Shown in pieces: positions 1 to 64,000 of a DNA stretch of 64,000 bases (the first letter of the stretch is position 1; each line of letters starts with the position of its first letter). Made by a program: the position numbers and the translations under genes. Source of the DNA: Thelephora terrestris (Eukaryota > Basidiomycota > Agaricomycetes > Thelephorales > Thelephoraceae). The notes under the pieces are model-generated. The model searched no databases. It was not told where the DNA came from and saw only the letters and a list, made by a program, of their open reading frames with translations. The DNA lies in assembly GCA_015956445.1 (NCBI GenBank), contig WIUZ02000022.1:496001-560000 (forward strand). Reading direction: 5' to 3'.

Positions 1-3000
1 CCGTCGTTTACAGCATACGCAATTTGCTCTACGTTTCCGCCACTCCATCTAGCCAGATCACAAACAACCTATATCCCCGGGATACTCGGCATATACGAAC
101 CACTCCTCCCTCTCAGGCACTTCAGGCTCACCTGAAGCCTGCACAACGCAAAGTGGCTGGAACACTCTCGAAACTGGTGTTGTCTACACTGGCGGTCCAG
201 TACGAAGCAAATCATTCTCAATCAGCCGATAAGCCTATGCGCATGGAAGGCGATGCAGGAGAGCTCGACAGGGCCGTGGCTGCGTTTGTCGCGGAGGTGC
301 AGAGGTTTTTGGAGCAAAATGCTCAGTCCTCGGATGTGAACGTAATTAAAAGGCTGCATGGCGTGTTTGAGCCAGAGCATGTGGGGCTGGGCTTGGTTGG
401 AGGTGGTGCCGCGGCTGGATGGAAGGGTTTTGGATGGTTAGCATTAGAAGGAGAAGATGAGGCTCCAAACAGGCAACTGTCGGTCGAAGTGATCACGGAG
501 CTGAAGGGCCTCATCGCAGGACTCGACGCAAAGCGTACCGCGTTAGTGGATACGAAGTTTGACCCATTCGGTGAACCGGGTAAGTCCTTCAACATTCTGA
601 CCTTTGATTCGGCTTTTCTAATTCACCTGAACGAACCCGCCCTGTAGACGTCGTCGCACATTGTTGCGATTTTCTCTCAAGACTATCGGAGTGCATCGAT
701 TATATCTCGACGATTCACGTTGCCAGGCATGTCGATGTCGACGGATTCAACGTTGATACGGGGGTCACGCCGAACCGGGAGCTATACCTTCAGACCGTCG
801 ATAAAGCAAAGAGGCTCGTTCGAAAGCTGGAAGTAGCTGTTCAGGCAGTTTACGACGAGGGCGCCTCGACCCTGATGGCTCTTCAGACCTTGCGTTCGGC
901 CACGACCGACTTCCCTACCTCTTGGCACCAGCTTTTGTCTCTGACGGCGGTTCTGCAGACGAACTTTGGAGTCGCTTGCGAGACTTTCGAGGCGTTGCTC
1001 AGTGTGGGTCATGATCAAGCCGAGCTGGGCCAGGGAGAGTACAACGGGTCAATCGAATGGAGGATGTCTCGTGTCAGCATCATCGAGAGCAGAATCGCGG
1101 CCGTTGCAACGTTCCCACGTATAGTCGGCGCGTCCTCACAATCGGAGACAGAGGATGAAGTCGTTAACATGGAAGTCGCGTTCAGGAGACCTGACACGAA
1201 AACCAAGTTGACTGACCTACCGTTGGTCAGTCCCTCGTCCTTGTACAGGAACCCTTCGCAAAGCTCAGAGACGAGTCTTGAGCCGTTGAGCGAGACTTAT
1301 AGTGAGTTGGGCGGAACTACTATAACTTCAACGTGGTCGCGCGATGGGAGGGACTCGACGGTCAACGGGTCCGGCACGTTGACGCCGAAGACGGACCTTG
1401 ACACGGATATCGATCGGCTTCTGGAGGCTGATAATAGTATGTCCACGCCCTTACCACACGAGCTTTCCAGGCTAAAAGGGTTTTTTTAGCTGCGTCTGCG
1501 AAGAGTCCGCCAAGAGCAGCCAAATTGCGCAAGATCCTTGGCGACGATGCTCCCCAGGCGTATATTGACAAGGTCAATGCGGACTTCAAGAAGTGGTACC
1601 TACGGTCGGATCATGCACCAGAGGATCTACAAACCGACCCAGAGGGTACCGTGAAAGGGGGAACGATACAAGCTCTTGTCGAGAGGCTCACGACACATGA
1701 TGCACCAGGTCAGTCTCCTGCATTGGGGCTCCTCACGTATTCACTCTGAACCTCCGCTAGATACCAAGTACAACAAGACATTTTTAATGACATACAAATC
1801 GTTCTCAACAACGAATGAACTGTTCGACCTCCTCGCGGCTAGGTTTTGGATACAACCTCCCGACAATCTCACCCCTGCGGAGCTCGACGAGTGGAAGAGG
1901 TTAAAGCAACACGTGGTCCGAGCTAGGTTAGTGCCTCCTCGAAACCCATCTTAGTGTGCTCTCAACGTTAGCACCAGGGTCCTGAATACCTTCAAGTCGA
2001 TGATCGTCGACAGCGACATTCTCGAGGACGAGGATTCATTCATTTTCGAACGGATGAAAGAGTTTATCTCCAACGAGGAGGTACAGAACTTTGCCGCCGC
2101 GAAGCAACTGGGGATTCACATAGAGCGTGCTGTGAGTTTCGTCTGCTTCTGACCGTTGGAAACCATTGAAGCTGAGAAAATAATCAGCAAAGAGGCGATG
2201 CAAGATTTCCCAATCCTACCCAATCAGGCCCGCCACCGCCACCGATCCAACCCAAGACCTCAAAGAAGGGCGAGATGAAGCTTTCTGATGTCGACCCACT
2301 GGAAATGGCCAGACAATTGACCCTGATGGAAAGTCACCTGTATCAGAAGATTCGGCCAATCGAGTGTCTACAGAGGTCCAGAGATCAGAAGGGTGATATC
2401 AACGACAACATCTCCCAGGTTATCCGGTTTGCGAACAAGATTTCTGACTGGGTCGCTGAGACGATTCTGGCCAAGGATGAGTCAAGGCGGAGAGCCAGTT
2501 CTGTGAAGAATTTCATCTCCATCGCTGATGTGGGTGCTCATCCTCGATAACGCCGCATCACAGCTGACGCTCACTGTTCGATCAGCGTTGTAAGAGTTTG
2601 CATAATTTCCCCTCCATGCTTGCCATTGTCGCCGGTTTGAACATGACGCCAATCCGTCGACTAAAACGGACATGGGAACAAGTTCCCCAGCGGTTCATGA
2701 CAATGTTATCGCAGTGCGAGACCATGTTAAACACCAATAAGAACTTTGGTAATTACCGACACAAGCTCTCGACCATCGTGGCTCCCTGCGTTCCGTTCAT
2801 CGGTGAGTAAAATATAATGTTCGGAGCGGACAACCCAGTACTTATCGGCTTGCAGGCGTCTTCCTGACGCAGCTCACGTTTATTAACGAAAATCCCAACA
2901 TGATTGGGCCGAACCTGATCAACTTCCGCAAGAGGCAAAAGGCCGCCGAGGTCATTGAAGACATCAAGCGATGGCAGCTGACTCCCTACTCCCTTCACGT

Positions 3001-3160
3001 CGTCCCTTCAGTGGTATCCTTCATTGAGGATTCTCTGCGGCAGTTCGATGAAGGGCGAGACCTGAGCGACTTTTTCTGGAACCTTAGTCTGGAGAGAGAA
3101 CCCCGGGAACGCGAAGATGAGAAGATGGCACGTTTGTTGCAGGAAAGCGGATTCTTGTAG
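1..3160 (+). CDS. CDC25: Cdc25-type Ras guanine nucleotide exchange factor, C-terminal part (5' end outside window)
   Basis: It catalyses GDP release from Ras at the plasma membrane, upstream of cAMP or MAPK signalling (family knowledge). I read eight exons: <1-579, 648-1436, 1490-1708, 1761-1926, 1978-2131, 2188-2529, 2586-2802 and 2856-3160. All have GT-AG borders and the frame stays open. The order is a helical linker region, then the RasGEF N-terminal module (1640-2131, with TVKGGTIQALVERLT and KTFLMTYKSF), then the catalytic CDC25 homology domain from about 2275 (DPLEMARQLTLME, NFPSMLAIVAGLNMTPIRRL, PFIGVFLTQLTFI, INFRKR). The stop is TAG at 3160. The window starts inside the gene, so any SH3 domain of full-length Cdc25 would lie upstream. 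It converges on ORC2. The family call is firm. The first exon start is unknown because the frame is open to the window edge. Confidence 0.93.
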
Positions 3161-3606
3161 TTTAAGTTACTATTCACCTTTCTCTCTCGTCCCTTGGTAT
3201 TGGATGCGTACATGGCCGGTATCTTTATTCCCTTACATTCTTTTCGAATCCCATTATGTACGATGACCGCAGCCTTTACTGACATAGACTGTATATTAAT
3301 TGCTCCAGGTAAAGATACCCACGGTGGAAGCACTGTTGCAGTTGGCCATGATCTCGGACGCTTTGCCCACACTGATTGACACGGTACATATCCACGCAAA
3401 TGACTCTCCCCACCAGTCAAAATGTTTGATTCTACAAAGGCGAGAACGGGTGATGCTTGGAGCTAATGGGCGATACGATGATGGCGAGGCAATCCACGTT
3501 TGACCATCGCATTTATTCATACTCCTGCAATTCACCTAGCTGCAATCTCCCCAGGGAGAATCACGCCATGTACATGAGATGGCAGGGTCTATGGAATGGC
3601 ACGGAC
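3161..3606. other. Intergenic region between convergent genes
   Basis: These 446 bases separate the RasGEF stop from the ORC2 stop. They should hold both 3' UTRs. No conserved reading frame, RNA gene or repeat was recognised. Confidence 0.6.
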
Positions 3607-4896
3607 CTATTCGACGTCGAGGCCCTTAACGATTTTGTTCAACCGCTCCCTTCTCATCGGCACCCACAAAATCTCCGCGCCACCAGTCCCGGCCCCCACG
3701 ATGAGATTGTGATCCCTGAACTCTCCCAGGAGGGTCCTCATGGCGGTGTCGTTGGTGGCAATGAAGTTATCCCGGACGCTGGTGAATAGCGTGTCGTAGG
3801 AGATTCCGTAACGTTCGAAATCATCTTGGGTCTTTCCCTCTCCGTCTTCCTCCATAACCTCCAACTGTTTGGTGGCCATGAGTTTGAACATTTTCTTAGC
3901 CTTCTGCGTAACCGACGCCAGGATGTGTTGAGCTGCAGACTCGGACATGACCATGTTTCCTGCGGTAAGGCTGGCGGGTCCCCCTCGACCGGTTCGCGAG
4001 TTCATCGAAGCTCCTGCGTAGGAAGAACGATCGGCATGAGCAAGTTCGAAGTCGTAGGAAGCCATGGTAGTGAGGTCGTGCCACAGCCACGAGAATCCAG
4101 GAACGTGGTAGCTTAACGATTCTTCGTCAGTGTTCTCCCGCTTGCGTGTGGAGCACTCGGTAGAAGTCCATAGGAGAGGGGCGTTGACATGATCAATAGA
4201 CGCGATGAGGTGGATGCGCGTGTGGCTTGCCAGCGCGGCTAGTTGGGATTTGACTTTGGGTGACCGCAGATTCGGGGAGTCGATATTGTGAATGAGGAGG
4301 AAGAGTGGTTTGACGTCAGAGGACGCGAAACATGCGCGTATTCTGGCGAGTTGGGATTCGTTAGAGTTCCCTGTGGCCGCTTCGGCGGATCCCGCAAACT
4401 TCTGGACGGCGGGGATGGCCTCAATTGCGGTCAAGAGATCCTTGATTGAAGCCTTTGGTTGGCACCCGTTCAGGACGACGACGTGACCACGCTTAGAGCA
4501 CACCTCAACCGCGAAGCGATTAAGCAGAGCACGTTTGGAACCATACCCATAGAATAGGAGGTTGAAACCTTGCTCGAGCTCCAGCAAAAACCTACGAAAC
4601 TGGTGCGCTAACGACTCTTGAATAGCAGAGGATGCGCGGTACGTGAGGTTGTACTTTTCCGATGCAGATTTTATTGCATCCGCGTACTCTTCGGCAGAGA
4701 GTGGCTCTACCTGGCTCGAAAAGACCGCGGGAGATGTCTTGGCGACCTTTCCCTGGTGTAGGAAGTACGAATCGAACCCAGCCTGAAGTACGGTCGGAAT
4801 GGTGGCTTTCTGGGGTCGTATTTGGGGAGTATCGTCGTACAGGTCGTTGTCGTCAGAGGAGGAGTCTTCCTCAGACCAATGGTCGACGTCGTTCAT
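3607..4896 (-). CDS. ORC2: Origin recognition complex subunit 2
   Basis: This is a subunit of the ORC complex that marks replication origins and loads MCM in the nucleus. The single-exon frame of 429 aa carries the ORC2 signature series: GFDSYFLHQGKVAKTS, then LLFYGYGSKRALLNRFA (AAA-like fold), then HNIDSPNLRSPKVKSQLA and HLIASIDHVNAPLLW. The C-terminal winged-helix end (TLLGEFRDHNLIV) comes next. The N-terminus is short and acidic (SEEDSSSDDND). I chose the ATG at 4894-4896. The frame is open further upstream, but only to a GTG. The HIT gene stop lies 57 bp upstream, so the promoter must be very short or overlap that gene's 3' end. Identity is very secure; the exact start is likely. Confidence 0.94.
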   Translation of the reverse strand: MNDVDHWSEEDSSSDDNDLYDDTPQIRPQKATIPTVLQAGFDSYFLHQGKVAKTSPAVFSSQVEPLSAEEYADAIKSASEKYNLTYRASSAIQESLAHQFRRFLLELEQGFNLLFYGYGSKRALLNRFAVEVCSKRGHVVVLNGCQPKASIKDLLTAIEAIPAVQKFAGSAEAATGNSNESQLARIRACFASSDVKPLFLLIHNIDSPNLRSPKVKSQLAALASHTRIHLIASIDHVNAPLLWTSTECSTRKRENTDEESLSYHVPGFSWLWHDLTTMASYDFELAHADRSSYAGASMNSRTGRGGPASLTAGNMVMSESAAQHILASVTQKAKKMFKLMATKQLEVMEEDGEGKTQDDFERYGISYDTLFTSVRDNFIATNDTAMRTLLGEFRDHNLIVGAGTGGAEILWVPMRRERLNKIVKGLDVE

Positions 4897-4952
4897 GGTG
4901 GTAGTAGGTAAGGTGCAGCTCGGTCTCAGAAGCCGCGGCGATGACGATACAT

Positions 4953-5655
4953 TCACAGGTGGCTCGACGCAGTCGCAGACAATTCGCGTCGTATCCTATC
5001 TGAGAATTCTTTGGCAAAATCTTCGTCAAGTTCCGTCCTCCCTTCCAATTCCATCCTATGCATCTCTTTCTCAGTCGGAGGGTTTAACGCGTTGTACGTG
5101 CCCGTGCCTCTTGGGGCGTCGAGTTGCGGGGCAGGAATGATATGGTAGTGGACCTCGGGAAGAGGAAATTATAAATTATTTCGCCTGTAGGCAGGTATCA
5201 AACACCTACATGTGGAACAGCTTGTGCGTATTCCTGGTTCCCAACGACGTTCAGCCCAGGGTTCTCTAGAACTGCCATGCAAGTCAGCAGAAAGCGCTGC
5301 TGGACGTTTTACCAGTTACCGAACATTTTGTTAACGCTTTTGCAACCCGGGTGACAGCCAGACCGAGGGCAGCGGCATAGTCTTCAGGTAGTTCAGAGAT
5401 GTGTTTCAGATGGACCTTTGGTATTACAAGGGTATGTCCAAGTCTGAGCGGAGCAATGTCTTTTCCAACCTTCAGCAATTTGCTTCGAACGTTGGAAGGA
5501 GACCAACCTAGGATGGAGATGACTTTTTCGTCTTCGTACAGGATGTATGCGGGTAGTTTCTTTTGCAAGATCGAGCAGAACGCGCATTGAGGGTCTCCTG
5601 CCCACTCTGGGCGCACGACGCGGCCGACGTGTGCCTCGACGATGAAAGATGTCAT
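4953..5655 (-). CDS. HNT1: HIT-family (histidine triad) nucleotide hydrolase
   Basis: HIT proteins hydrolyse AMP-lysine or AMP-NH2-type nucleotide conjugates. Four exons give 185 aa: 5508-5655, 5313-5459, 5210-5271 and 4953-5153, with introns of 48, 41 and 56 bp. An N-terminal CAFC pair is followed by YEDEKVISILDIAPLRLGHTLVIPKVH. The histidine triad HVHYHI is created across the last intron (H, then VHYHII). The 48-bp intron is in frame and would otherwise add 16 residues, but removing it restores the family's ILDI-to-GHTLVIPK spacing. The C-terminal extension is charged. It lies head-to-tail with ORC2 (57 bp) and downstream of CWF19. The gene symbol is by family resemblance only. Confidence 0.88.
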
Positions 5656-5803
5656 CTAGATCAAGGTGTTGTGGTGGTGACGACTGATGTGAATACAGGT
5701 ACAGAATAGTGCGCAGTAATGATGATTAAAATGGAGACAGTGAGGGGCAGTCTCAGCGGGGAGAATCCAACACTGCCAGTACATAGAATGACCCGGGAGG
5801 CAA

Positions 5804-8411
5804 TCACTGACCGGAGGACATCATGCCCGTCCAATCAAACGGCATGTACTTCTTTTTGAAGCCTTCAACTACGCCCTTCTGTTCCCTCCAATCGACCTTT
5901 CGCGGCCGCCTCCACCGACGTGGCTCTAGTTCGAGCAGATTCCCGATAATCTCGCCGGCGAAGTACCTGGGGGAACACGATCAGAACAAGCTGAGATACT
6001 CGCAGACTGATACGAACCTTGGAAAATCTCCACCTCCCTTTTCACCCTCGTCCATGCCTTCTTCTGTCTCTTCAGCAGCGTTCGTGCCCTCGATGACGTG
6101 TCCGTACCCCTTTTCCCCTTTGTAATCGAACTGGACCATAAAGTAGGGGAGGTTTGGGACCATAGACCTTCGGAAACCGCCAGGCCGGGCAGAAAAGTCG
6201 ATGAGCTTTTTGTGTTGCGACCATTCCGTCTCAGACGTCAAGATAGATTGCTGCGGAAGTGGGTCAACAGACCATGACGGGGCAGATGGAGATCACGTAC
6301 CCGGAAGTAACCAGGAAGGACCTCAAACTCCGCCCACGGAGCGGGAACACATTCGATGAAGGTGTGTTTTTGATGTTTGAGTGTTAGCACAGTTTCGTAG
6401 AAGATGACCCCTTTATCCTCTTCAGCGAACATACGCATGAGGCACTTCATGAAATTCTATGGCACAGTTAGCAAGAGCAAGGGACACCACCCCCAAAGGC
6501 TTACCCGAACTTCATCCCAAACGTCGTCATCTCCTTCGAGCATCGTTAGATGATGTTGTATTGGGACGATGAGACAATGGCCGTCCACAAGACTCTCATG
6601 CGTTGTGCACGAGAGATAAACCCTAGTCCCGAGGGTCACGATTGGGGCTTTTGGTGGCGAGTCGTCTTCTCCAAAACAGAAAGGACATGTAGCCATGACT
6701 TTTTGGGTACGCTTGTAATCTGATACTTATGAGTGGTTGAAGACCGAAGGGGTGTGAAGTCAATTACCGTTGATAGCGAACTGTCGCTTCATAGCGTCAG
6801 AGCGCATCTTACGTCGGCCAAGTCTCTCGGCGTTGTCGTCCATATATTCCAAGTCATTCTGTACACGACGAAAGTGTGAGTTACGCAAAACAGGCACATA
6901 ATCGCTTACCTCGAACTTGCCGTCACCCATGATGGCTTTTGCAAGTTGCCCGTCAAAGTCCTTCTGGTCCGAGGATCCCGCACCGAACTTCTCCTGCCTC
7001 AACATTTCCCCCAAGGTAGTCGTGTCATCGTCGGCATTATATCGTACAATCTCCCCGGTTTTTGGATCTCTGGTCTCGACCTTTTCTTTCTTCCTTCGGT
7101 TTCCTGGTGGTAGAGGTGTATCTCCCGTTTTTCCTGTTCCGATATCGTACAAACGTCCACGACCGTCGAGGGTAGGTAGAACTTCTACTTTTGTGACGGT
7201 TCTGGGACCCTCGTTCGCTTTCCTCAGCTCTTCCTCGTATTCCTTCTCAAGAGCACCCGCGTTAGGAGATCCCATTAACTTCGCCTTGAGGACCTTGGCC
7301 TGTAATCGGTTGAGGGAGGAAGGGGACAAACCACGAGGAGTTGTTTTCGTTGGAAGGATGGAAGGAGTGAGGACTGAAGGGATCGGTGTGGATGCCTGGG
7401 GAGTTCCTCTTTGAGATCCATACTTCGAGTATTCCGATGATCGATTAGGTCCAAGGTTGGAAGCTGGAGGCGTTCGTGGACCGTTGTCACTGACAAAGGC
7501 TGGGCGCCGAAACGACGAGCTTCGACTTGAGCCAGTACTTCCGATATCGGTGAAGTGGAATTTCTTCCCAGGCTCCTTTGGCCGGCCCCTTAGTTTCTCT
7601 TCGGGTTTGGTCCCATCCCTCTCGTCCAGGATCTTCCTTTCCCCTCTCGCCTCCTCGAACGCTTCGAGGGAACCAAACCGATCGATTGCAACTTCCTCCA
7701 CAGGTCTTCCCTCTTCTTCAGCAGTCTCGTAAACCCTGCGTAACTTCATCATGCGCCACTGGGAGCCAGGGCCGCCTGGAACGGACTTTTTCGGGGCGGG
7801 TGCGATGTACTCGTCGAGTGACTTTCCATCCTTCAGCTGTGTATTCAATTCCTTTGAGCTTATCTTCATCTAGACCCCCAGAAATTCTCAGCGAGCAAAA
7901 GCAGGTAAGAGAAGGTTCGAATCACCTTGTCAGGATCTGGGACTGGTGGAGGTTGATTCTTCCTTCTTGTTTCACCCCGAAGGGTTGAGAAGAAGTCTAA
8001 GCCAGAGTCAAGGTCGTCTTTAGAGGTTCCTTCCAGCATCCAATCGTCTCGTTTTATCGGTGTCTCCGCAACGAGGGACGGTAAACCAGTGATAGGGACT
8101 GGGGCTTGAGATGTCAGTTTGAGGGATTCTGCGGTTGGGATATTAGCTGTTAACACCTATGTCTTACAGTTAGTGATTAGAGAGTTCCAACCATCTGACA
8201 GTACCTTCTCTCCATCCATGTCCACGTTCTTCTCAACCCACATATTTTCATCGTCGACATCATCGTCGACAACGTGAAGGTGGCCCTCGAACTTCTTGCT
8301 CGACTTTTTGCTGTGGTGCTTGTGTTTCGCGCGTTTTCTGCTGCTAGAATCGCGGTCTTTGTCGTGAGATCTCTTGTGTTTTGACTTGAAAGATGAAGAA
8401 AAAGCCTCCAT
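5804..8411 (-). CDS. cwf19: CWF19-like pre-mRNA splicing / lariat-debranching factor (CwfJ domains)
   Basis: CWF19/Drn1 proteins associate with post-catalytic spliceosomes and the debranching enzyme. Eight exons give 751 aa: 8205-8411, 7926-8156, 6910-7869, 6768-6858, 6505-6719, 6301-6456, 6018-6250 and 5804-5966. The N-terminus is lysine/histidine rich (KSKHKRSHDKD). A linker follows with PGGPGSQWRMMKLRRVYE, then NDLEYMDDNAERL. The CwfJ N-domain begins at TCPFCFGED with HCLIVPIQHH, and the CwfJ C-domain ends near KKKYMPFDWTGMM. A 51-bp in-frame intron (6859-6909) is inferred because removing it restores the family's NDLEYMDDN context. An upstream in-frame ATG at 8463-8465 is possible. The start is only about 105 bp from the divergent FunK1 ATG, so the promoter is probably bidirectional. 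Confidence 0.93.
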
Positions 8412-8516
8412 GGTCTGCAAGAAGGGAAAGGTGGTGAAAGAGGCTGGTGAAAGCCAGCTGCCCATGTGACTGACAAGGCCATGTGATCGATTGATCGGTC
8501 AACCTCCACCACCATC

Positions 8517-11054
8517 ATGTCCTCATCCACCCCCCACAAACCGACCTCTAAACAAATGGCATCTAACCACATCTCATCTCCAATCTTCTCGTCGTCCCAT
8601 ACCCCTCGAAGTCAAGCTGTGCTCAAGAGCCTCATGGAGGACGAGATCGCTGACCAAACTTTCCGCTTCAACTCCTCCAAACTTGCCCAGATACTCTCTC
8701 CTAAACAACTGAAAGATGGCGCCGTTCCTTCTGAAGGATTCTATGGCATAGACCAATACCACTGTACGGTGGATGAGAAAGCTTTTGGCAACGCTCTCAA
8801 CGAACTCGTTGCAAAACCCCCATCCTTCTCCTCCGTCACTCGCGCTGCCGAACAAGCATGCTATGAAAGCTTGGCCAAATTCCTCACCCAAATCGTCAAA
8901 GCGTGTCACAAGGCCCTTGACAAACATAAAGATAACAAAATCCCAAAACGTCCGGAACGGTGGTATCACGACCTCGAATTCGTTGTTGGGACACAAATGA
9001 TGGATGGAATTGAAGGTGCAGCTGTACTCAAGCCGGACATCGTGGGAGGAAAGGGAATATCGAAATCCGGTGGACATCATTGGTGGAAGCCATTAGCTGG
9101 CCAACCTGCCTGTCAGGTCATGCTGCCCGTCGAGGTGAAGAACTGCTGGAGGAAGTTGGTCGCCCAAGCGGCTACCTACGCGCGTAGTTTGTTCGATGCA
9201 AACCCAATGCGGGTGTTCGCTCTTATCTTGGGTTTCAATCACGAGAAAAACCAGCTCAGGTTTCTGGTCTTCCATCGCGGTGGTCTCGCTGCTTCCGAAC
9301 CGTGCGATCTCACCGAGAAGGACAGGTTTGAAGACATGGCCCGTCTTTTTCTCACGTTGGCAACATGGCGTACAGCGGCTGAGGCAGGGTTTATCACTTG
9401 TGGCAATGACACCACCCATTTACTCCCCGTGAATAAGCATAGTCAGCAGCACGTGCGTGCAACGGTGGAGAAGATCCTTTTTCGGTCTCTCTGCGTCCGC
9501 GGCAGGATGACACAGGTTTTCCTCCTTCGTCCAGAGAGCGCTACACCAGCGGGCCCGGAGACTCCCGAGCAGAAAGAGCTGAGACCTTCCGTACAGTCGG
9601 TCGTTGGGCTCAGACGCTCCGTGAGGCTCGCTGAAAAGCCAGAGCCCACGAACACCTCCCAGGAGAAAAGAAAGTCGACCCTCTCCAAAGTGCGCGAGCA
9701 GGTGAAAGGCGAGAATTTGTCGATATCCATGGATTTGGAGTGAGCTGACTATTGGGTAGGTGAACGGGTTCAAACTGTTCCCAGCGCGGACCTCAAAAGC
9801 TTTACGCCCTTCAATTTCCAGTGTTCGGATGGCAGCCCAATCTTGTCGGATTTGACAGAAACCGTTGTCCTCAAGACCAGCTGGCCAAGTATTGACCGTC
9901 GGAAGAACGAAACAGACATGTTCAAGGACTGCGGTGGTCATTACGGGGTAATGCCCCACGTGTCCTCGTACGAAGTTACGGGTGAAGACTGTGAACCGAT
10001 CTCAAACTTCTTGTTCTTCCCGAATGAGGACGAAATTAAAGATCACCACTGGCCGCTCTTCGATTCCCCGCCTCCCAAGACGCTAGATGTCAGGACGTAC
10101 CAGCAATGCATCTTCAACTCTTGTGGGAAAGCGCTAACAACAGCGGAGAACCCTCGTCAACTGACCTGCGGATTGCGCGACTGCATACTAGGTGCGCCCC
10201 GCCATGCTTCACATCTCCTCGACTGATTAGACTGGTTTTCTAGGGTGGTTATCCGTGTACCTGTGTGGATACTTACACAGGGATCCTAGCTTGGGAAATG
10301 TTTTGTTGGCACCTGGGGAGAATAAGGAAGGGTTCAAGATTCCGGATGTGTTCTTGGAACATGTATCCTCGTTGCCGAACGGTCCGGCGGAGGAGATCCG
10401 GCAGCTATTGGTCAAAGTCCAAGAGCTTGTGGTCAGCCTGGGGGTTTCAACCCAGGCTACCGCGGTGATCACTGACGGCGACCTCTCTATTCCCTGGAAA
10501 ACGTACTGGGACGTGGACCGTCGATCGGCCAAATCGGTGAGCGAGTTTCTGGTCACCTAGGAGGTAGAGCTTGATCAATTTCACAGGGTACACCCGAGTT
10601 CATGTCCCGGGCGCTCCTCGATACCCCAGGAGAATACCTGCATTCACCTGTGGACGACTTGGAGTCTTTCTTCTGGGTTGCGCTCTGGAGCGTATTATTC
10701 AACAAGACGAGCGGAGAGGAGTCGGGGGTAGAAGGGCCGGCAAGGCAGGCTCTCACGAAAAACAACAAGGATCTTGGCATCCGACAATTTGGTTATCTCG
10801 AGGGCGTTGAACAGCGTAACCAAGCCACGCAGCGCTTCCAGGCTGTCATTCAAGATTGGTGGAAGAAGGTGGAACCCCTGAGTGAGCAATGGCGTAGGGA
10901 GGTTTTCATCAAAAGGCCGAGGGACGCGGACGCCAAATACTATCTGCCACATTTCCATCGGTTTGCTCTGCGAGGTGTCGTGGACGTTTTGGAGGTGCTC
11001 GAGAAACACTGGAAGGACGGTGAGATTGGCTGGAGTAGCTGGAGTAGGCCTTAG
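8517..11054 (+). CDS. FunK1 fungal-specific protein kinase
   Basis: This is a member of the kinase-like family expanded in Agaricomycetes; substrates are unknown. I infer four exons: 8517-9739, 9785-10191, 10244-10536 and 10587-11054, giving 796 aa. The kinase lysine is probably the K in VVLKTSWPS. The catalytic loop is GYLHRDPSLGNVLL (HRD). The metal-binding motif is degenerate (ITDGDLS in place of DFG), and the activation segment ends GTPEFMSRALL. A conserved FunK1 N-lobe precedes it (PVEVKNCWRK, YARSLFDANPMRVFALILGF). An in-frame TGA at 9741-9743 is removed by a 45-bp intron with a GTGAGC donor. That intron is short but keeps frame. The DGD motif leaves catalytic activity uncertain. Confidence 0.85.
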
Positions 11055-12046
11055 TAGATATGATGCTTGTTCTTTTTGTCGCAACATCGATGGTTCGCCC
11101 TTTTTTAGAAGAACGGGGCCGGGACCTGCGGCCTCGGCCCCAGTGAAGCAGTCTACACAGACTTCCTGGGCAACAACGTGCCACTGTCAAATCTCACAAA
11201 ATCGTCAGTAAATATGATTTAGAGGATATGACCCTAGATACTGCGTAACAAAAAATTATATCTCACTATTAACAATAAAACTGGGCATAATATGTGCTAT
11301 GCCCACTGATCATGCCGCCTGAGGAGTCACAAAGCTGGGGTGGAAGTTAGGTTCGTACCAAACCCACTTCCCTCGGCGAGCTTCGGCCTGCGGCCGATCC
11401 GATACCTCCCGCGAGGGAGGGGTTTGAAGCAAAGTGTAACTCTTGGCAGGAGTCGGGTCGTGGGAAATTGTTATTGTAATCAGTTGTTATCGTTGCCCTC
11501 ACCCCCATCGTAATCCACTACTATCGATCACGCAGAGCTCGGACACCCCAAAGGGTACGATCGTAGAGTAATTATGGGTATCCACACACTCTACCCTGAC
11601 CCTTGAAATTTACGGGACCCAAAGAGAACACCCTAAGCTACCTACAATAAAATCCAAGGTACGGCTGGAGGGATGCGGATGGAGTTATTCACATCCAAAG
11701 TCAAAATGAGAGTTCGGACACTTGTGTGACAAATTCTGGCTGGAAGGTAACACAAGGTCACACGGATCAGTCAATGCGGTGTTCAAACTCAGCAACGCCG
11801 AGAAACTGCTGGCCTAGAAAATAAACCAGGTTTTCGTGCAACGAACCTGAAACCGGACACCCTCGTTTGATTCCCATCAATTTCTGGATCGGGTGTATTA
11901 ATGCGTGCGGGTAGAGTATGAGTGTGCTATACATGCTATCAATCTGTAATTAAGGATGGAGGTATTAGAAATTATTATCCATAGGCTGCCTTGTGCTTTT
12001 CGTCAATCAAGCTGGGCCAGATGAGTCAAATGGGGATGACTGAATC
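11055..12046. other. Non-coding stretch at the edge of the transposon-rich zone
   Basis: About 1 kb with no convincing coding frame. It includes a small GC-rich patch near 11370-11425 with nested short inverted repeats around CGGCCTGCGGCCG. I see no link to the elements described elsewhere. Confidence 0.5.
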
Positions 12047-12400
12047 TGTTGAACCAGAGGTCTGTGCCCGGCAACGGGTCAACCGGCTCCACCACTTCGT
12101 GCGAGAGCCGATGCCAGAGAGCGCTGAATAAGCGACCCGAAGGGACGGTATCACATCTGTGATCCAATCGATCGGTATGACGCACACGTGCCCTAAGCCG
12201 CTGCACGGACCCTGCATCAGTCACACTATATAGTTGTGACACTAATAGAGTAGATAGATATATATACCCCACATGTGTAGATAGATCAATCAATTGCTTC
12301 TCTCTCTTTCACTCCCACTTGCACTCTCACATCTTCCCCCCTCAGGTAAGGACTAGAGTACGCCATGTAGTAGTATATAATATACTCTACCTGCTCAACA
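12047..12400. mobile_element. Solo LTR, family 1 (copy 1), TSD GAATC
   Basis: A 354-bp sequence beginning TGTTGAAC and ending GCTCAACA, the TG...CA form of an LTR. It is flanked by a perfect 5-bp duplication GAATC (12042-12046 and 12401-12405). A diverged copy of equal length lies at 56790-57142 with its own different duplication. No internal retrotransposon sequence is present, so each is best explained by LTR-LTR recombination. Superfamily is unassigned; 5-bp duplications fit Copia or Gypsy. Confidence 0.85.
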
Positions 12401-12664
12401 GAATCAGTGGGTGGACATGTGGCAAATGAATTGGTGGTGGACTTTCCGATCAAATAAAAAAACCAAACCCATGCTCGCGTTTGTTGGCGGAGTTTGAATA
12501 ATCCTTCCCAAAGAGGGTGTCCAGACAGCCCGTTGTCACGCCCAAACCACCTTACCCTTCAACTCGTTCGTTGTGTCCATTCCTTGCATATAACCCTCCG
12601 GAAATTTGATATCCTGGTGTATCACATGCAATATTATTTGTTTCCCAAGTGCCAAGTGTTCCGG
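12401..12664. other. Unassigned spacer, weak minus-strand frame
   Basis: Between two solo LTRs. A minus-strand frame (about 12536-12660) reads EHLALGKQIILHVIHQDIKF and might be a fragment of an old gene, but I cannot name it. Confidence 0.3.
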
Positions 12665-13653
12665 TGAACAGAGGCTATGTGGGCTAAGGTCCGATGGGGA
12701 GAAGATGGGGTGCCCTGTCAACGTCGATGAAGGTGGTCCTTGGTTGTATGATGCCTCCTAGCTCCGTAGGGACACGTAGGGAACTGTAGGGAAATGAAGG
12801 GAAACATCGGGACGTGTAGGGAGACGTAGATATCAAGAGGGAACTAAAGATAACTAAAGATAACAGAAGGGAATCAATGAAACAGACAAGGGAACAACGA
12901 GGGAAAACTTTGGGACGACGATGAGAACTTTGGGAGGTCGGGATCTTTGGGATGACGACAGGACGCTAGAGACGACGACGAGAACACAGGGACGCAGGTA
13001 TGATGACGAGAACGATAGGGAAGACGCAGGAGACTATAGGGAGACAACGACGACGAGAGGAGAACGATAGGGAGAGGAAAACATGGGAATTGGTCCCCTG
13101 GATTGGTCTCTCGTGAGTCTATCGAATACAGAGGCTTATATACTAATCTAGGAGGCTCTGAGAACGTAAAAAGCAAGAGGGAACGAACCAAATGACCTAA
13201 TGAAGAGTCTATGACATAGGGAGGGTGAGGGATCAAAGGGAACGACCAAGGAAAGAGATGTGGTTGAGAAATGAACCAAAAGGGAATAATCGAGCATAGG
13301 GATCGAGAGATCGAGGGGAATGGTGTAGGGAGATATCACGAAGGTATAGGGAAGTCAGGAGAAGATATAGGGAGGAGTCGCGAATGGTGTAGTGTTGGGA
13401 GGGATATAGGGAGGTCGGGGGGGTAGTGAGAGATAGAGAGGATACCAAAACATCGGGAAAGTCACGAAGCATCGGGATGAGTAGGTTAGTATAGGGAAGG
13501 GAGTAGTGAGGTGAAGGGAAGTATAGGGATACATAGGGAGGGGTAGGGAGGTATAGAAAGTATAGAAACATCGCGAAACATCGCGAAGCATCCCGAGGGA
13601 AAGGGACGTAGGAAATGTTGCCGACAAGTACTCCAGAGAATGGAGGCATGTCA
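12665..13653 (-). mobile_element. Solo LTR, family 2 (copy A), TSD CCGG
   Basis: A 989-bp sequence which, read on the minus strand, starts TGACATGCCTCC and ends CCTCTGTTCA. It is flanked by CCGG on both sides (12661-12664 and 13654-13657). It is filled with GTAGGGA/ATAGGGA-type short repeats. On the minus strand it has a TATA-like TAGTATATAAGCC about 190 bp before the GACG-rich tail. This core resembles that of the E3/E5 LTR. The same unit recurs at 14413-15442 and 18372-19422. Reading frames inside it are low-complexity artefacts. Confidence 0.85.
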
Positions 13654-14022
13654 CCGGATGGGTCTAGAATTAATCCGGTCAGATTCCGTACCAAAATCCA
13701 CAGATTTTGAGACATATTGGCCCCAGGAGCACAAAGCACATAAAATAAAATAAAATAGATTTGATATATCTTGTACAAACATACACTACTATACTGGTGA
13801 ATATTTTCGGCGAGGCAGGATATGTTTTGTGTGAGATATGACCAGGTGTCCGAACTCTCGACACGTCCGGGCACTACGTGATTGATAGTACAATGAGCTC
13901 CTATGAGACTGATCGCTCCCGCATGACCCCCATGTGACACCACTGTGAGAGAACCTCCGAGGACGATCCTCCAGCTTCCCCTTTGCTACAAAATGCGAAC
14001 GCTGGTGGGAGCGTGGACGGTC
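13654..14022. other. Unassigned spacer beside the CTNNBL1 fragment
   Basis: 369 bp with an AT-rich patch (TAAAATAAAATAAAATAG near 13740-13757). It is presumably flanking DNA carried with the neighbouring gene fragment. No conserved frame was recognised. Confidence 0.4.
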
Positions 14023-14412
14023 CATTAAGACAATCAAGTCTACACCTTCACTGTCTAGGAATAGTTTCTTGTTCTCGGGCTCCGCAAGGACATTCTCCAA
14101 GATTCCTAAAACGTGGAAAACTCCCAGATGGTCCGCCTCCTCTTCCTCATTTAGTCGATTCAAATTTTCAACCAGGAGTTCCAAAAACGAGTTTTCTAAC
14201 TGTTGGACATGAGCATAGTTTTCGAGCACGCAACTTGTTCAATTATCTTACCAGAGCCTCAATTAAAGCTTTTACAGCAGCACTCCACTGTTCCTCATCT
14301 TCATCTTCTTCCGACTCGTTATCTTCATCTGTCAGCTCGTGCAAGAGGTCAATGACGTCGATTGCAATGTCTGTGTTTTCATGACTGAGAAGTCCGACCA
14401 GACGGGCAACGG
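14023..14412 (-). pseudogene. Fragment of a beta-catenin-like 1 (CTNNBL1) gene
   Basis: The intact protein is a nuclear ARM-repeat splicing-associated factor. Two exon pieces are visible, 14252-14412 and 14023-14199, with a normal 52-bp GT-AG intron (14200-14251). The first reads VARLVGLLSHENTDIAIDVI and ends AAVKALIEAL. The second begins LENSFLELLVENLNRLNEEE. In the second piece LGILENVL runs directly into PENKKLFLDSEGVDLIVLM. In family members I remember, a segment of roughly 90-100 residues separates these. Both ends of the gene are missing and family-2 LTRs bound it. It is a captured or stranded relic. Confidence 0.75.
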
Positions 14413-15442
14413 TGAACAGGGGCTATGTGGGCTATGGTCCGATGGGGAGAAGATGGGGTGCCCTGTCAACGTCGATGAAGGTGGTCCTTAGTCGTACGAT
14501 GCCTCCTAGCTCCGTAGGGACACGTAGGGAACTGTAGGGAAATGTAGTGAAATGTCGGGAACGTCGGGAACGTCGGGACGTGTAGGGAGAAGTAGATATC
14601 AAGAGGGAACTAAAGATAACTAAAGATAACAGAAGGGAATCAATGAAACAGACAAAGGAACGGCGAGGGAAAACTTCGGGACGACGATGAGAACTTCGGG
14701 AGGTCGGGATCTTTGGGATGACGACAGGACGCTAGAGACGACGACGAGAACGCAGGGACGCAGGTATGACGACGAGAACGATAGGGAAGACGCAGGAGAC
14801 TATAGGGAGACGACGACGAGAGGAGAACGATAGGGAGAGGAAAACATGGGAATCAGTCCCCTGGATTGGTCTCTGTTGAGTCTATCGAATACAGAGGCTT
14901 ATATACTAATCTAGGAGGCTCTGAGAACGTAGGAAGCAAGAGGGAATGAACCAAATGATGTCAAAAGACCTAATGACGAGTCTATGACATAGGGAGGGCG
15001 AGGGATTGAAGGGAACGACCAAGGAAAGAGATGTGGTTGAGAAATGAACCAAAAGGGAATGATCGAGCATAGGGATCGAGAGATCGAGGGGAGTGGTGTA
15101 GGGAGATATCGCGAAGGTATAGGGAAGTCGGGAGAAGATATAGGGAGGAGTCGTGAATGGTGTAGTGTTGGGAGGGATATAGGGAGGTCGGGGGGGTAGT
15201 GAGAGATAGAGAGGATACCAAAACATCGGGAAAGTCACGAAGCATCGGGATGAGTAGGTTAGTATAGGGAAGGGAGTAGTGAGGTAAAGGGGGATATACG
15301 GGTATGTAGGGAAGTATAGGGATGCATAGGGGGGGGGGGGGGTAGGGAGGTATAGAGAGTATAGAAACGTCGTGAAGCATCCCGAGGGAAAGGGACGTAG
15401 GGAATGTCGCTGATGAGTACTCCAGAGAATGGAGGCATGTCA
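14413..15442 (-). mobile_element. LTR of family 2 (copy B), truncating a Gypsy pol
   Basis: A 1030-bp relative of copies A and C with the same ends (minus strand TGACATGCC...CTGTTCA). The flanks do not match (ACGG left, TCGT right). The right edge abuts the pol gene of E6 at the codons after SVKALR, where the intact E3 pol continues. It contains a G12-type homopolymer near 15331. The lack of a target duplication suggests a later deletion or recombination joined this LTR to the CTNNBL1 fragment. Confidence 0.75.
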
Positions 15443-17557
15443 TCGTGACGAAGGGCCTTCACCGAGCGAGGAATCTCGAGAGGGGGAGAGGATAGAGGGG
15501 AAGAAGAGCGAATAGAAGGGGAAGGAAAATGTGAAGCGGAATAAGAAGAAACAAGCGAAGTAGGAGAACAAGAGGGAAGCAGGAAAGCGGGAACTACAGA
15601 TGAAGGAATAGTGGGTGAGTCCAAAATATAGGAATGCACTATGGAAAGAAGAGGGTCATGAAAAGAGGGAGTGTGAAGGTCAATATAGAAACCAGTGTTC
15701 GAGTCAATCCAGTCCTCGAGCTCGTCGCCATCATCGCGAGGAGGATCCTCAGGAGCGCGAGGACGTCGGGACAGTCCATCAGCTCCTGTGTGCCTCTCTG
15801 CGGGAACGTGGACAAGCTCAAAGTCAAACAAGAGGATCGCCGAGATCCAGCGGTTCACGGCGTCGTTAGGATGCAAGGTGGGGGAGTTGATCATTCCTTT
15901 GACAAACTTCGCGTCCATCTCTACAACCAGCTTCTGCACACCGATGGTGAAGATCTGAGTGTGCTTGAGAGCACGGAAGAGGCCATAGAGCTCGAGCTTA
16001 GCCTGGGAGTAGCGAGACTTGCGATCGTTGAAGGTGATAGAACCGAACCTGCTGGGATAGCGCTTCCCATTCTCTCCGATCTGGAAGAGAATGTACCCTA
16101 CACCGTTCGCGCAGGAGTCGACAGCAAGGACAACTGGTCTGTCGGACTCGTACTCGATGGGGCACAAGGCAGGAGAGGAGAGGATGGTAGCCTTGAGTCT
16201 CGCCATAGACTCTAGCTGCTGGGGGCCGATCTCGAAGGTGATACCCTTCCGAGTGAGATGAATCAGAGGCCTCGCGACGAGTGTGTAGCCCTTGATGAAG
16301 ATCCTGAGAACTCCACAAGTGCCCAAAAATGCGCGAACCTCTGAGACACTCTTCGGGATGGGCCAGTCCTGGATAGCCTGCACGCGCGAAGGATCTGCAA
16401 CTCGGCCTTTGTAAGTACAAACATGTCCGAGGATATCAGCACGAGGGACACCAATAAAGGCCTTCTTCCCGCTGAATGTAGCTCCATAGGACTCTACTCG
16501 CTGGATAATCCGGTGGACGGCCTCGAGATGCTCCCAGACAAATCGCCGAATATTGGGATTGTCGGGAATGGTCTCGTAGGAACCGTTGGGAAGCTCATAG
16601 CGAGACTTAGGACCTTTGATAGGGACGTCATCAGCAAAGGGTTGAGTCCAGTGAGGAATCTCGGGTCGTAGGATGTGAGTGACGTCACCCTGAAGAACAG
16701 CGGGAGAGTTCGTCCAGCCCATCGGGAGAACGGTGAGCCTGAAGGAACCCAGAGGAGTGTTGAAGGTAGTCATGTCGCGAGACCTCTCGTGAAGCTGGCG
16801 TTGATCAAAGGAAACATAGAGGTCGAGAGTGGTGTAGATAGATTGTGCAGCAAAGTCCTCTGCAACGATCTCGGTGTAGGGAGGCATCGCGGCATTGCGA
16901 ACAGTGACTGCGTTCAACGGCTCCAGAGAGTGGACTAAGCGGAGGGACTTGCCATCCTTCTTGAAGACACAAAACCATCGGGAATTGTAGGACAAAGAGG
17001 AGGGTTCATAGACACCCGACCGCCACTTGTCCTCGATGATCCTGATGACTTCCTGAAGGATGCCACGAGGAATAGGGCCTTGCTTCAGAACCCACGGAAC
17101 ATGCGAGATATGAGGGATCTCGATGGGCGCGAAGTACTGGGGATCAAAGGCACCTCGTTCCTCGTCAGTCCAGGCGAAAGCTGCGTGATGCTGGGCAACA
17201 ATCCACTCAGCTAGTTTGATCTCTTCAGGCCAGAGAAGATCCTTCCCGATGTCCATCTTGTCACGGCGCTCACGAGTGAATCTCCCCATCGGGATGAAGT
17301 CGGGAGGATGAGAAGGGAGAGGGAGGAGATTCGCGAGGGGATCGGGATGCTCGTGACGGACAATCCGGAAGTTCTCTGGCAGGGTCGTCGCTACCGGCCT
17401 AGTCTTGTTTGCCACCTTCTTGTAGAGAAGGGATTCAAAGTCGCCATCAGAACCTAGATCCAGAAAGGGGCTCTGAGTGAAGTGCTCAGTAAGCCAGACA
17501 CTAGCAAGCTGGAGAGGTGTGTAGGGATTCATAGGGGATGGCGGGATGGCGTTACGG
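15443..17557 (-). pseudogene. E6: truncated Gypsy pol (RT-RNase H) of the E3 family
   Basis: Nearly identical in protein to the E3 pol from the ATG-lacking region RNAIPPSP through RT ([10 protein letters not shown]), the RNase H domain ([17 protein letters not shown]) and the Ser/Pro linker, stopping at SVKALR. The integrase is missing because LTR copy B begins there. The N-terminal part is missing because the E5 LTR begins at 17558, inside the pol sequence GTTACGG. The long open frame through it (15259-17616) is chimeric and reads into both LTRs at its ends. It is not a functional gene. Confidence 0.88.
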
Positions 17558-18371
17558 TGTCGTGACCGTATTTCGGACACTATCCGGAATCGCGACCTTC
17601 TCTCGACTATCGACAACCGCTGCGCAAGGTCTAGATGACTTCCCTCAGCATTCTCGACTGTCCCGACAAGGACTCACCTGTCCCTTTGCTTCGCTACACT
17701 TCCCTCTCTCCTTATCCCCCTTCGCAACATCACGACGTCCCAATGTTTTCCCCTTTCAACCTGCGACCTGCGACTTAGACCTGCGGCCTGCGCCCCCTCG
17801 ACCTGCGACCTGCGACCTGCGTTTCTTAGCATTTAGTATCCCTAGGACTTTGTTTCCTTCACATTCCCTCCCGATCACGTCCCGATCAGTCCCGATCGTG
17901 TCCCGACTTTTCAGTACATTTTATATCTTTAGTTTTTCATCTCCCTATCTCCATTCCCTGCGTCCCGATCACGTCTCAATCGATCGCCCTGCTTGCGACT
18001 CCAGACCTCCCTCTGGTTCGTTTCTCAACCACATTCCTTTCCTTCATCATTCCCTTCGATCCCCCGCCTTCCCTATGTCATAGACTCGTCATAAGGTCTC
18101 TTGACATCATTTTGGTTTGTTCCCTTTGGTTCCCTTCGTTCTCAGAGCCCTTAGCATTGTATATAAAGGCCCCTGTATTCGATAGACCAGAGAATCACTC
18201 AGCAGCGTTCCCTCTCTCTCTCTTCCTCTCTCTCTCTCTCTCTTCTGAGGCCTAGCAGCGTTGCTACGGTCCTCCCTTCGGTTCCCTCGTCGTCTCGCCC
18301 TCGTTCTTGTTGTCCCTCTGGTCTCTTGTGTCCCGCTGGTGTCCCGATTTCTGACTCTGTTGTCCCGACGT

Positions 18372-19422
18372 TGAACTGGGGCTATGTGGGCTAGAGTCCG
18401 ATGGGGAGAAGATGGGGTGCCCTGTCAACGTCGATGAAGGTGGTCCTTGGTCGTACGATGCCTCCTAGCTCCGTAGGGACACGTAGGGAACTGTAGGGAA
18501 ATGTAGTGAAACGTCGGGAACGTCGGGAACGTCGGGATGTGTAAGGAGAAGTAGATATCGAGAGGGAACTAAAGATAACTAAAGACAACAGAAGGGAATC
18601 AATGAAACAGACAAAGGAACGACGAGGGAAAACTTCGGGACGACGACAAGAACTTCGGGAGGTCGGGATCTTCGGGATGACGACAGGAAGCTAGAGACGA
18701 CGACAAGAACGCAGGGACGCAGGTATGACGACGAGAACGATAGGGAAGACGCAGGAGACTATAGGGAGACGACGACGACGAGAGGAGAACGATAGGGAGA
18801 GGAAAACATGGGAATCAGTCCCCTGGATTGGTCTCTGTTGAGTCTATCGAATACAGAGGCTTATATACTAATCTAGGAGGCTCTGAGAACGTAGGAAGCA
18901 AGAGGGAATGAACCAAATGATGTCAAAAGACCTAATGACGAGTCTATGACATAGGGAGGGCGAGGGATTGAAGGGAACGACCAAGGAAAGAGATGTGGTT
19001 GAGAAATGAACCAAAAGGGAATGATCGAGCATAGGGATCGAGAGATTGAGGGGAATGGTGTAGGGAGATATCGCGAAGGTATAGGGAAGTCGGGAGAAGA
19101 TATAGGAGGGGTCGCGAATGGTGTAGTGTTGGGAGGGATATAGGGAGGTCGGGGGGGGGGGGGGGGTAGCGAGAGATAGGGAGAATACTAAAACATCGGG
19201 AAGGTCGCGAAGCATCGGGACGAGTAGGTTAGTATAGGGAAGGGAGTAGTGAGGTAAAGGGAGATATATGGGTATGTAGGGAAGTATAGGGATGCATAGG
19301 GGGGGGGGGGGGTAGGAAGGTATAGAGAGTATAGAAACGTCGCGAAACGTCGCGAAGCATCCCGAGGGAAAGGGACATAGGGAATGTCGCCGACGAGTAC
19401 TCCAGAGAATGGAGGCATGTCA
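18372..19422 (-). mobile_element. Solo LTR, family 2 (copy C), inserted in the E5 LTR, TSD ACGT
   Basis: 1051 bp, minus orientation, flanked by ACGT at 18368-18371 and 19423-19426. The uninterrupted site is visible in both E3 LTRs (near 45560-45580 and 54290-54305), where CCCGACGTATCCCGACG is continuous. This proves both the exact ends and a 4-bp duplication. It contains two long G homopolymers (near 19151 and 19301) and many TAGGGA repeats. Confidence 0.93.
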
Positions 19423-19996
19423 ACGTATCCCGACGTTTCCCTTTGTTTGTTATCGGTAGTTTCGTTCTCTGGCTTTCCCGTTGTCCTCTGCCTCGTTCTC
19501 CCATTCGTATCCCGACTTTCCCTCTTGCTGTTCATTCGCTTCCCGCAGATTCCCTAGAGGCTCGCACCTCTGAACCGAGGACCCGACCTTCTAACTGCCA
19601 TCTCTGCCCTCTCGGACTCCGAAGGCTTTGTGGCAAGTTCATCTGGAACCCACGCCGGGACCAGTTTTTCCATTCCTTTGACTCATTAAGTCTTCCATCA
19701 TTCCCTCTACTCGTGCAGAGAAGCGTCTCTCTGACCTTCGGGATTATCTGTCTGAGACAGTCCCACCCTTCCCACCCACTTTTAGTGATCCTTTCGTTGA
19801 AGGTTTCTCTCCCCCTTATCCCGCTGTTCCCGATAATTCTTTGGACGTTCCCGACGATTTTGATCTTTTAGATTCCAGTTCCCTTACTTCCCTGATAGAT
19901 TCATCGCGATCCCCGTTTCATATTCCCTCTTCCACGGTCTCTTCTCTTTCGTCCATAGCTTCACTTTCTCCCAGCCCTCCACCCACACAGCAGACC

Positions 19997-21778
19997 ATGG
20001 CAGCACCTCCCTTCTACATGCCTCTCTCGCACACTCGCGACGCTCCCAAGTTCCGAGAGGATGAGCGAGGCTTCAAGGCCTTCTTCAAGAATGTCTCGGA
20101 GCTCGCGAAGCGTGCGGGACTCACAAACGCTGACGCTATCGAGTGGGCAATCTCCTACGGCGGCGACGAGAGCGAAAACTGGGAGAATGTCGCTTGTATG
20201 GCTCCTGGACGTGTTCCCCCTCCTACCCTCGACGAATTTAGGAAGGAAGTACATCTGTGCTACCCCCACCTACTCAGCGATCGTCGCTACAGCATCATGG
20301 ACCTCCACAGACACATGGAGGCGACCCAGTGCTTCCGCACAATGTCTCAGGACGAAGTCGGCGCATATTATCGGAAGTTTACCACGATTTCGGACTATCT
20401 CATCGCGCAGGATCGTCTCTCCACTCGCGAGCGGAACACCTTCTACCTAAAGGGTTTCCCGCAGTTTATCCGCACCTTGATGAAGCAGAGGCTCGCGATA
20501 AAGAAGCCTGATGTTCGTCCCGCTGACGGCTATAGCTTGGAGGACCTCCACGAGGCCGCTATCTTTGCTGTGGATTCCCGAGATCCCAACAGCGAGATAA
20601 AGGTCGAACCGGAGATCAAGGTCGAGAAGAATGGACAGATGGAGGAACTGCTGAAGATGATGGGCACCCTTCTCGCTCAGAATCAGCGCAACTCAGCCCC
20701 TCCCGTCGCGACGCAGCAGTATCCCAGGACGGATGGTTACCCTACTCCGGGAGGAGTAGCACAAAACCCCCCCCAGTGGGAGCCCCAGCCTCGTCCTCAG
20801 AGCTACTGCATGTTCTGCAACGCTCCCGACCACTTCCTCCGTGTCTGTCCCACCGTCGGGCAGTACCTCCAGCAGGGAAAGATCATTAGGAACAGTGATA
20901 ACAAGATCACTCTTCCCGATGGTCGATTCCTCCCTCGAACGGTTCCTGGCAGTTGCATGCGCGAACGTCTCGACAACTACGCCGACTGGAAACGTTGCAA
21001 CCCTCAGAGGAACCAGTACGAGCCCGCCGCGACCAACTTCTTCGAGAGCAACGACGAGTACGCCTTTGAGGTCGAGGTCTCTTCCTTTGAGCCCAATGAG
21101 ATCGACGACAAGATCCAGGTTATGCACGCAAAGATAAACTCTCTTCTCGAAGCTCAGAAGGCTCATCGCAAACAGTTCGATGGCGTTGAGGTCCCTCCTC
21201 GCAAGACTGGGTTCCCTTCCCGCCAGAAGGCCCCAGCTCCTCCTCCCGCTTCCTCTCCTGCTCCCGCTCCCCCTCAGCCAAATATCCACGGCCAGCGAGT
21301 TCCCCTAAAGCCATTCCCTCATCGGAATACCCCTCCTCACCTCGCTGGGAAGCCTGGAGCACCTGTAGATCCTCCCGCTCGTCCCCAAGGTCCTATGAAG
21401 CCTCTCGACATGCCCCCCAAACCTTCTGCCAACGACTTGAAGCATCGCTACCACTCTGCGATTGAGTCCTCTGTCAACGTCAATGATGTCATTGACAGGG
21501 CTCTAGATGCTAAGGTCCAGATCTCAGCCCCCAGATCTCAGCTCGTGAGATCCTGGCTGTCTCGATGGATGCGCGCAAGCATGTCAAGGACTTGGTTTCG
21601 ACGAGAAAGGTTGCAGCAAACCTTATCGCGAAGGATTCTACGGATTCCTACCTTACCTCCTTCTTGGAGCCCGATTCTCCCGCAGTTTATCTCGACGTCC
21701 ACAAATACGACCCGACGACTTCCTCTGCTGCTCCCTCCCTCCCGCTACGAGTCATCTATCCTACCTTCGCACCAGGAG
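19997..21778 (+). pseudogene. E5 gag-protease frame, frameshifted and truncated
   Basis: Starts at the ATG equivalent to the E3 gag (MAAPPFYMPLSHTRDAPKF) and keeps the zinc knuckle CMFCNAPDHFLRVC. Near 21528-21541 a 14-bp tandem duplication of the CAGATCTCAG region shifts the frame relative to the intact E3 copy. At 21779 a mobile unit interrupts it just before the protease active-site segment. Non-functional. Confidence 0.88.
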
Positions 21779-21798
21779 TGTCAGGGTTGTAGGCCTGC

Positions 21799-22422
21799 TT
21801 ACTGTTTGTGGGGCGCTAGAGGATTAGCAGATGGATGGGGGGTGTCGGGTCTGGTTTTGAAGGGGGTTCCGGGCGTAGAGATGAGAAGTGGAGGAATATC
21901 AAGAGAGAGAGGTGACTCTGTCTGATATGGGTGGACGGGCGAGTGATAGTCTTGGCAGAACTGATTGAGTTGCTGCACAAACGGTTCAAAGTCTTGATCG
22001 CTAAGACGTTCGAAATTGACGAGATATTCTATAACCGAATAAGGTAATTCAGTTGGAACTTCCCACCAGAGGACGATGATAGCAGGGGAGTGGGTGTGGA
22101 TGTTTGTGGTCAGATGAACACGCGGAGAGGGGAAATAAAAGGCTGGACTGATACTGAAGTAAACGGTAGCAAGGACGCTCTCCGTAAGATCCGAATTCCA
22201 GAGGAATTGGTGATCTGCTCCTAAGAGAAAAGGAGGAGTGGTGACTCCGGCGTCAAGAGCGGCAAAGGGTCGATAATAAGGGAAATGGGTGAGTAAACCG
22301 GCTGTTCGGTTTACTTGGAGACTCCTGATGAGTTTATACTCCCAGATAGATCTCCTGGCGTCAGGGACGTTTGGTCGTTGGACTGGACTAGTAGAGGGGA
22401 AAGGGTTTGGGGGACTGAACAT
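21799..22422 (-). CDS. Unknown protein b of the TGTCA unit (copy 1)
   Basis: 207 aa, starting MFSPPNPFPSTSPVQRPNV. It has a central block with YKLIRSLQVNR, FPYYRPFAALDAG, LLGADHQFLWNSDLTESVLA and IIVLWWEVPTELPYSVIEYL, and a Ser/Pro/Thr-rich tail. The equivalent frame in copy 2 is the same length, with only scattered, mostly conservative differences. A TATA-like GGGTATATAAGG (minus strand) lies upstream, followed by a 5' UTR intron candidate. I do not recognise the family. No signal peptide or membrane segment is obvious. Confidence 0.6.
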   Translation of the reverse strand: MFSPPNPFPSTSPVQRPNVPDARRSIWEYKLIRSLQVNRTAGLLTHFPYYRPFAALDAGVTTPPFLLGADHQFLWNSDLTESVLATVYFSISPAFYFPSPRVHLTTNIHTHSPAIIVLWWEVPTELPYSVIEYLVNFERLSDQDFEPFVQQLNQFCQDYHSPVHPYQTESPLSLDIPPLLISTPGTPFKTRPDTPHPSANPLAPHKQ

Positions 22423-23077
22423 ACACTGGCAGGAGAATTCCTGCTTGAATGAGTTAGAGAAGGTAAGACGTGAGGAGAATTCCTCAGCTTACTTTGTTTA
22501 TTCAAGTTGTGGGTAGAGGAGTACAGAAGAGATTGAGAATGGGGAAAAGAAGGAGCAACCGCTCTTCCTTATATACCCAATCCTCTACAGGAGTCATTAT
22601 TCTACAACGAGTCAAACAGGAGTAAACATGGTCTGTGCGTAGTTTAGGGTAGGGTAGGTGAGTCAGAATGAGGGGACTTAGAACGACGGATGGTAATTAC
22701 AAATACGGGAACAGTAGAGGTGCGAGTCGGTGGAAGCATTCGGGGATTTCTCGTGTTTCATGGGAGTAATAGAAGCGTGGTGGGGATTTCCCATGATCGA
22801 TGGGGATTTCTCTGGATCGTTGGTAGTAGTAGAAGCGTGGCGGGGATTTCTCATGATCGGTGGGGATTTCTCAGGGTTTGATGGGTCGCGATCGGGGTTG
22901 AGGGTTCGTTTATCCTAATGAGGACGTTAATGAATAATAGGTTATTGTTTTTCCCCTTTTGGTTTTCTTTAAGTCAGGATGTATTTAAGTCAGGGGGATT
23001 AATGATCGTTTCCCCCATCGTCTCTTTTCCACTCCCACCAAACACCAGTACCACTTCTTCCATCATCCACTACTACT

Positions 23078-23975
23078 ATGTCTGTTGCCAACAACGCCGT
23101 GCTCAATGCTGCCGCCACCCCTTTCACCTCGTCCTTCGAGACGACTGCTCCCTACGACGTGGAGCAGCATCTGTATGACTCCCCCGCCAACATCGCCCAT
23201 GACAACCAGGTTGCCATTAATTTCCTCACCGCCCACAACGCCCCCGCCGAGTTTTGGGAACAGGCTGGTTACGAAGACCCCAGGCTTTCTGGGCCTGTGG
23301 TTCGGGCTCAACACCCGGGAGCCGTCCTTTTGTTGGACGCCATGGAGAGGGAGAGGGAGGATCGGATTGCGAAATTGGAGAAGCGGGTGGACCTCATGTA
23401 CGTCATCATGAACAGTTTAAATGATGACTTCTCTCACTTTGCTTTGGAACATTGGGGACCCTTCCAGGCATCTCTCTTCCGATATTTTGGACACCAGTGT
23501 CACGGGGCTTATTGCACCGACCCCCCTTGCAAGTCCCCAGTCATCCCTTCGCCACCGCCAGGATCAGGGCGTTCCTCTCCCTCCATCCCCTCCCTGGAGT
23601 CCTGCCCCAGTTCGCCAGATGGTGGAGAGGTCCCAGAAGAAGAAGAACCGCAAGAATCCGATGACTCGTTCTGGTCAACGCTGTCGTCCCTCCGACAAGT
23701 CACGTCAAGTTCGGATGAAGTTGAAGGTGGAGGTGGCGGGTCTCCAAGACCGCTATGGGTTCGCCTTAGTGAGCGCAGCCTTGTCGGACGTGAAGCGGGA
23801 GATGCATGATAGCCTATATCATGATGTGTTGGGGTGTAGGGAGTGCTGGCAGGATCCGGTAACGCGAGCGTGGTCTTATTGTCCTGAGAGTGTTCACAAC
23901 CCTCACCACTTCGCTCATCGTTGCCCTCTTCCTCAGCACTGTTCATGTGATGTTGACCCGTTTGTTCTTGTCTGA
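23078..23975 (+). CDS. Unknown protein a of the TGTCA unit (copy 1)
   Basis: Two exons, 23078-23708 and 23770-23975 (61-bp intron), giving 278 aa. It begins MSVANNAVLNAAATPFTSSF. A coiled-coil-like stretch MEREREDRIAKLEKRVDLMY follows, then an HCHGAYCTDPPC cysteine/histidine cluster and an acidic Ser-rich linker. The C-terminal domain, reached only after splicing, has GCRECW...WSYCPESV..PHHFAHRCP and reads like a zinc-binding fold. The donor here is GTTCGG; copy 2 has the better GTGAGG at the same place. Function unknown. Confidence 0.55.
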
Positions 23976-24080
23976 GTGCGTAGTTCTTCTTAACTACTCT
24001 TGTACTATTATTACTGCGAATGAGACCAATGTCTTTGATTACTTGTGAGATTTTGGCTAATATGTCACGCGTTCGTGACA

Positions 24081-24845
24081 AAGGGCCTTACTAGCGTGTG
24101 AAAGATTGCACAAAAGATAACGAATGTCCGCATGAAACATAGGGGTAAAGATAACACTAGTCCTAAAAGAAATAGGGGCATGGGTCATGAAAGTTCGTAC
24201 CTGGATCTAGACCACACCCAAGGGTCAGGTGAGCACCGTCTCGTGGCTTCTGCGATTGGCCAAAGATAACGAAGAACTCTACACATCCCTTGTTGTCGGT
24301 AGGTGGTATGATACCAACGGACAGGCAGTAACCTGGGAGTTGCAGCTGTAATCGCTTGATCAGACCCAGTCTTGATTAGGCATAGCACCTGGGAATATTG
24401 TTCTTCCTAAGTGGCACCAGGGATTATATTCTTCGGCCGCCGTTCTCGGCTTGGGCCTACTCTGCTTCCAAAGCACAACTAGATCAGATAGGGTTACTAT
24501 CCGATTAGAAGCACAGTGTCCAAATGTTGATACCCCGTGCCCACATGTGTGTTCCAGGGTCCAGGGTTGATCGTAATCGTAAAGTCATGAGGGGTTGTAA
24601 AAAGGGGTTCGTGATGTCATGAAGGGGTCATCAGGGTCTTGAGACCTATTTTTAGTGCGCGCGCGTTCTAGGCGTTCCGGAACGAAGTTCTTCCAAGGCC
24701 GTCCCGCAGGCTGAGGTGTCAGCTTGATGTAGTAAGCCGACGATGATGGTACAGGGGCGGAAGTTGATGTGACCCGGACCAATGAGGTTCGTCAAGGTAG
24801 GTCACGTGAAGGATCACCGATCTAGGCTATAAGAAGGACATCTTC
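24081..24845. other. Unassigned region upstream of P1
   Basis: About 765 bp between the TGTCA unit and gene P1. No conserved frame was recognised. The last 70 bp include GGCTATAAGAAGG (24834-24840 region), a plausible TATA box for P1. Confidence 0.4.
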
Positions 24846-26890
24846 TTGGAGCCATCCTTGATCAGCAACACCAGCAACTTCCCCATCATCTTACCACAAC
24901 ATGTCCTTCCCCAACAACCAACCTACAAAGTTGCCAACGGCATCTCCACCATTTCCCGTATTGACCGTCGTGCCGCCACTCGCAAGACCTATGCCTGTGC
25001 GGCAGGGACTCCCTATACCACTGATGACCAGGTATGGGGGAGACCTAGAGCTTCGTGTGTTCGCACTAATGCCTTCCTCTAGGTAGAGGCACGTTCTTTT
25101 GGCGTTGATGTCAAGCTAACGGCTTCTAGATCTTGGAGGTCGTCACGGAAGTGGACGCCGAACGTCTCAGGGAGACGATCCCTCATTTGATGGGGTTAAC
25201 CTGGGACGACGAGCTCTGGGTTCGTACGATTATCACCGAGAAGGTGGCCTTCCAGATGAGGGGTAGGTTCGGGGAGTTGGAGCATCCGATCAAGAAGGAG
25301 CTCTGGTACACCCTGCAGAGGGGAATCTACGATCAGGACCTATTGGAGCACGGAGCGACCGTTCCTCGGGCTGTCTGCCATGCTACCGCTTCCACTAGTC
25401 TCTTGTGGTCGCTCGTTCGGGAAGGAGAAAGCCGGGTAGGTTTTCTGTCTGAATATTCGAGTATGACTCTCGACTAATCAGACTGCCTAGGTTGAACGAT
25501 TGGAGCGCGAAGTGAAGGAGGCGAAGGCAGACGTCCTTCGCCTGTCAGCGGAGGGACTTCAGATGAAGGAGACCTTGGCAGCCTTTCAACAGGGAACGAA
25601 CGAGGCGTTGGAGGCAATGGTCGCCAATCATCAGGAGTTGATCGCCGGGCTGAAGGTTTGAGACAACAACATTAAGGGGGCGTTGGCCAGGAGGGATGAA
25701 AAGGTGCTTTCAGCCTTTGCAGGTTTATGCAATGACTGAGAGACTTCCTTTAGACTGAAGAACTCGAGAACGTGGTGGCCGTATTGACAGCGCAGGTCGA
25801 GTCCTTACAGGACAAGACCTGCAACTGTAAAGAGGGTCCCAAATTGGTTGGTCAGGGGACAGCCGATGTTCCATTCGAGTTGGAGTCACTGGGGGCAGGG
25901 GTTGGTTTACTGAGTTGGTAAACTGTGAGTAAATCACAAGTAAATGGAAAAAGAACCTAGCAAAATACTTGCCTGGCAAGCACAAAGCAAATTCACAATT
26001 TACTGAGCCAATTTACCTGCAATTTACTGGGTTCAGTATGTGCTCAGTATGTTTACAGTTTACTGGGTCATGTGACCACAGTTTCCCTGTTCGGTAAACC
26101 TCGGAAAAATTCACGATTTACTGAATAAATTTACCTGCAATTTACTGAGCCACTTGCCCAATCAGTATGTTTTCAATTTGCTGAGTGGTTTGATCACAGT
26201 TTACTGGACTCAGTAAACTGGAAAAAAACCAAACTGGTTTACTGACAAGTCCCTGATTGGTCAATTTTAAAAATAACCGAAAATTTACCTGGACGTGTCA
26301 TTGTCAGTAAACTGCAAGTTTTCTTTCAGTAAATTGGAAATACACGTCAGGTAAACTGGGAAAACACGTGACAATTTGATTATGGTTTACTGGACTCAGT
26401 AAATCACAAAAAAGCCTAACCGGTTTACTGACGATGCACCTGATTGGCTAATTTGAAAAAAACTCGAAAATTTACCAGGACGTGTCTTTATTACTAAACT
26501 GCAAGTTCTCTTTCAGTAAATCGCAAGTACACGTAAAGTAAACCAGAAAACACGTGTAAACTGTAAGTAAATTCAAAGTTTACGTGTTTTCTGGTTTACT
26601 TTACGTGTACTTGTGATTTACTGAAAGAGAACTTGCAGTTTAGTAATAAAGACACGTCCTGGTAAATTTTCGAGTTTTTTTCAAATTAGCCAATCAGGTG
26701 CATCGTCAGTAAACCGGTTAGGCTTTTTTGTGATTTACTGAGTCCAGTAAACCATAATCAAATCGTCACGTGTTTTCCCAGTTTATGTCACGAACGCGTG
26801 ACATAGTAGCCAAGATCTCGCAACTAATTCAAGACATTGGTCTCATTCGCAGTAATAAAAGTACAAAGGTGACAAAAAAGAACTACAAAC

Positions 26891-27794
26891 TCAGACAAGA
26901 ACAAACGGGTCGATATCACATAAACAATTCTGAGGAAGAGGGCAGCGATGAGCAAAGTGATGAGGGTTATAAACACTCTCAGGACAGTACGACCACTCTC
27001 GCGTCACCGGATCCTGCCAACACTCTCTACACCCCAACACATCATAAGATAAACTCTCATACATCTCCCGCTTCACGTCCGACAAGGCTGCGCTCACTAA
27101 GGAGAACCCATAGCGGTCTTGGAGACCCGCCACTTCCACCTTCAACTTCATCCTCACCTGACGTGACTTGTCGGAGGGACGACAACGTTGACCAGAATGA
27201 GTCATCGGACTCTTGCGGGTCTTCTTCTTCTGGGACCTCTCCACCATCTGGCGAACTGGGGCAGGACTCCAGGGAGGGGATGGAGGGAGAGGAACGCCCT
27301 GATCCTGGCGGTGGCGAAGGGATGACTGGGGACTTGCAAGGGGGGTCGGTGCAATAAGTTCCGTGACATTGGTGTCCGAAATATCGGAAGAGAGATGCCT
27401 GGAAGGGTCCCCAATGTTCCAAAGCAAAGTGAGAGAAGTCATCATTTAAACTGTTCATGATGACGTACATAAGGTCCACACGCTTCTCCAACTTCGCAAT
27501 CCTATCCTCCCGCTCCCTCTCCATGGCATCTAACAAACGAACGGCCCCAGGGTGAGCAGCTTGAACACGAGGCCCAGAAAGCCTGGGATCCTCGTAACCA
27601 GCCTGTTCCCAGAACTCGGCGGGGGCGTTATGAGCGGTGAGGAAGTTAACGGCAACCTGGTTGTCGTGAGCGATGTTGGCAGGGGAGTCATACAAGTGTT
27701 GCTCCATGTCGTAGGGAGCATCCGTCTCGAAGGACGGGGTGAAGGGGGTGGCGGCAGCGTTGAGCACGACGTTGTTGGCAACGAAGGAAGACAT
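26891..27794 (-). CDS. Unknown protein a of the TGTCA unit (copy 2)
   Basis: Exons 27158-27794 and 26891-27096, with a 61-bp intron (GTGAGG donor, CTTAG acceptor), give 280 aa. Domains in order: an N-terminal block with YDMEQHLYDSPANIAHDNQV and AEFWEQAGYEDPRL, a short coiled coil (EDRIAKLEKRVDLMYVIMN), a GHQCHGTYCTDPPC cluster, a Ser/Pro/Glu linker, then a C-terminal Cys/His block (GCRECW, YCPESV, HHFAHRCP, CLCD). Copy 1 keeps this frame, splice position and cysteines. That points to past selection on the protein. Likely DNA or metal binding by inference only. Confidence 0.62.
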
Positions 27795-27989
27795 GGTAGT
27801 ACTGGATATTTGGGAGAAGGTGGTACTGGTGTTTGGTGGGAGTGGAAAAGAGACGATGAGGGGAACGATCATTAATCCCCCTGACTTAAATACACCCTGA
27901 CTCAAAAGGGAACCGAAAAGGGAAAACAATAACCTATTATCCATTAAAGTCCCAATTAGGACAAACGAGCCCTCAGTCCCAATCGCGAT

Positions 27990-28330
27990 CCCATCAAAAC
28001 CAAGAAATCCCCACCGATCATGAGAAATCCCCATCAGCCTTCTATTACCACCATGAAACGAGAGAAATCCCCATCGATCATAGGAAATCCCCATCAGTCT
28101 TCTACTACTACCATGAAACACAAGAAATCCCCACTTCGCTTCTAAAGAATCATTCGCTATTGTTCCCCTAGCTCATATCATCATTCGTCGCTCTAAGTTC
28201 CACTTCCCCGACTCATCTACCCTACCCTAAACTACGCACAGACCATGTTGACTCCTGCTTGACTCGTTGTAGAATACTGACTCCTGTAGAGAATCGGGTA
28301 TATAAGGAAGAGCGTTCGCTCCTTCTTTTC
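27990..28330. promoter_or_regulatory. Divergent promoter region of the TGTCA unit with repeated GAAATCCCC boxes
   Basis: Between the two gene starts, GAAATCCCC (reverse GGGGATTTC) occurs five times within about 130 bp (28003-28134), interleaved with CATCAG and ACCATGAAAC repeats. A TATA-like GGGTATATAAGG lies at about 28308-28319, driving protein b. The first exon is followed by an apparent 5' UTR intron (GTAAGC at about 28379 to CATTTCAG at about 28429). Copy 1 retains the same boxes at 22740-22870. Confidence 0.55.
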
Positions 28331-28449
28331 CCCATTCTCAATCTCTTCTGTACTCCTCTATCCACAACCTGAATAAAAGTAAGCTGAGGAATTCTCCTCA
28401 CGCCTTACCCCTTTCTAACTCATTTCAGCAGGAATCTTCCTGCTAGTGT

Positions 28450-29073
28450 ATGTTCAGTGCTCCTAACCCCTTCCCCTCTACAAGCCCTGTTCAGCGACCA
28501 GTCATCCCTGACGCTAGGAGATCTATCTGGGAGTATAAACTCATCAGAAGTCTTCAAGTAAACCGAACCAACGGTTTACTCACCCATTTCCCTTACTACC
28601 GCCCCTTTGCAGCTCTCGACGCCGGAGTCACTACTCCCCCTTTTCTCCTAGGAGCCGATCATCAATTCCTTTGGAATTCAGATCTTACTGAAAGTGTCCT
28701 TGCCACCGTCTACTTCAGTATCAGTCCAGCCTTTTACTTTCCCTCCCCACGAGTTCATCTCACCACTAACATCCATACTCATTCTCCTGCTATCATCGTT
28801 CTTTGGTGGGAAATCCCAACTGAATTACCTTATTCTGTTATAGAATATCTCGTCAGCTTCGAACGCCTTAGCGACCAAGACTTCGAACCCTTCGTGCAGC
28901 AACTCAACCAGTTCTGCCAAGACTACCACTCACCCGTACACCCTTATCAGACAGAGTCTCCTCTCTCCCTTGATATCCCTCCTCCTCTCATCTCCACGCC
29001 CGGAACCCCCTTCAAAACCAGACCCGACACCCCCCATCCATCCGCTAATCCTCTGGCGCCCCACAAACAGTAA
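28450..29073 (+). CDS. Unknown protein b of the TGTCA unit (copy 2)
   Basis: 207 aa beginning MFSAPNPFPSTSPVQRPVIP. It is co-linear with copy 1 over its whole length, and most differences are single conservative changes (for example WEI/WEV, VSF/VNF). It is compact with aromatic-rich strands (FPYYRPFAALDAG, VYFSISPAFYFPSP, IIVLWWE) and a Pro/Ser tail. The stop lies 17 bp from the unit's right end. No family recognised; no catalytic motif claimed. Confidence 0.65.
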   Translation: MFSAPNPFPSTSPVQRPVIPDARRSIWEYKLIRSLQVNRTNGLLTHFPYYRPFAALDAGVTTPPFLLGADHQFLWNSDLTESVLATVYFSISPAFYFPSPRVHLTTNIHTHSPAIIVLWWEIPTELPYSVIEYLVSFERLSDQDFEPFVQQLNQFCQDYHSPVHPYQTESPLSLDIPPPLISTPGTPFKTRPDTPHPSANPLAPHKQ

Positions 29074-30180
29074 GCAGGCCTACAACCCTGACAGTTTACC
29101 TGACATGTATTTCCAATTTACTGAAAGAAAACTTGCAGTTTACTGACAATGACACGTCCAGGTAAATTTTCGGTTATTTTTAAAATTGACCAATCAGGGA
29201 CTTGTCAGTAAACCAGTTTGGTTTTTTTCCAGTTTACTGAGTCCAGTAAACTGTGATCAAACCACTCAGCAAATTGAAAACATACTGATTGGGCAAGTGG
29301 CTCAGTAAATTGCAGGTAAATTTATTCAGTAAATCGTGAATTTTTCCGAGGTTTACCGAACAGGGAAACTGTGGTCACATGACCCAGTAAACTGTAAACA
29401 TACTGAGCACATACTGAACCCAGTAAATTGCAGGTAAATTGGCTCAGTAAATTGTGAATTTGCTTTGTGCTTGCCAGGCAAGTATTTTGCTAGGTTCTTT
29501 TTCCATTTGCTTGTGATTTACTCACACTTTACTGACTCAGTAAACCAACCCCTGCCCCCAGTGAGTACGCCGACGAGGTGGTACTCCCATCTCCTAACCC
29601 GTCGTCCTATGCGACGCCTCCGATCGAGAACTCGGTTCCCGTTCCGACTCCGGGTCCGGCTTCAACTTTGGCCGCTTCCAACAAGGAGAACTGTGGGCGC
29701 TGCATCTTGCAGCCAATCCATCAGTTGGTGAAGATCGAGGATGAGGTCATGGAGGTTGACCGAGCCGAAGATGCTCCGAGGGTCGCCGAGGTACGTCCGG
29801 TGACTAAGGGGCAACGATGCAAACACTCTCGACGCCGTCCTGCCCATTGTATGACCGCGTCGGCTAATCCTTACCCTCGACCAGTTGAGTCGGATGGTGA
29901 CCAGTCTGGTCGAGGTGAGGAGCGAGGATTCTGATATCGGGTCCACCGTCCTTACCGACAGGTCGAGTCCGAGATCCAACTCCGACACCAGCTTCGCCTC
30001 GCATGGCAGGATCCCACCCAGGGGTCTGATGAGGGAGACAGAGGGTCGCTCGCCGACTACGTCGATAGTGCTGTCGAGCAGCCACCCGGTGATGGCGATG
30101 TGGGACCAGGTGTTCCAGAGTTCGGTGACATCTGGGAGGCTGATCGGTCCGCTCGAAGGCATCTCTTCCTATCGGCTTGA

Positions 30181-30374
30181 ACTAATCGTTCAGCTGAGTG
30201 CCGAAGATGGTGACGCCATGTTCGGGGAGGTCCTTGCGAGGAGGGGCCAGCACTACGATCTCTGGGATGGACAGTTGATGACCTTTAGGCCTGCCGTAGA
30301 TAGAGTTGATTTCTGATGGGATGATGATAGCACTTTGTATAGCTCGTTGTGGATTCACTGGGAATAGTACGCGC
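30181..30374. other. P1 3' flank, target site of E4
   Basis: Short stretch after the P1 stop, ending in GTACGCGC. The flank resumes after E4 at 41639 as GCGCGTGTTTTTG. It is probably the P1 3' UTR or terminator region; nothing else is seen. Confidence 0.5.
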
Positions 30375-30378
30375 GCGC

Positions 30379-31499
30379 TGTCGCGACGTCGAAACTCTCA
30401 ATCTCCGATTCCTTCCTATTGGTCGTTCGACTCCATTGAGTTCCGGACTCTTCTTGGCCTCGCGACTGCCTCGAGGCAACCTTCACCCTGATCACCGGAC
30501 CGCCTCTATTGTTTCTCGAACGTTCTTCCCCGCTTCGCGTCCCCTCTCGGGAACCCTGTTTCGAATCCTCGCGTCCTGCCATCTGCCACCCGCCACTCGA
30601 CCTTCCGGAACTCTGATATCCCCGACGCCTCGTTCCCCTCGCCTTTCATCCTCGTTTCAACTCTCGTTCTAGCCCTTCGCCATCGCCATCTATCGTTATC
30701 AATTCCTCCCGCCATCGATCTCCGGTTATCCCATCGTTCTGTGCTCTCGTCCCCGCGAATCCTTATCGATCGGAACTTCCCGGTCGATTGATCAGTTCCA
30801 TTCCCCGCACCGTTCCGTTCTCCGGGCATTTGCCTCCATTGCTATCTTCCGCTCTCGATTTCTGTTCCCCTGCATTTTCTCCTGTATGACGCGGCTTCCT
30901 CTCGTGCCGTCGTCACCCCTTCGTCATCGTCCCTGTAGTTACTCAGCCTTCGTCGTCGTTTCCCCCCCCTAGTAGTTACCCCTCTTACCAAGTTCCTCTT
31001 AGTTTCGCTTTTCCGTTCCCCTTCTCTCTCACGGACTATCTCGACACTGCTTATTTAGGAGATTCTTCGGTTTCCTTTATATACTGTGTCTTAGATAGCC
31101 TGGAATGCATCGACTCAGATCCCCCAGTTCAGTTTCAGTCCGAGTTCTCCAGTTCTCTGGTTCGCTCTCCAGTTCTCAAGTCAAGTTCTCGGCTTCTCTG
31201 TGTCTCTTCTCTTGCTCCCACCAAAAGCCTGCCTCAGCTACTTTACGATTTCGCGGTGATTCTCTATCGCAACTCTCAGCAACCTCGGTTCCTATCCCCC
31301 TCTGCTTTGTCTCGAATCTCGCGCTTTACTCTAGTCGTCGCGGTCTTCCCCGGCGATTCTCCAGACATCTTCGGGCATCTCTGAACAGCTCTTCTGTTCC
31401 GGTGGTCGTACAGAACTCAACACTCAACCGGTACCCACCTCAACTGCTTGTACACTTTTTTTTAGGGTATCCGACTACCCGGAGTGTTCAGTAAGTTCA
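30379..31499 (+). repeat. E4 5' LTR
   Basis: Begins TGTCGCGACGTCGAAAC and ends GTAAGTTCA. A TATA-like CTTTATATACTG sits near 31074-31085. Short open frames inside it (for example 31105-31494) occur identically in the 3' LTR and have no recognised product. Confidence 0.92.
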
Positions 31500-31501
31500 C
31501 C

Positions 31502-31520
31502 TGGAACCCACGCCGGGACC
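31502..31520 (+). promoter_or_regulatory. Primer-binding-site candidate of E4
   Basis: TGGAACCCACGCCGGGACC starts two bases after the LTR. The same 19-mer follows the LTRs of E3 and E5. Its complement would fit a tRNA 3' end: CCCGG T-stem strand, seven acceptor bases, discriminator, CCA. The tRNA identity is not determined. Confidence 0.65.
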
Positions 31521-31921
31521 GGTAACGTTGTGTTCTCCGAATTTCCACCATTCCTACCACTCGAGCTGAAGCTCGAGATCTTGCCGAACTTCGAGCTACT
31601 TTTGCAGAGATCCACCAGACCTTCCGCACTCTTCAGCGGATTGAGAGAGTCGTTTTATCCTACCCACCCACCCGCGAACACAGCCTGGAGGAGGATTATC
31701 TTTCTTCTTTATCTTCTTTAACTCCTTCCCCAGAGCCTGCTTCGCAACGCTATCTTCACTACTCTCCTTCTTTGAATCATATCTGGTCTTCTTCGCAACT
31801 CTCTTCGCAACTCTCTGGATCTCCTGCTCGCTCTTCTACTTCTTCTCCGCCGCGGCCTTCTTCGCCGTTTTCCGATACTTCGCAACCCCCTTTTTCCCTT
31901 TTACCTTCGATTTCTTCTCCA

Positions 31922-34087
31922 ATGCCTGACGGTTCCTCCTCCGGTGGTAATGATCACTACATGCCACTATCGCATACCAAAAGTGCCCCAGTCTTTTCCC
32001 GCGCATCAGCTCCGGCTTTCAAAGAGTTCTTCAGGAGCGTTGCCGCACTTGGAAAGCGCTGTGGTTTAGAGGACGCTGAAATGATCGATTGGGCTATTCG
32101 GTATGCCGGAGATGCCGGGGACGGTTGGGAATTCCTACCGTGCATGGCTGGCAACCCCACCTTCGACGAGTTCGAGCTCGCGGTTCGCAAGGGATATCCT
32201 GCCCTTGACGATGCACGCCGCTACACCCATAACGAACTTACTAGACTCGTCGAACGGACTCAGAAGTCTGCAGATATGACGCGCGAAGACGTTGGAGATT
32301 ACTATCGAGAGTTCCTTGCAATCTCCCAGTACTTGATCTCCAAAGGTCGGCTATCCACGCGGGAACAGGGAGCATCTTACCTTAGAGGTTTCCCGCAACC
32401 GCTTCGCGCTTCTATCCGTCGCCGCCTTGCCGCCAAGGATCTTGACGCACTTCCGGAGGATGGTTACAAGTTTGCAGCGATTCACGAAGCCGCTCTCTAT
32501 GTTCTGTCTGCTGAGATAGACGATGACATCGTTTCCGCCCCTCGCGATGTCACCCAGCCACAGGGTATAGATGATTTGCTCAAACTTGTAACCAACCTCA
32601 CGAATTTGGTCGCTTCGAACATCCAATCGCAGCAGCAACCTCAGAACACCTCACAGCCCCAGGCACCCCCAGTCACTCAGTACCCTCGCGCTCCTCTCCC
32701 AGCTCCGGGAGGAGCAGTTCCAAACGTTCCCCAGTGGAACCCCCCGCGAGTGCCTGAAGGGAACGACTGTATGTTCTGCAGTGCCAAGGACCATTACGTG
32801 CGAGTGTGTCCCGTTGTCGAAGAATACCTTCGATTGGGGAAAGTCGTCCGCAACCAACAAGGGCGGCTTACTCTCCCCAACGGAAGGTATCCCCCCCGCA
32901 ATACCCCCGGTCGCAACATGCGCGAACGGGTGGACAACTGCGCGACAACCGGACAACAGGACTTCAACGCCGTTTCCGCGAACTACCTAGAAGGTCCGAA
33001 CGAGTACGTGTTCGAGTTCGACCTCTCTCCCGACGACCCAGCGCAGCCTACCGAAGAAGATGAGATCAACGAGCGGTTCAATATCATGAAAGCCGAGCTT
33101 GAGTCTCTTCGGGAAGCCCAAGTCCTAGCTACGCAGCAGGGTCGCCGAGAAAAGTTCGACGGAGTCGAAGTCCCCCAGAGAAAGACTGGTCCCCCTCCCC
33201 GCAAGAATCCTCCTGTTCCCCAGCCTAACGTTCACGGCCAGCGAGATCCATTTAAACCAATCAACAAAGATCCACCTCCTCATCTCGCCGGGAAACCAGG
33301 AGCTCTTGCGGGAACTTCCCAGAATCGCCCACAAGGTCCAATTAAGCCTATCGCTATGCAGCCCAAGCCATCCGCCGACGAATCTAGAACTCGCTACCAC
33401 GCCGCTATCGAGGACTCAGCCAAAGCCTCCGACATTCTCGAACGAGTTCTCGATATAAAGATTCCGGTATCTGCTCGCGAAATCCTCGCCGTCTCCAACG
33501 ATGCCCGGAGACAGGTGAAGGACCTTGTAACCTCTAAAAAGGTTTCGGCGAATCTACTGGAAGCAGGGACCACTGATTCTACTTATAGGATCGCGGAAAC
33601 TTCCCCATTCGACGTCTATGAGTACTCGTCTCCATCTGCCGCTCCGTTCCTCCCGCTACGAGTGATCACTCTCAACCTCGCTCCAGGAGTGACACCCGAG
33701 TGTATCCTCGACGGAGGATCGCAGATTGTGGTCATGAGACGCGACGTCTGGGAGAAGCTCCACGTACCTATCACGGCGGACAGAGCTATGAAGATGGAGT
33801 CGGCGAACTCCGGGACGACTCTCACTCTCGGAGAAATCGAGAACTTCCCCGTGAAGATTGGACCAGTTACCGTCCATCTTCAGATCCAAGTCGTCCCTTC
33901 AGCTCCATTCGAAGTCCTTCTCGGAAGGCCCTTTTTCGATGTCCTCAACTGCACTGAATACAGCCGAGCCGGCGGTGTTCACGAGATCGAAATAAAGGAC
34001 CCCGAGACAGGAACTCCATATGTGTTCGCCACGCAGCCGCGCCAGCATAAGAACTCTAAGGGATCTGCGGTAAATTTTCGTATGTAG
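31922..34087 (+). CDS. gag: E4 Gag with C-terminal retropepsin-like domain
   Basis: 721 aa. The chosen ATG is the first in the frame and gives exactly the length of the E3 Gag. N-terminal capsid-like block (KEFFRSVAALGKRCGLEDAE, YLISKGRLSTREQGASYLRG). CCHC zinc knuckle CMFCSAKDHYVRVC at residues about 283-296. Pro-rich linker. The aspartic protease-like segment ECILDGGSQIVVM is near residue 597. Most retropepsins, and E3 here, have D-S/T-G, whereas E4 reads D-G-G. The frame ends at TAG 34085-34087, just after the slippery AAATTTT (34072-34078). Confidence 0.9.
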   Translation: MPDGSSSGGNDHYMPLSHTKSAPVFSRASAPAFKEFFRSVAALGKRCGLEDAEMIDWAIRYAGDAGDGWEFLPCMAGNPTFDEFELAVRKGYPALDDARRYTHNELTRLVERTQKSADMTREDVGDYYREFLAISQYLISKGRLSTREQGASYLRGFPQPLRASIRRRLAAKDLDALPEDGYKFAAIHEAALYVLSAEIDDDIVSAPRDVTQPQGIDDLLKLVTNLTNLVASNIQSQQQPQNTSQPQAPPVTQYPRAPLPAPGGAVPNVPQWNPPRVPEGNDCMFCSAKDHYVRVCPVVEEYLRLGKVVRNQQGRLTLPNGRYPPRNTPGRNMRERVDNCATTGQQDFNAVSANYLEGPNEYVFEFDLSPDDPAQPTEEDEINERFNIMKAELESLREAQVLATQQGRREKFDGVEVPQRKTGPPPRKNPPVPQPNVHGQRDPFKPINKDPPPHLAGKPGALAGTSQNRPQGPIKPIAMQPKPSADESRTRYHAAIEDSAKASDILERVLDIKIPVSAREILAVSNDARRQVKDLVTSKKVSANLLEAGTTDSTYRIAETSPFDVYEYSSPSAAPFLPLRVITLNLAPGVTPECILDGGSQIVVMRRDVWEKLHVPITADRAMKMESANSGTTLTLGEIENFPVKIGPVTVHLQIQVVPSAPFEVLLGRPFFDVLNCTEYSRAGGVHEIEIKDPETGTPYVFATQPRQHKNSKGSAVNFRM

Positions 34088-34140
34088 ACGGTCCTTCGAG
34101 AGAGATGTCCTCCTCTCGGCAACGTTTCCACCCCCGGGAA
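33990..34140 (+). promoter_or_regulatory. -1 ribosomal frameshift site (E4 gag-pol)
   Basis: In the Gag frame the sequence reads GTA AAT TTT CGT ATG TAG, containing the heptamer A_AAT_TTT at 34072-34078 (X_XXY_YYZ). The pol frame is -1 relative to gag and is open from that point into MSSSRQRF. A short stem CGAGAG/CTCTCG lies about 18 nt downstream. The same heptamer sits at the same place in E3. Confidence 0.75.
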
Positions 34141-37100
34141 ACGTTCGCCCTCGTCGAAGTTCCGTCGCGATTACCCAGTTCTCTTAGAGCCACTTCTGGT
34201 TCATCTGCACCCCCTTCACTTTCGTCGTCTTTCCCCCAGTTCGATTCTCCCCTTTCCCCTTCGTCGCCTGTGACTCGTTTTGAATCTATTGCTCCTTCTT
34301 CTTCATTGTGGACCATTGCTTCTTCTTCTTCCTCGATTTCTCCCTCCTCGTCTGCGAATGTCCTTTCCCCGGCGGAACTACCGCTACCTGTTTCTGCCTC
34401 CATTTTCTGGGACAATAGTGAGTCCCTTCTCGAGCCTACTGTACTTCCCGATAATGCATCTATTTTGAGCTCGTATTCCCCCGTTCCCTCTGCAAGTTCC
34501 TCTGAAACTCGGCATGTATTTTCACCTTCGCATGTATCCTCTTGCTTTTCTCTCCACTCACCTCAACCTGTATCTTCTCCTTCGCATGTGCCGATCTTCG
34601 TTTCTCCGGATTCCTCTCTCCACCCCTCCCCTCTTGTATCTTCTCCTTCTCGTGTCCCGACTTTGATTCCTTCTCTCTCTCTTTCTCCGCATGTATCTTC
34701 ATCTTCGCATGTTCTGTTTCCTTTCGATTCTTCACTTCGTTCGCCTCCTGCCAGCGTTCTCCACACCTTCTTCCAGTCCCTATCCTCCTTGGATCGTCGG
34801 ACCGCCTACTCCTCCTTCGCTACCCTTCGCAACGCTATTCCTCCTTCACCCACCAATCCCTACACTCCCATCCAGCTTGCAAGCCTCTGGATCTCCGAGC
34901 AGTTCACGGAGAATCCTTTTATCGAGCTGGAACGGGATGGTGTGGCTTTCCTCTACAAGAAGGTGGCGAACAAAACTAGGCCGGTCGCGACAACTCTTCC
35001 GGAGAATTTCCGAATTATTCGCCATGAGCATCCTGACCCTCTCGCTGGACTACTAGATCTTCCGGTCCGCCCTCCTGACTTCCGCCCTACCGGGAGGTTC
35101 ACTAGCGAGAGACGGGACAAGATGGCTATCGGAAAGGACTTACTTTGGCCCGAGGAAATCAAGCTTGCCGAGTGGATCGTGTCCAAGCACGATTCAGCCT
35201 TTGCCTGGACAGACGACGAACGAGGATCTTTTGACCCCCAGTACTTTGCCCCCATCGAGATTCCGCATATCTCCCATATCCCTTGGGTACTTAAGCAAGG
35301 TCCGATCCCTCGCGGCATCCTTCGAGAAGTCATAAAAATCATTGAGGACAAGTGGCGGTCTGGAGTGTACGAACCCTCTTCTTCATCGTACAACAGCCGC
35401 TGGTTCTGTGTCTTCAAGAAGGATGGCAAGTCTCTTCGTCTGGTTCACTCGCTCGAGCCGTTGAACGCCGTTACCGTTCGCAACGCCGCGATGCCTCCCT
35501 ATACTGAGGTAGTCGCCGAGGACTTTGCTGGAAGATCGATCTACACCACTCTAGATCTCTATGTGTCTTTCGACCAGCGACAGTTACACGAGAAGTCCCG
35601 CGACATGACGACGTTTAACACTCCTCTCGGCTCCTTCAGGCTTACGGTTCTCCCTATGGGATGGACTAACTCACCCGCAGTTCTCCAAGGTGACATCACG
35701 CACATTCTTCGCCCTGAGATTCCACATTGGACTCAGCCCTTCGCCGACGATGTTCCGATTAAAGGCCCCAAGACTCGCTACGAGTTCCCCGACGGATCCT
35801 TCGAGACGATTGACGGAAACTCCGGTATCCGTCGATTCGTCTGGGAACATCTTGAGGCCGTTAATCGAATCATCCACCGCGTTCAGTCCTACGGCGCCAC
35901 CTTCAGCGGAAAGAAAGCATTCATTGGCGTTCCGCAGGCTGACATCGTCGGACATGTGTGCACCTACGAAGGAAGAATTGCGGATCCTTCTCGAGTTCAG
36001 GCACTTCAGGACTGGCCTATCCCGAAGAACGTCTCCGAGGTTCGTGCGTTCCTAGGAACGTGCGGAGTCTTGCGAATCTTCATTAAGGGATATACGCTCA
36101 TCGCACGGCCGCTGATTCAGCTGACTCGAAAGGACGTCCCCTTTGAGATAGGTCCCCAGCAGTTAGAGGCTTTCGAGAGACTGAAGCTAGCTGTGCTCAG
36201 TTCTCCGGCTCTACTTCCCATCGAGTATGAGTGCGATCGTCCCGTTATCTTAGCGGTCGACTCGTGCGCGAATGGAGTAGGGTATATCCTCTTTCAGCTC
36301 GGTGACAACGGAAAGCGGTATCCCAGCAGGTTTGGCTCTATCACCTTCAACGATCGTGAATCCCGCTACTCCCAGGCGAAGCTCGAGTTGTATGGCCTCT
36401 TTCGAGCCCTTCGCCACACTCAGCTATTCACGATTGGTGTTCGGAAGCTAGTCGTCGAGATGGATGCCAAGTACATCAAAGGCATGATTAATAGCCCTAC
36501 TCTCCACCCCAACGACGCTATCAACCGCTGGATCGCTGCTATCCTCCTCTTTGACTTCGAACTCGTTCACGTCCCCGCAGAGAGACACACTGGAGCTGAC
36601 GGACTCTCCCGACGCCCCCGAGCTTCAGTAGATCCTCCTCGCGACGACAGTGAAGAGCTCGAAGATTGGATTGATGAGAACGCTGGCTTTTTCATTGGAC
36701 TCCATTCCCCCTTTTCTTCTACTGACCCTTTGCTTCCTCTCATTCGTTCTCATGTGGCGAAAAAGCATGTATTTTCCTTCGGCTCTCCTTCGGTTTCTTC
36801 CTCCTCTGTTTTCTCCTCTTCTTCCGTTTCTCCTCCTCCTCCGCCCCCTCTTTCCCCGGAGATTCCCAGATCTCCAAAGGCTATCCTTCGCGACAAGAAG
36901 ACTTCCCTCATTCGGCAGTTCCTCGCCAATCCCCAGCGTCCTCCAGCCCTCTCTGATGAGCAGTACCGGCTCTTCATTCGACAGGCTACGGAGTTCTTCT
37001 TGTTCAAAGGAAGTCTCTATCGGAAGAATAAGACCGGTATTCCCCAGCTCGTCCCCGAGCCCGACGATCGTCTTGAGCTCATTCGCTACGCTCACGATGT

Positions 37101-38277
37101 TATGGGACACAAGGGAATCTTCGCCACTACCCAGTCCCTTCTTGTCCGGTTCTGGTGGCCCGAGCTAGCCAAGGACGTCAAGTGGTATGTTAGGACTTGT
37201 CACGAGTGCCAAGTACGCCAGACCAAGTACTTCCACATACCACCGGTCGTTCCTACGGTTCCCTCCTTGTTCCGAAAGGCTCACATGGACACTTTCCTCA
37301 TGCCTCGCGTTGGGAGTTACCGCTATGTTCTTCATGCCCGATGCGCGATGAGCTCTTGGCCAGAAGGACGAGCCGTTACCGCTGAGTCCCATCGGACTAT
37401 CGCCACCTTTATCTTCCAGGACATCCTCTGTCGCTGGGGAGGTCTTGCCGAGATCGTTACCGATAACGCCGCTCCTTACATCGCCGCTGTGGACCTTCTC
37501 GGCGAACAGTACGGTATCCACCACATCAGGATCTCTGGCTACAACTCTCAGGCGAACGGCATCGTTGAGTCTAAGCACTTCGACGTTCGCGAGGCGATTA
37601 TGAAGACTTGCGGAGGCAACGAGTCAAAATGGCGGGAAGTCCTTCCCCAAGTTTTCTGGGCTGAACGAGTTACTATCCGGAAGTCTACTGGATATTCCCC
37701 CTACTTCCTCGCTCACGGAGTTCACCCCCTCCTTCCCTTCGATATCCTCGAGTCCACGTTCCTAGCACCCAAGCAGGATTTCGGAATCTCCACCGAGGAA
37801 CTAGTAGCGCTCCGAGCGAGGCAATTGGCGAAACGGCCTGAGGATCTAGAAGAAATGAGATCAAAGGTCACGAAGTCGCGACAACGGAACATCGAGCAGT
37901 TTGAGAAGCAGCACGGCTCTCGGATCATCGACTTTGACTTCAAGTCTGGAGCCCTTGTTCTAGTTCGCAATACCCGCATTGAGGAGTCCCTCAATCGGAA
38001 GACCAAGCCCCGCTATCTGGGACCCATGGTAGTCGTTCGCAAGACTACCGGGAAGTCCTACATTGTCGCAGAACTTGACGGCGCTCAGTCCGAGCTGCGA
38101 GTGGCTGGTTTCCGTTTGGTTCCCTACTTTCCCCGGTCGTCTACGGAGATCCCCATCGTTTCAGACGTTCCCGAGGAAGAGGACTCGACGTGGGAAGATC
38201 CCGAGGACACTCGGTTCTTTTCCTCTCTGCCTGTTGACGATAGGCGTTATATTTCTTCTTCTCCTCCTCTGCTATGA
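34079..38277 (+). CDS. pol: E4 Pol: reverse transcriptase, RNase H, integrase
   Basis: Continues from the frameshift; the first in-frame ATG is 34105, from which 1390 residues run to TGA 38277. A Ser/Pro-rich spacer of about 230 residues precedes the RT. The RT active site is FADD (about residues 546-549), replacing the usual Y-x-D-D. RNase H begins near [17 protein letters not shown]. The integrase has an HHCC zinc finger (HDVMGHKG, CHECQ), then the catalytic triad D1062 (HMDTFLMP), D1120 (VTDNAAPY) and E1155 (GIVESKHF). A GPY/F-like C-terminal module follows ([13 protein letters not shown]). No stop or frameshift interrupts it. It is made as Gag-Pol by inference. Confidence 0.93.
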
Positions 38278-38631
38278 TTTTGTTTCCAGCTTATGACCCC
38301 TTCCACGACCCGTTACGATCTTTCATGACCTTCCCATCCTTCATTCTACGAATCTCCACGCATTTCTTTTTTTTATTTCTCCAAGCTCCTTTTGCCCCCC
38401 CACGAAACCCAAGCCTATCATCATCATTGCATTACCTCAATTCTCTTTCTTCGAAAAAGTTCCTTTTAGTTCCTATCGTTTTCTTTCACCCTTTTCCTCG
38501 AATCCCAGATCCTATCCTTCCCATCCCCCCTACCAGTTTATGTTCCGCAACGAGTTCCCCAAGTTTCTTCACCAAGTTTCCAGTTCCGCTGTTCAATTTT
38601 CCACTTCTTTGCAACGTCCCGCTTCGTTTCT

Positions 38632-38645
38632 AAAGTCCCGAGGAG
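38632..38645 (+). promoter_or_regulatory. First copy of polypurine-like tract in E4
   Basis: AAAGTCCCGAGGAG, identical to the tract just before the 3' LTR (40503-40516). In E3 the corresponding motif AAGTCCCAAGGAG is also duplicated, but only about 45 bp apart. Confidence 0.6.
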
Positions 38646-38852
38646 CTTCCCTCTTTGCTTCCACAAGTTTTCACCACGGACTCTTTTCTTAGATACTTTT
38701 CATCTTCATTCCTCATTCCTTCCCTTCGCGAGAACCAAGAAAACGTTGTCACATTCAAAACGCACGTCGGTGACAAAGTGTGGACACGGCAAAACTAGCA
38801 AATACGGAAAAAGAAAGGAAGAGTTACCGAGGGCCTCCAGCCAGATGGTCCT

Positions 38853-40451
38853 TCACTTCCCCTCGGCCTCCTCCGGCTTCTTCTCCTCCCTCGAAACCGC
38901 TCTCCTCTTCCCCTCCTTCTTCGACATCGCAAACTCGTCTTCGGACTCAGAGGACGAAGGAACCTCGGATCGCGCTGGAGTACCCGGATCTTCGACGATC
39001 TTCTCCAGGTCCTCGGCCATGTTCTCTCCCGCCTGAGGACTGACAACTCGAGGCTGCGACGGCCCCGCGACTGGCGAACTATCAACGGACATGGCACTGT
39101 TTCCAAGCAAGCGAGCCTGGAACTTCCGATCAATGTCCTCCCAGGCACTCTTTCGCAAATCTAGTCGCATCCTCCGGGAATCCTCGGCGAGGCGAGCACC
39201 TAGAAAGTCCGCGTACCATTCCCGGATCGTCATCCTCGGGAGCTCCAGATTGTCGACGATGTCATCGAACATCTGAAGGGACTCTAGCCCCCCCCGACCG
39301 GCACCCGGCTCGGTCTCTTGCACCTCCACGTTGCTCCCTTCGGAGAAGGCCTTCTTTATCGGCGTCGCGGCAGCCTTCCTCTTCGCCTCAACGGCTTTCT
39401 TCCTCCTCCCGATCCCCCCTAGGCTCTCCATGACCGACGGTGGATGAAGCATGGTGAAATCATCCGTAAATGAGCACCGGCACTTGTTCTTCATGCAGTA
39501 TTCGCACCAGACGGTGACGTAGGCAAGATAGTACTTCCTCCAGAGCGGAACGCACTTCTTCTTCCTCGACTGGCACTCTCGGCAGGACTATTCCGTTCTC
39601 CAATCAGTTCCTGACCCCTCTCGGCCCTCGCAAATCGATGCTCACCGTCGGGAAAAGCTTTTTCGTCTCCGGTGACAGCCTGGAGTCCTCAAGTACTTTC
39701 ATCTCGCTCATATCCTTCGCAATCACCTTCTTCTCCCTCTCCTGCTTCGCCGGAGTCTCCTTTTTCATTTCCCTCTTTACCTTCTTCTGCCCTTTTCCCC
39801 GGAGACTGCGCAACTTCGGCGTTGGAGGACTCCCCTGAGTCTCCTTCCATTCCTCGTCCATGGCTTCCGTTTCCTCGCCCCGAGTAGTGGTGGTCGGCGA
39901 GTCTGGAGTTACCTCTTTCCTCTTCGGGATGCGCTGCACTGGAGAAGGAGGTACGAGAACATACGGAAGCTTCGCTCTCGGCGAAGGTCTCCCCGTCTTT
40001 GGAGTCTTCAGCACCTTCACTTCCGTCGATGGAAGCCCCTCCCCGCTGATGAGGTTCCGTTGAACCACGTGCCGCAGGTACTCTACAACTGGGCCGTACG
40101 GCTGCACTCCCGCTTCCCGGCACACTTCATAGTGCCTCACCTGGGTTTCTTCATTAGTAGGAAGCTCTCGCGCGAAGGTATCTCTAGGAGAAAACTCACT
40201 ATCCAAGCCTTTACGAGAACGGTCCACGTTCTATCCCCGGTACCTAGTTCCTCGAAAGTACTCAACCTCCACACCTCGCGGACAGATTCCCAGATCCCCT
40301 TAGTCGACGGATACGCAACCTTCACCTCTTCAAAAGTCCACGGAGAGTCGTTCTCGATAGATGGGAACAATCCTCCCTTACGATCAATCGCGTCAAGGGG
40401 ACCGAACGGAGGAAGAGGGTTCCCCTTAGCGTCAGATGGGAACCAGGTCAT
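38853..40451 (-). CDS. Antisense accessory gene of E4 encoding a Zn2Cys6-like protein
   Basis: Three exons, 40200-40451, 39646-40140 and 38853-39587, give 493 aa. Introns of 59 bp (GTGAGT donor, CTACTAAT branch, CAG) and 58 bp (GTGAGC, TAG) are both phase 0, and removing them fuses three open frames. The N-terminal block starts MTWFPSDAKGNPLPPFGPL and reads WTFEEVKVAYPSTKGIWESV. A basic, Lys/Pro-rich linker follows. Cysteines at about 251, 254, 261, 277, 280 and 287 are spaced C-x2-C-x6-C-x15-C-x2-C-x6-C, starting CRECQSRKKKC, as in fungal binuclear zinc cluster DNA-binding domains but with a long loop. The tail is acidic and Ser-rich. The start is 67 bp from the 3' LTR, so that LTR probably supplies antisense promoter activity. 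Cargo or regulator; function unknown. Confidence 0.72.
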
Positions 40452-40480
40452 AGAGAACGAAGGAAAGGTTAGCGAGTTGG

Positions 40481-40517
40481 CAACCGAGGACGGTTGATTT
40501 TTAAAGTCCCGAGGAGA
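40481..40517 (+). promoter_or_regulatory. Conserved hairpin plus second polypurine tract before the E4 3' LTR
   Basis: The inverted repeat CAACCGAGGACGGTTG (40481-40496) is followed by AAAGTCCCGAGGAGA ending at the LTR border. E3 has the identical 16-bp hairpin (46402-46417, minus strand) at the same distance. The polypurine end should prime plus-strand synthesis. Confidence 0.7.
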
Positions 40518-41638
40518 TGTCGCGACGTCGAAACTCTCAATCTCCGATTCCTTCCTATTGGTCGTTCGACTCCATTGAGTTCCGGACTCTTCTTGGCCTC
40601 GCGACTGCCTCGAGGCAACCTTCACCCTGATCACCGGACCGCCTCTATTGTTTCTCGAACGTTCTTCCCCGCTTCGCGTCCCCTCTCGGGAACCCTGTTT
40701 CGAATCCTCGCGTCCTGCCATCTGCCACCCGCCACTCGACCTTCCGGAACTCTGATATCCCCGACGCCTCGTTCCCCTCGCCTTTCATCCTCGTTTCAAC
40801 TCTCGTTCTAGCCCTTCGCCATCGCCATCTATCGTTATCAATTCCTCCCGCCATCGATCTCCGGTTATCCCATCGTTCTGTGCTCTCGTCCCCGCGAATC
40901 CTTATCGATCGGAACTTCCCGGTCGATTGATCAGTTCCATTCCCCGCACCGTTCCGTTCTCCGGGCATTTGCCTCCATTGCTATCTTCCGCTCTCGATTT
41001 CTGTTCCCCTGCATTTTCTCCTGTATGACGCGGCTTCCTCTCGTGCCGTCGTCACCCCTTCGTCATCGTCCCTGTAGTTACTCAGCCTTCGTCGTCGTTT
41101 CCCCCCCCTAGTAGTTACCCCTCTTACCAAGTTCCTCTTAGTTTCGCTTTTCCGTTCCCCTTCTCTCTCACGGACTATCTCGACACTGCTTATTTAGGAG
41201 ATTCTTCGGTTTCCTTTATATACTGTGTCTTAGATAGCCTGGAATGCATCGACTCAGATCCCCCAGTTCAGTTTCAGTCCGAGTTCTCCAGTTCTCTGGT
41301 TCGCTCTCCAGTTCTCAAGTCAAGTTCTCGGCTTCTCTGTGTCTCTTCTCTTGCTCCCACCAAAAGCCTGCCTCAGCTACTTTACGATTTCGCGGTGATT
41401 CTCTATCGCAACTCTCAGCAACCTCGGTTCCTATCCCCCTCTGCTTTGTCTCGAATCTCGCGCTTTACTCTAGTCGTCGCGGTCTTCCCCGGCGATTCTC
41501 CAGACATCTTCGGGCATCTCTGAACAGCTCTTCTGTTCCGGTGGTCGTACAGAACTCAACACTCAACCGGTACCCACCTCAACTGCTTGTACACTTTTTT
41601 TTAGGGTATCCGACTACCCGGAGTGTTCAGTAAGTTCA
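40518..41638 (+). repeat. E4 3' LTR
   Basis: 1121 bp, the same length as the 5' LTR and identical in every stretch I compared, followed by the GCGC duplication. Confidence 0.92.
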
Positions 41639-41768
41639 GCGCGTGTTTTTGAATGATTGGTGTGAAGGGACAAGGAGTGTGAAGCATTCAAACATAAGAA
41701 TTGGTAAGAAGAGTTCGAAGAAAGAGCGTGTTATAAAAAGTTTAAAAAAATACCATGTTCCTGACAGG

Positions 41769-43413
41769 TCGCAGGTCTAAGTCGCAGGTCTAAGTCGCAG
41801 GTCGCAGGTCGAAAGGGAAAACATCGGGAAGTCGCAAGGGAGACACTGGGGGCAGGGGTTGGTTTACTGAGTCAGTAAACTGTGAGTAAATTGCAAGTAA
41901 ATGGAAAAAGAACCTAGTGAAATACTTGTCTAGCAAGTGCAAAGCAAATTCACAATTTACTGAGCCAATTTACCTGCAATTTACTGGGTTCAGTATGTGC
42001 TCAGTATGTTTGCAGTTTACTGGGTCATGTGACCACAGTTTCCCCATTAGGTAAACCTCGGAAAAATTCACAATTTACTGGACAAATTTACCCACAATTT
42101 ACTGAGCCACTTGCCCAATCAGTATGTTTCCAATTTGCTGAGTGGTTTCATCACAATTTACTGGACTCAGTAAACTGGAAAAAAACCAAACTGGTTTACT
42201 GACGACGTCCCTGATTGGTCAATTTGAAAAATAACCGAAAATTTACCTGGACGTGTCATTGTCAGTAAACTGCAAGTTTTCTTTCAGTAAATTGGAAATA
42301 CACGTCAGGTAAACTGGGAAAACACGTCAGGTAAACTGGGAAAACACGTGATGATTTGATCGTGGTTTACTGGACTCAGTAAATCAGAAAAAAACCTAAC
42401 CGGTTTACTGACGATGTACCTGATTGGCTAATTTGAAAAAAACCCGAAATTTTACCAGGACGTGTCTTTATCAGTAAACTGCAAGTTTTCTTTCAGTAAA
42501 TCACAAGTACACATAAAGTAAACCAGACAACACGTAAACTTTGAATTTACTTACAGTTTACACGTGTTTTCTGGTTTACTTTACATGTACTTGTGATTTA
42601 CTGAAAGAAAACTTGCAGTTTACTGATAAAGACACGTCCTGGTAAAATTTCGGGTTTTTTTCAAATTAGCCAATCAGGTACATCGTCAGTAAACCGGTTA
42701 GGTTTTTTTCTGATTTACTGAGTCCAGTAAACCACGATCAAATCATCACGTGTTTTCCCAGTTTACCTGACGTGTTTTCCCAGTTTACCTGACGTGTATT
42801 TCCAATTTACTGAAAGAAAACTTGCAGTTTACTGACAATGACACGTCCAGGTAAATTTTCGGTTATTTTTCAAATTGACCAATCAGGGACGTCGTCAGTA
42901 AACCAGTTTGGTTTTTTTCCAGTTTACTGAGTCCAGTAAATTGTGATGAAACCACTCAGCAAATTGGAAACATACTGATTGGGCAAGTGGCTCAGTAAAT
43001 TGTGGGTAAATTTGTCCAGTAAATTGTGAATTTTTCCGAGGTTTACCTAATGGGGAAACTGTGGTCACATGACCCAGTAAACTGCAAACATACTGAGCAC
43101 ATACTGAACCCAGTAAATTGCAGGTAAATTGGCTCAGTAAATTGTGAATTTGCTTTGCACTTGCTAGACAAGTATTTCACTAGGTTCTTTTTCCATTTAC
43201 TTGCAATTTACTCACAGTTTACTGACTCAGTAAACCAACCCCTGCCCCCAGTGAGAATAGGGAGAGAGGGAAGTGTGGCGAAGTGAAGGGACAGCGAATC
43301 CTCATCGGGACAGTCGAGAATGCTGAGGGAAGTCATCTAGACCTCGCGCAGCGGCTGTCGATAGTCGAGAGAAGGTCGCGATTCCGGATACTGTCCGAAA
43401 TACGGTCACAACA
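41769..43413 (-). mobile_element. Truncated LTR of the E3 family, split by E8
   Basis: On the minus strand it begins TGTTGTGACCGTATTTCGGAC (43413) and runs to the GGTCGCAGGTC repeat region (about 41769), where similarity to the E3 LTR stops. About 245 bp of LTR remain once E8 and one duplication are subtracted. It abuts a hAT remnant at 43414. Confidence 0.78.
41854..43253. mobile_element. E8: 1.4-kb near-perfect palindromic CACTG element, TSD AGA
   Basis: CACTGGGGGCAGGGG termini, flanked by AGA (41851-41853 and 43254-43256). The empty site GGGAGAATAGGGAG occurs in both E3 LTRs (near 46218 and 54946). The two arms of about 690 bp are inverted copies meeting near 42540. They are dense in CAGTAAA/TTTACTG, which may act as subterminal transposase-binding repeats. 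There is no coding capacity. It is the uninterrupted relative of E7. Confidence 0.92.
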
Positions 43414-43560
43414 ACGTGCCGCTAGATCCACTCGAGGTTTACCAGGACTTGAGCTTCTCCTCAGAGGCTCACTCCCCATTCCATCGCCTGGCCGCTCGTC
43501 TCCTCTCGGTCTCTGCAAACTCTGCCACATGTGAATGTCTTTTTAGTGTCAGCGTGCTGA
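43414..43560 (+). pseudogene. hAT transposase C-terminal remnant
   Basis: The frame reads DPLEVYQDLSFSSEAHSPFH, then ARLLSVSANSATCECLFSV. This resembles the hAT dimerisation region, where S-x-x-S-x-x-E-R-x-F-S is usual. Here the ER is replaced by EC. Only this fragment is left. Confidence 0.6.
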
Positions 43561-45356
43561 ATTTTATTCCCTTTTTGAACCATTTTTTTACACCCAACTT
43601 GCGCCCACTTTCCTTACCTATACCCCTTTCTTATCTTATCATTTCCTTTGTCACGACTCACACGTCATCAAGGAACACAGACAAGGACACTGATGATATT
43701 ACACAAGGCACGCGGCGAAGACATGAGACTACCAAACCGACGGAGTTGAATCCGCCCAGACTCTATGAACGAGGACTAAGGCGTACAAACCCTGGTCGTC
43801 AAGACCTGGTCTGCCAGTACTCCTCAGCACTGGCAACCTCCTCCTCCGTCCCCTCCGAGGCATTCTCGTCGACTTCCTCGTCGACCATCTCGACGACCCA
43901 AGCTTCCTCCAGACGATGAGCGACGGCCAACTGAACCTCGGCGCGAAGGCGGTTCCTCGCTGAATCGACCATAGTCTGATCCAGAGTCCTCTGGACTGAC
44001 CAACCCTCCACTCTCTCGGTCAGTTGAGCCACCAGGCGAACGGCCTCCGCTGCACGCTGGACCGACAAGAGCGTAAGGTCGGTTAAGCCGTTCACGTCGA
44101 CGGACTCCACCGGAATCAGCTCGCCGCGATCCACGCGACACTGTAGCATCGTCGCATCGGAATAGGACGGTGGATTCGATGTCTCCACCCTGGCGGACAA
44201 CGTTGGGATTACTGGGACGCATGCGGTGCGCTGGACGAAGTGCCCCGCGATAAGGAACCCAACGACGAGCACGGATAGAACGTTGCCCACGCACCGGCGA
44301 GATCGACGGAGGCGGAATCGGAACAGCCACTTCATTCTCCCCCGCGTACTCCAACTCGGGAGAACTGCTAACCGGATTCACGGCCGTCTCCTCAGACGTC
44401 TCGCGAACGACCTCCTCCCCGCCATCAGTATGCGCAGGTGTGCGGTACGACCCATCGGAAGCTAAGAAGAGATGTCAGTGGACAAGCCAAATATGTCAAC
44501 CGACATCCCACCTATGGGAGAAGCCATCCGATCAGGTATCGACTCGTCCTCGGACTCGTCGCGAACCGCAGCCACCGAACGAGTGCGGCAGTGACACAAC
44601 CGCTCGCTCATCGATTCGACTCGAGCGCCCAACAATGGCAAGGCGTCGTCCAACGTATCGACCTAGGAATGGCATGAGCTCTCTTGGGCAAAGACCAGGA
44701 GAAGTCGCACCAACCTTGGTGTCGAGCTCATTCAGAGCCCTTCTATGACGATTGAGCCGTCGGTCGACCTCGATCAGGTCTCGTTGAATGGTGTCATCCC
44801 GTTCCTTCAAGGACTCGACCAACCGATTGTGTTCTTCACGCATCGCCAGCATCTCGCTCTCAAACGTGACGCGAAGCGTATCGTTCATCAGGAGTAGCGT
44901 CTTCTTCATGTCCAACGCTTCCGAGTACATCCTACGGGCATCATCTTTCGCTTCCTTCACCTCACGCTTCAGCCGCTCATTCTACAAGCCTGTCAGTGTT
45001 ATCCCACAAGCGGGATGCACAGACCGACTCACCGCTTTCTGTTCGGTCCTCAAAAGGAACCAGAGACGGTGACCAACGGCTGCTGTAAAGTGTTGCGAAC
45101 GAGTCGCCCCCGGCCACCTTCCTTCGCCGTTTCCCAGATCGTAGATTCCCATCTTCAGAAGACCCCATAACGATGACGCCACCGGAGTCTCCCATGGCAT
45201 ACGCAACTCGGTGTCAAACGTGACCCCGCGCATAGACTCTTGCAACTTGTGGTCGATCAAGTTGTGGTACCACAGCTCGTCGTCTATGGTCAAGTAGTTG
45301 GGAGGCTTGGCTATCGTCGCCTCCAGTTGTCGAGCATCCACTTTGGCGGCAACCGC

Positions 45357-45696
45357 TGAACTAGCCACAAAGCCTTCGGAGTCCGAGAGGGCAGAGATGG
45401 CAGTTAGAAGGTCGGGTCCTCGGTTCAGAGGCGCGAGCCTCTAGGGAATCTGCGGGAAGCGAATGAAAGGGGAGAGAGAAAGTCGGGAAGAGAACGGGAG
45501 AACGAGGCAGAGGACGACGGGAAAGCCAGAGAACGAAACTACCGATAACCAACAAAGGGGAACGTCGGGATACGTCGGGACAACAGAGTCAGAAATCGGG
45601 ACGCCAGCGGGACACAAGAGACCAGAGGGACAACGAGAACGAGGGCGAGACGACGAGGGAACCGAAGGGAGGACCGTAGCAACGCTGCTAGGCCTC

Positions 45697-45730
<34 letters not shown>

Positions 45731-46380
45731 ACGCTGCTGATTGATTCTGGAGTCTATCGAATACAGGGGCCTTTATATACAATACTGGGGGCTCTGAGAA
45801 CGAAGGGACCAAAGGAAACGAACCAAAGTGATGTCAAAAGACCTAATGACGCGTCTATGACATAGGGAAGGCAAGGGATCGAAGGGAACAGCGAGGGAAA
45901 AGAATGTGGTTGGAAAACGAACCAGAGGGAGGCCTAGAGTCGAGAGCGAAGCGATCGATCGAGACATGATCGGGACGCAGGAAACGGAGATAGGGAAAGG
46001 AAAGCTAAAGGTAAGAGCCGTGATGGAGGATCGGGAAATGGTCGGGACACGATCGGGACTGGTCGGGACGTAATCGGGACGAGGTGTGAAGGAATAAGAG
46101 TCTGAGAGAAACTATCTACTAGAGAACGCGGGTCGCAGGTCTAAGGTCGAAGGGCGCAGGTCGCAGGTCGCAGGTCTAAGTCGCAGGTCGAAAGGGAAAA
46201 CGTCGGGAAGTCGCGAGGGAGAATAGGGAGAGAGGGACGTGTGGCGAAGTGAAGGGACAGGCAAATCCTCGTCGGGACAGTCGAGAATGCTGAGGGAGGT
46301 CATCCAGACCTCGCGCAGCGGTTGTCGATAGTCGAGAGAAGGTCGCGATTCCGGATAGTGTCCGAAATACGGTCACGACA
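45357..46380 (-). repeat. E3 3' LTR
   Basis: On the minus strand it begins TGTCGTGACCG and ends GCTAGTTCA. It contains a TATA-like TTGTATATAAAGG and a (CT)n tract, (GA)n on the + strand near 45700-45727. Confidence 0.92.
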
Positions 46381-46450
46381 TCTCCTTGGGACTTCAGAGA
46401 GCAACCGTCCTCGGTTGTCTTGAGGCGCAAGAGGAGTCTCCTTGGGACTT
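46381..46450 (-). promoter_or_regulatory. Duplicated polypurine tract and hairpin of E3
   Basis: Read on the minus strand: AAGTCCCAAGGAG (46438-46450), then the hairpin CAACCGAGGACGGTTG (46402-46417), then AAGTCCCAAGGAGA (46381-46394) against the LTR. The arrangement equals that of E4 without the 1.8-kb antisense gene. Confidence 0.7.
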
Positions 46451-46772
46451 CTGATAGAAACTCGGGAGGCCGAGAGAAAGGGATAGTGAGAAAGGGGGAA
46501 AAGTCGGGATAGAGAAAGTGTGGAACAAGAGGAAATCTAACTAGAAGAGGTGCTTTGTGGATATAGAAAGTGTCCGATAGTAAAGTCCAAATGAAAGAGT
46601 AAAGTCGTGTAGATAGGAAGAGTGAACGAATAAATGGAGCAAGAAACAATGAGGGATAGTCCGTGGTCAGGAACAATATGGGCGGGACGTAGAAGTGGAT
46701 GATATAAAGGCATAGCAGTGAGTCGGGAGGGATGGAAGGGGAATAGCGTAACATAGGGATGGGATGTGATAA

Positions 46773-49700
46773 TCAAAGGGAAGGAGGGGATAGGGAAACA
46801 TAGGAATGGTCGTCGGGAAGGGAAGAAAGGTAGCGGACATCCTCGGGATCGTCCCAAGTGAAGTCCTCGTCATCGTCCAGATCAGAGATCAGCGGGATAT
46901 CGGTAGCCGTGCGCGGGAAGTAGGGGATGAGTCGGAAGCCTGCAACGCGAAGCTGAGACTGTGCTCCATCGAGTTCGGCCACGATATATGATGTCCCCTT
47001 TGTCTTGCGCACAACGACCATTGGACCGAGGTAGCGAGGCTTGGTTTTCCTATTCAAGGACTCCTCAACGCGAGTGTTGCGCACCAGAACCAAAGCTCCG
47101 GACTCGAAGTCAAAATCAACGATGCGGGAACCATGGCGCAGTTCGAACTGCTCCAGATTCTTCCGACGAGACTTCGCAACCCTCTGACGCATGTCTTCGA
47201 GATCTTCGGGACGTTTCGCGAGCTGCTGGGCACGAAGTGCGACTAACTCCTCAGTAGTGATGCCAAAGTCTTGGGTAGGGGCTAGGTAGGTGGCTTCGGT
47301 GATGTCAAATGGTAGGAGGGGGTGGACACCGTGAGCCAGGAAGTAGGGGGAGTAGCCAGTCGCCTTGCGGATAGTAACGCGCTCGGCCCAGAAAACCTGC
47401 GGGAGAACCTCGCGCCACTTGGCCTCGTTGCCCTGACAAGTCTTCATGATAGCCTCGCGAACGTCGAAATGCTTCGACTCAACGATCCCATTAGCCTGAG
47501 AGTTGTAGCCTGAGATCCTAATGTGTCGGATCCCATACTGTTCTCCAAGCATATCAACAGCGGCAATGTAGGGAGCAGCATTGTCGGTGACAATCTCATC
47601 GAGACCACCCCAACGGCAGAGGATGTCCTGGAAGATGAACGTCGAGATGACCTTAGCAGAGTCCGCAGTAGTAGCACGTCCCTCAGGCCAAGAACTCATC
47701 GCGCAGCGGGCGTGGACCACGTAGCGATAGTTCCCGACGCGAGGCATGAGGAAGGTATCCATGTGAGCCTTGCGGAAGAGCGAGGGGACAGGCGGGACGA
47801 TAGGCGGGATGTGAAAGTACTTGGTCTGTCGCACCTGACACTCGTGGCAAGTCCTAGTATACCAGCGGACATCCTTGGCAAGCTCGGGCCACCAGAATCG
47901 GACTGAGAGAGACTGAGTCGTCGCGAAGATACCCTTGTGTCCTAGAACATCGTGAGCATAGCGAACAAGCTCGAGGCGTTCACTAGGCTTCGGGACAAGC
48001 TGAGGGGATCCCGACTGACGCTTCCGAAAGAGGCTACCTTCGTAAAGAAAGTAATCAGTGGCTTGTCGGATGAAGAGTCTGTACTGCTCGTCAGAAAGAT
48101 CGGGAGGTCGCGAAAGATCGATCAAAAACTGGCGAATAAGGGAAACTCTGTCATCGCGACGAAGGGCCTTCACCGAGCGAGGAATCTCGAGAGGGGGAGA
48201 GGATAGAGGGGAAGGAGAGCGAATAGAAGGGGAAGGAACATGTGAAGTGGAATAAGAAGAAGCAAGCGAAGTAGGAGAGCAAGAGGGAAGCATGAAAGCG
48301 GGAACTACAGACGAAGGAATAGTGGGTGAGTCCGAAATATAGGAATGCACTATGGAAAGAAGAGGGTCATGAAAAGAGGGAGTGTGAAGGTCAATATAGA
48401 AACCAGTGTTCGAGTCAATCCAGTCCTCGAGCTCGTCGCCATCGTCGCGAGGAGGATCCTCAGGAGCGCGAGGACGTCGGGACAGTCCATCAGCTCCTGT
48501 GTGCCTCTCTGCGGGAACATGGACAAGCTCGAAGTCAAACAAGAGGATCGCCGAGATCCAGCGGTTCACGGCGTCGTTAGGATGCAAGGTGGGGGAGTTG
48601 ATCATGCCTTTGACAAACTTCGCGTCCATCTCTACAACCAGCTTCTGCACACCGATGGTGAAGATCTGAGTGTGCTTGAGGGCGCGAAAGAGGCCGTAGA
48701 GCTCGAGCTTAGCCTGGGAGTAGCGAGACTCGCGATCGTTGAAGGTGATAGAACCGAACCTGCTGGGATAGCGCTTCCCATTCTCTCCGATCTGGAAGAG
48801 AATGTACCCTACACCGTTCGCGCAGGAGTCGACCGCAAGGATAACTGGTCTGTCGGACTCGTACTCGATAGGGCGCAGGGCGGGAGAGGAGAGGATAGCG
48901 GCCTTGAGTCTCGCCATAGACTCTAGCTGCTGGGGGCCGATCTCAAAGGTGATACCCTTCCGAGTGAGATGAATCAGAGGCCTCGCGACGAGCGTGTAGC
49001 CCTTAATGAAGATCCTGAGAACTCCACAAGTGCCCACAAATGCGCGAACCTCTGAGACACTCTTCGGGATGGGCCAGTCCTGGATAGCCTGCACGCGCGA
49101 AGGATCTGCAACTCGGCCTTCGTAAGTACAAACATGTCCGAGGATATCAGCACGAGGGACACCAATAAAGGCCTTCTTCCCGCTGAACGTAGCTCCGTAG
49201 GACTCTACTCGCTGGATGATACGATGGACAGCCTCGAGATGCTCCCAGACACTGGGGGCAAGGGCACCTGGAATCGGTGATTACATCTTGATTACATGGT
49301 GAGTTCATGTGCACTTTTCAATGATTGTAATTGCCGATTCCAGGTTGGTCACATTTCAAATGTTACCTTGACATGTAATCCAGCCAATGTCCATCAATTA
49401 CATTTGGAATGTTCTCTACAAATGTTTCTGGGATGTTTTTTACCTGTCAGCAAAAATGATACTGCAATGTAGTCAACATGTTCTTCAATCGTCTGAGATG
49501 TAATCTAAATGCGCTCAAAAACATGAGATGTTTTCACAATGTGCCCAGTGGGCACATTCAGGAAACATTGCTTGGGAACATTTTGAGGAAATTTCAAATG
49601 GAGTTGGTGGGCACAGTTGAATTACATGTCAAGGTAACATTTTAGATGTAATCAACCTGGAATCGGCGATTACAACCATTGAAAAGTGCACATGAACTCA

Positions 49701-51578
49701 CCATGTAATTGGGATGTAATCACCGATTCCAGGTTCCCCTGCCCCCAGTGAGACAAATCGCCGAATATCGGGATTGTCGGGAACGGTCTCGTAGGAACCG
49801 TCGGAAAGCTCGTAGCGAGACTTAGGACCTTTGATAGGGACATCATCAGCGAAGGGTTGAGTCCAGTGAGGAATCTCGGGTCGTAGGATGTGAGTGACGT
49901 CACCCTGAAGAACAGCGGGAGAGTTCGTCCAGCCCATCGGGAGAACAGTGAGCCTGAAGGAACCCAGAGGAGTGTTGAAGGTAGTCATGTCGCGAGACCT
50001 CTCGTGAAGCTGGCGTTGATCGAAGGAAACATAGAGGTCGAGAGTGGTGTAGATAGATCGCGCAGCAAAGTCCTCTGCAACGATCTCGGTGTAGGGAGGC
50101 ATCGCGGCATTGCGAACAGTGACTGCATTCAACGGCTCCAGAGAGTGAACTAGGCGGAGGGACTTGCCATCCTTCTTGAAGACACAAAACCATCGGGAAT
50201 TGTAGGACGAAGAGGAGGGTTCATAGACACCCGACCGCCACTTGTCCTCGATGATCCTGATGACTTCCTGAAGGATGCCACGAGGAATAGGGCCTTGCTT
50301 CAGAACCCACGGAACATGCGAGATATGAGGGATCTCGATGGGCGCGAAGTACTGGGGATCAAAGGCACCTCGTTCCTCGTCAGTCCAGGCGAAAGCTGCG
50401 TGATGCTGGGCAACAATCCACTCAGCTAGTTTGATCTCTTCAGGCCAGAGAAGATCCTTCCCGATGTCCATCTTGTCACGGCGCTCGCGAGTGAATCTCC
50501 CCGTCGGGATGAAGTCGGGAGGATGAGAAGGGAGAGGGAGGAGATTCGCGAGGGGATCGGGATGCTCGTGACGGACAATCCGGAAGTTCTCTGGCAGGGT
50601 CGTCGCTACTGGCCTAGTCTTGTTTGCCACCTTCTTGTAGAGAAGGGATTCGAAGTCGCCATCAGAACCTAGATCCAGGAAGGGGCTCTGAGTGAAGTGC
50701 TCAGTAAGCCAGACGCTAGCAAGCTGGAGAGGTGGGTAGGGATTTGTAGGGGATGGCGGGATGGCGTTACGGAGGGCGGCAAAAGACAGGAAGGCGTCGC
50801 GACGATCCATGGAGGGGAAGGAGGTGAAGAAGGAGGTGAGGGAACTATAGAAATCTACTGAAGCGGAAGATGTGGAGGAAACAATCGGACCAGTACTATG
50901 AAGAGAAGATGGAGAAGGGAATCTAGATCTAAAATCGGGAACCTGTCGAGAAGGAAGGGGAATAGTGCGGGAGGGTGAAGGTACAATAGGGAATGAGCCA
51001 ATGGGAGTAGAAATAAGGTCAGGAGAAGAGGGAGGGGAGATATCGAAAGAAGGCTGTTCGTAGAATGAAAAGCAAGAAGAAGTGGAGTAGAAATCAGGAG
51101 AAACAATCTGGCTTGTGGGGAACGAAGAGGGAGAACTTAAGTCATGCGCAGAATAAGAGGAAAACGATTGATTGTCAGAATCTAAAGTAAGTGCCAAGTC
51201 CGAAGAAGTACAAGAGTCCAAAGGAATATTAGTACAGTCCAAAGGGTCGGGAACAAGTCGCGAAAAGGAATGGGAGGTAGGAGAAGGAACAGGAGGCGAA
51301 GGCAAGACATCTGAAGAAAACGAAGGAACAGGGTCGGGAAAGAAAGGGAGACAAGAGCCAGAAAACGATGCCGATGGTGGTGCATATGAGGTGAGAGGCA
51401 ACGTGGGAGACATGCATGAAAACTGATTATATGATCGCTGAGAGGAAGGAGGAGTTCTGCTATCGAGAGCCTGCAGGAAGCCGAAAGATCGCGACGATTC
51501 TAGGAGGGGACCAGACGCTTCGCTATGACTGAAACGTGGTCGGGAGGGGCTCGTAGAATCGCCTACAAACGAAAATTT
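46773..51578 (-). CDS. pol: E3 Pol, interrupted by element E9
   Basis: Same order as the E4 Pol: Ser/Pro spacer, RT ([10 protein letters not shown]), RNase H ([14 protein letters not shown]), linker, HHCC finger (HDVLGHKG...CHECQ), DDE core ([24 protein letters not shown]) and [13 protein letters not shown]. It enters by -1 frameshift at 51572-51578. E9 (49250-49750) plus its 3-bp duplication splits the frame inside RT, after RRFV and before [10 protein letters not shown]. The E6 and E5 relatives show the uninterrupted sequence. Both halves are otherwise open, so the insertion is the only visible lesion. Confidence 0.9.
49250..49750. mobile_element. E9: 501-bp MITE with CACTGGGGGCA termini, TSD AGA
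   Basis: Inverted ends CACTGGGGGCA...TGCCCCCAGTG extend into an inverted repeat containing ACCTGGAATCGGTGATTACAT. It is flanked by AGA (49247-49249 and 49751-49753). The empty site CCCAGACAAATCG is seen in E6 near 16531-16545. The interior is rich in ACATTT/ATTACAT and unlike E7/E8, so only the extreme termini are shared. Confidence 0.92.
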
Positions 51579-51590
51579 ACAGCAGGTCCT
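51540..51590 (-). promoter_or_regulatory. -1 ribosomal frameshift site (E3 gag-pol)
   Basis: On the minus strand GTA AAT TTT CGT TTG TAG holds A_AAT_TTT (51572-51578). About nine bases downstream, GCGATTCTA can pair with TAGAATCGT roughly 55-65 nt further on. Confidence 0.75.
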
Positions 51591-53728
51591 CGCGAAGGCT
51601 TGGGCGGACGAGGGCTCGTCGAGAAGACGTAGGGAGTTCCAGTCTTGGGATCTCTGACATGAATCTTGTGAATACCGCCAACGTGGCTGATATCCATGCA
51701 AGATAGGACGTCAAAGAAGGGTCTACCAAGAAGAACCTCAAAAGGAGCGTCCTCAACGACCTGGATCTGCAAGAAAACAGTGATCTGTCCTAGAGTGACA
51801 GGTTGCTGCTCGACCATCCCGAGGGTCAGAGTAGTACCACTGTTCGCAGACTCCATAGCCATCGCCTTGTTGGCAGTGATAGGAGACCGAAGTTTCTCCC
51901 AGATATCCTTCCGCATCACGACAATTTGCGCTCCGCTGTCCAGAATGCACTCAGGTTCGACTCCTGGTGCGAAGGTAGGATAGATGACTCGTAGCGGGAG
52001 GGAGGGAGCAGCAGAGGAAGTCGTCGGGTCGTATTTGTGGACGTCGAGATAAACTGCGGGAGAATCGGGCTCCAAGAAGGAGGTAAGGTAGGAATCCGTA
52101 GAATCCTTCGCGATAAGGTTTGCCGCAACCTTTCGCGTCGAGACCAAGTCCTTGACATGCTTGCGCGCATCCGTCGAGACAGCCAGGATCTCGCGAGCTG
52201 AGATCTGGACCTTAGCATCTAGAGCCCTGTCAATGACGTCGTTGACATTGACAGAGGACTCAATCGCAGAGTGGTAGCGATGCTTCGAGTCATCGGCAGA
52301 AGGCTTGGGGGGCATGTCGAGAGGCTTCATAGGACCTTGGGGACGAGCGGGAGGATCTACAGGTGCTCCAGGCTTCCCAGCGAGGTGAGGAGGGGTATCC
52401 CGATGAGGGAATGGCTTTAGGGGAACTCGCTGGCCGTGGATATTCGGCTGAGGGGGAGCGGGAGCAGGAGAGGAAGCGGGAGGAGGAGCTGGGGCCTTCT
52501 GGCGGGAAGGGAACCCAGTCTTGCGAGGAGGGACCTCAACGCCATCGAACTGTTCGCGACGAGCCTTCTGAGCTTCGAGAAGAGAGTTTATCTTTGCGTG
52601 CATAACCTGGATCTCGTCGTCGGTCTCATTGGGCTCAAAGGAAGAGACCTCGACCTCAAAGGCGTACTCGTCGTTGCTCTCGAAGAAGTTGGTCGCGGCG
52701 GGCTCGTACTGGTTCCTCTGGGGGTTGCGACGTTTCCAGTCGGCGTAGTTGTCAAGACGTTCGCGCATGCAACTGCCAGGAACCGTTCGAGGGAGGAATC
52801 GACCATCGGGAAGAGTGATCTTGTTATCGCTGTTCCTAATGATCTTTCCCTGCTGGAGGTACTGCCCGACGATGGGACAGACACGGAGGAAGTGGTCGGG
52901 AGCGTTGCAGAACATGCAGTAGCTCTGAGGACGAGGCTGGGGCTCCCACTGGGGGGGGTTTTGTGCTACTCCTCCCGGAGTAGGGTAACCATCCGTCCTG
53001 GGATACTGCTGCGTCGCGACGGGAGGGGCTGAGTTGCGCTGAGTCTGAGCGAGAAGGGTGCCCATCATCTTCAGCAGTTCCTCCATCTGTCCATTCTTCT
53101 CGACCTTGATCTCCGGTTCGACCTTTATCTCGCTGTCGGGATCTCGGGAATCCACAGCAAAGATAGCGGCCTCGTGGAGGTCCTCCAAGCTATAGCCGTC
53201 AGCGGGACGAACGTCGGGCTTCTTTATCGCGAGCCTCTGCTTCATCAAGGTGCGGATGAACTGCGGGAAACCCTTTAAGTAGAAGGCGTTCCGCTCGCGA
53301 GTGGAGAGACGATCCTGCGCGATGAGATAGTCCGAAATCGTGGTAAACTTCCGATAATATGCGCCGACTTCGTCCTGAGACATTGTGCGGAAGCACTGGG
53401 TCGCCTCCATGTGTCTGTGGAGGTCCATGATGCTGTAGCGACGATCGCTGAGTAGGTGGGGGTAGCGCAGACGTACTTCCTCCCTAAATTCGTCGAGGGT
53501 AGGAGGGGGAACGCGACCAGGAGCCATGCAAGCGACATTCTCCCAGTTTTCGCTCTCGTCGCCACCATAGGAGATCGCCCACTCAATAGCATCAGCGTCT
53601 GTGAGTCCCGCACGCTTCGCGAGCTCCGAGACATTCTTGAAGAAGGCCTTGAAGCCTCGCTCATCCTCTCGGAATTTGGGAGCGTCGCGAGTGTGCGAGA
53701 GAGGCATGTAGAAGGGAGGTGCTGCCAT
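51563..53728 (-). CDS. gag: E3 Gag with C-terminal retropepsin domain
   Basis: 721 aa from the ATG at 53726-53728, exactly as long as the E4 Gag. Capsid-like block (FFKNVSELAKRAGLTDADAI), zinc knuckle CMFCNAPDHFLRVC, Pro-rich linker, and a protease segment with canonical active site ECILDSGAQIVVM (D-S-G). The end GPAVNFRL overlaps the slippery AAATTTT. The frame is open a further 52 codons upstream without an ATG. Confidence 0.9.
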   Translation of the reverse strand: MAAPPFYMPLSHTRDAPKFREDERGFKAFFKNVSELAKRAGLTDADAIEWAISYGGDESENWENVACMAPGRVPPPTLDEFREEVRLRYPHLLSDRRYSIMDLHRHMEATQCFRTMSQDEVGAYYRKFTTISDYLIAQDRLSTRERNAFYLKGFPQFIRTLMKQRLAIKKPDVRPADGYSLEDLHEAAIFAVDSRDPDSEIKVEPEIKVEKNGQMEELLKMMGTLLAQTQRNSAPPVATQQYPRTDGYPTPGGVAQNPPQWEPQPRPQSYCMFCNAPDHFLRVCPIVGQYLQQGKIIRNSDNKITLPDGRFLPRTVPGSCMRERLDNYADWKRRNPQRNQYEPAATNFFESNDEYAFEVEVSSFEPNETDDEIQVMHAKINSLLEAQKARREQFDGVEVPPRKTGFPSRQKAPAPPPASSPAPAPPQPNIHGQRVPLKPFPHRDTPPHLAGKPGAPVDPPARPQGPMKPLDMPPKPSADDSKHRYHSAIESSVNVNDVIDRALDAKVQISAREILAVSTDARKHVKDLVSTRKVAANLIAKDSTDSYLTSFLEPDSPAVYLDVHKYDPTTSSAAPSLPLRVIYPTFAPGVEPECILDSGAQIVVMRKDIWEKLRSPITANKAMAMESANSGTTLTLGMVEQQPVTLGQITVFLQIQVVEDAPFEVLLGRPFFDVLSCMDISHVGGIHKIHVRDPKTGTPYVFSTSPRPPKPSRGPAVNFRL

Positions 53729-54062
53729 GGTCTGCTGTGTGGGTGGAGGGCTGGGAGAAAGTGAAGCTATGGACGAAAGAGAAGAGACCGTGGAAGAGGG
53801 AATATGAAACGGGGATCGCGATGAGTCTATCAGGGAAGTAAGGGAACTGGAATCTAAAAGATCAAAATCGTCGGGAACGTCCAAAGAATTATCGGGAACA
53901 GCGGGATAAGGGGGAGAGAAACCTTCAACGAAAGGATCACTAAAAGTGGGTGGGAAGGGTGGGACTGTCTCAGACAGATAATCCCGAAGGTCAGAGAGAC
54001 GCTTCTCTGCGCGAGTAGAGGGAATGATGGAAGACTTAATGAGTCAAAGGAACGGAAAAACC

Positions 54063-54081
54063 GGTCCCGGCGTGGGTTCCA
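54063..54081 (-). promoter_or_regulatory. Primer-binding-site candidate of E3
   Basis: The same TGGAACCCACGCCGGGACC as in E4 and E5, two bases inside the 5' LTR border. Confidence 0.6.
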
Positions 54082-54083
54082 GA

Positions 54084-54423
54084 TGAACTAGCCACAAAGC
54101 CTTCGGAGTCCGAGAGGGCAGAGATGGCAGTTAGAAGGTCGGGTCCTCGGTTCAGAGGCGCGAGCCTCTAGGGAATCTGCGGGAAGCGAATGAAAGGGGA
54201 GAGAGAAAGTCGGGAAGAGAACGGGAGAACGAGGCAGAGGACGACGGGAAAGCCAGAGAACGAAACTACCGATAACCAACAAAGGGGAACGTCGGGATAC
54301 GTCGGGACAACAGAGTCAGAAATCGGGACGCCAGCGGGACACAAGAGACCAGAGGGACAACGAGAACGAGGGCGAGACGACGAGGGAACCGAAGGGAGGA
54401 CCGTAGCAACGCTGCTAGGCCTC

Positions 54424-54457
<34 letters not shown>

Positions 54458-55107
54458 ACGCTGCTGATTGATTCTGGAGTCTATCGAATACAGGGGCCTT
54501 TATATACAATACTGGGGGCTCTGAGAACGAAGGGACCAAAGGAAACGAACCAAAGTGATGTCAAAAGACCTAATGACGCGTCTATGACATAGGGAAGGCA
54601 AGGGATCGAAGGGAACAGCGAGGGAAAAGAATGTGGTTGGAAAACGAACCAGAGGGAGGCCTAGAGTCGAGAGCGAAGCGATCGATCGAGACGTGATCGG
54701 GACGCAGGAAACGGAGATAGGGAAAGGAAAGCTAAAGGTAAGAGCCGTGATGGAGGATCGGGAAATGGTCGGGACACGATCGGGACTGGTCGGGACGTAA
54801 TCGGGACGAGGTGTGAAGGAATAAGAGTCTGAGAGAAACTATCTACTAGAGAACGCGGGTCGCAGGTCTAAGGTCGAAGGGCGCAGGTCGCAGGTCGCAG
54901 GTCTAAGTCGCAGGTCGAAAGGGAAAACGTCGGGAAGTCGCGAGGGAGAATAGGGAGAGAGGGACGTGTGGCGAAGTGAAGGGACAGGCAAATCCTCGTC
55001 GGGACAGTCGAGAATGCTGAGGGAGGTCATCCAGACCTCGCGCAGCGGTTGTCGATAGTCGAGAGAAGGTCGCGATTCCGGATAGTGTCCGAAATACGGT
55101 CACGACA
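54084..55107 (-). repeat. E3 5' LTR
   Basis: 1024 bp, near-identical to the 3' LTR. The minus-strand TATA-like TTGTATATAAAGG lies near 54497-54509. Confidence 0.92.
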
Positions 55108-55304
55108 CCGCGAAGATCTACGATGTGATGTCAGTTGTTGCCAGCAAACGGCGACACGTGACGTCGCACCTCGCGATAACTAGGATACGCCACGTTGGCG
55201 TTCGGAAGGAAGTAACCCTTGTTCTGTACGGAACGCGGATCCGCAGACTCGATGGTAGCGGTGCTGTTCTCAGCACGGAAGACACGATCGGAGATCATGG
55301 GCAT

Positions 55305-55921
55305 AGTGGATGAGTAGTTGGTTGGTGAGGTTGTTGACTTGGGAAGAAGGGAGGTTGATGGATCCAATGGCCGGTTCGCACTACGCTTTATTCGACCCTC
55401 GACAGCGCTCGCGCCCTATTCGCCATTGGCTCGGCCCATCGTTTCACCGGTCCAGACTCCTTATACATTCGCCCTCGACATTCAAGCCCCACTCGGTCCT
55501 TTGTTGTCCCGATCGGACGAGCTGACGCGTCGCCCCCTCATTGGTTCACCCTTGCATGTGATATTATCCTTTGTCATTCCTTTCCCACACGACGTCATGA
55601 CCCCTTTCTTATTTTCTCACGAACCCTGACCCATTAGTCATTCCTTTATCATTTCAATTCTATGCTCCGGGCCGCTTACTGTTCGTGCTTACTCTCGGCC
55701 CTTCTTTGTTCCAAGTTATTATTAGATAGGGTTATCTATGTCCCGGCCACTCTCTTATATAAGTACCAGTAGAGTAGCTGAGGACTCCCCATCTTTGATA
55801 TCTCGGGAAGTCCTCTTCTCCTTGCAGCATCGGTGTATTTGCTGTAGGCCACTGAAGAGCTTATCGAGTAACTCCTTGAACCGTTCGCTCTCCTCTCTCA
55901 CTCAGCCTTGATCCTTAACCG
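55305..55921. other. P2 upstream region and unassigned DNA
   Basis: The first part should be the P2 promoter (minus strand), with an ATTGG box (reverse CCAAT) around 55364. Near 55754-55762 there is a plus-strand TATA-like CTTATATAAGTACC of unknown ownership. No conserved coding frame. Confidence 0.4.
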
Positions 55922-56778
55922 GTGTTTGAAGCGAGCTCGGACACGACATCGAGTTCCGCACTGCTCTTTGGATCAAGTCATCAGTTTGAGGCGCCATCCT
56001 CGGGCTCTTGTATCTGCCCTCAGAAGACGATAGGGATCTACCTGATAGAGGCTCGGCACTCCTGCTGTGAATTCGGACAACTTACCGGAGAACGCTCGTC
56101 CATCGCGTTTTGGACCACGAAGACTTTGGGTGGATATAGGGAAGTCGTTCCCCCTTTGCCCCATTGTTTCTTGTTGGTTGGAGTTGCGACTCACCAACAG
56201 CACTGGTACCTGAAGGGCGAAGAGTGGCCCTGACATTTAGTGTCTTTGGAAACACGCTCACGAAGCTTCAGAATCGAATGGGAACCTCGACTTTAAGCTC
56301 AATTGCAGAGCTAAAGATGCACGTCCACAATGAACACCATCTCAATTCAACGAAGACGTGGATGAAGCACATGTTTGCATCTCACTCGAAAACTACCCCC
56401 CCTGACGAACTATCAGTGCTGTCAACATCTGCACAGCCAGAGTCACTGGCAAGCAACGAGGACGTCACACTCTGTGAGGACACCAACCGCGCACAGCGCT
56501 GCCCGACATCAGGGTTTCACGAAACCATCTCTGATCATTGCTTCAGGGGTGTCGAAGATGACGAGCTGCCTCCCTATCCCTCACTTAGCGGAAAGCTGAC
56601 CCTCGCTCAGCTTTTCAACTTCCAGAACCACCACTGGGCTGACTTGTTTGAGGAATGTGCCAAGAAAAGTTATGAGGAGGAGCTTGCATGGTATGATTTG
56701 TTGAACGAAGACTCCGCAAAGGCTGACAGTATGGAGGTAGATGTAGACGAAACTACAGCTGACATACTCCTTGGTTGA
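55922..56778 (+). pseudogene. hAT transposase C-terminal remnant (second copy)
   Basis: Frames on either side of a shift near 56170-56240 read AFWTTKTLGGYREVVP and then FSVFGNTLTKLQNRMGTSTL, the end of a hAT dimerisation domain. A 204-aa open frame (56164-56778) continues with an acidic tail to TGA. The catalytic part is missing and the join is out of frame. A solo LTR begins 12 bp after the stop. Confidence 0.7.
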
Positions 56779-56789
56779 CTACGTGTTAT

Positions 56790-57142
56790 TGTTGAACTGG
56801 AGGTCTGTGCCCGGCAACGGGTCAACTGGCTCCACCACTTCAAGCGAGAGCCGATGCCGGAGAGCGCTGAATAAAGCGACCCGAAGGGACGGTATCACAT
56901 CAGTGATCCGATCAATCGGTATGACGCGCGCATGCCTTAAGCCGCCGCACGGACCCTGCATCAGTCACGCTATACAGTTGTGACATCAATAGAGTAGATA
57001 GATATATATACCCCCCATGTGTAGATAGATCAATCAATCGCTTCTCTCTCTCTCTCCCACTAGCAATTATAAGACTCTCTCCTTCAGGTAAGACTTAGAG
57101 TACCCATGTAGTAGTATAGCATTATACTCTACCTGCTCAACA
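56790..57142. mobile_element. Solo LTR, family 1 (copy 2), TSD GTTAT
   Basis: 353 bp, TGTTGAAC...GCTCAACA, flanked by GTTAT (56785-56789 and 57143-57147). Similar along its whole length to 12047-12400, including the TAGATAGATATATATACCCC promoter-like segment. Confidence 0.85.
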
Positions 57143-57147
57143 GTTAT

Positions 57148-59144
57148 GTTTCTTTTCTTGCTGTATTTAATCATGTCAAATCACATCGAATTTCGCCCAC
57201 TCGTATTCTGCGGGAATGGCGGACCGTCCAGCCGGTTTCTCACGCCACTGAGTCGCTCATTGACGAAGCAAATACTACTCACATCATGACACGAACTCGA
57301 CAGTGTTACCACCATCAATGATATATCATTGATTGGCACAACACTGATATGGAACCTTATACCCGCGACCAATTCGGATCCTGCATTGGTTGATATGTAC
57401 TCTCCTCGGACAGGTTTACCTTGTACAAGTCACGGCGAAGGTGTTGCCCATTACACACACTTGTACTTGAACCGCGATGGACTGAGCTTTGCGGCAAAAG
57501 TTCATGGATCCGGCTCATCAGGGAGCTCTCACCTTACCAGTTGCCCTCTTCGAACCTCCACCAGCATCAACACCGACCGACCACACGATCCAGCCAAGCC
57601 AAGCCGCCAAAACCGTGCCAAGGTACACCTCCCACCCAGTGCGCACGCTTCCTCGGCGGCTAATACGCTCACCTTGAGGTGGGGGGCGTCGAGAGGCAAC
57701 CCGGGCGGCCAGTGAGGAATCAAAGCGCCCCCCCAACTGGAGCCTAAAGATATCGGAAACCCAAGAGTGTTGGTGACCGTCTGGAATCCGTCGACGTGCA
57801 TCGCCGCCGTTAGCAATGGGGCGTAGACAAGTGTGATTCTATGGCGCGGACGCGGGGTACCTGAACGGTCAAACATCCAAAGGCAGCGGTTCTTTGTATT
57901 CCAAAGACTCAATGCCTATCGGGCTGCGTAATTCAATCTAGTCCTTCGCCTAGATAATGCGTTTGGTACAATAGACCGCACATCAGATCCAAGGGAAGCT
58001 CTATCGCCACACGCACCAACTCCAGAATAGCTTCCACTTCTTGGAGACTTCAACTCCTTCGAGAGAAGTGCCTTGTTGACTTGAGAGTTTCTGAGAAGGT
58101 TCCATGGCTCATGGGATCGGACCATTCCATTTTGGCTAAGCGAAACGACCAAGTCCGCAACAGATCCAGTTGTTTGAAAGAAAGTTTGTTGGACTTGTGA
58201 GGCATCGAGCCAAAGGTTCTAGGAACCCAATCCAAATGGGTCAATCATGGGTCGAGCGAACGGAGCTGCCGCCAAAGCTCGGCGCGCACAATTGCTTTAA
58301 TCTCAGCACCAGAGTCGGACTAGTTCACAGGAGGGCACCAACGCGTGGGTGTCCTGTACACTCCCAACTGCAGAAGGTCCTCCTTGTCTTCAACGGCAAA
58401 AACAGATGCGCCCAGCCAAATCAGAGCGAAACGAACTACTTACAATTCGTAGGAATTTGCACCCGAAAACGGCAACGAAAAGGGAATCTCTCGGATTAAG
58501 TTCGACATTGATTTCGTTCGGTCCCTTCTCCGTGTGGGCCGTTCAAGTGTCCGAGGGTTCCACTACTCGAGTGACGCTCAATCCCACTGGTTGCATCAAT
58601 GGGCTGAGATTGAAACAGAAAGCGAGGAGAAAGGAAGATGAAACTAGCGAGACAACTGCTCAATCGAACATTTCAAAGCGTCGATAAGCAGGAATGCGAC
58701 AAAAGAACGAAGATAAAGGTAGACGAGCGGGAGCTGTGGGAATTCTGACTGCGTGGGTGTAATTGTGGGAATCATATCCTAAGGTAACACAGGAATACTT
58801 TGTTACCGGCCCGAAAAGATCTAGGGCGCATGGGAATTAAACAGCAAAGAGCCAAAAGGTCCGAGATCGTACGGTGTAGCCGTGTCGCAGATACGACTAC
58901 AATGCGGGCGTGCCTGGGGGTCAAGGTGGGTCATGGGGTGATGTAGGGGTCGTGGGTACCATCGATGTCGGGGAATACGTCGGTACCGTCGTGGCGTATG
59001 ATGAAAAAAGGCTGATGATGGGGTACTGTCACGTGGGAGTGAACAAAAGGGATCTCGAGGGCAAAGATCTGAGCATGTCGTGTCGGTGAAAAAATGTGTG
59101 TAGTGGCCGGAGATAAAAGAACCAATATAGGACGAGAAGTAGAT
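57148..59144. other. 2-kb region without a recognisable gene
   Basis: Several short frames on both strands (for example 57529-57912 minus, 58349-58687 plus), but none has a family resemblance or splice pattern I trust. It may hold degraded genes. The last 300 bp should contain the KRE6 3' UTR. Confidence 0.4.
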
Positions 59145-61585
59145 CTAGCAACCGTTGTATAGCGAGTTGCGTGGGAAGTAGTATCCAGCTTGGTTCCACG
59201 TTGTGAGATTGGGATTCGAGTAGGCATTCAGATGGCTATCTCCTGGTTAGCATCCGTAATCGAAGTAGAGTAACGAGAGTCCGTACTTGTTGATATAGGT
59301 TTCCGTGGGGTAATTATCTGGCGAACACCCAATTCCAGGGGCGTCATCACGCTGGTATACCCTGACATAGTCGATATACATCGCGGCTGGGAATACAAGG
59401 TGGGTAAGGTCAATGGGCTGGAATCCCTCTGTGTGGAGACATGACGTCAGCAGCGTCGAAGCATATCCAAGAGGTGGAGCGCGTACGGGACATGCCAAAG
59501 TTCATAATCAGGTACTGTGGTAGGAATCAGCGTGGGTAAAATGGAGTGATTGAAGCAAGCCCACCATAGGTTCCTCCGGTATGATCCTCCCGCTGATCCT
59601 CGCGGTGCTATCGGGGCCTACGGCGTCCGGAGTGATTTTCCAGGTTTGTTGGCCTTCAGAGTACCAAGTGATATATCCATCCTGCCTGCGGGATGGATTG
59701 GACCAATATTCGTACCCATAGGTGGTGTAACCCGTGCCGCCGTAGTTGCTGCTATCGATATTAGATACCGCAGAGACAGCTTGTTGGTACTGTGCGCCCA
59801 TGTACGTGTTGATGGCCGTGTTCGAGGTGTTGTATATGGTCGTGGCAGGCGAGTTTTCGTTGAACTGGTACTGATAATTGAAGGGGGCGACCTGGAATGA
59901 TTGCGAAACTTGGCCTATATGATCTACCGCGTCAATTTGGGCCTCGAGGACGTCAATTTCTGGCGCATTGCGTCCTGCATCGACTGAAGGACCAGGATGG
60001 TCTGACCCAGGGCACTACGATGACAGACGCTTGAATACTATCGCCGAGGCCAGGTTTGAAAGGTCTTACCGTGCATGAGCTGACTCTTTGACCAGGAAGG
60101 TAACTCAGCGGTCCACCTCCAGTTCCACCAGTACGAGCTTGAGGCGGAGTACCGTCTGGAGCGGTCTGATTGGGGAAAGTGCCGAGATCGCATGTGTCAT
60201 AACTATACGGCCACATGCCCTCAGTCGTAGCACCATAACCAGCGCGCCCCTTATGAAATAGCGTTAGCCAGGGTAAAACTAACAAACGTAATTTACTGAC
60301 GAGGTTACCCATGCTCCAAATACCGGGCCAGAATCCCTGGGCGTTGACTGATCCAGGTAAACTAACGCTGACCTCGACATACCCGGTGGTGAAACAGAAC
60401 TTATTCCAGCCCTGCAACATTCCGCTGGCATAATTCAAGTTATGGATGTTTTTGCGTTCCATAGAGATAACGAGCTTTCCGTTGGCGGTGGTGATTTGAC
60501 CGGGGTCGTACCATTCGACATCTCCAGTGGGCCAGTAGTGCAGATCCACGGCTTCCCAGTAGGGATCGTCGCCGGGATAGAACGTCCTTCCATCACGATT
60601 GAATTCATCACTGAATACGAGGTTATAGGTGCGACCGTCTGAGCCCACACGAGTCAGTGCACTCGTGGGGGTATCATCATCAACGAGGGACGGGAAGTTG
60701 GGGAATTTGTTGATTTGGCCTGTGGAGTTGACGGAGTTGTATCCGCTCTTGTCCTTGGCAGTGCGGGTGACGGCATCAATGATTGGATACGCTCCGAACA
60801 AGGTCAACAATCCGATGGTTAGGACAAGGAGGGCCACAACGTTTGCCCAACCTCGGCCGGAACAACAGGTGAACGAACGGTCTAATCGAGCATCACGAAT
60901 CGGGTCTGGATTGTGGAGCGCATCATCCAGGTCTGGATCCTTGACGTCCCATTTATAGGGAGGTACGGTATTCGTGGAGATTGTGGGTGGGTTGATCGCC
61001 TGCGGCTGTTGTCTCTGTTGCTGTTGTTGGTAGATTCTGTATCGTTCTCGGTCTTGTTCAGGATCCGTGTGGGTCTGGTAAGACAGCTGTTGATGTCCGA
61101 CGCTCGAGGAGATGAGTTTTTCGTTCGTGGACGTTATGGATGTTTCCGAATTCCCACTTGCGGTGAAGCGGCCTGTACTTGAACCCATTTCTCGAGGATT
61201 GTACTGAAGCAGTGAATAGAACGTTAAAAGAGATCATAGTTAGCTATTGACGTCGGTTGATGAGGGAGAGACCAACTGAATAGGGACCATAGCCGGCGCC
61301 GATGACACCGGTGGCCACATTGTGGGCCATCTCCCCCCTCCTGGACTCGTGTGTGCGGGATTCATGAGAGGAACGACTGTGAGTAGTCGGTGGTGGGGGT
61401 ACCCGACGAATCTGGCGTCTTGACTTACGCTGCTGATGGTGGGATGGTGGTTGAGATTGAGATTGAGGTTGGGTTTGGGGTTGGGAGTAGGCGGTGTATT
61501 GGGAGTAATGGGAGGTTGAAGCAGGGGTCTGGGATACAGCGTAATATTGGCGAGGGCCATTTGCTCGTCGTGGATGACCAGACAT
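59145..61585 (-). CDS. KRE6: KRE6/SKN1 family beta-glucan synthesis protein (GH16-like, type II membrane)
   Basis: Needed for cell-wall beta-1,6-glucan; acts in the secretory pathway (family knowledge). Seven exons give 700 aa: 61277-61585, 60301-61203, 60070-60249, 59565-60014, 59487-59514, 59287-59428 and 59145-59235. The Gln/Pro-rich cytosolic N-terminus is followed by one membrane anchor (WANVVALLVLTIGLLTLFGAY). The luminal GH16-like domain has LVFSDEFNRDGRTFYPGDDPYWEA, FWPGIWSMGNLGRAGYG and APEIDVLEAQ (catalytic acidic motif). Near the end, YIDYVRVYQRDD is followed by SLYNGC and TAG. One exon is only 28 nt (YLIMNFGMS). Exon borders keep frame and restore family order. Very secure. Confidence 0.94.
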
Positions 61586-61804
61586 GATGGTTCGTCTGCG
61601 AAATCGAAGAGTTAATCGTAGCCGGGGTCGTGGATATCGTGCGCGCAGTAAGGGGACGTTGCTGAGAGGAAGAAGAAAAGTTGAACCACACGCCTCCAAG
61701 CGCGTGCGAGGATATAGGCGCCTATTCCCCAACTCCTATTATAGATACTCCAAACCATTGAAAATGCAGACAGATAGATTGTTGGATACAGCATAGATAA
61801 TTCA

Positions 61805-63413
61805 CTACGACGAGGGCGGATTCATGAGCATCGCCGTGTGCCCACTGCCCGTCATTCCGTCAAACACAAACAAGTTAGAGACCGGCGACTCTCTCGCACT
61901 CAACGCGTTCAAGATGTCCTGTGCTAAGGCTCCGCCAACCACGGCGCAGACGGGCGAGAACTCGTGCGCAGCCGTTGTGGAGAGCGACCTAGAAGAAAGG
62001 GGGGGGGGGGTCATCTCACTCTCTCCTCCGCGATCGGATTGAGAAAGTTGAACTAACGCGATCAGAGGCTCTGACGATCCCTTCAGTATTGACTTGTTCG
62101 CAACCCTCTCGTTGATCAGCGTCGCCTGAATGGATTCCAATTCCGCAGCTTGCTCCATCTGTGACGGCAGTTCTCCTTCGTGTCGCTGCTGGAACTCCCA
62201 CAGCGCTGGTTTCCGTATGAATCGAACCCGGCACAGAACCGATCAGGACAGCTCTCGCAATGAGGGTCAACACGCGCATCCAGCGCGTGAATTCACGTAC
62301 CGAGTAACGTGAAGATCAAGTGGGGATTAATCTCTTTTGCTTCACGCTTGGCTTTCAAATTCCACCGCCATTCCAGTGCCTCCCGTAGCGAGGTGAACCG
62401 GGATTTCAGTTTCACATTTTTTGCGTCCTTCTTCCCGGAGCGGTCCCTGAAGCCGCCACTATTAGGCTATTTCAAACGTAACGCTTGCGGAAGACTTACG
62501 GTGAGATGAACTCATGTTCTTGAAGATCACAAAATATGTACCCGAGTAAGCCATATACCCCTCCGGCGTAAAATTTCTTGCCCAATGACCGGCATGTCTC
62601 GTTCAGCCTCACCTGTTAATTTCAGCCGACTTGTAACTGAAACGTTGGTTACGGGGTTCAACTTACGATATTCTCTCTCGTTTCCTCCGTCATGCAGACC
62701 AAATCTACTTGCTCAATCAACTTGACCAGTGACTCATCGCTGTACTCTGAGACCGCTTCAATTGCCACGAGTGGGTTAAGACTTTCCACCCTCGGCCTGG
62801 CCGCATCGACCCTCTGATGAGTAAGCATGAGCTATCCGGTGATCCGAAGGCGAGGAAACAACGGCGGAAGGAACGGCGGAGAGAATAAGCTTGGAATTAG
62901 ACGTACCTTCCGCCCAACATCTTCGTCCCTGAAGAAGAAACCAGTCCCAAGATCTTCCTCTTTCACCTCCTCATTGTCCGCGATGATCAGCTTCCCTACG
63001 CCAGCCAGAACTATATTCTTGACAACTTCCGTCGCTAACCCTCGGATTGTGAGCACAAGGATCGTGGCATTTCGCATCCTAAAACGTCCGCGGTCACTAT
63101 CGTGTTAAACCACAAAATAATGAAACGCACCGTTGCTGGGCTTCAAGCCCCCACAACCGAATCTGCCTATCATATAAAGCAGCTTCGTCTGTTATCCGTG
63201 ATAGGGCGTCGACAAGAAACGAGCAGACATAAAGACACGAAGGAATGAGCGAACGACGCGTCGAAAACGGAGGTGGCCACGGAAAATTGAGGAACCAGGT
63301 TAGAACAGTTGACGCGACTCGGTGCGAAACAAGCAGCGGTGGAATGCAGGACCCATCGACGGACCTTCTGTAATTTGCACGGGAGCACCATCGCCTGGGG
63401 CATGTGAGCTCAT
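61805..63413 (-). CDS. AOS1: SUMO-activating enzyme E1 subunit 1 (Aos1/SAE1)
   Basis: Pairs with Uba2 to adenylate SUMO in the nucleus. Seven exons give 361 aa: 63365-63413, 63131-63188, 62907-63078, 62667-62813, 62500-62612, 62301-62446 and 61805-62205. The first exon reads MSSHAPGDGAPVQITE and joins DEAALYDRQIRLWGLEAQQR across a 176-bp intron. A Rossmann-type block follows (ATILVLTIRGLATEVVKNIV, VGKLIIADNE). Then come VDLVCMTEETRENI and KKFYAGGVYGLLGYIFCDLQ. The end is EFSPVCAVVGGALAQDIL...NLFVFDGMTGSG. The usual G-x-G-x-x-G is eroded to TIRGLA, as in Aos1, which does not bind ATP itself. Length matches the family (about 350). Confidence 0.95.
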
Positions 63414-63611
63414 GATTGAGGGGGGCGGCGGACTTCTCCGTCGGGCGTTACGAACGGTGAGGGGGTGGACGACAAGATTAGAACCAGGATATTAGGGGAT
63501 TTCGTAAAGTACTCGGCATATACAAGTGGGTAATATTGCTACATCACTGAACACGCAGATGGGGTATGTATTTAAATTATTGGGCTGAGGGTATGAGATG
63601 ATGTAGGGTAT
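63414..63611. other. Intergenic region between AOS1 and the F-box/LRR-like gene
   Basis: Short spacer that should hold the AOS1 promoter and the neighbour's 3' UTR. No further features seen. Confidence 0.5.
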
Positions 63612-64000
63612 TCAGCAGTAAGCGCCATTTGCAATCACCGTCCTGACCTGCTCAAAAGTCCCCACAAACCGTTTCTCGCACCACCCATACTCCATATCGA
63701 CAACCTCCAACGTCCCTGGTCGCCTCAGTGATCTCGAGAAACTCTTGAGGCCACTGAACACCCGCCTCGACCGCCCGCTATCTCGCAGCCTCAGCAGTCG
63801 CAGGGTGGGCATGTGAAGATATCCAAAGATCGTCGACAACTCCAAGGGTATATCATACTTGGCGTAAATGGTCAACCGTTCAAGGTACGGCATGCTGACG
63901 TGTCGGAGAGGGAAAGTGGTAGGGTACCAATCCCATTCTCCCCCTCTCACAGGGGCGGCGCCCGAAGAAGGAAAGGTAATCCTCAGCTCCCTCAACTTCC
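63612..64000 (-). CDS. F-box/LRR-like protein, C-terminal part (5' end outside window)
   Basis: The open frame reaches the window edge and ends at the stop 63612. It reads KLRELRITFPSS, then MPYLERLTIYAKYDIPLELS, LHMPTLRLLRLRD and GTLEVVDMEYGWCEKRF. That is the leucine-rich tail of the F-box-like proteins common in Agaricomycetes. No F-box is visible here. The family call is by pattern only. Confidence 0.55.
   Translation of the reverse strand, partial: KLRELRITFPSSGAAPVRGGEWDWYPTTFPLRHVSMPYLERLTIYAKYDIPLELSTIFGYLHMPTLRLLRLRDSGRSRRVFSGLKSFSRSLRRPGTLEVVDMEYGWCEKRFVGTFEQVRTVIANGAYC

Follow-up and report, generated by a model that had tools for sequence, protein, structure and literature searches.

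The 2308-bp unit at positions 26786-29093 (+) of the window, i.e. the 64,000-nucleotide stretch of Thelephora terrestris DNA that was analysed, is best read, with a probability of roughly two in three, as a solo LTR, or an LTR-derived single unit, of Ty3/Gypsy chromoviruses with long gene-carrying LTRs. This reading is preferred because two further families of the same genome, termed V and Y and alike in ends and duplications, are chromovirus LTRs. The solo-LTR-like unit, assigned to family U, begins with TGTCACGAACGCGTGACA, ends with CAACCCTGACA and is bordered by the target site duplication GTTTA on its left (26781-26785) and right (29094-29098). The other U copy in the window (21779-24080, −) is 88.4% identical to it. 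Its rearranged flanks, CCCTT and CTCCT, are unmatched and thus lack a target site duplication; it abuts Gypsy-gag-like sequence on one side and a V-family unit on the other. The empty site is represented by 26551-26157, the other arm of the foldback repeat holding the insertion, to which the flanks plus a single GTTTA align without gaps over 395/395 bases (99.2%); a second, gapped alignment to 42566-42983 reaches 90%. The original prediction had correctly recognized the two copies, the TGTCA...TGACA ends, the empty site and the duplication, present at the 26786-29093 copy, but had placed the right end at 29090 instead of 29093.

The proposed genome-wide search for copies located the left end of U, at up to three mismatches, at 300 places in the 40.6-Mb genome and the right end at 321, far above chance as judged from reversed-pattern controls (3 and 0 places). 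Twenty-two complete copies were aligned after exclusion of interrupted copies, cut copies and one mirrored copy. All 22 carry TG...CA termini and 19 are flanked by a perfect 5-bp duplication of varied sequence; further duplications were found among interrupted copies. The left and right ends share only the letters TGTCA, and long terminal inverted repeats are absent. The ends listed comprise 100 of the 300 left and 100 of the 321 right ones. Within this set, 51 left ends have a right-end partner, the spans measuring 2225-2377 bp in 30 cases and more in 21, and neighbouring ends have the same orientation in 12 cases and the opposite one in 19. Copies of U, V and a family termed W were found nested in one another, and locus L026 contains one mirrored pair of U copies. 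That pair, together with the selection on the genes described below, would suit host genes that spread as a pair through segmental duplication, a reading that is nevertheless highly improbable given the precise ends, the 5-bp duplications and the empty site.

U carries two genes. Gene 2 (28450-29073, +) is one open frame of 207 aa plus stop without known domain, and its counterpart in the other window copy (21802-22422, −) also encodes 207 aa. The frame is open in all 22 aligned copies, and the comparison between copies proposed earlier gave a median dN/dS of 0.066 (171 pairs, 19 copies). In two old partial copies examined by tblastn, the frame is open across the 207 positions with one gap (L013), or the match stops at residue 117 without a stop codon (L010). 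Gene 2 of the 26786-29093 copy gave no Pfam match and one chance-level PDB row; a peptide pattern matched 33 viral and 69 GTDB stretches, none of which was confirmed as a relative. Upstream of gene 2, string matching alone places a TATA-like box at 28299-28304 (+; unit position 1514) and an AATAAA at 28372-28377 (+; unit position 1587); by the same string match, neither occurs on the corresponding strand of V.

Gene 1 runs antisense. Its reading frame switches once, and the sequence before and after the switch is constrained in the respective frame. The first part (27344-27794, −; frame A, ca. 150 aa) is helical and coiled-coil-like with a Cys/His stretch, and the second part (26891-27313, −; frame B, ca. 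140 aa plus stop) has a Cys/His-rich C-terminus. In the other window copy, frame A is open at 23078-23806 (+), the tail being probably noncoding. The pN/pS values of frame A are 0.17 and 0.15 in the windows at minus 1675-1749 (13 copies), and those of frame B are 0.17-0.45 in most windows beyond minus 1765 and ca. 0.6 at minus 1825-1899. Frame B is open in all but two copies among the matches listed. Gene 1 had been described as spliced; the frame change within the gene stands, and as inspection of the U alignment by eye revealed no conserved GT-AG pair at this place, splicing is graded as likely. An unbroken sense frame next to a changed antisense frame would be predicted for an element whose sense strand goes through an RNA stage. 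Fold models, another proposed check, were of low confidence, that of the first part of gene 1 being helical.

Both genes are open in both window copies, as predicted, and decayed frames elsewhere, which had been named as evidence against the unit, are largely missing. Stops in the fetched loci affect gene 2 in one copy (L036), the first part of gene 1 in one (the nested copy in L033) and its second part in two (L020 and the nested L033 copy); insertions have disrupted some of the other copies. As judged from these sequence comparisons, both U genes are under selection. The earlier view that neither protein is transposase-like is in line with the domain search of both, which found no transposase domain.

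The families V, W, X and Y of the same genome have TG...CCTGACA ends and 5-bp duplications, and U, V and Y have in common TGTCA...CCCTGACA ends, 5-bp target site duplications and a size of 2-3 kb. Left ends number 300 for U, 415 for V and 222 for W, adding up to 937 in 40.6 Mb. In the window, part of a V unit occupies 24077-25886 (−), its antisense gene reading on the plus strand, and the same unit continues past the foldback repeat at 29563-30375 (−). A Y-family LTR is interrupted by a Gypsy element into a left part (43547-45356, +) and a right part (55108-56235, +), the latter ending with GTGGCCCTGACA; the target site duplication is TTTAG. V and Y each carry an antisense gene, between which and U gene 1 no similarity was detectable (hhalign probability 0.2%). 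A Pfam search of the V, W, X and Y exons (7 pieces) revealed no enzyme; below the cut-off, coiled-coil-type and other rows appeared for X, V exon 3 and Y.

The junctions of V and Y identify these two families. In Y, a purine tract and then the Y left end come after an 890-aa open pol piece, which contains RT, RNase H, H2C2 and Chromo domains and, below its cut-off, rve. Direct pairs of Y lie 8.8 kb apart on contigs C5 and C23 with an rve match in between. On C1, a chromodomain match (550380-550529) lies 189 bases upstream of a V left end that is preceded by GGAAGAGGATAA. The sequence GAGTAACAAAACTACCAGCCGGTACCTTGTTCACC comes after the V right end there, and TTATATCAAAGATACCAGCCAGTACCCTGTTCACC comes, at equal spacing, after the Y right end on C5. 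The purine tract, the LTR start, the LTR end and a common internal leader at the junctions show V and Y to be Ty3/Gypsy chromovirus LTRs. Among 19 chromodomain matches, 8 belong to the V class and 3 to the Y class; the eight V-class proviruses comprise one element with junctions read (C1), the others being assigned by an identical chromodomain score or by their 1322/1367/1113-aa class. An LTR of a known type of retrotransposon, the outcome named beforehand as refuting a novel mobile unit, was thus found for V and Y, but not directly for U.

These data also bear on an alternative, according to which U is an independent DNA transposon whose transposase is unrecognised or supplied by a Ginger-like (Gypsy-integrase-derived) element. 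Its TGTNR-type ends and 4-5-bp target site duplications also fit Ginger2/TDD (PMC2836005), and single units with a duplication make up 19/22 copies. However, Ginger1 and Ginger2 have 40-270-bp terminal inverted repeats and encode a transposase resembling Gypsy integrase (PMC2836005), neither of which was found in U, where the inverted repeat is TGTCA only and no transposase domain was recognized in either protein. The idea was demoted by the Y direct pairs with an integrase match between them and by the junction reads, which show that V and Y, whose ends are of this kind, are LTRs. Moreover, the search for larger autonomous variants covered 9 of the 21 long end-to-end spans (eight fetched whole and a ninth, C6:148897, inside L027), and all nine contain nested insertions of V, W, U, foldback or other repeats. 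We consider a DNA transposon improbable. Among the three options originally offered, the gene-carrying long solo LTR is accordingly the best supported and a new DNA transposon type less likely. As for other candidates, the Gypsy elements nested in the window have LTRs of the form TGTCGCGAC or TGTCGTGAC...GTTCA and apparently 4-bp duplications; U, with its other ends, is not one of these LTRs. For Copia ends, the LTR at L041 is cut by the locus end and L042 yielded no LTR pair. Neither the Cryptococcus transposons (PMC12810828) nor IS481EU (PMC10045372) matched U.

A provirus with U ends was not confirmed among the ends listed. When integrase matches on 17 contigs were compared with these ends, none lay between U left ends; U right ends flank two V-class matches on either side, one on C1 (V junctions read) and one on C11. 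At C4:68508-82450, a V-class chromovirus lies between a U left end and a U right end 13.9 kb apart, and inner U ends are absent from the mismatch-free places in that span. Purine runs upstream of U left ends occur at 9 places (1 exact), near chance. The leader motif CCAGCC follows a U right end at a single place, C58:1850584 (−), with a gap of 18 instead of 14, and the reversed control also gives one. V has 8 proviruses for 415 left ends; with equal loss of internal regions, ca. 6 U proviruses would be expected. U may represent the LTR of a provirus that is rare or has been lost, or else a single-LTR unit mobilised in trans.

In the latter scenario, U (and W) would be non-autonomous single-LTR units whose provirus was lost and whose insertion relies on the V/Y chromovirus integrase acting in trans, while the two proteins that they encode assist in producing or protecting the linear DNA. 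It would account for the counts of left ends (U, 300; W, 222) although a provirus is confirmed for neither (for W by the chromodomain-match survey only), for the resemblance of U ends to those of V and Y, and for the selection on genes of copies that, where read, have no linked pol. However, a third of the U ends is listed, so that proviruses, for example in the C4 span, may be missed, and we know of no route to linear single-LTR DNA. We regard this scenario as rather unlikely, if less so than a DNA transposon.

For the preferred reading of U as a chromovirus LTR, we propose the following cycle. A chromoviral integrase would insert DNA with TG...CA ends and thereby duplicate 5 bp. In the provirus, a sense promoter (TATA, unit position 1514) would produce genomic RNA with gene 2 near its 5' end, followed by the leader and gag-pol, and a divergent antisense promoter the mRNA of gene 1. 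LTR-LTR recombination would then leave a single LTR with its duplication, the genes presumably being kept intact by selection on them in replicating lineages. The U proteins probably serve the element; gene 1 might, as a guess, encode a nucleic-acid-binding regulator, for example.

Protein genes located in the LTR, or antisense from it, are familiar from the retroviruses MMTV (sag) and HTLV-1 (HBZ), which differ from U as animal viruses with unrelated proteins. V and Y resemble fungal and Tcn1-like Ty3/Gypsy chromoviruses in their RT, RNase H, integrase, chromodomain and TG...CA LTRs (PMC2864245). The spikemoss chromovirus SM-Tcn1 of that paper has a 5-bp duplication and a TATA box in the LTR, and a figure legend of the paper mentions an additional ORF without known function; unlike the 440-bp LTRs of SM-Tcn1, the LTR units described here measure 2.3-3.3 kb and contain protein genes. 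Antisense additional ORFs are described for maize Grande, rice RIRE2 and Botrytis Boty (brtn), and one in PvRetro13 with a stated SMC domain (PMC7264820; PMC8365987). As in Grande, RIRE2 and Boty, the antisense gene has no known function and is retained in many copies, but those ORFs lie between pol and the 3' LTR (PMC7264820; PMC8365987), whereas the present gene lies within the LTR and therefore survives in solo LTRs. Rice Retrosat2, a plant element, likewise has LTRs longer than 3.2 kb together with an additional ORF, named ORF0, whose function is unknown (PMC3485330). Genes inside fungal LTRs had no match in the literature searched by title and abstract opening. LTR-borne genes under selection are a variation on a known kind of element.

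LTRs are normally regulatory DNA, and solo LTRs are usually taken as dead scars. The LTR family V, for which five copies were compared, and the LTR-like family U carry protein genes under strong purifying selection, and solo LTRs can therefore keep a full gene set. Annotation would easily misfile such units, either as genes without known function or as unknown DNA transposons. If the single-LTR scenario were true, U and W would be provirus-free LTRs with their own selected genes, present with ca. 300 and 220 left ends and spread via the V/Y integrase. The system offers a direct test of whether retrotransposition depends on antisense proteins encoded in LTRs, and continued spread of LTRs without a provirus is testable as well.

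The 2.3-kb unit with TGTCA...TGACA ends and two divergent genes (U; window 26786-29093, 2308 bp) was searched, as the original prediction had proposed, throughout the 40.6-Mb assembly of 60 contigs, in which the window corresponds to C15:496001-560000. Among the best 40 of 399 candidates scored, the query gave at least 54 match rows, at least 37 of them full-length at 86-100% identity, and its end patterns, allowing up to three mismatches, recur 300 times as left ends and 321 times as right ends (3 and 0 times for the controls). Identical 5-bp sequences flank 19 of the 22 aligned complete copies and the empty site is exact, which confirms the proposal of a mobile unit with precise ends, a target duplication and an empty site. 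Since the window unit and a copy on contig C59 are 99.3% identical, U has moved recently. The left end (window 26786-26803) carries its own inverted repeat TGTCACG...CGTGACA, none being seen at the right end. Some U copies are nested in other U copies near unit positions 576 and 1554 (locus L027 1898-8845; G000:C60:470984-475510), and the older of the C60 copies has an interruption near 576 as well.

Both genes of U evolve under selection, as their patterns of substitution show. All 22 aligned copies keep the sense gene (gene 2, 207 codons) open, and the dN/dS comparison between copies, likewise suggested beforehand, gave a median of 0.066 (range 0.021-0.128; 171 pairs of 19 copies). Changes private to single copies comprise 61 synonymous and 52 nonsynonymous ones (per-site ratio 0.28); the synonymous ones predict about nine nonsense changes under neutral decay, and none was observed. 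When the window and the fetched loci were surveyed by tblastn, the gene 2 matches contained stops in a single copy, L036, which has two, and ended early in L040. Among the eight diverged copies with ca. 71-80% nucleotide identity (L029, L030, L032, outer L033, L035-L038), L037 and L038 have an open gene 2, and L030 has one that is open but altered at its end; insertions interrupt it in L029, L032 and L033, the L036 gene is broken, and none was found in L035. Neither U protein has a significant Pfam match, and a PDB profile search with gene 2 returned a single chance-level row (E 0.29).

In the antisense gene (gene 1), analysed in 13 copies, frame A is constrained as far as ca. position 1750 of the minus strand (pN/pS 0.17 and 0.15) and frame B starting at ca. 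1765 (0.17-0.45 for most windows), while the windows at 1825-1899 prefer neither frame (ca. 0.6 in both). The pooled ratio of the entire open frame A is 0.42 because its tail is probably noncoding. These data imply a short intron or a frameshift; the splicing originally predicted is likely in view of the frame change, but no conserved GT-AG pair was seen in the alignment of U copies. Both parts are stop-free in all eight diverged copies. In the tblastn check of loci and window, stops affect one match of the first part (the nested copy in L033) and two of the second (L020 and the nested L033 copy), other copies being cut by insertions or locus ends. By eye and from a low-confidence model, the protein may be coiled-coil-like. 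The stretch CCCCTCCCTGGAGTCCTG (U minus strand ca. 1813-1832; window ca. 27262-27281) is nearly invariant even between ca. 71%-identical copies, possibly reflecting dual coding or an RNA signal.

Further unit families were sought in the fetched loci and the window by screening for right ends C[CT]TGACA with a 5-bp flank equal to that before TGTN[AG]; 135 right ends tested yielded 46 pairs, several of which look like chance. Besides U, the screen provided V (3.3 kb, three insertions), W (2.4 kb), X (2.35 kb, one insertion) and Y (2.9 kb; window 43547-56235), the last of which holds a nested Gypsy element. Genome-wide, V has 415 and W 222 left ends (controls 0), Y at least 40 rows of no less than 90% identity that cover 1804-1810 bases of the 1810-base query (best 40 of 255 candidates scored) and X three almost complete rows and many pieces. 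The antisense proteins of V and Y are similar (tblastx 4e-13 to 8e-13), a single weak stretch is common to V and W (4e-5 to 6e-5), and pN/pS among five copies is 0.12 and 0.07 for two exons of V. The W protein looks coiled-coil-like by eye, and X gave coiled-coil-type Pfam rows, all under the cut-off. Sequence comparison detected no kinship of U gene 1 to the V/Y antisense protein.

The long units V and Y are chromovirus LTRs, on the following grounds. C5 and C23 each have Y matches as a direct pair, spaced 8.8 kb, with an integrase match inside; the C23 element has a pol piece open over 890 aa (RT, RNase H, H2C2, SH3_Tf2-1 and Chromo, with rve below the cut-off), followed by a purine tract and the left end of Y. 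On C1, a chromodomain match precedes a V left end by 189 bases with a purine tract in between; on the opposite side, the V right end runs into a leader that matches the one next to the C5 right end of Y. The 19 chromodomain matches comprise eight of V class, three of Y class and eight others. Two of V class stand on one strand of C23, 9310 bases apart (1038434-1038583 and 1047744-1047893), possibly as a tandem LTR-internal-LTR-internal-LTR array.

By its ends, duplication length, size and antisense gene, U is best grouped with V and Y. The original suggestion of a solo LTR carrying genes is therefore the best-supported reading through these relatives, although a U provirus is unconfirmed, and a new DNA transposon, the other option raised, is unlikely given the LTR nature of V and Y. 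The rate of V would predict about six proviruses for U, and none was confirmed. With 100 of the 300 left and 100 of the 321 right U ends listed, no integrase match is flanked on both sides by U left ends. U right ends lie on both sides of two V-class matches, one on C11 and the other on C1; the junctions mark the C1 element as a V provirus. A V-class pol on C4 has a U left end at 68508 and a U right end at 82450 as its flanks, 13,943 bases apart; this span may be a V provirus in a U unit or else a provirus with U ends of which the inner ones are altered. A purine run precedes U left ends at nine places, once exactly, against chance expectations of ca. 0.2-0.6 exact and 2-5 one-mismatch runs for a pool of uncertain size (100 to 300 left ends with at most one mismatch). 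The V/Y leader motif follows a U right end once, at a spacing of 18 versus 14, and the reversed control also scored once. Neighbouring listed U ends within 15 kb of each other show no excess of direct pairs (12 same, 19 opposite orientation, for left and right ends alike).

Foldback (palindromic) repeats, in the window rich in GTTTACTG, occur at 25886-26785 plus 29094-29563 and at 41839-43255, as well as in L026 and L040 (176-4273). One window repeat contains the second U copy, and in L026 two U copies with identical flanks are mirrored in the two arms. Two Gypsy elements of the window (30379-41638 and 45357-55107; LTR identity 100% and 99.9%), whose LTRs read TGTCGCGAC or TGTCGTGAC...GTTCA and whose duplications are apparently of 4 bp, differ from V and Y.

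Based on the single units with 5-bp duplications, the divergent selected genes and the LTR nature of V and Y, we propose the following scenario for the favoured LTR reading of U: Proviruses would be inserted by integrase and lose their interior by LTR recombination, leaving single units, in which sense transcription would run through gene 2 and antisense transcription would yield gene 1. A sense gene with one open frame and an antisense gene with a frame change fit passage through the sense RNA without proving it. In other LTR retrotransposons, antisense genes are suspected to act as regulators (PMC7264820).
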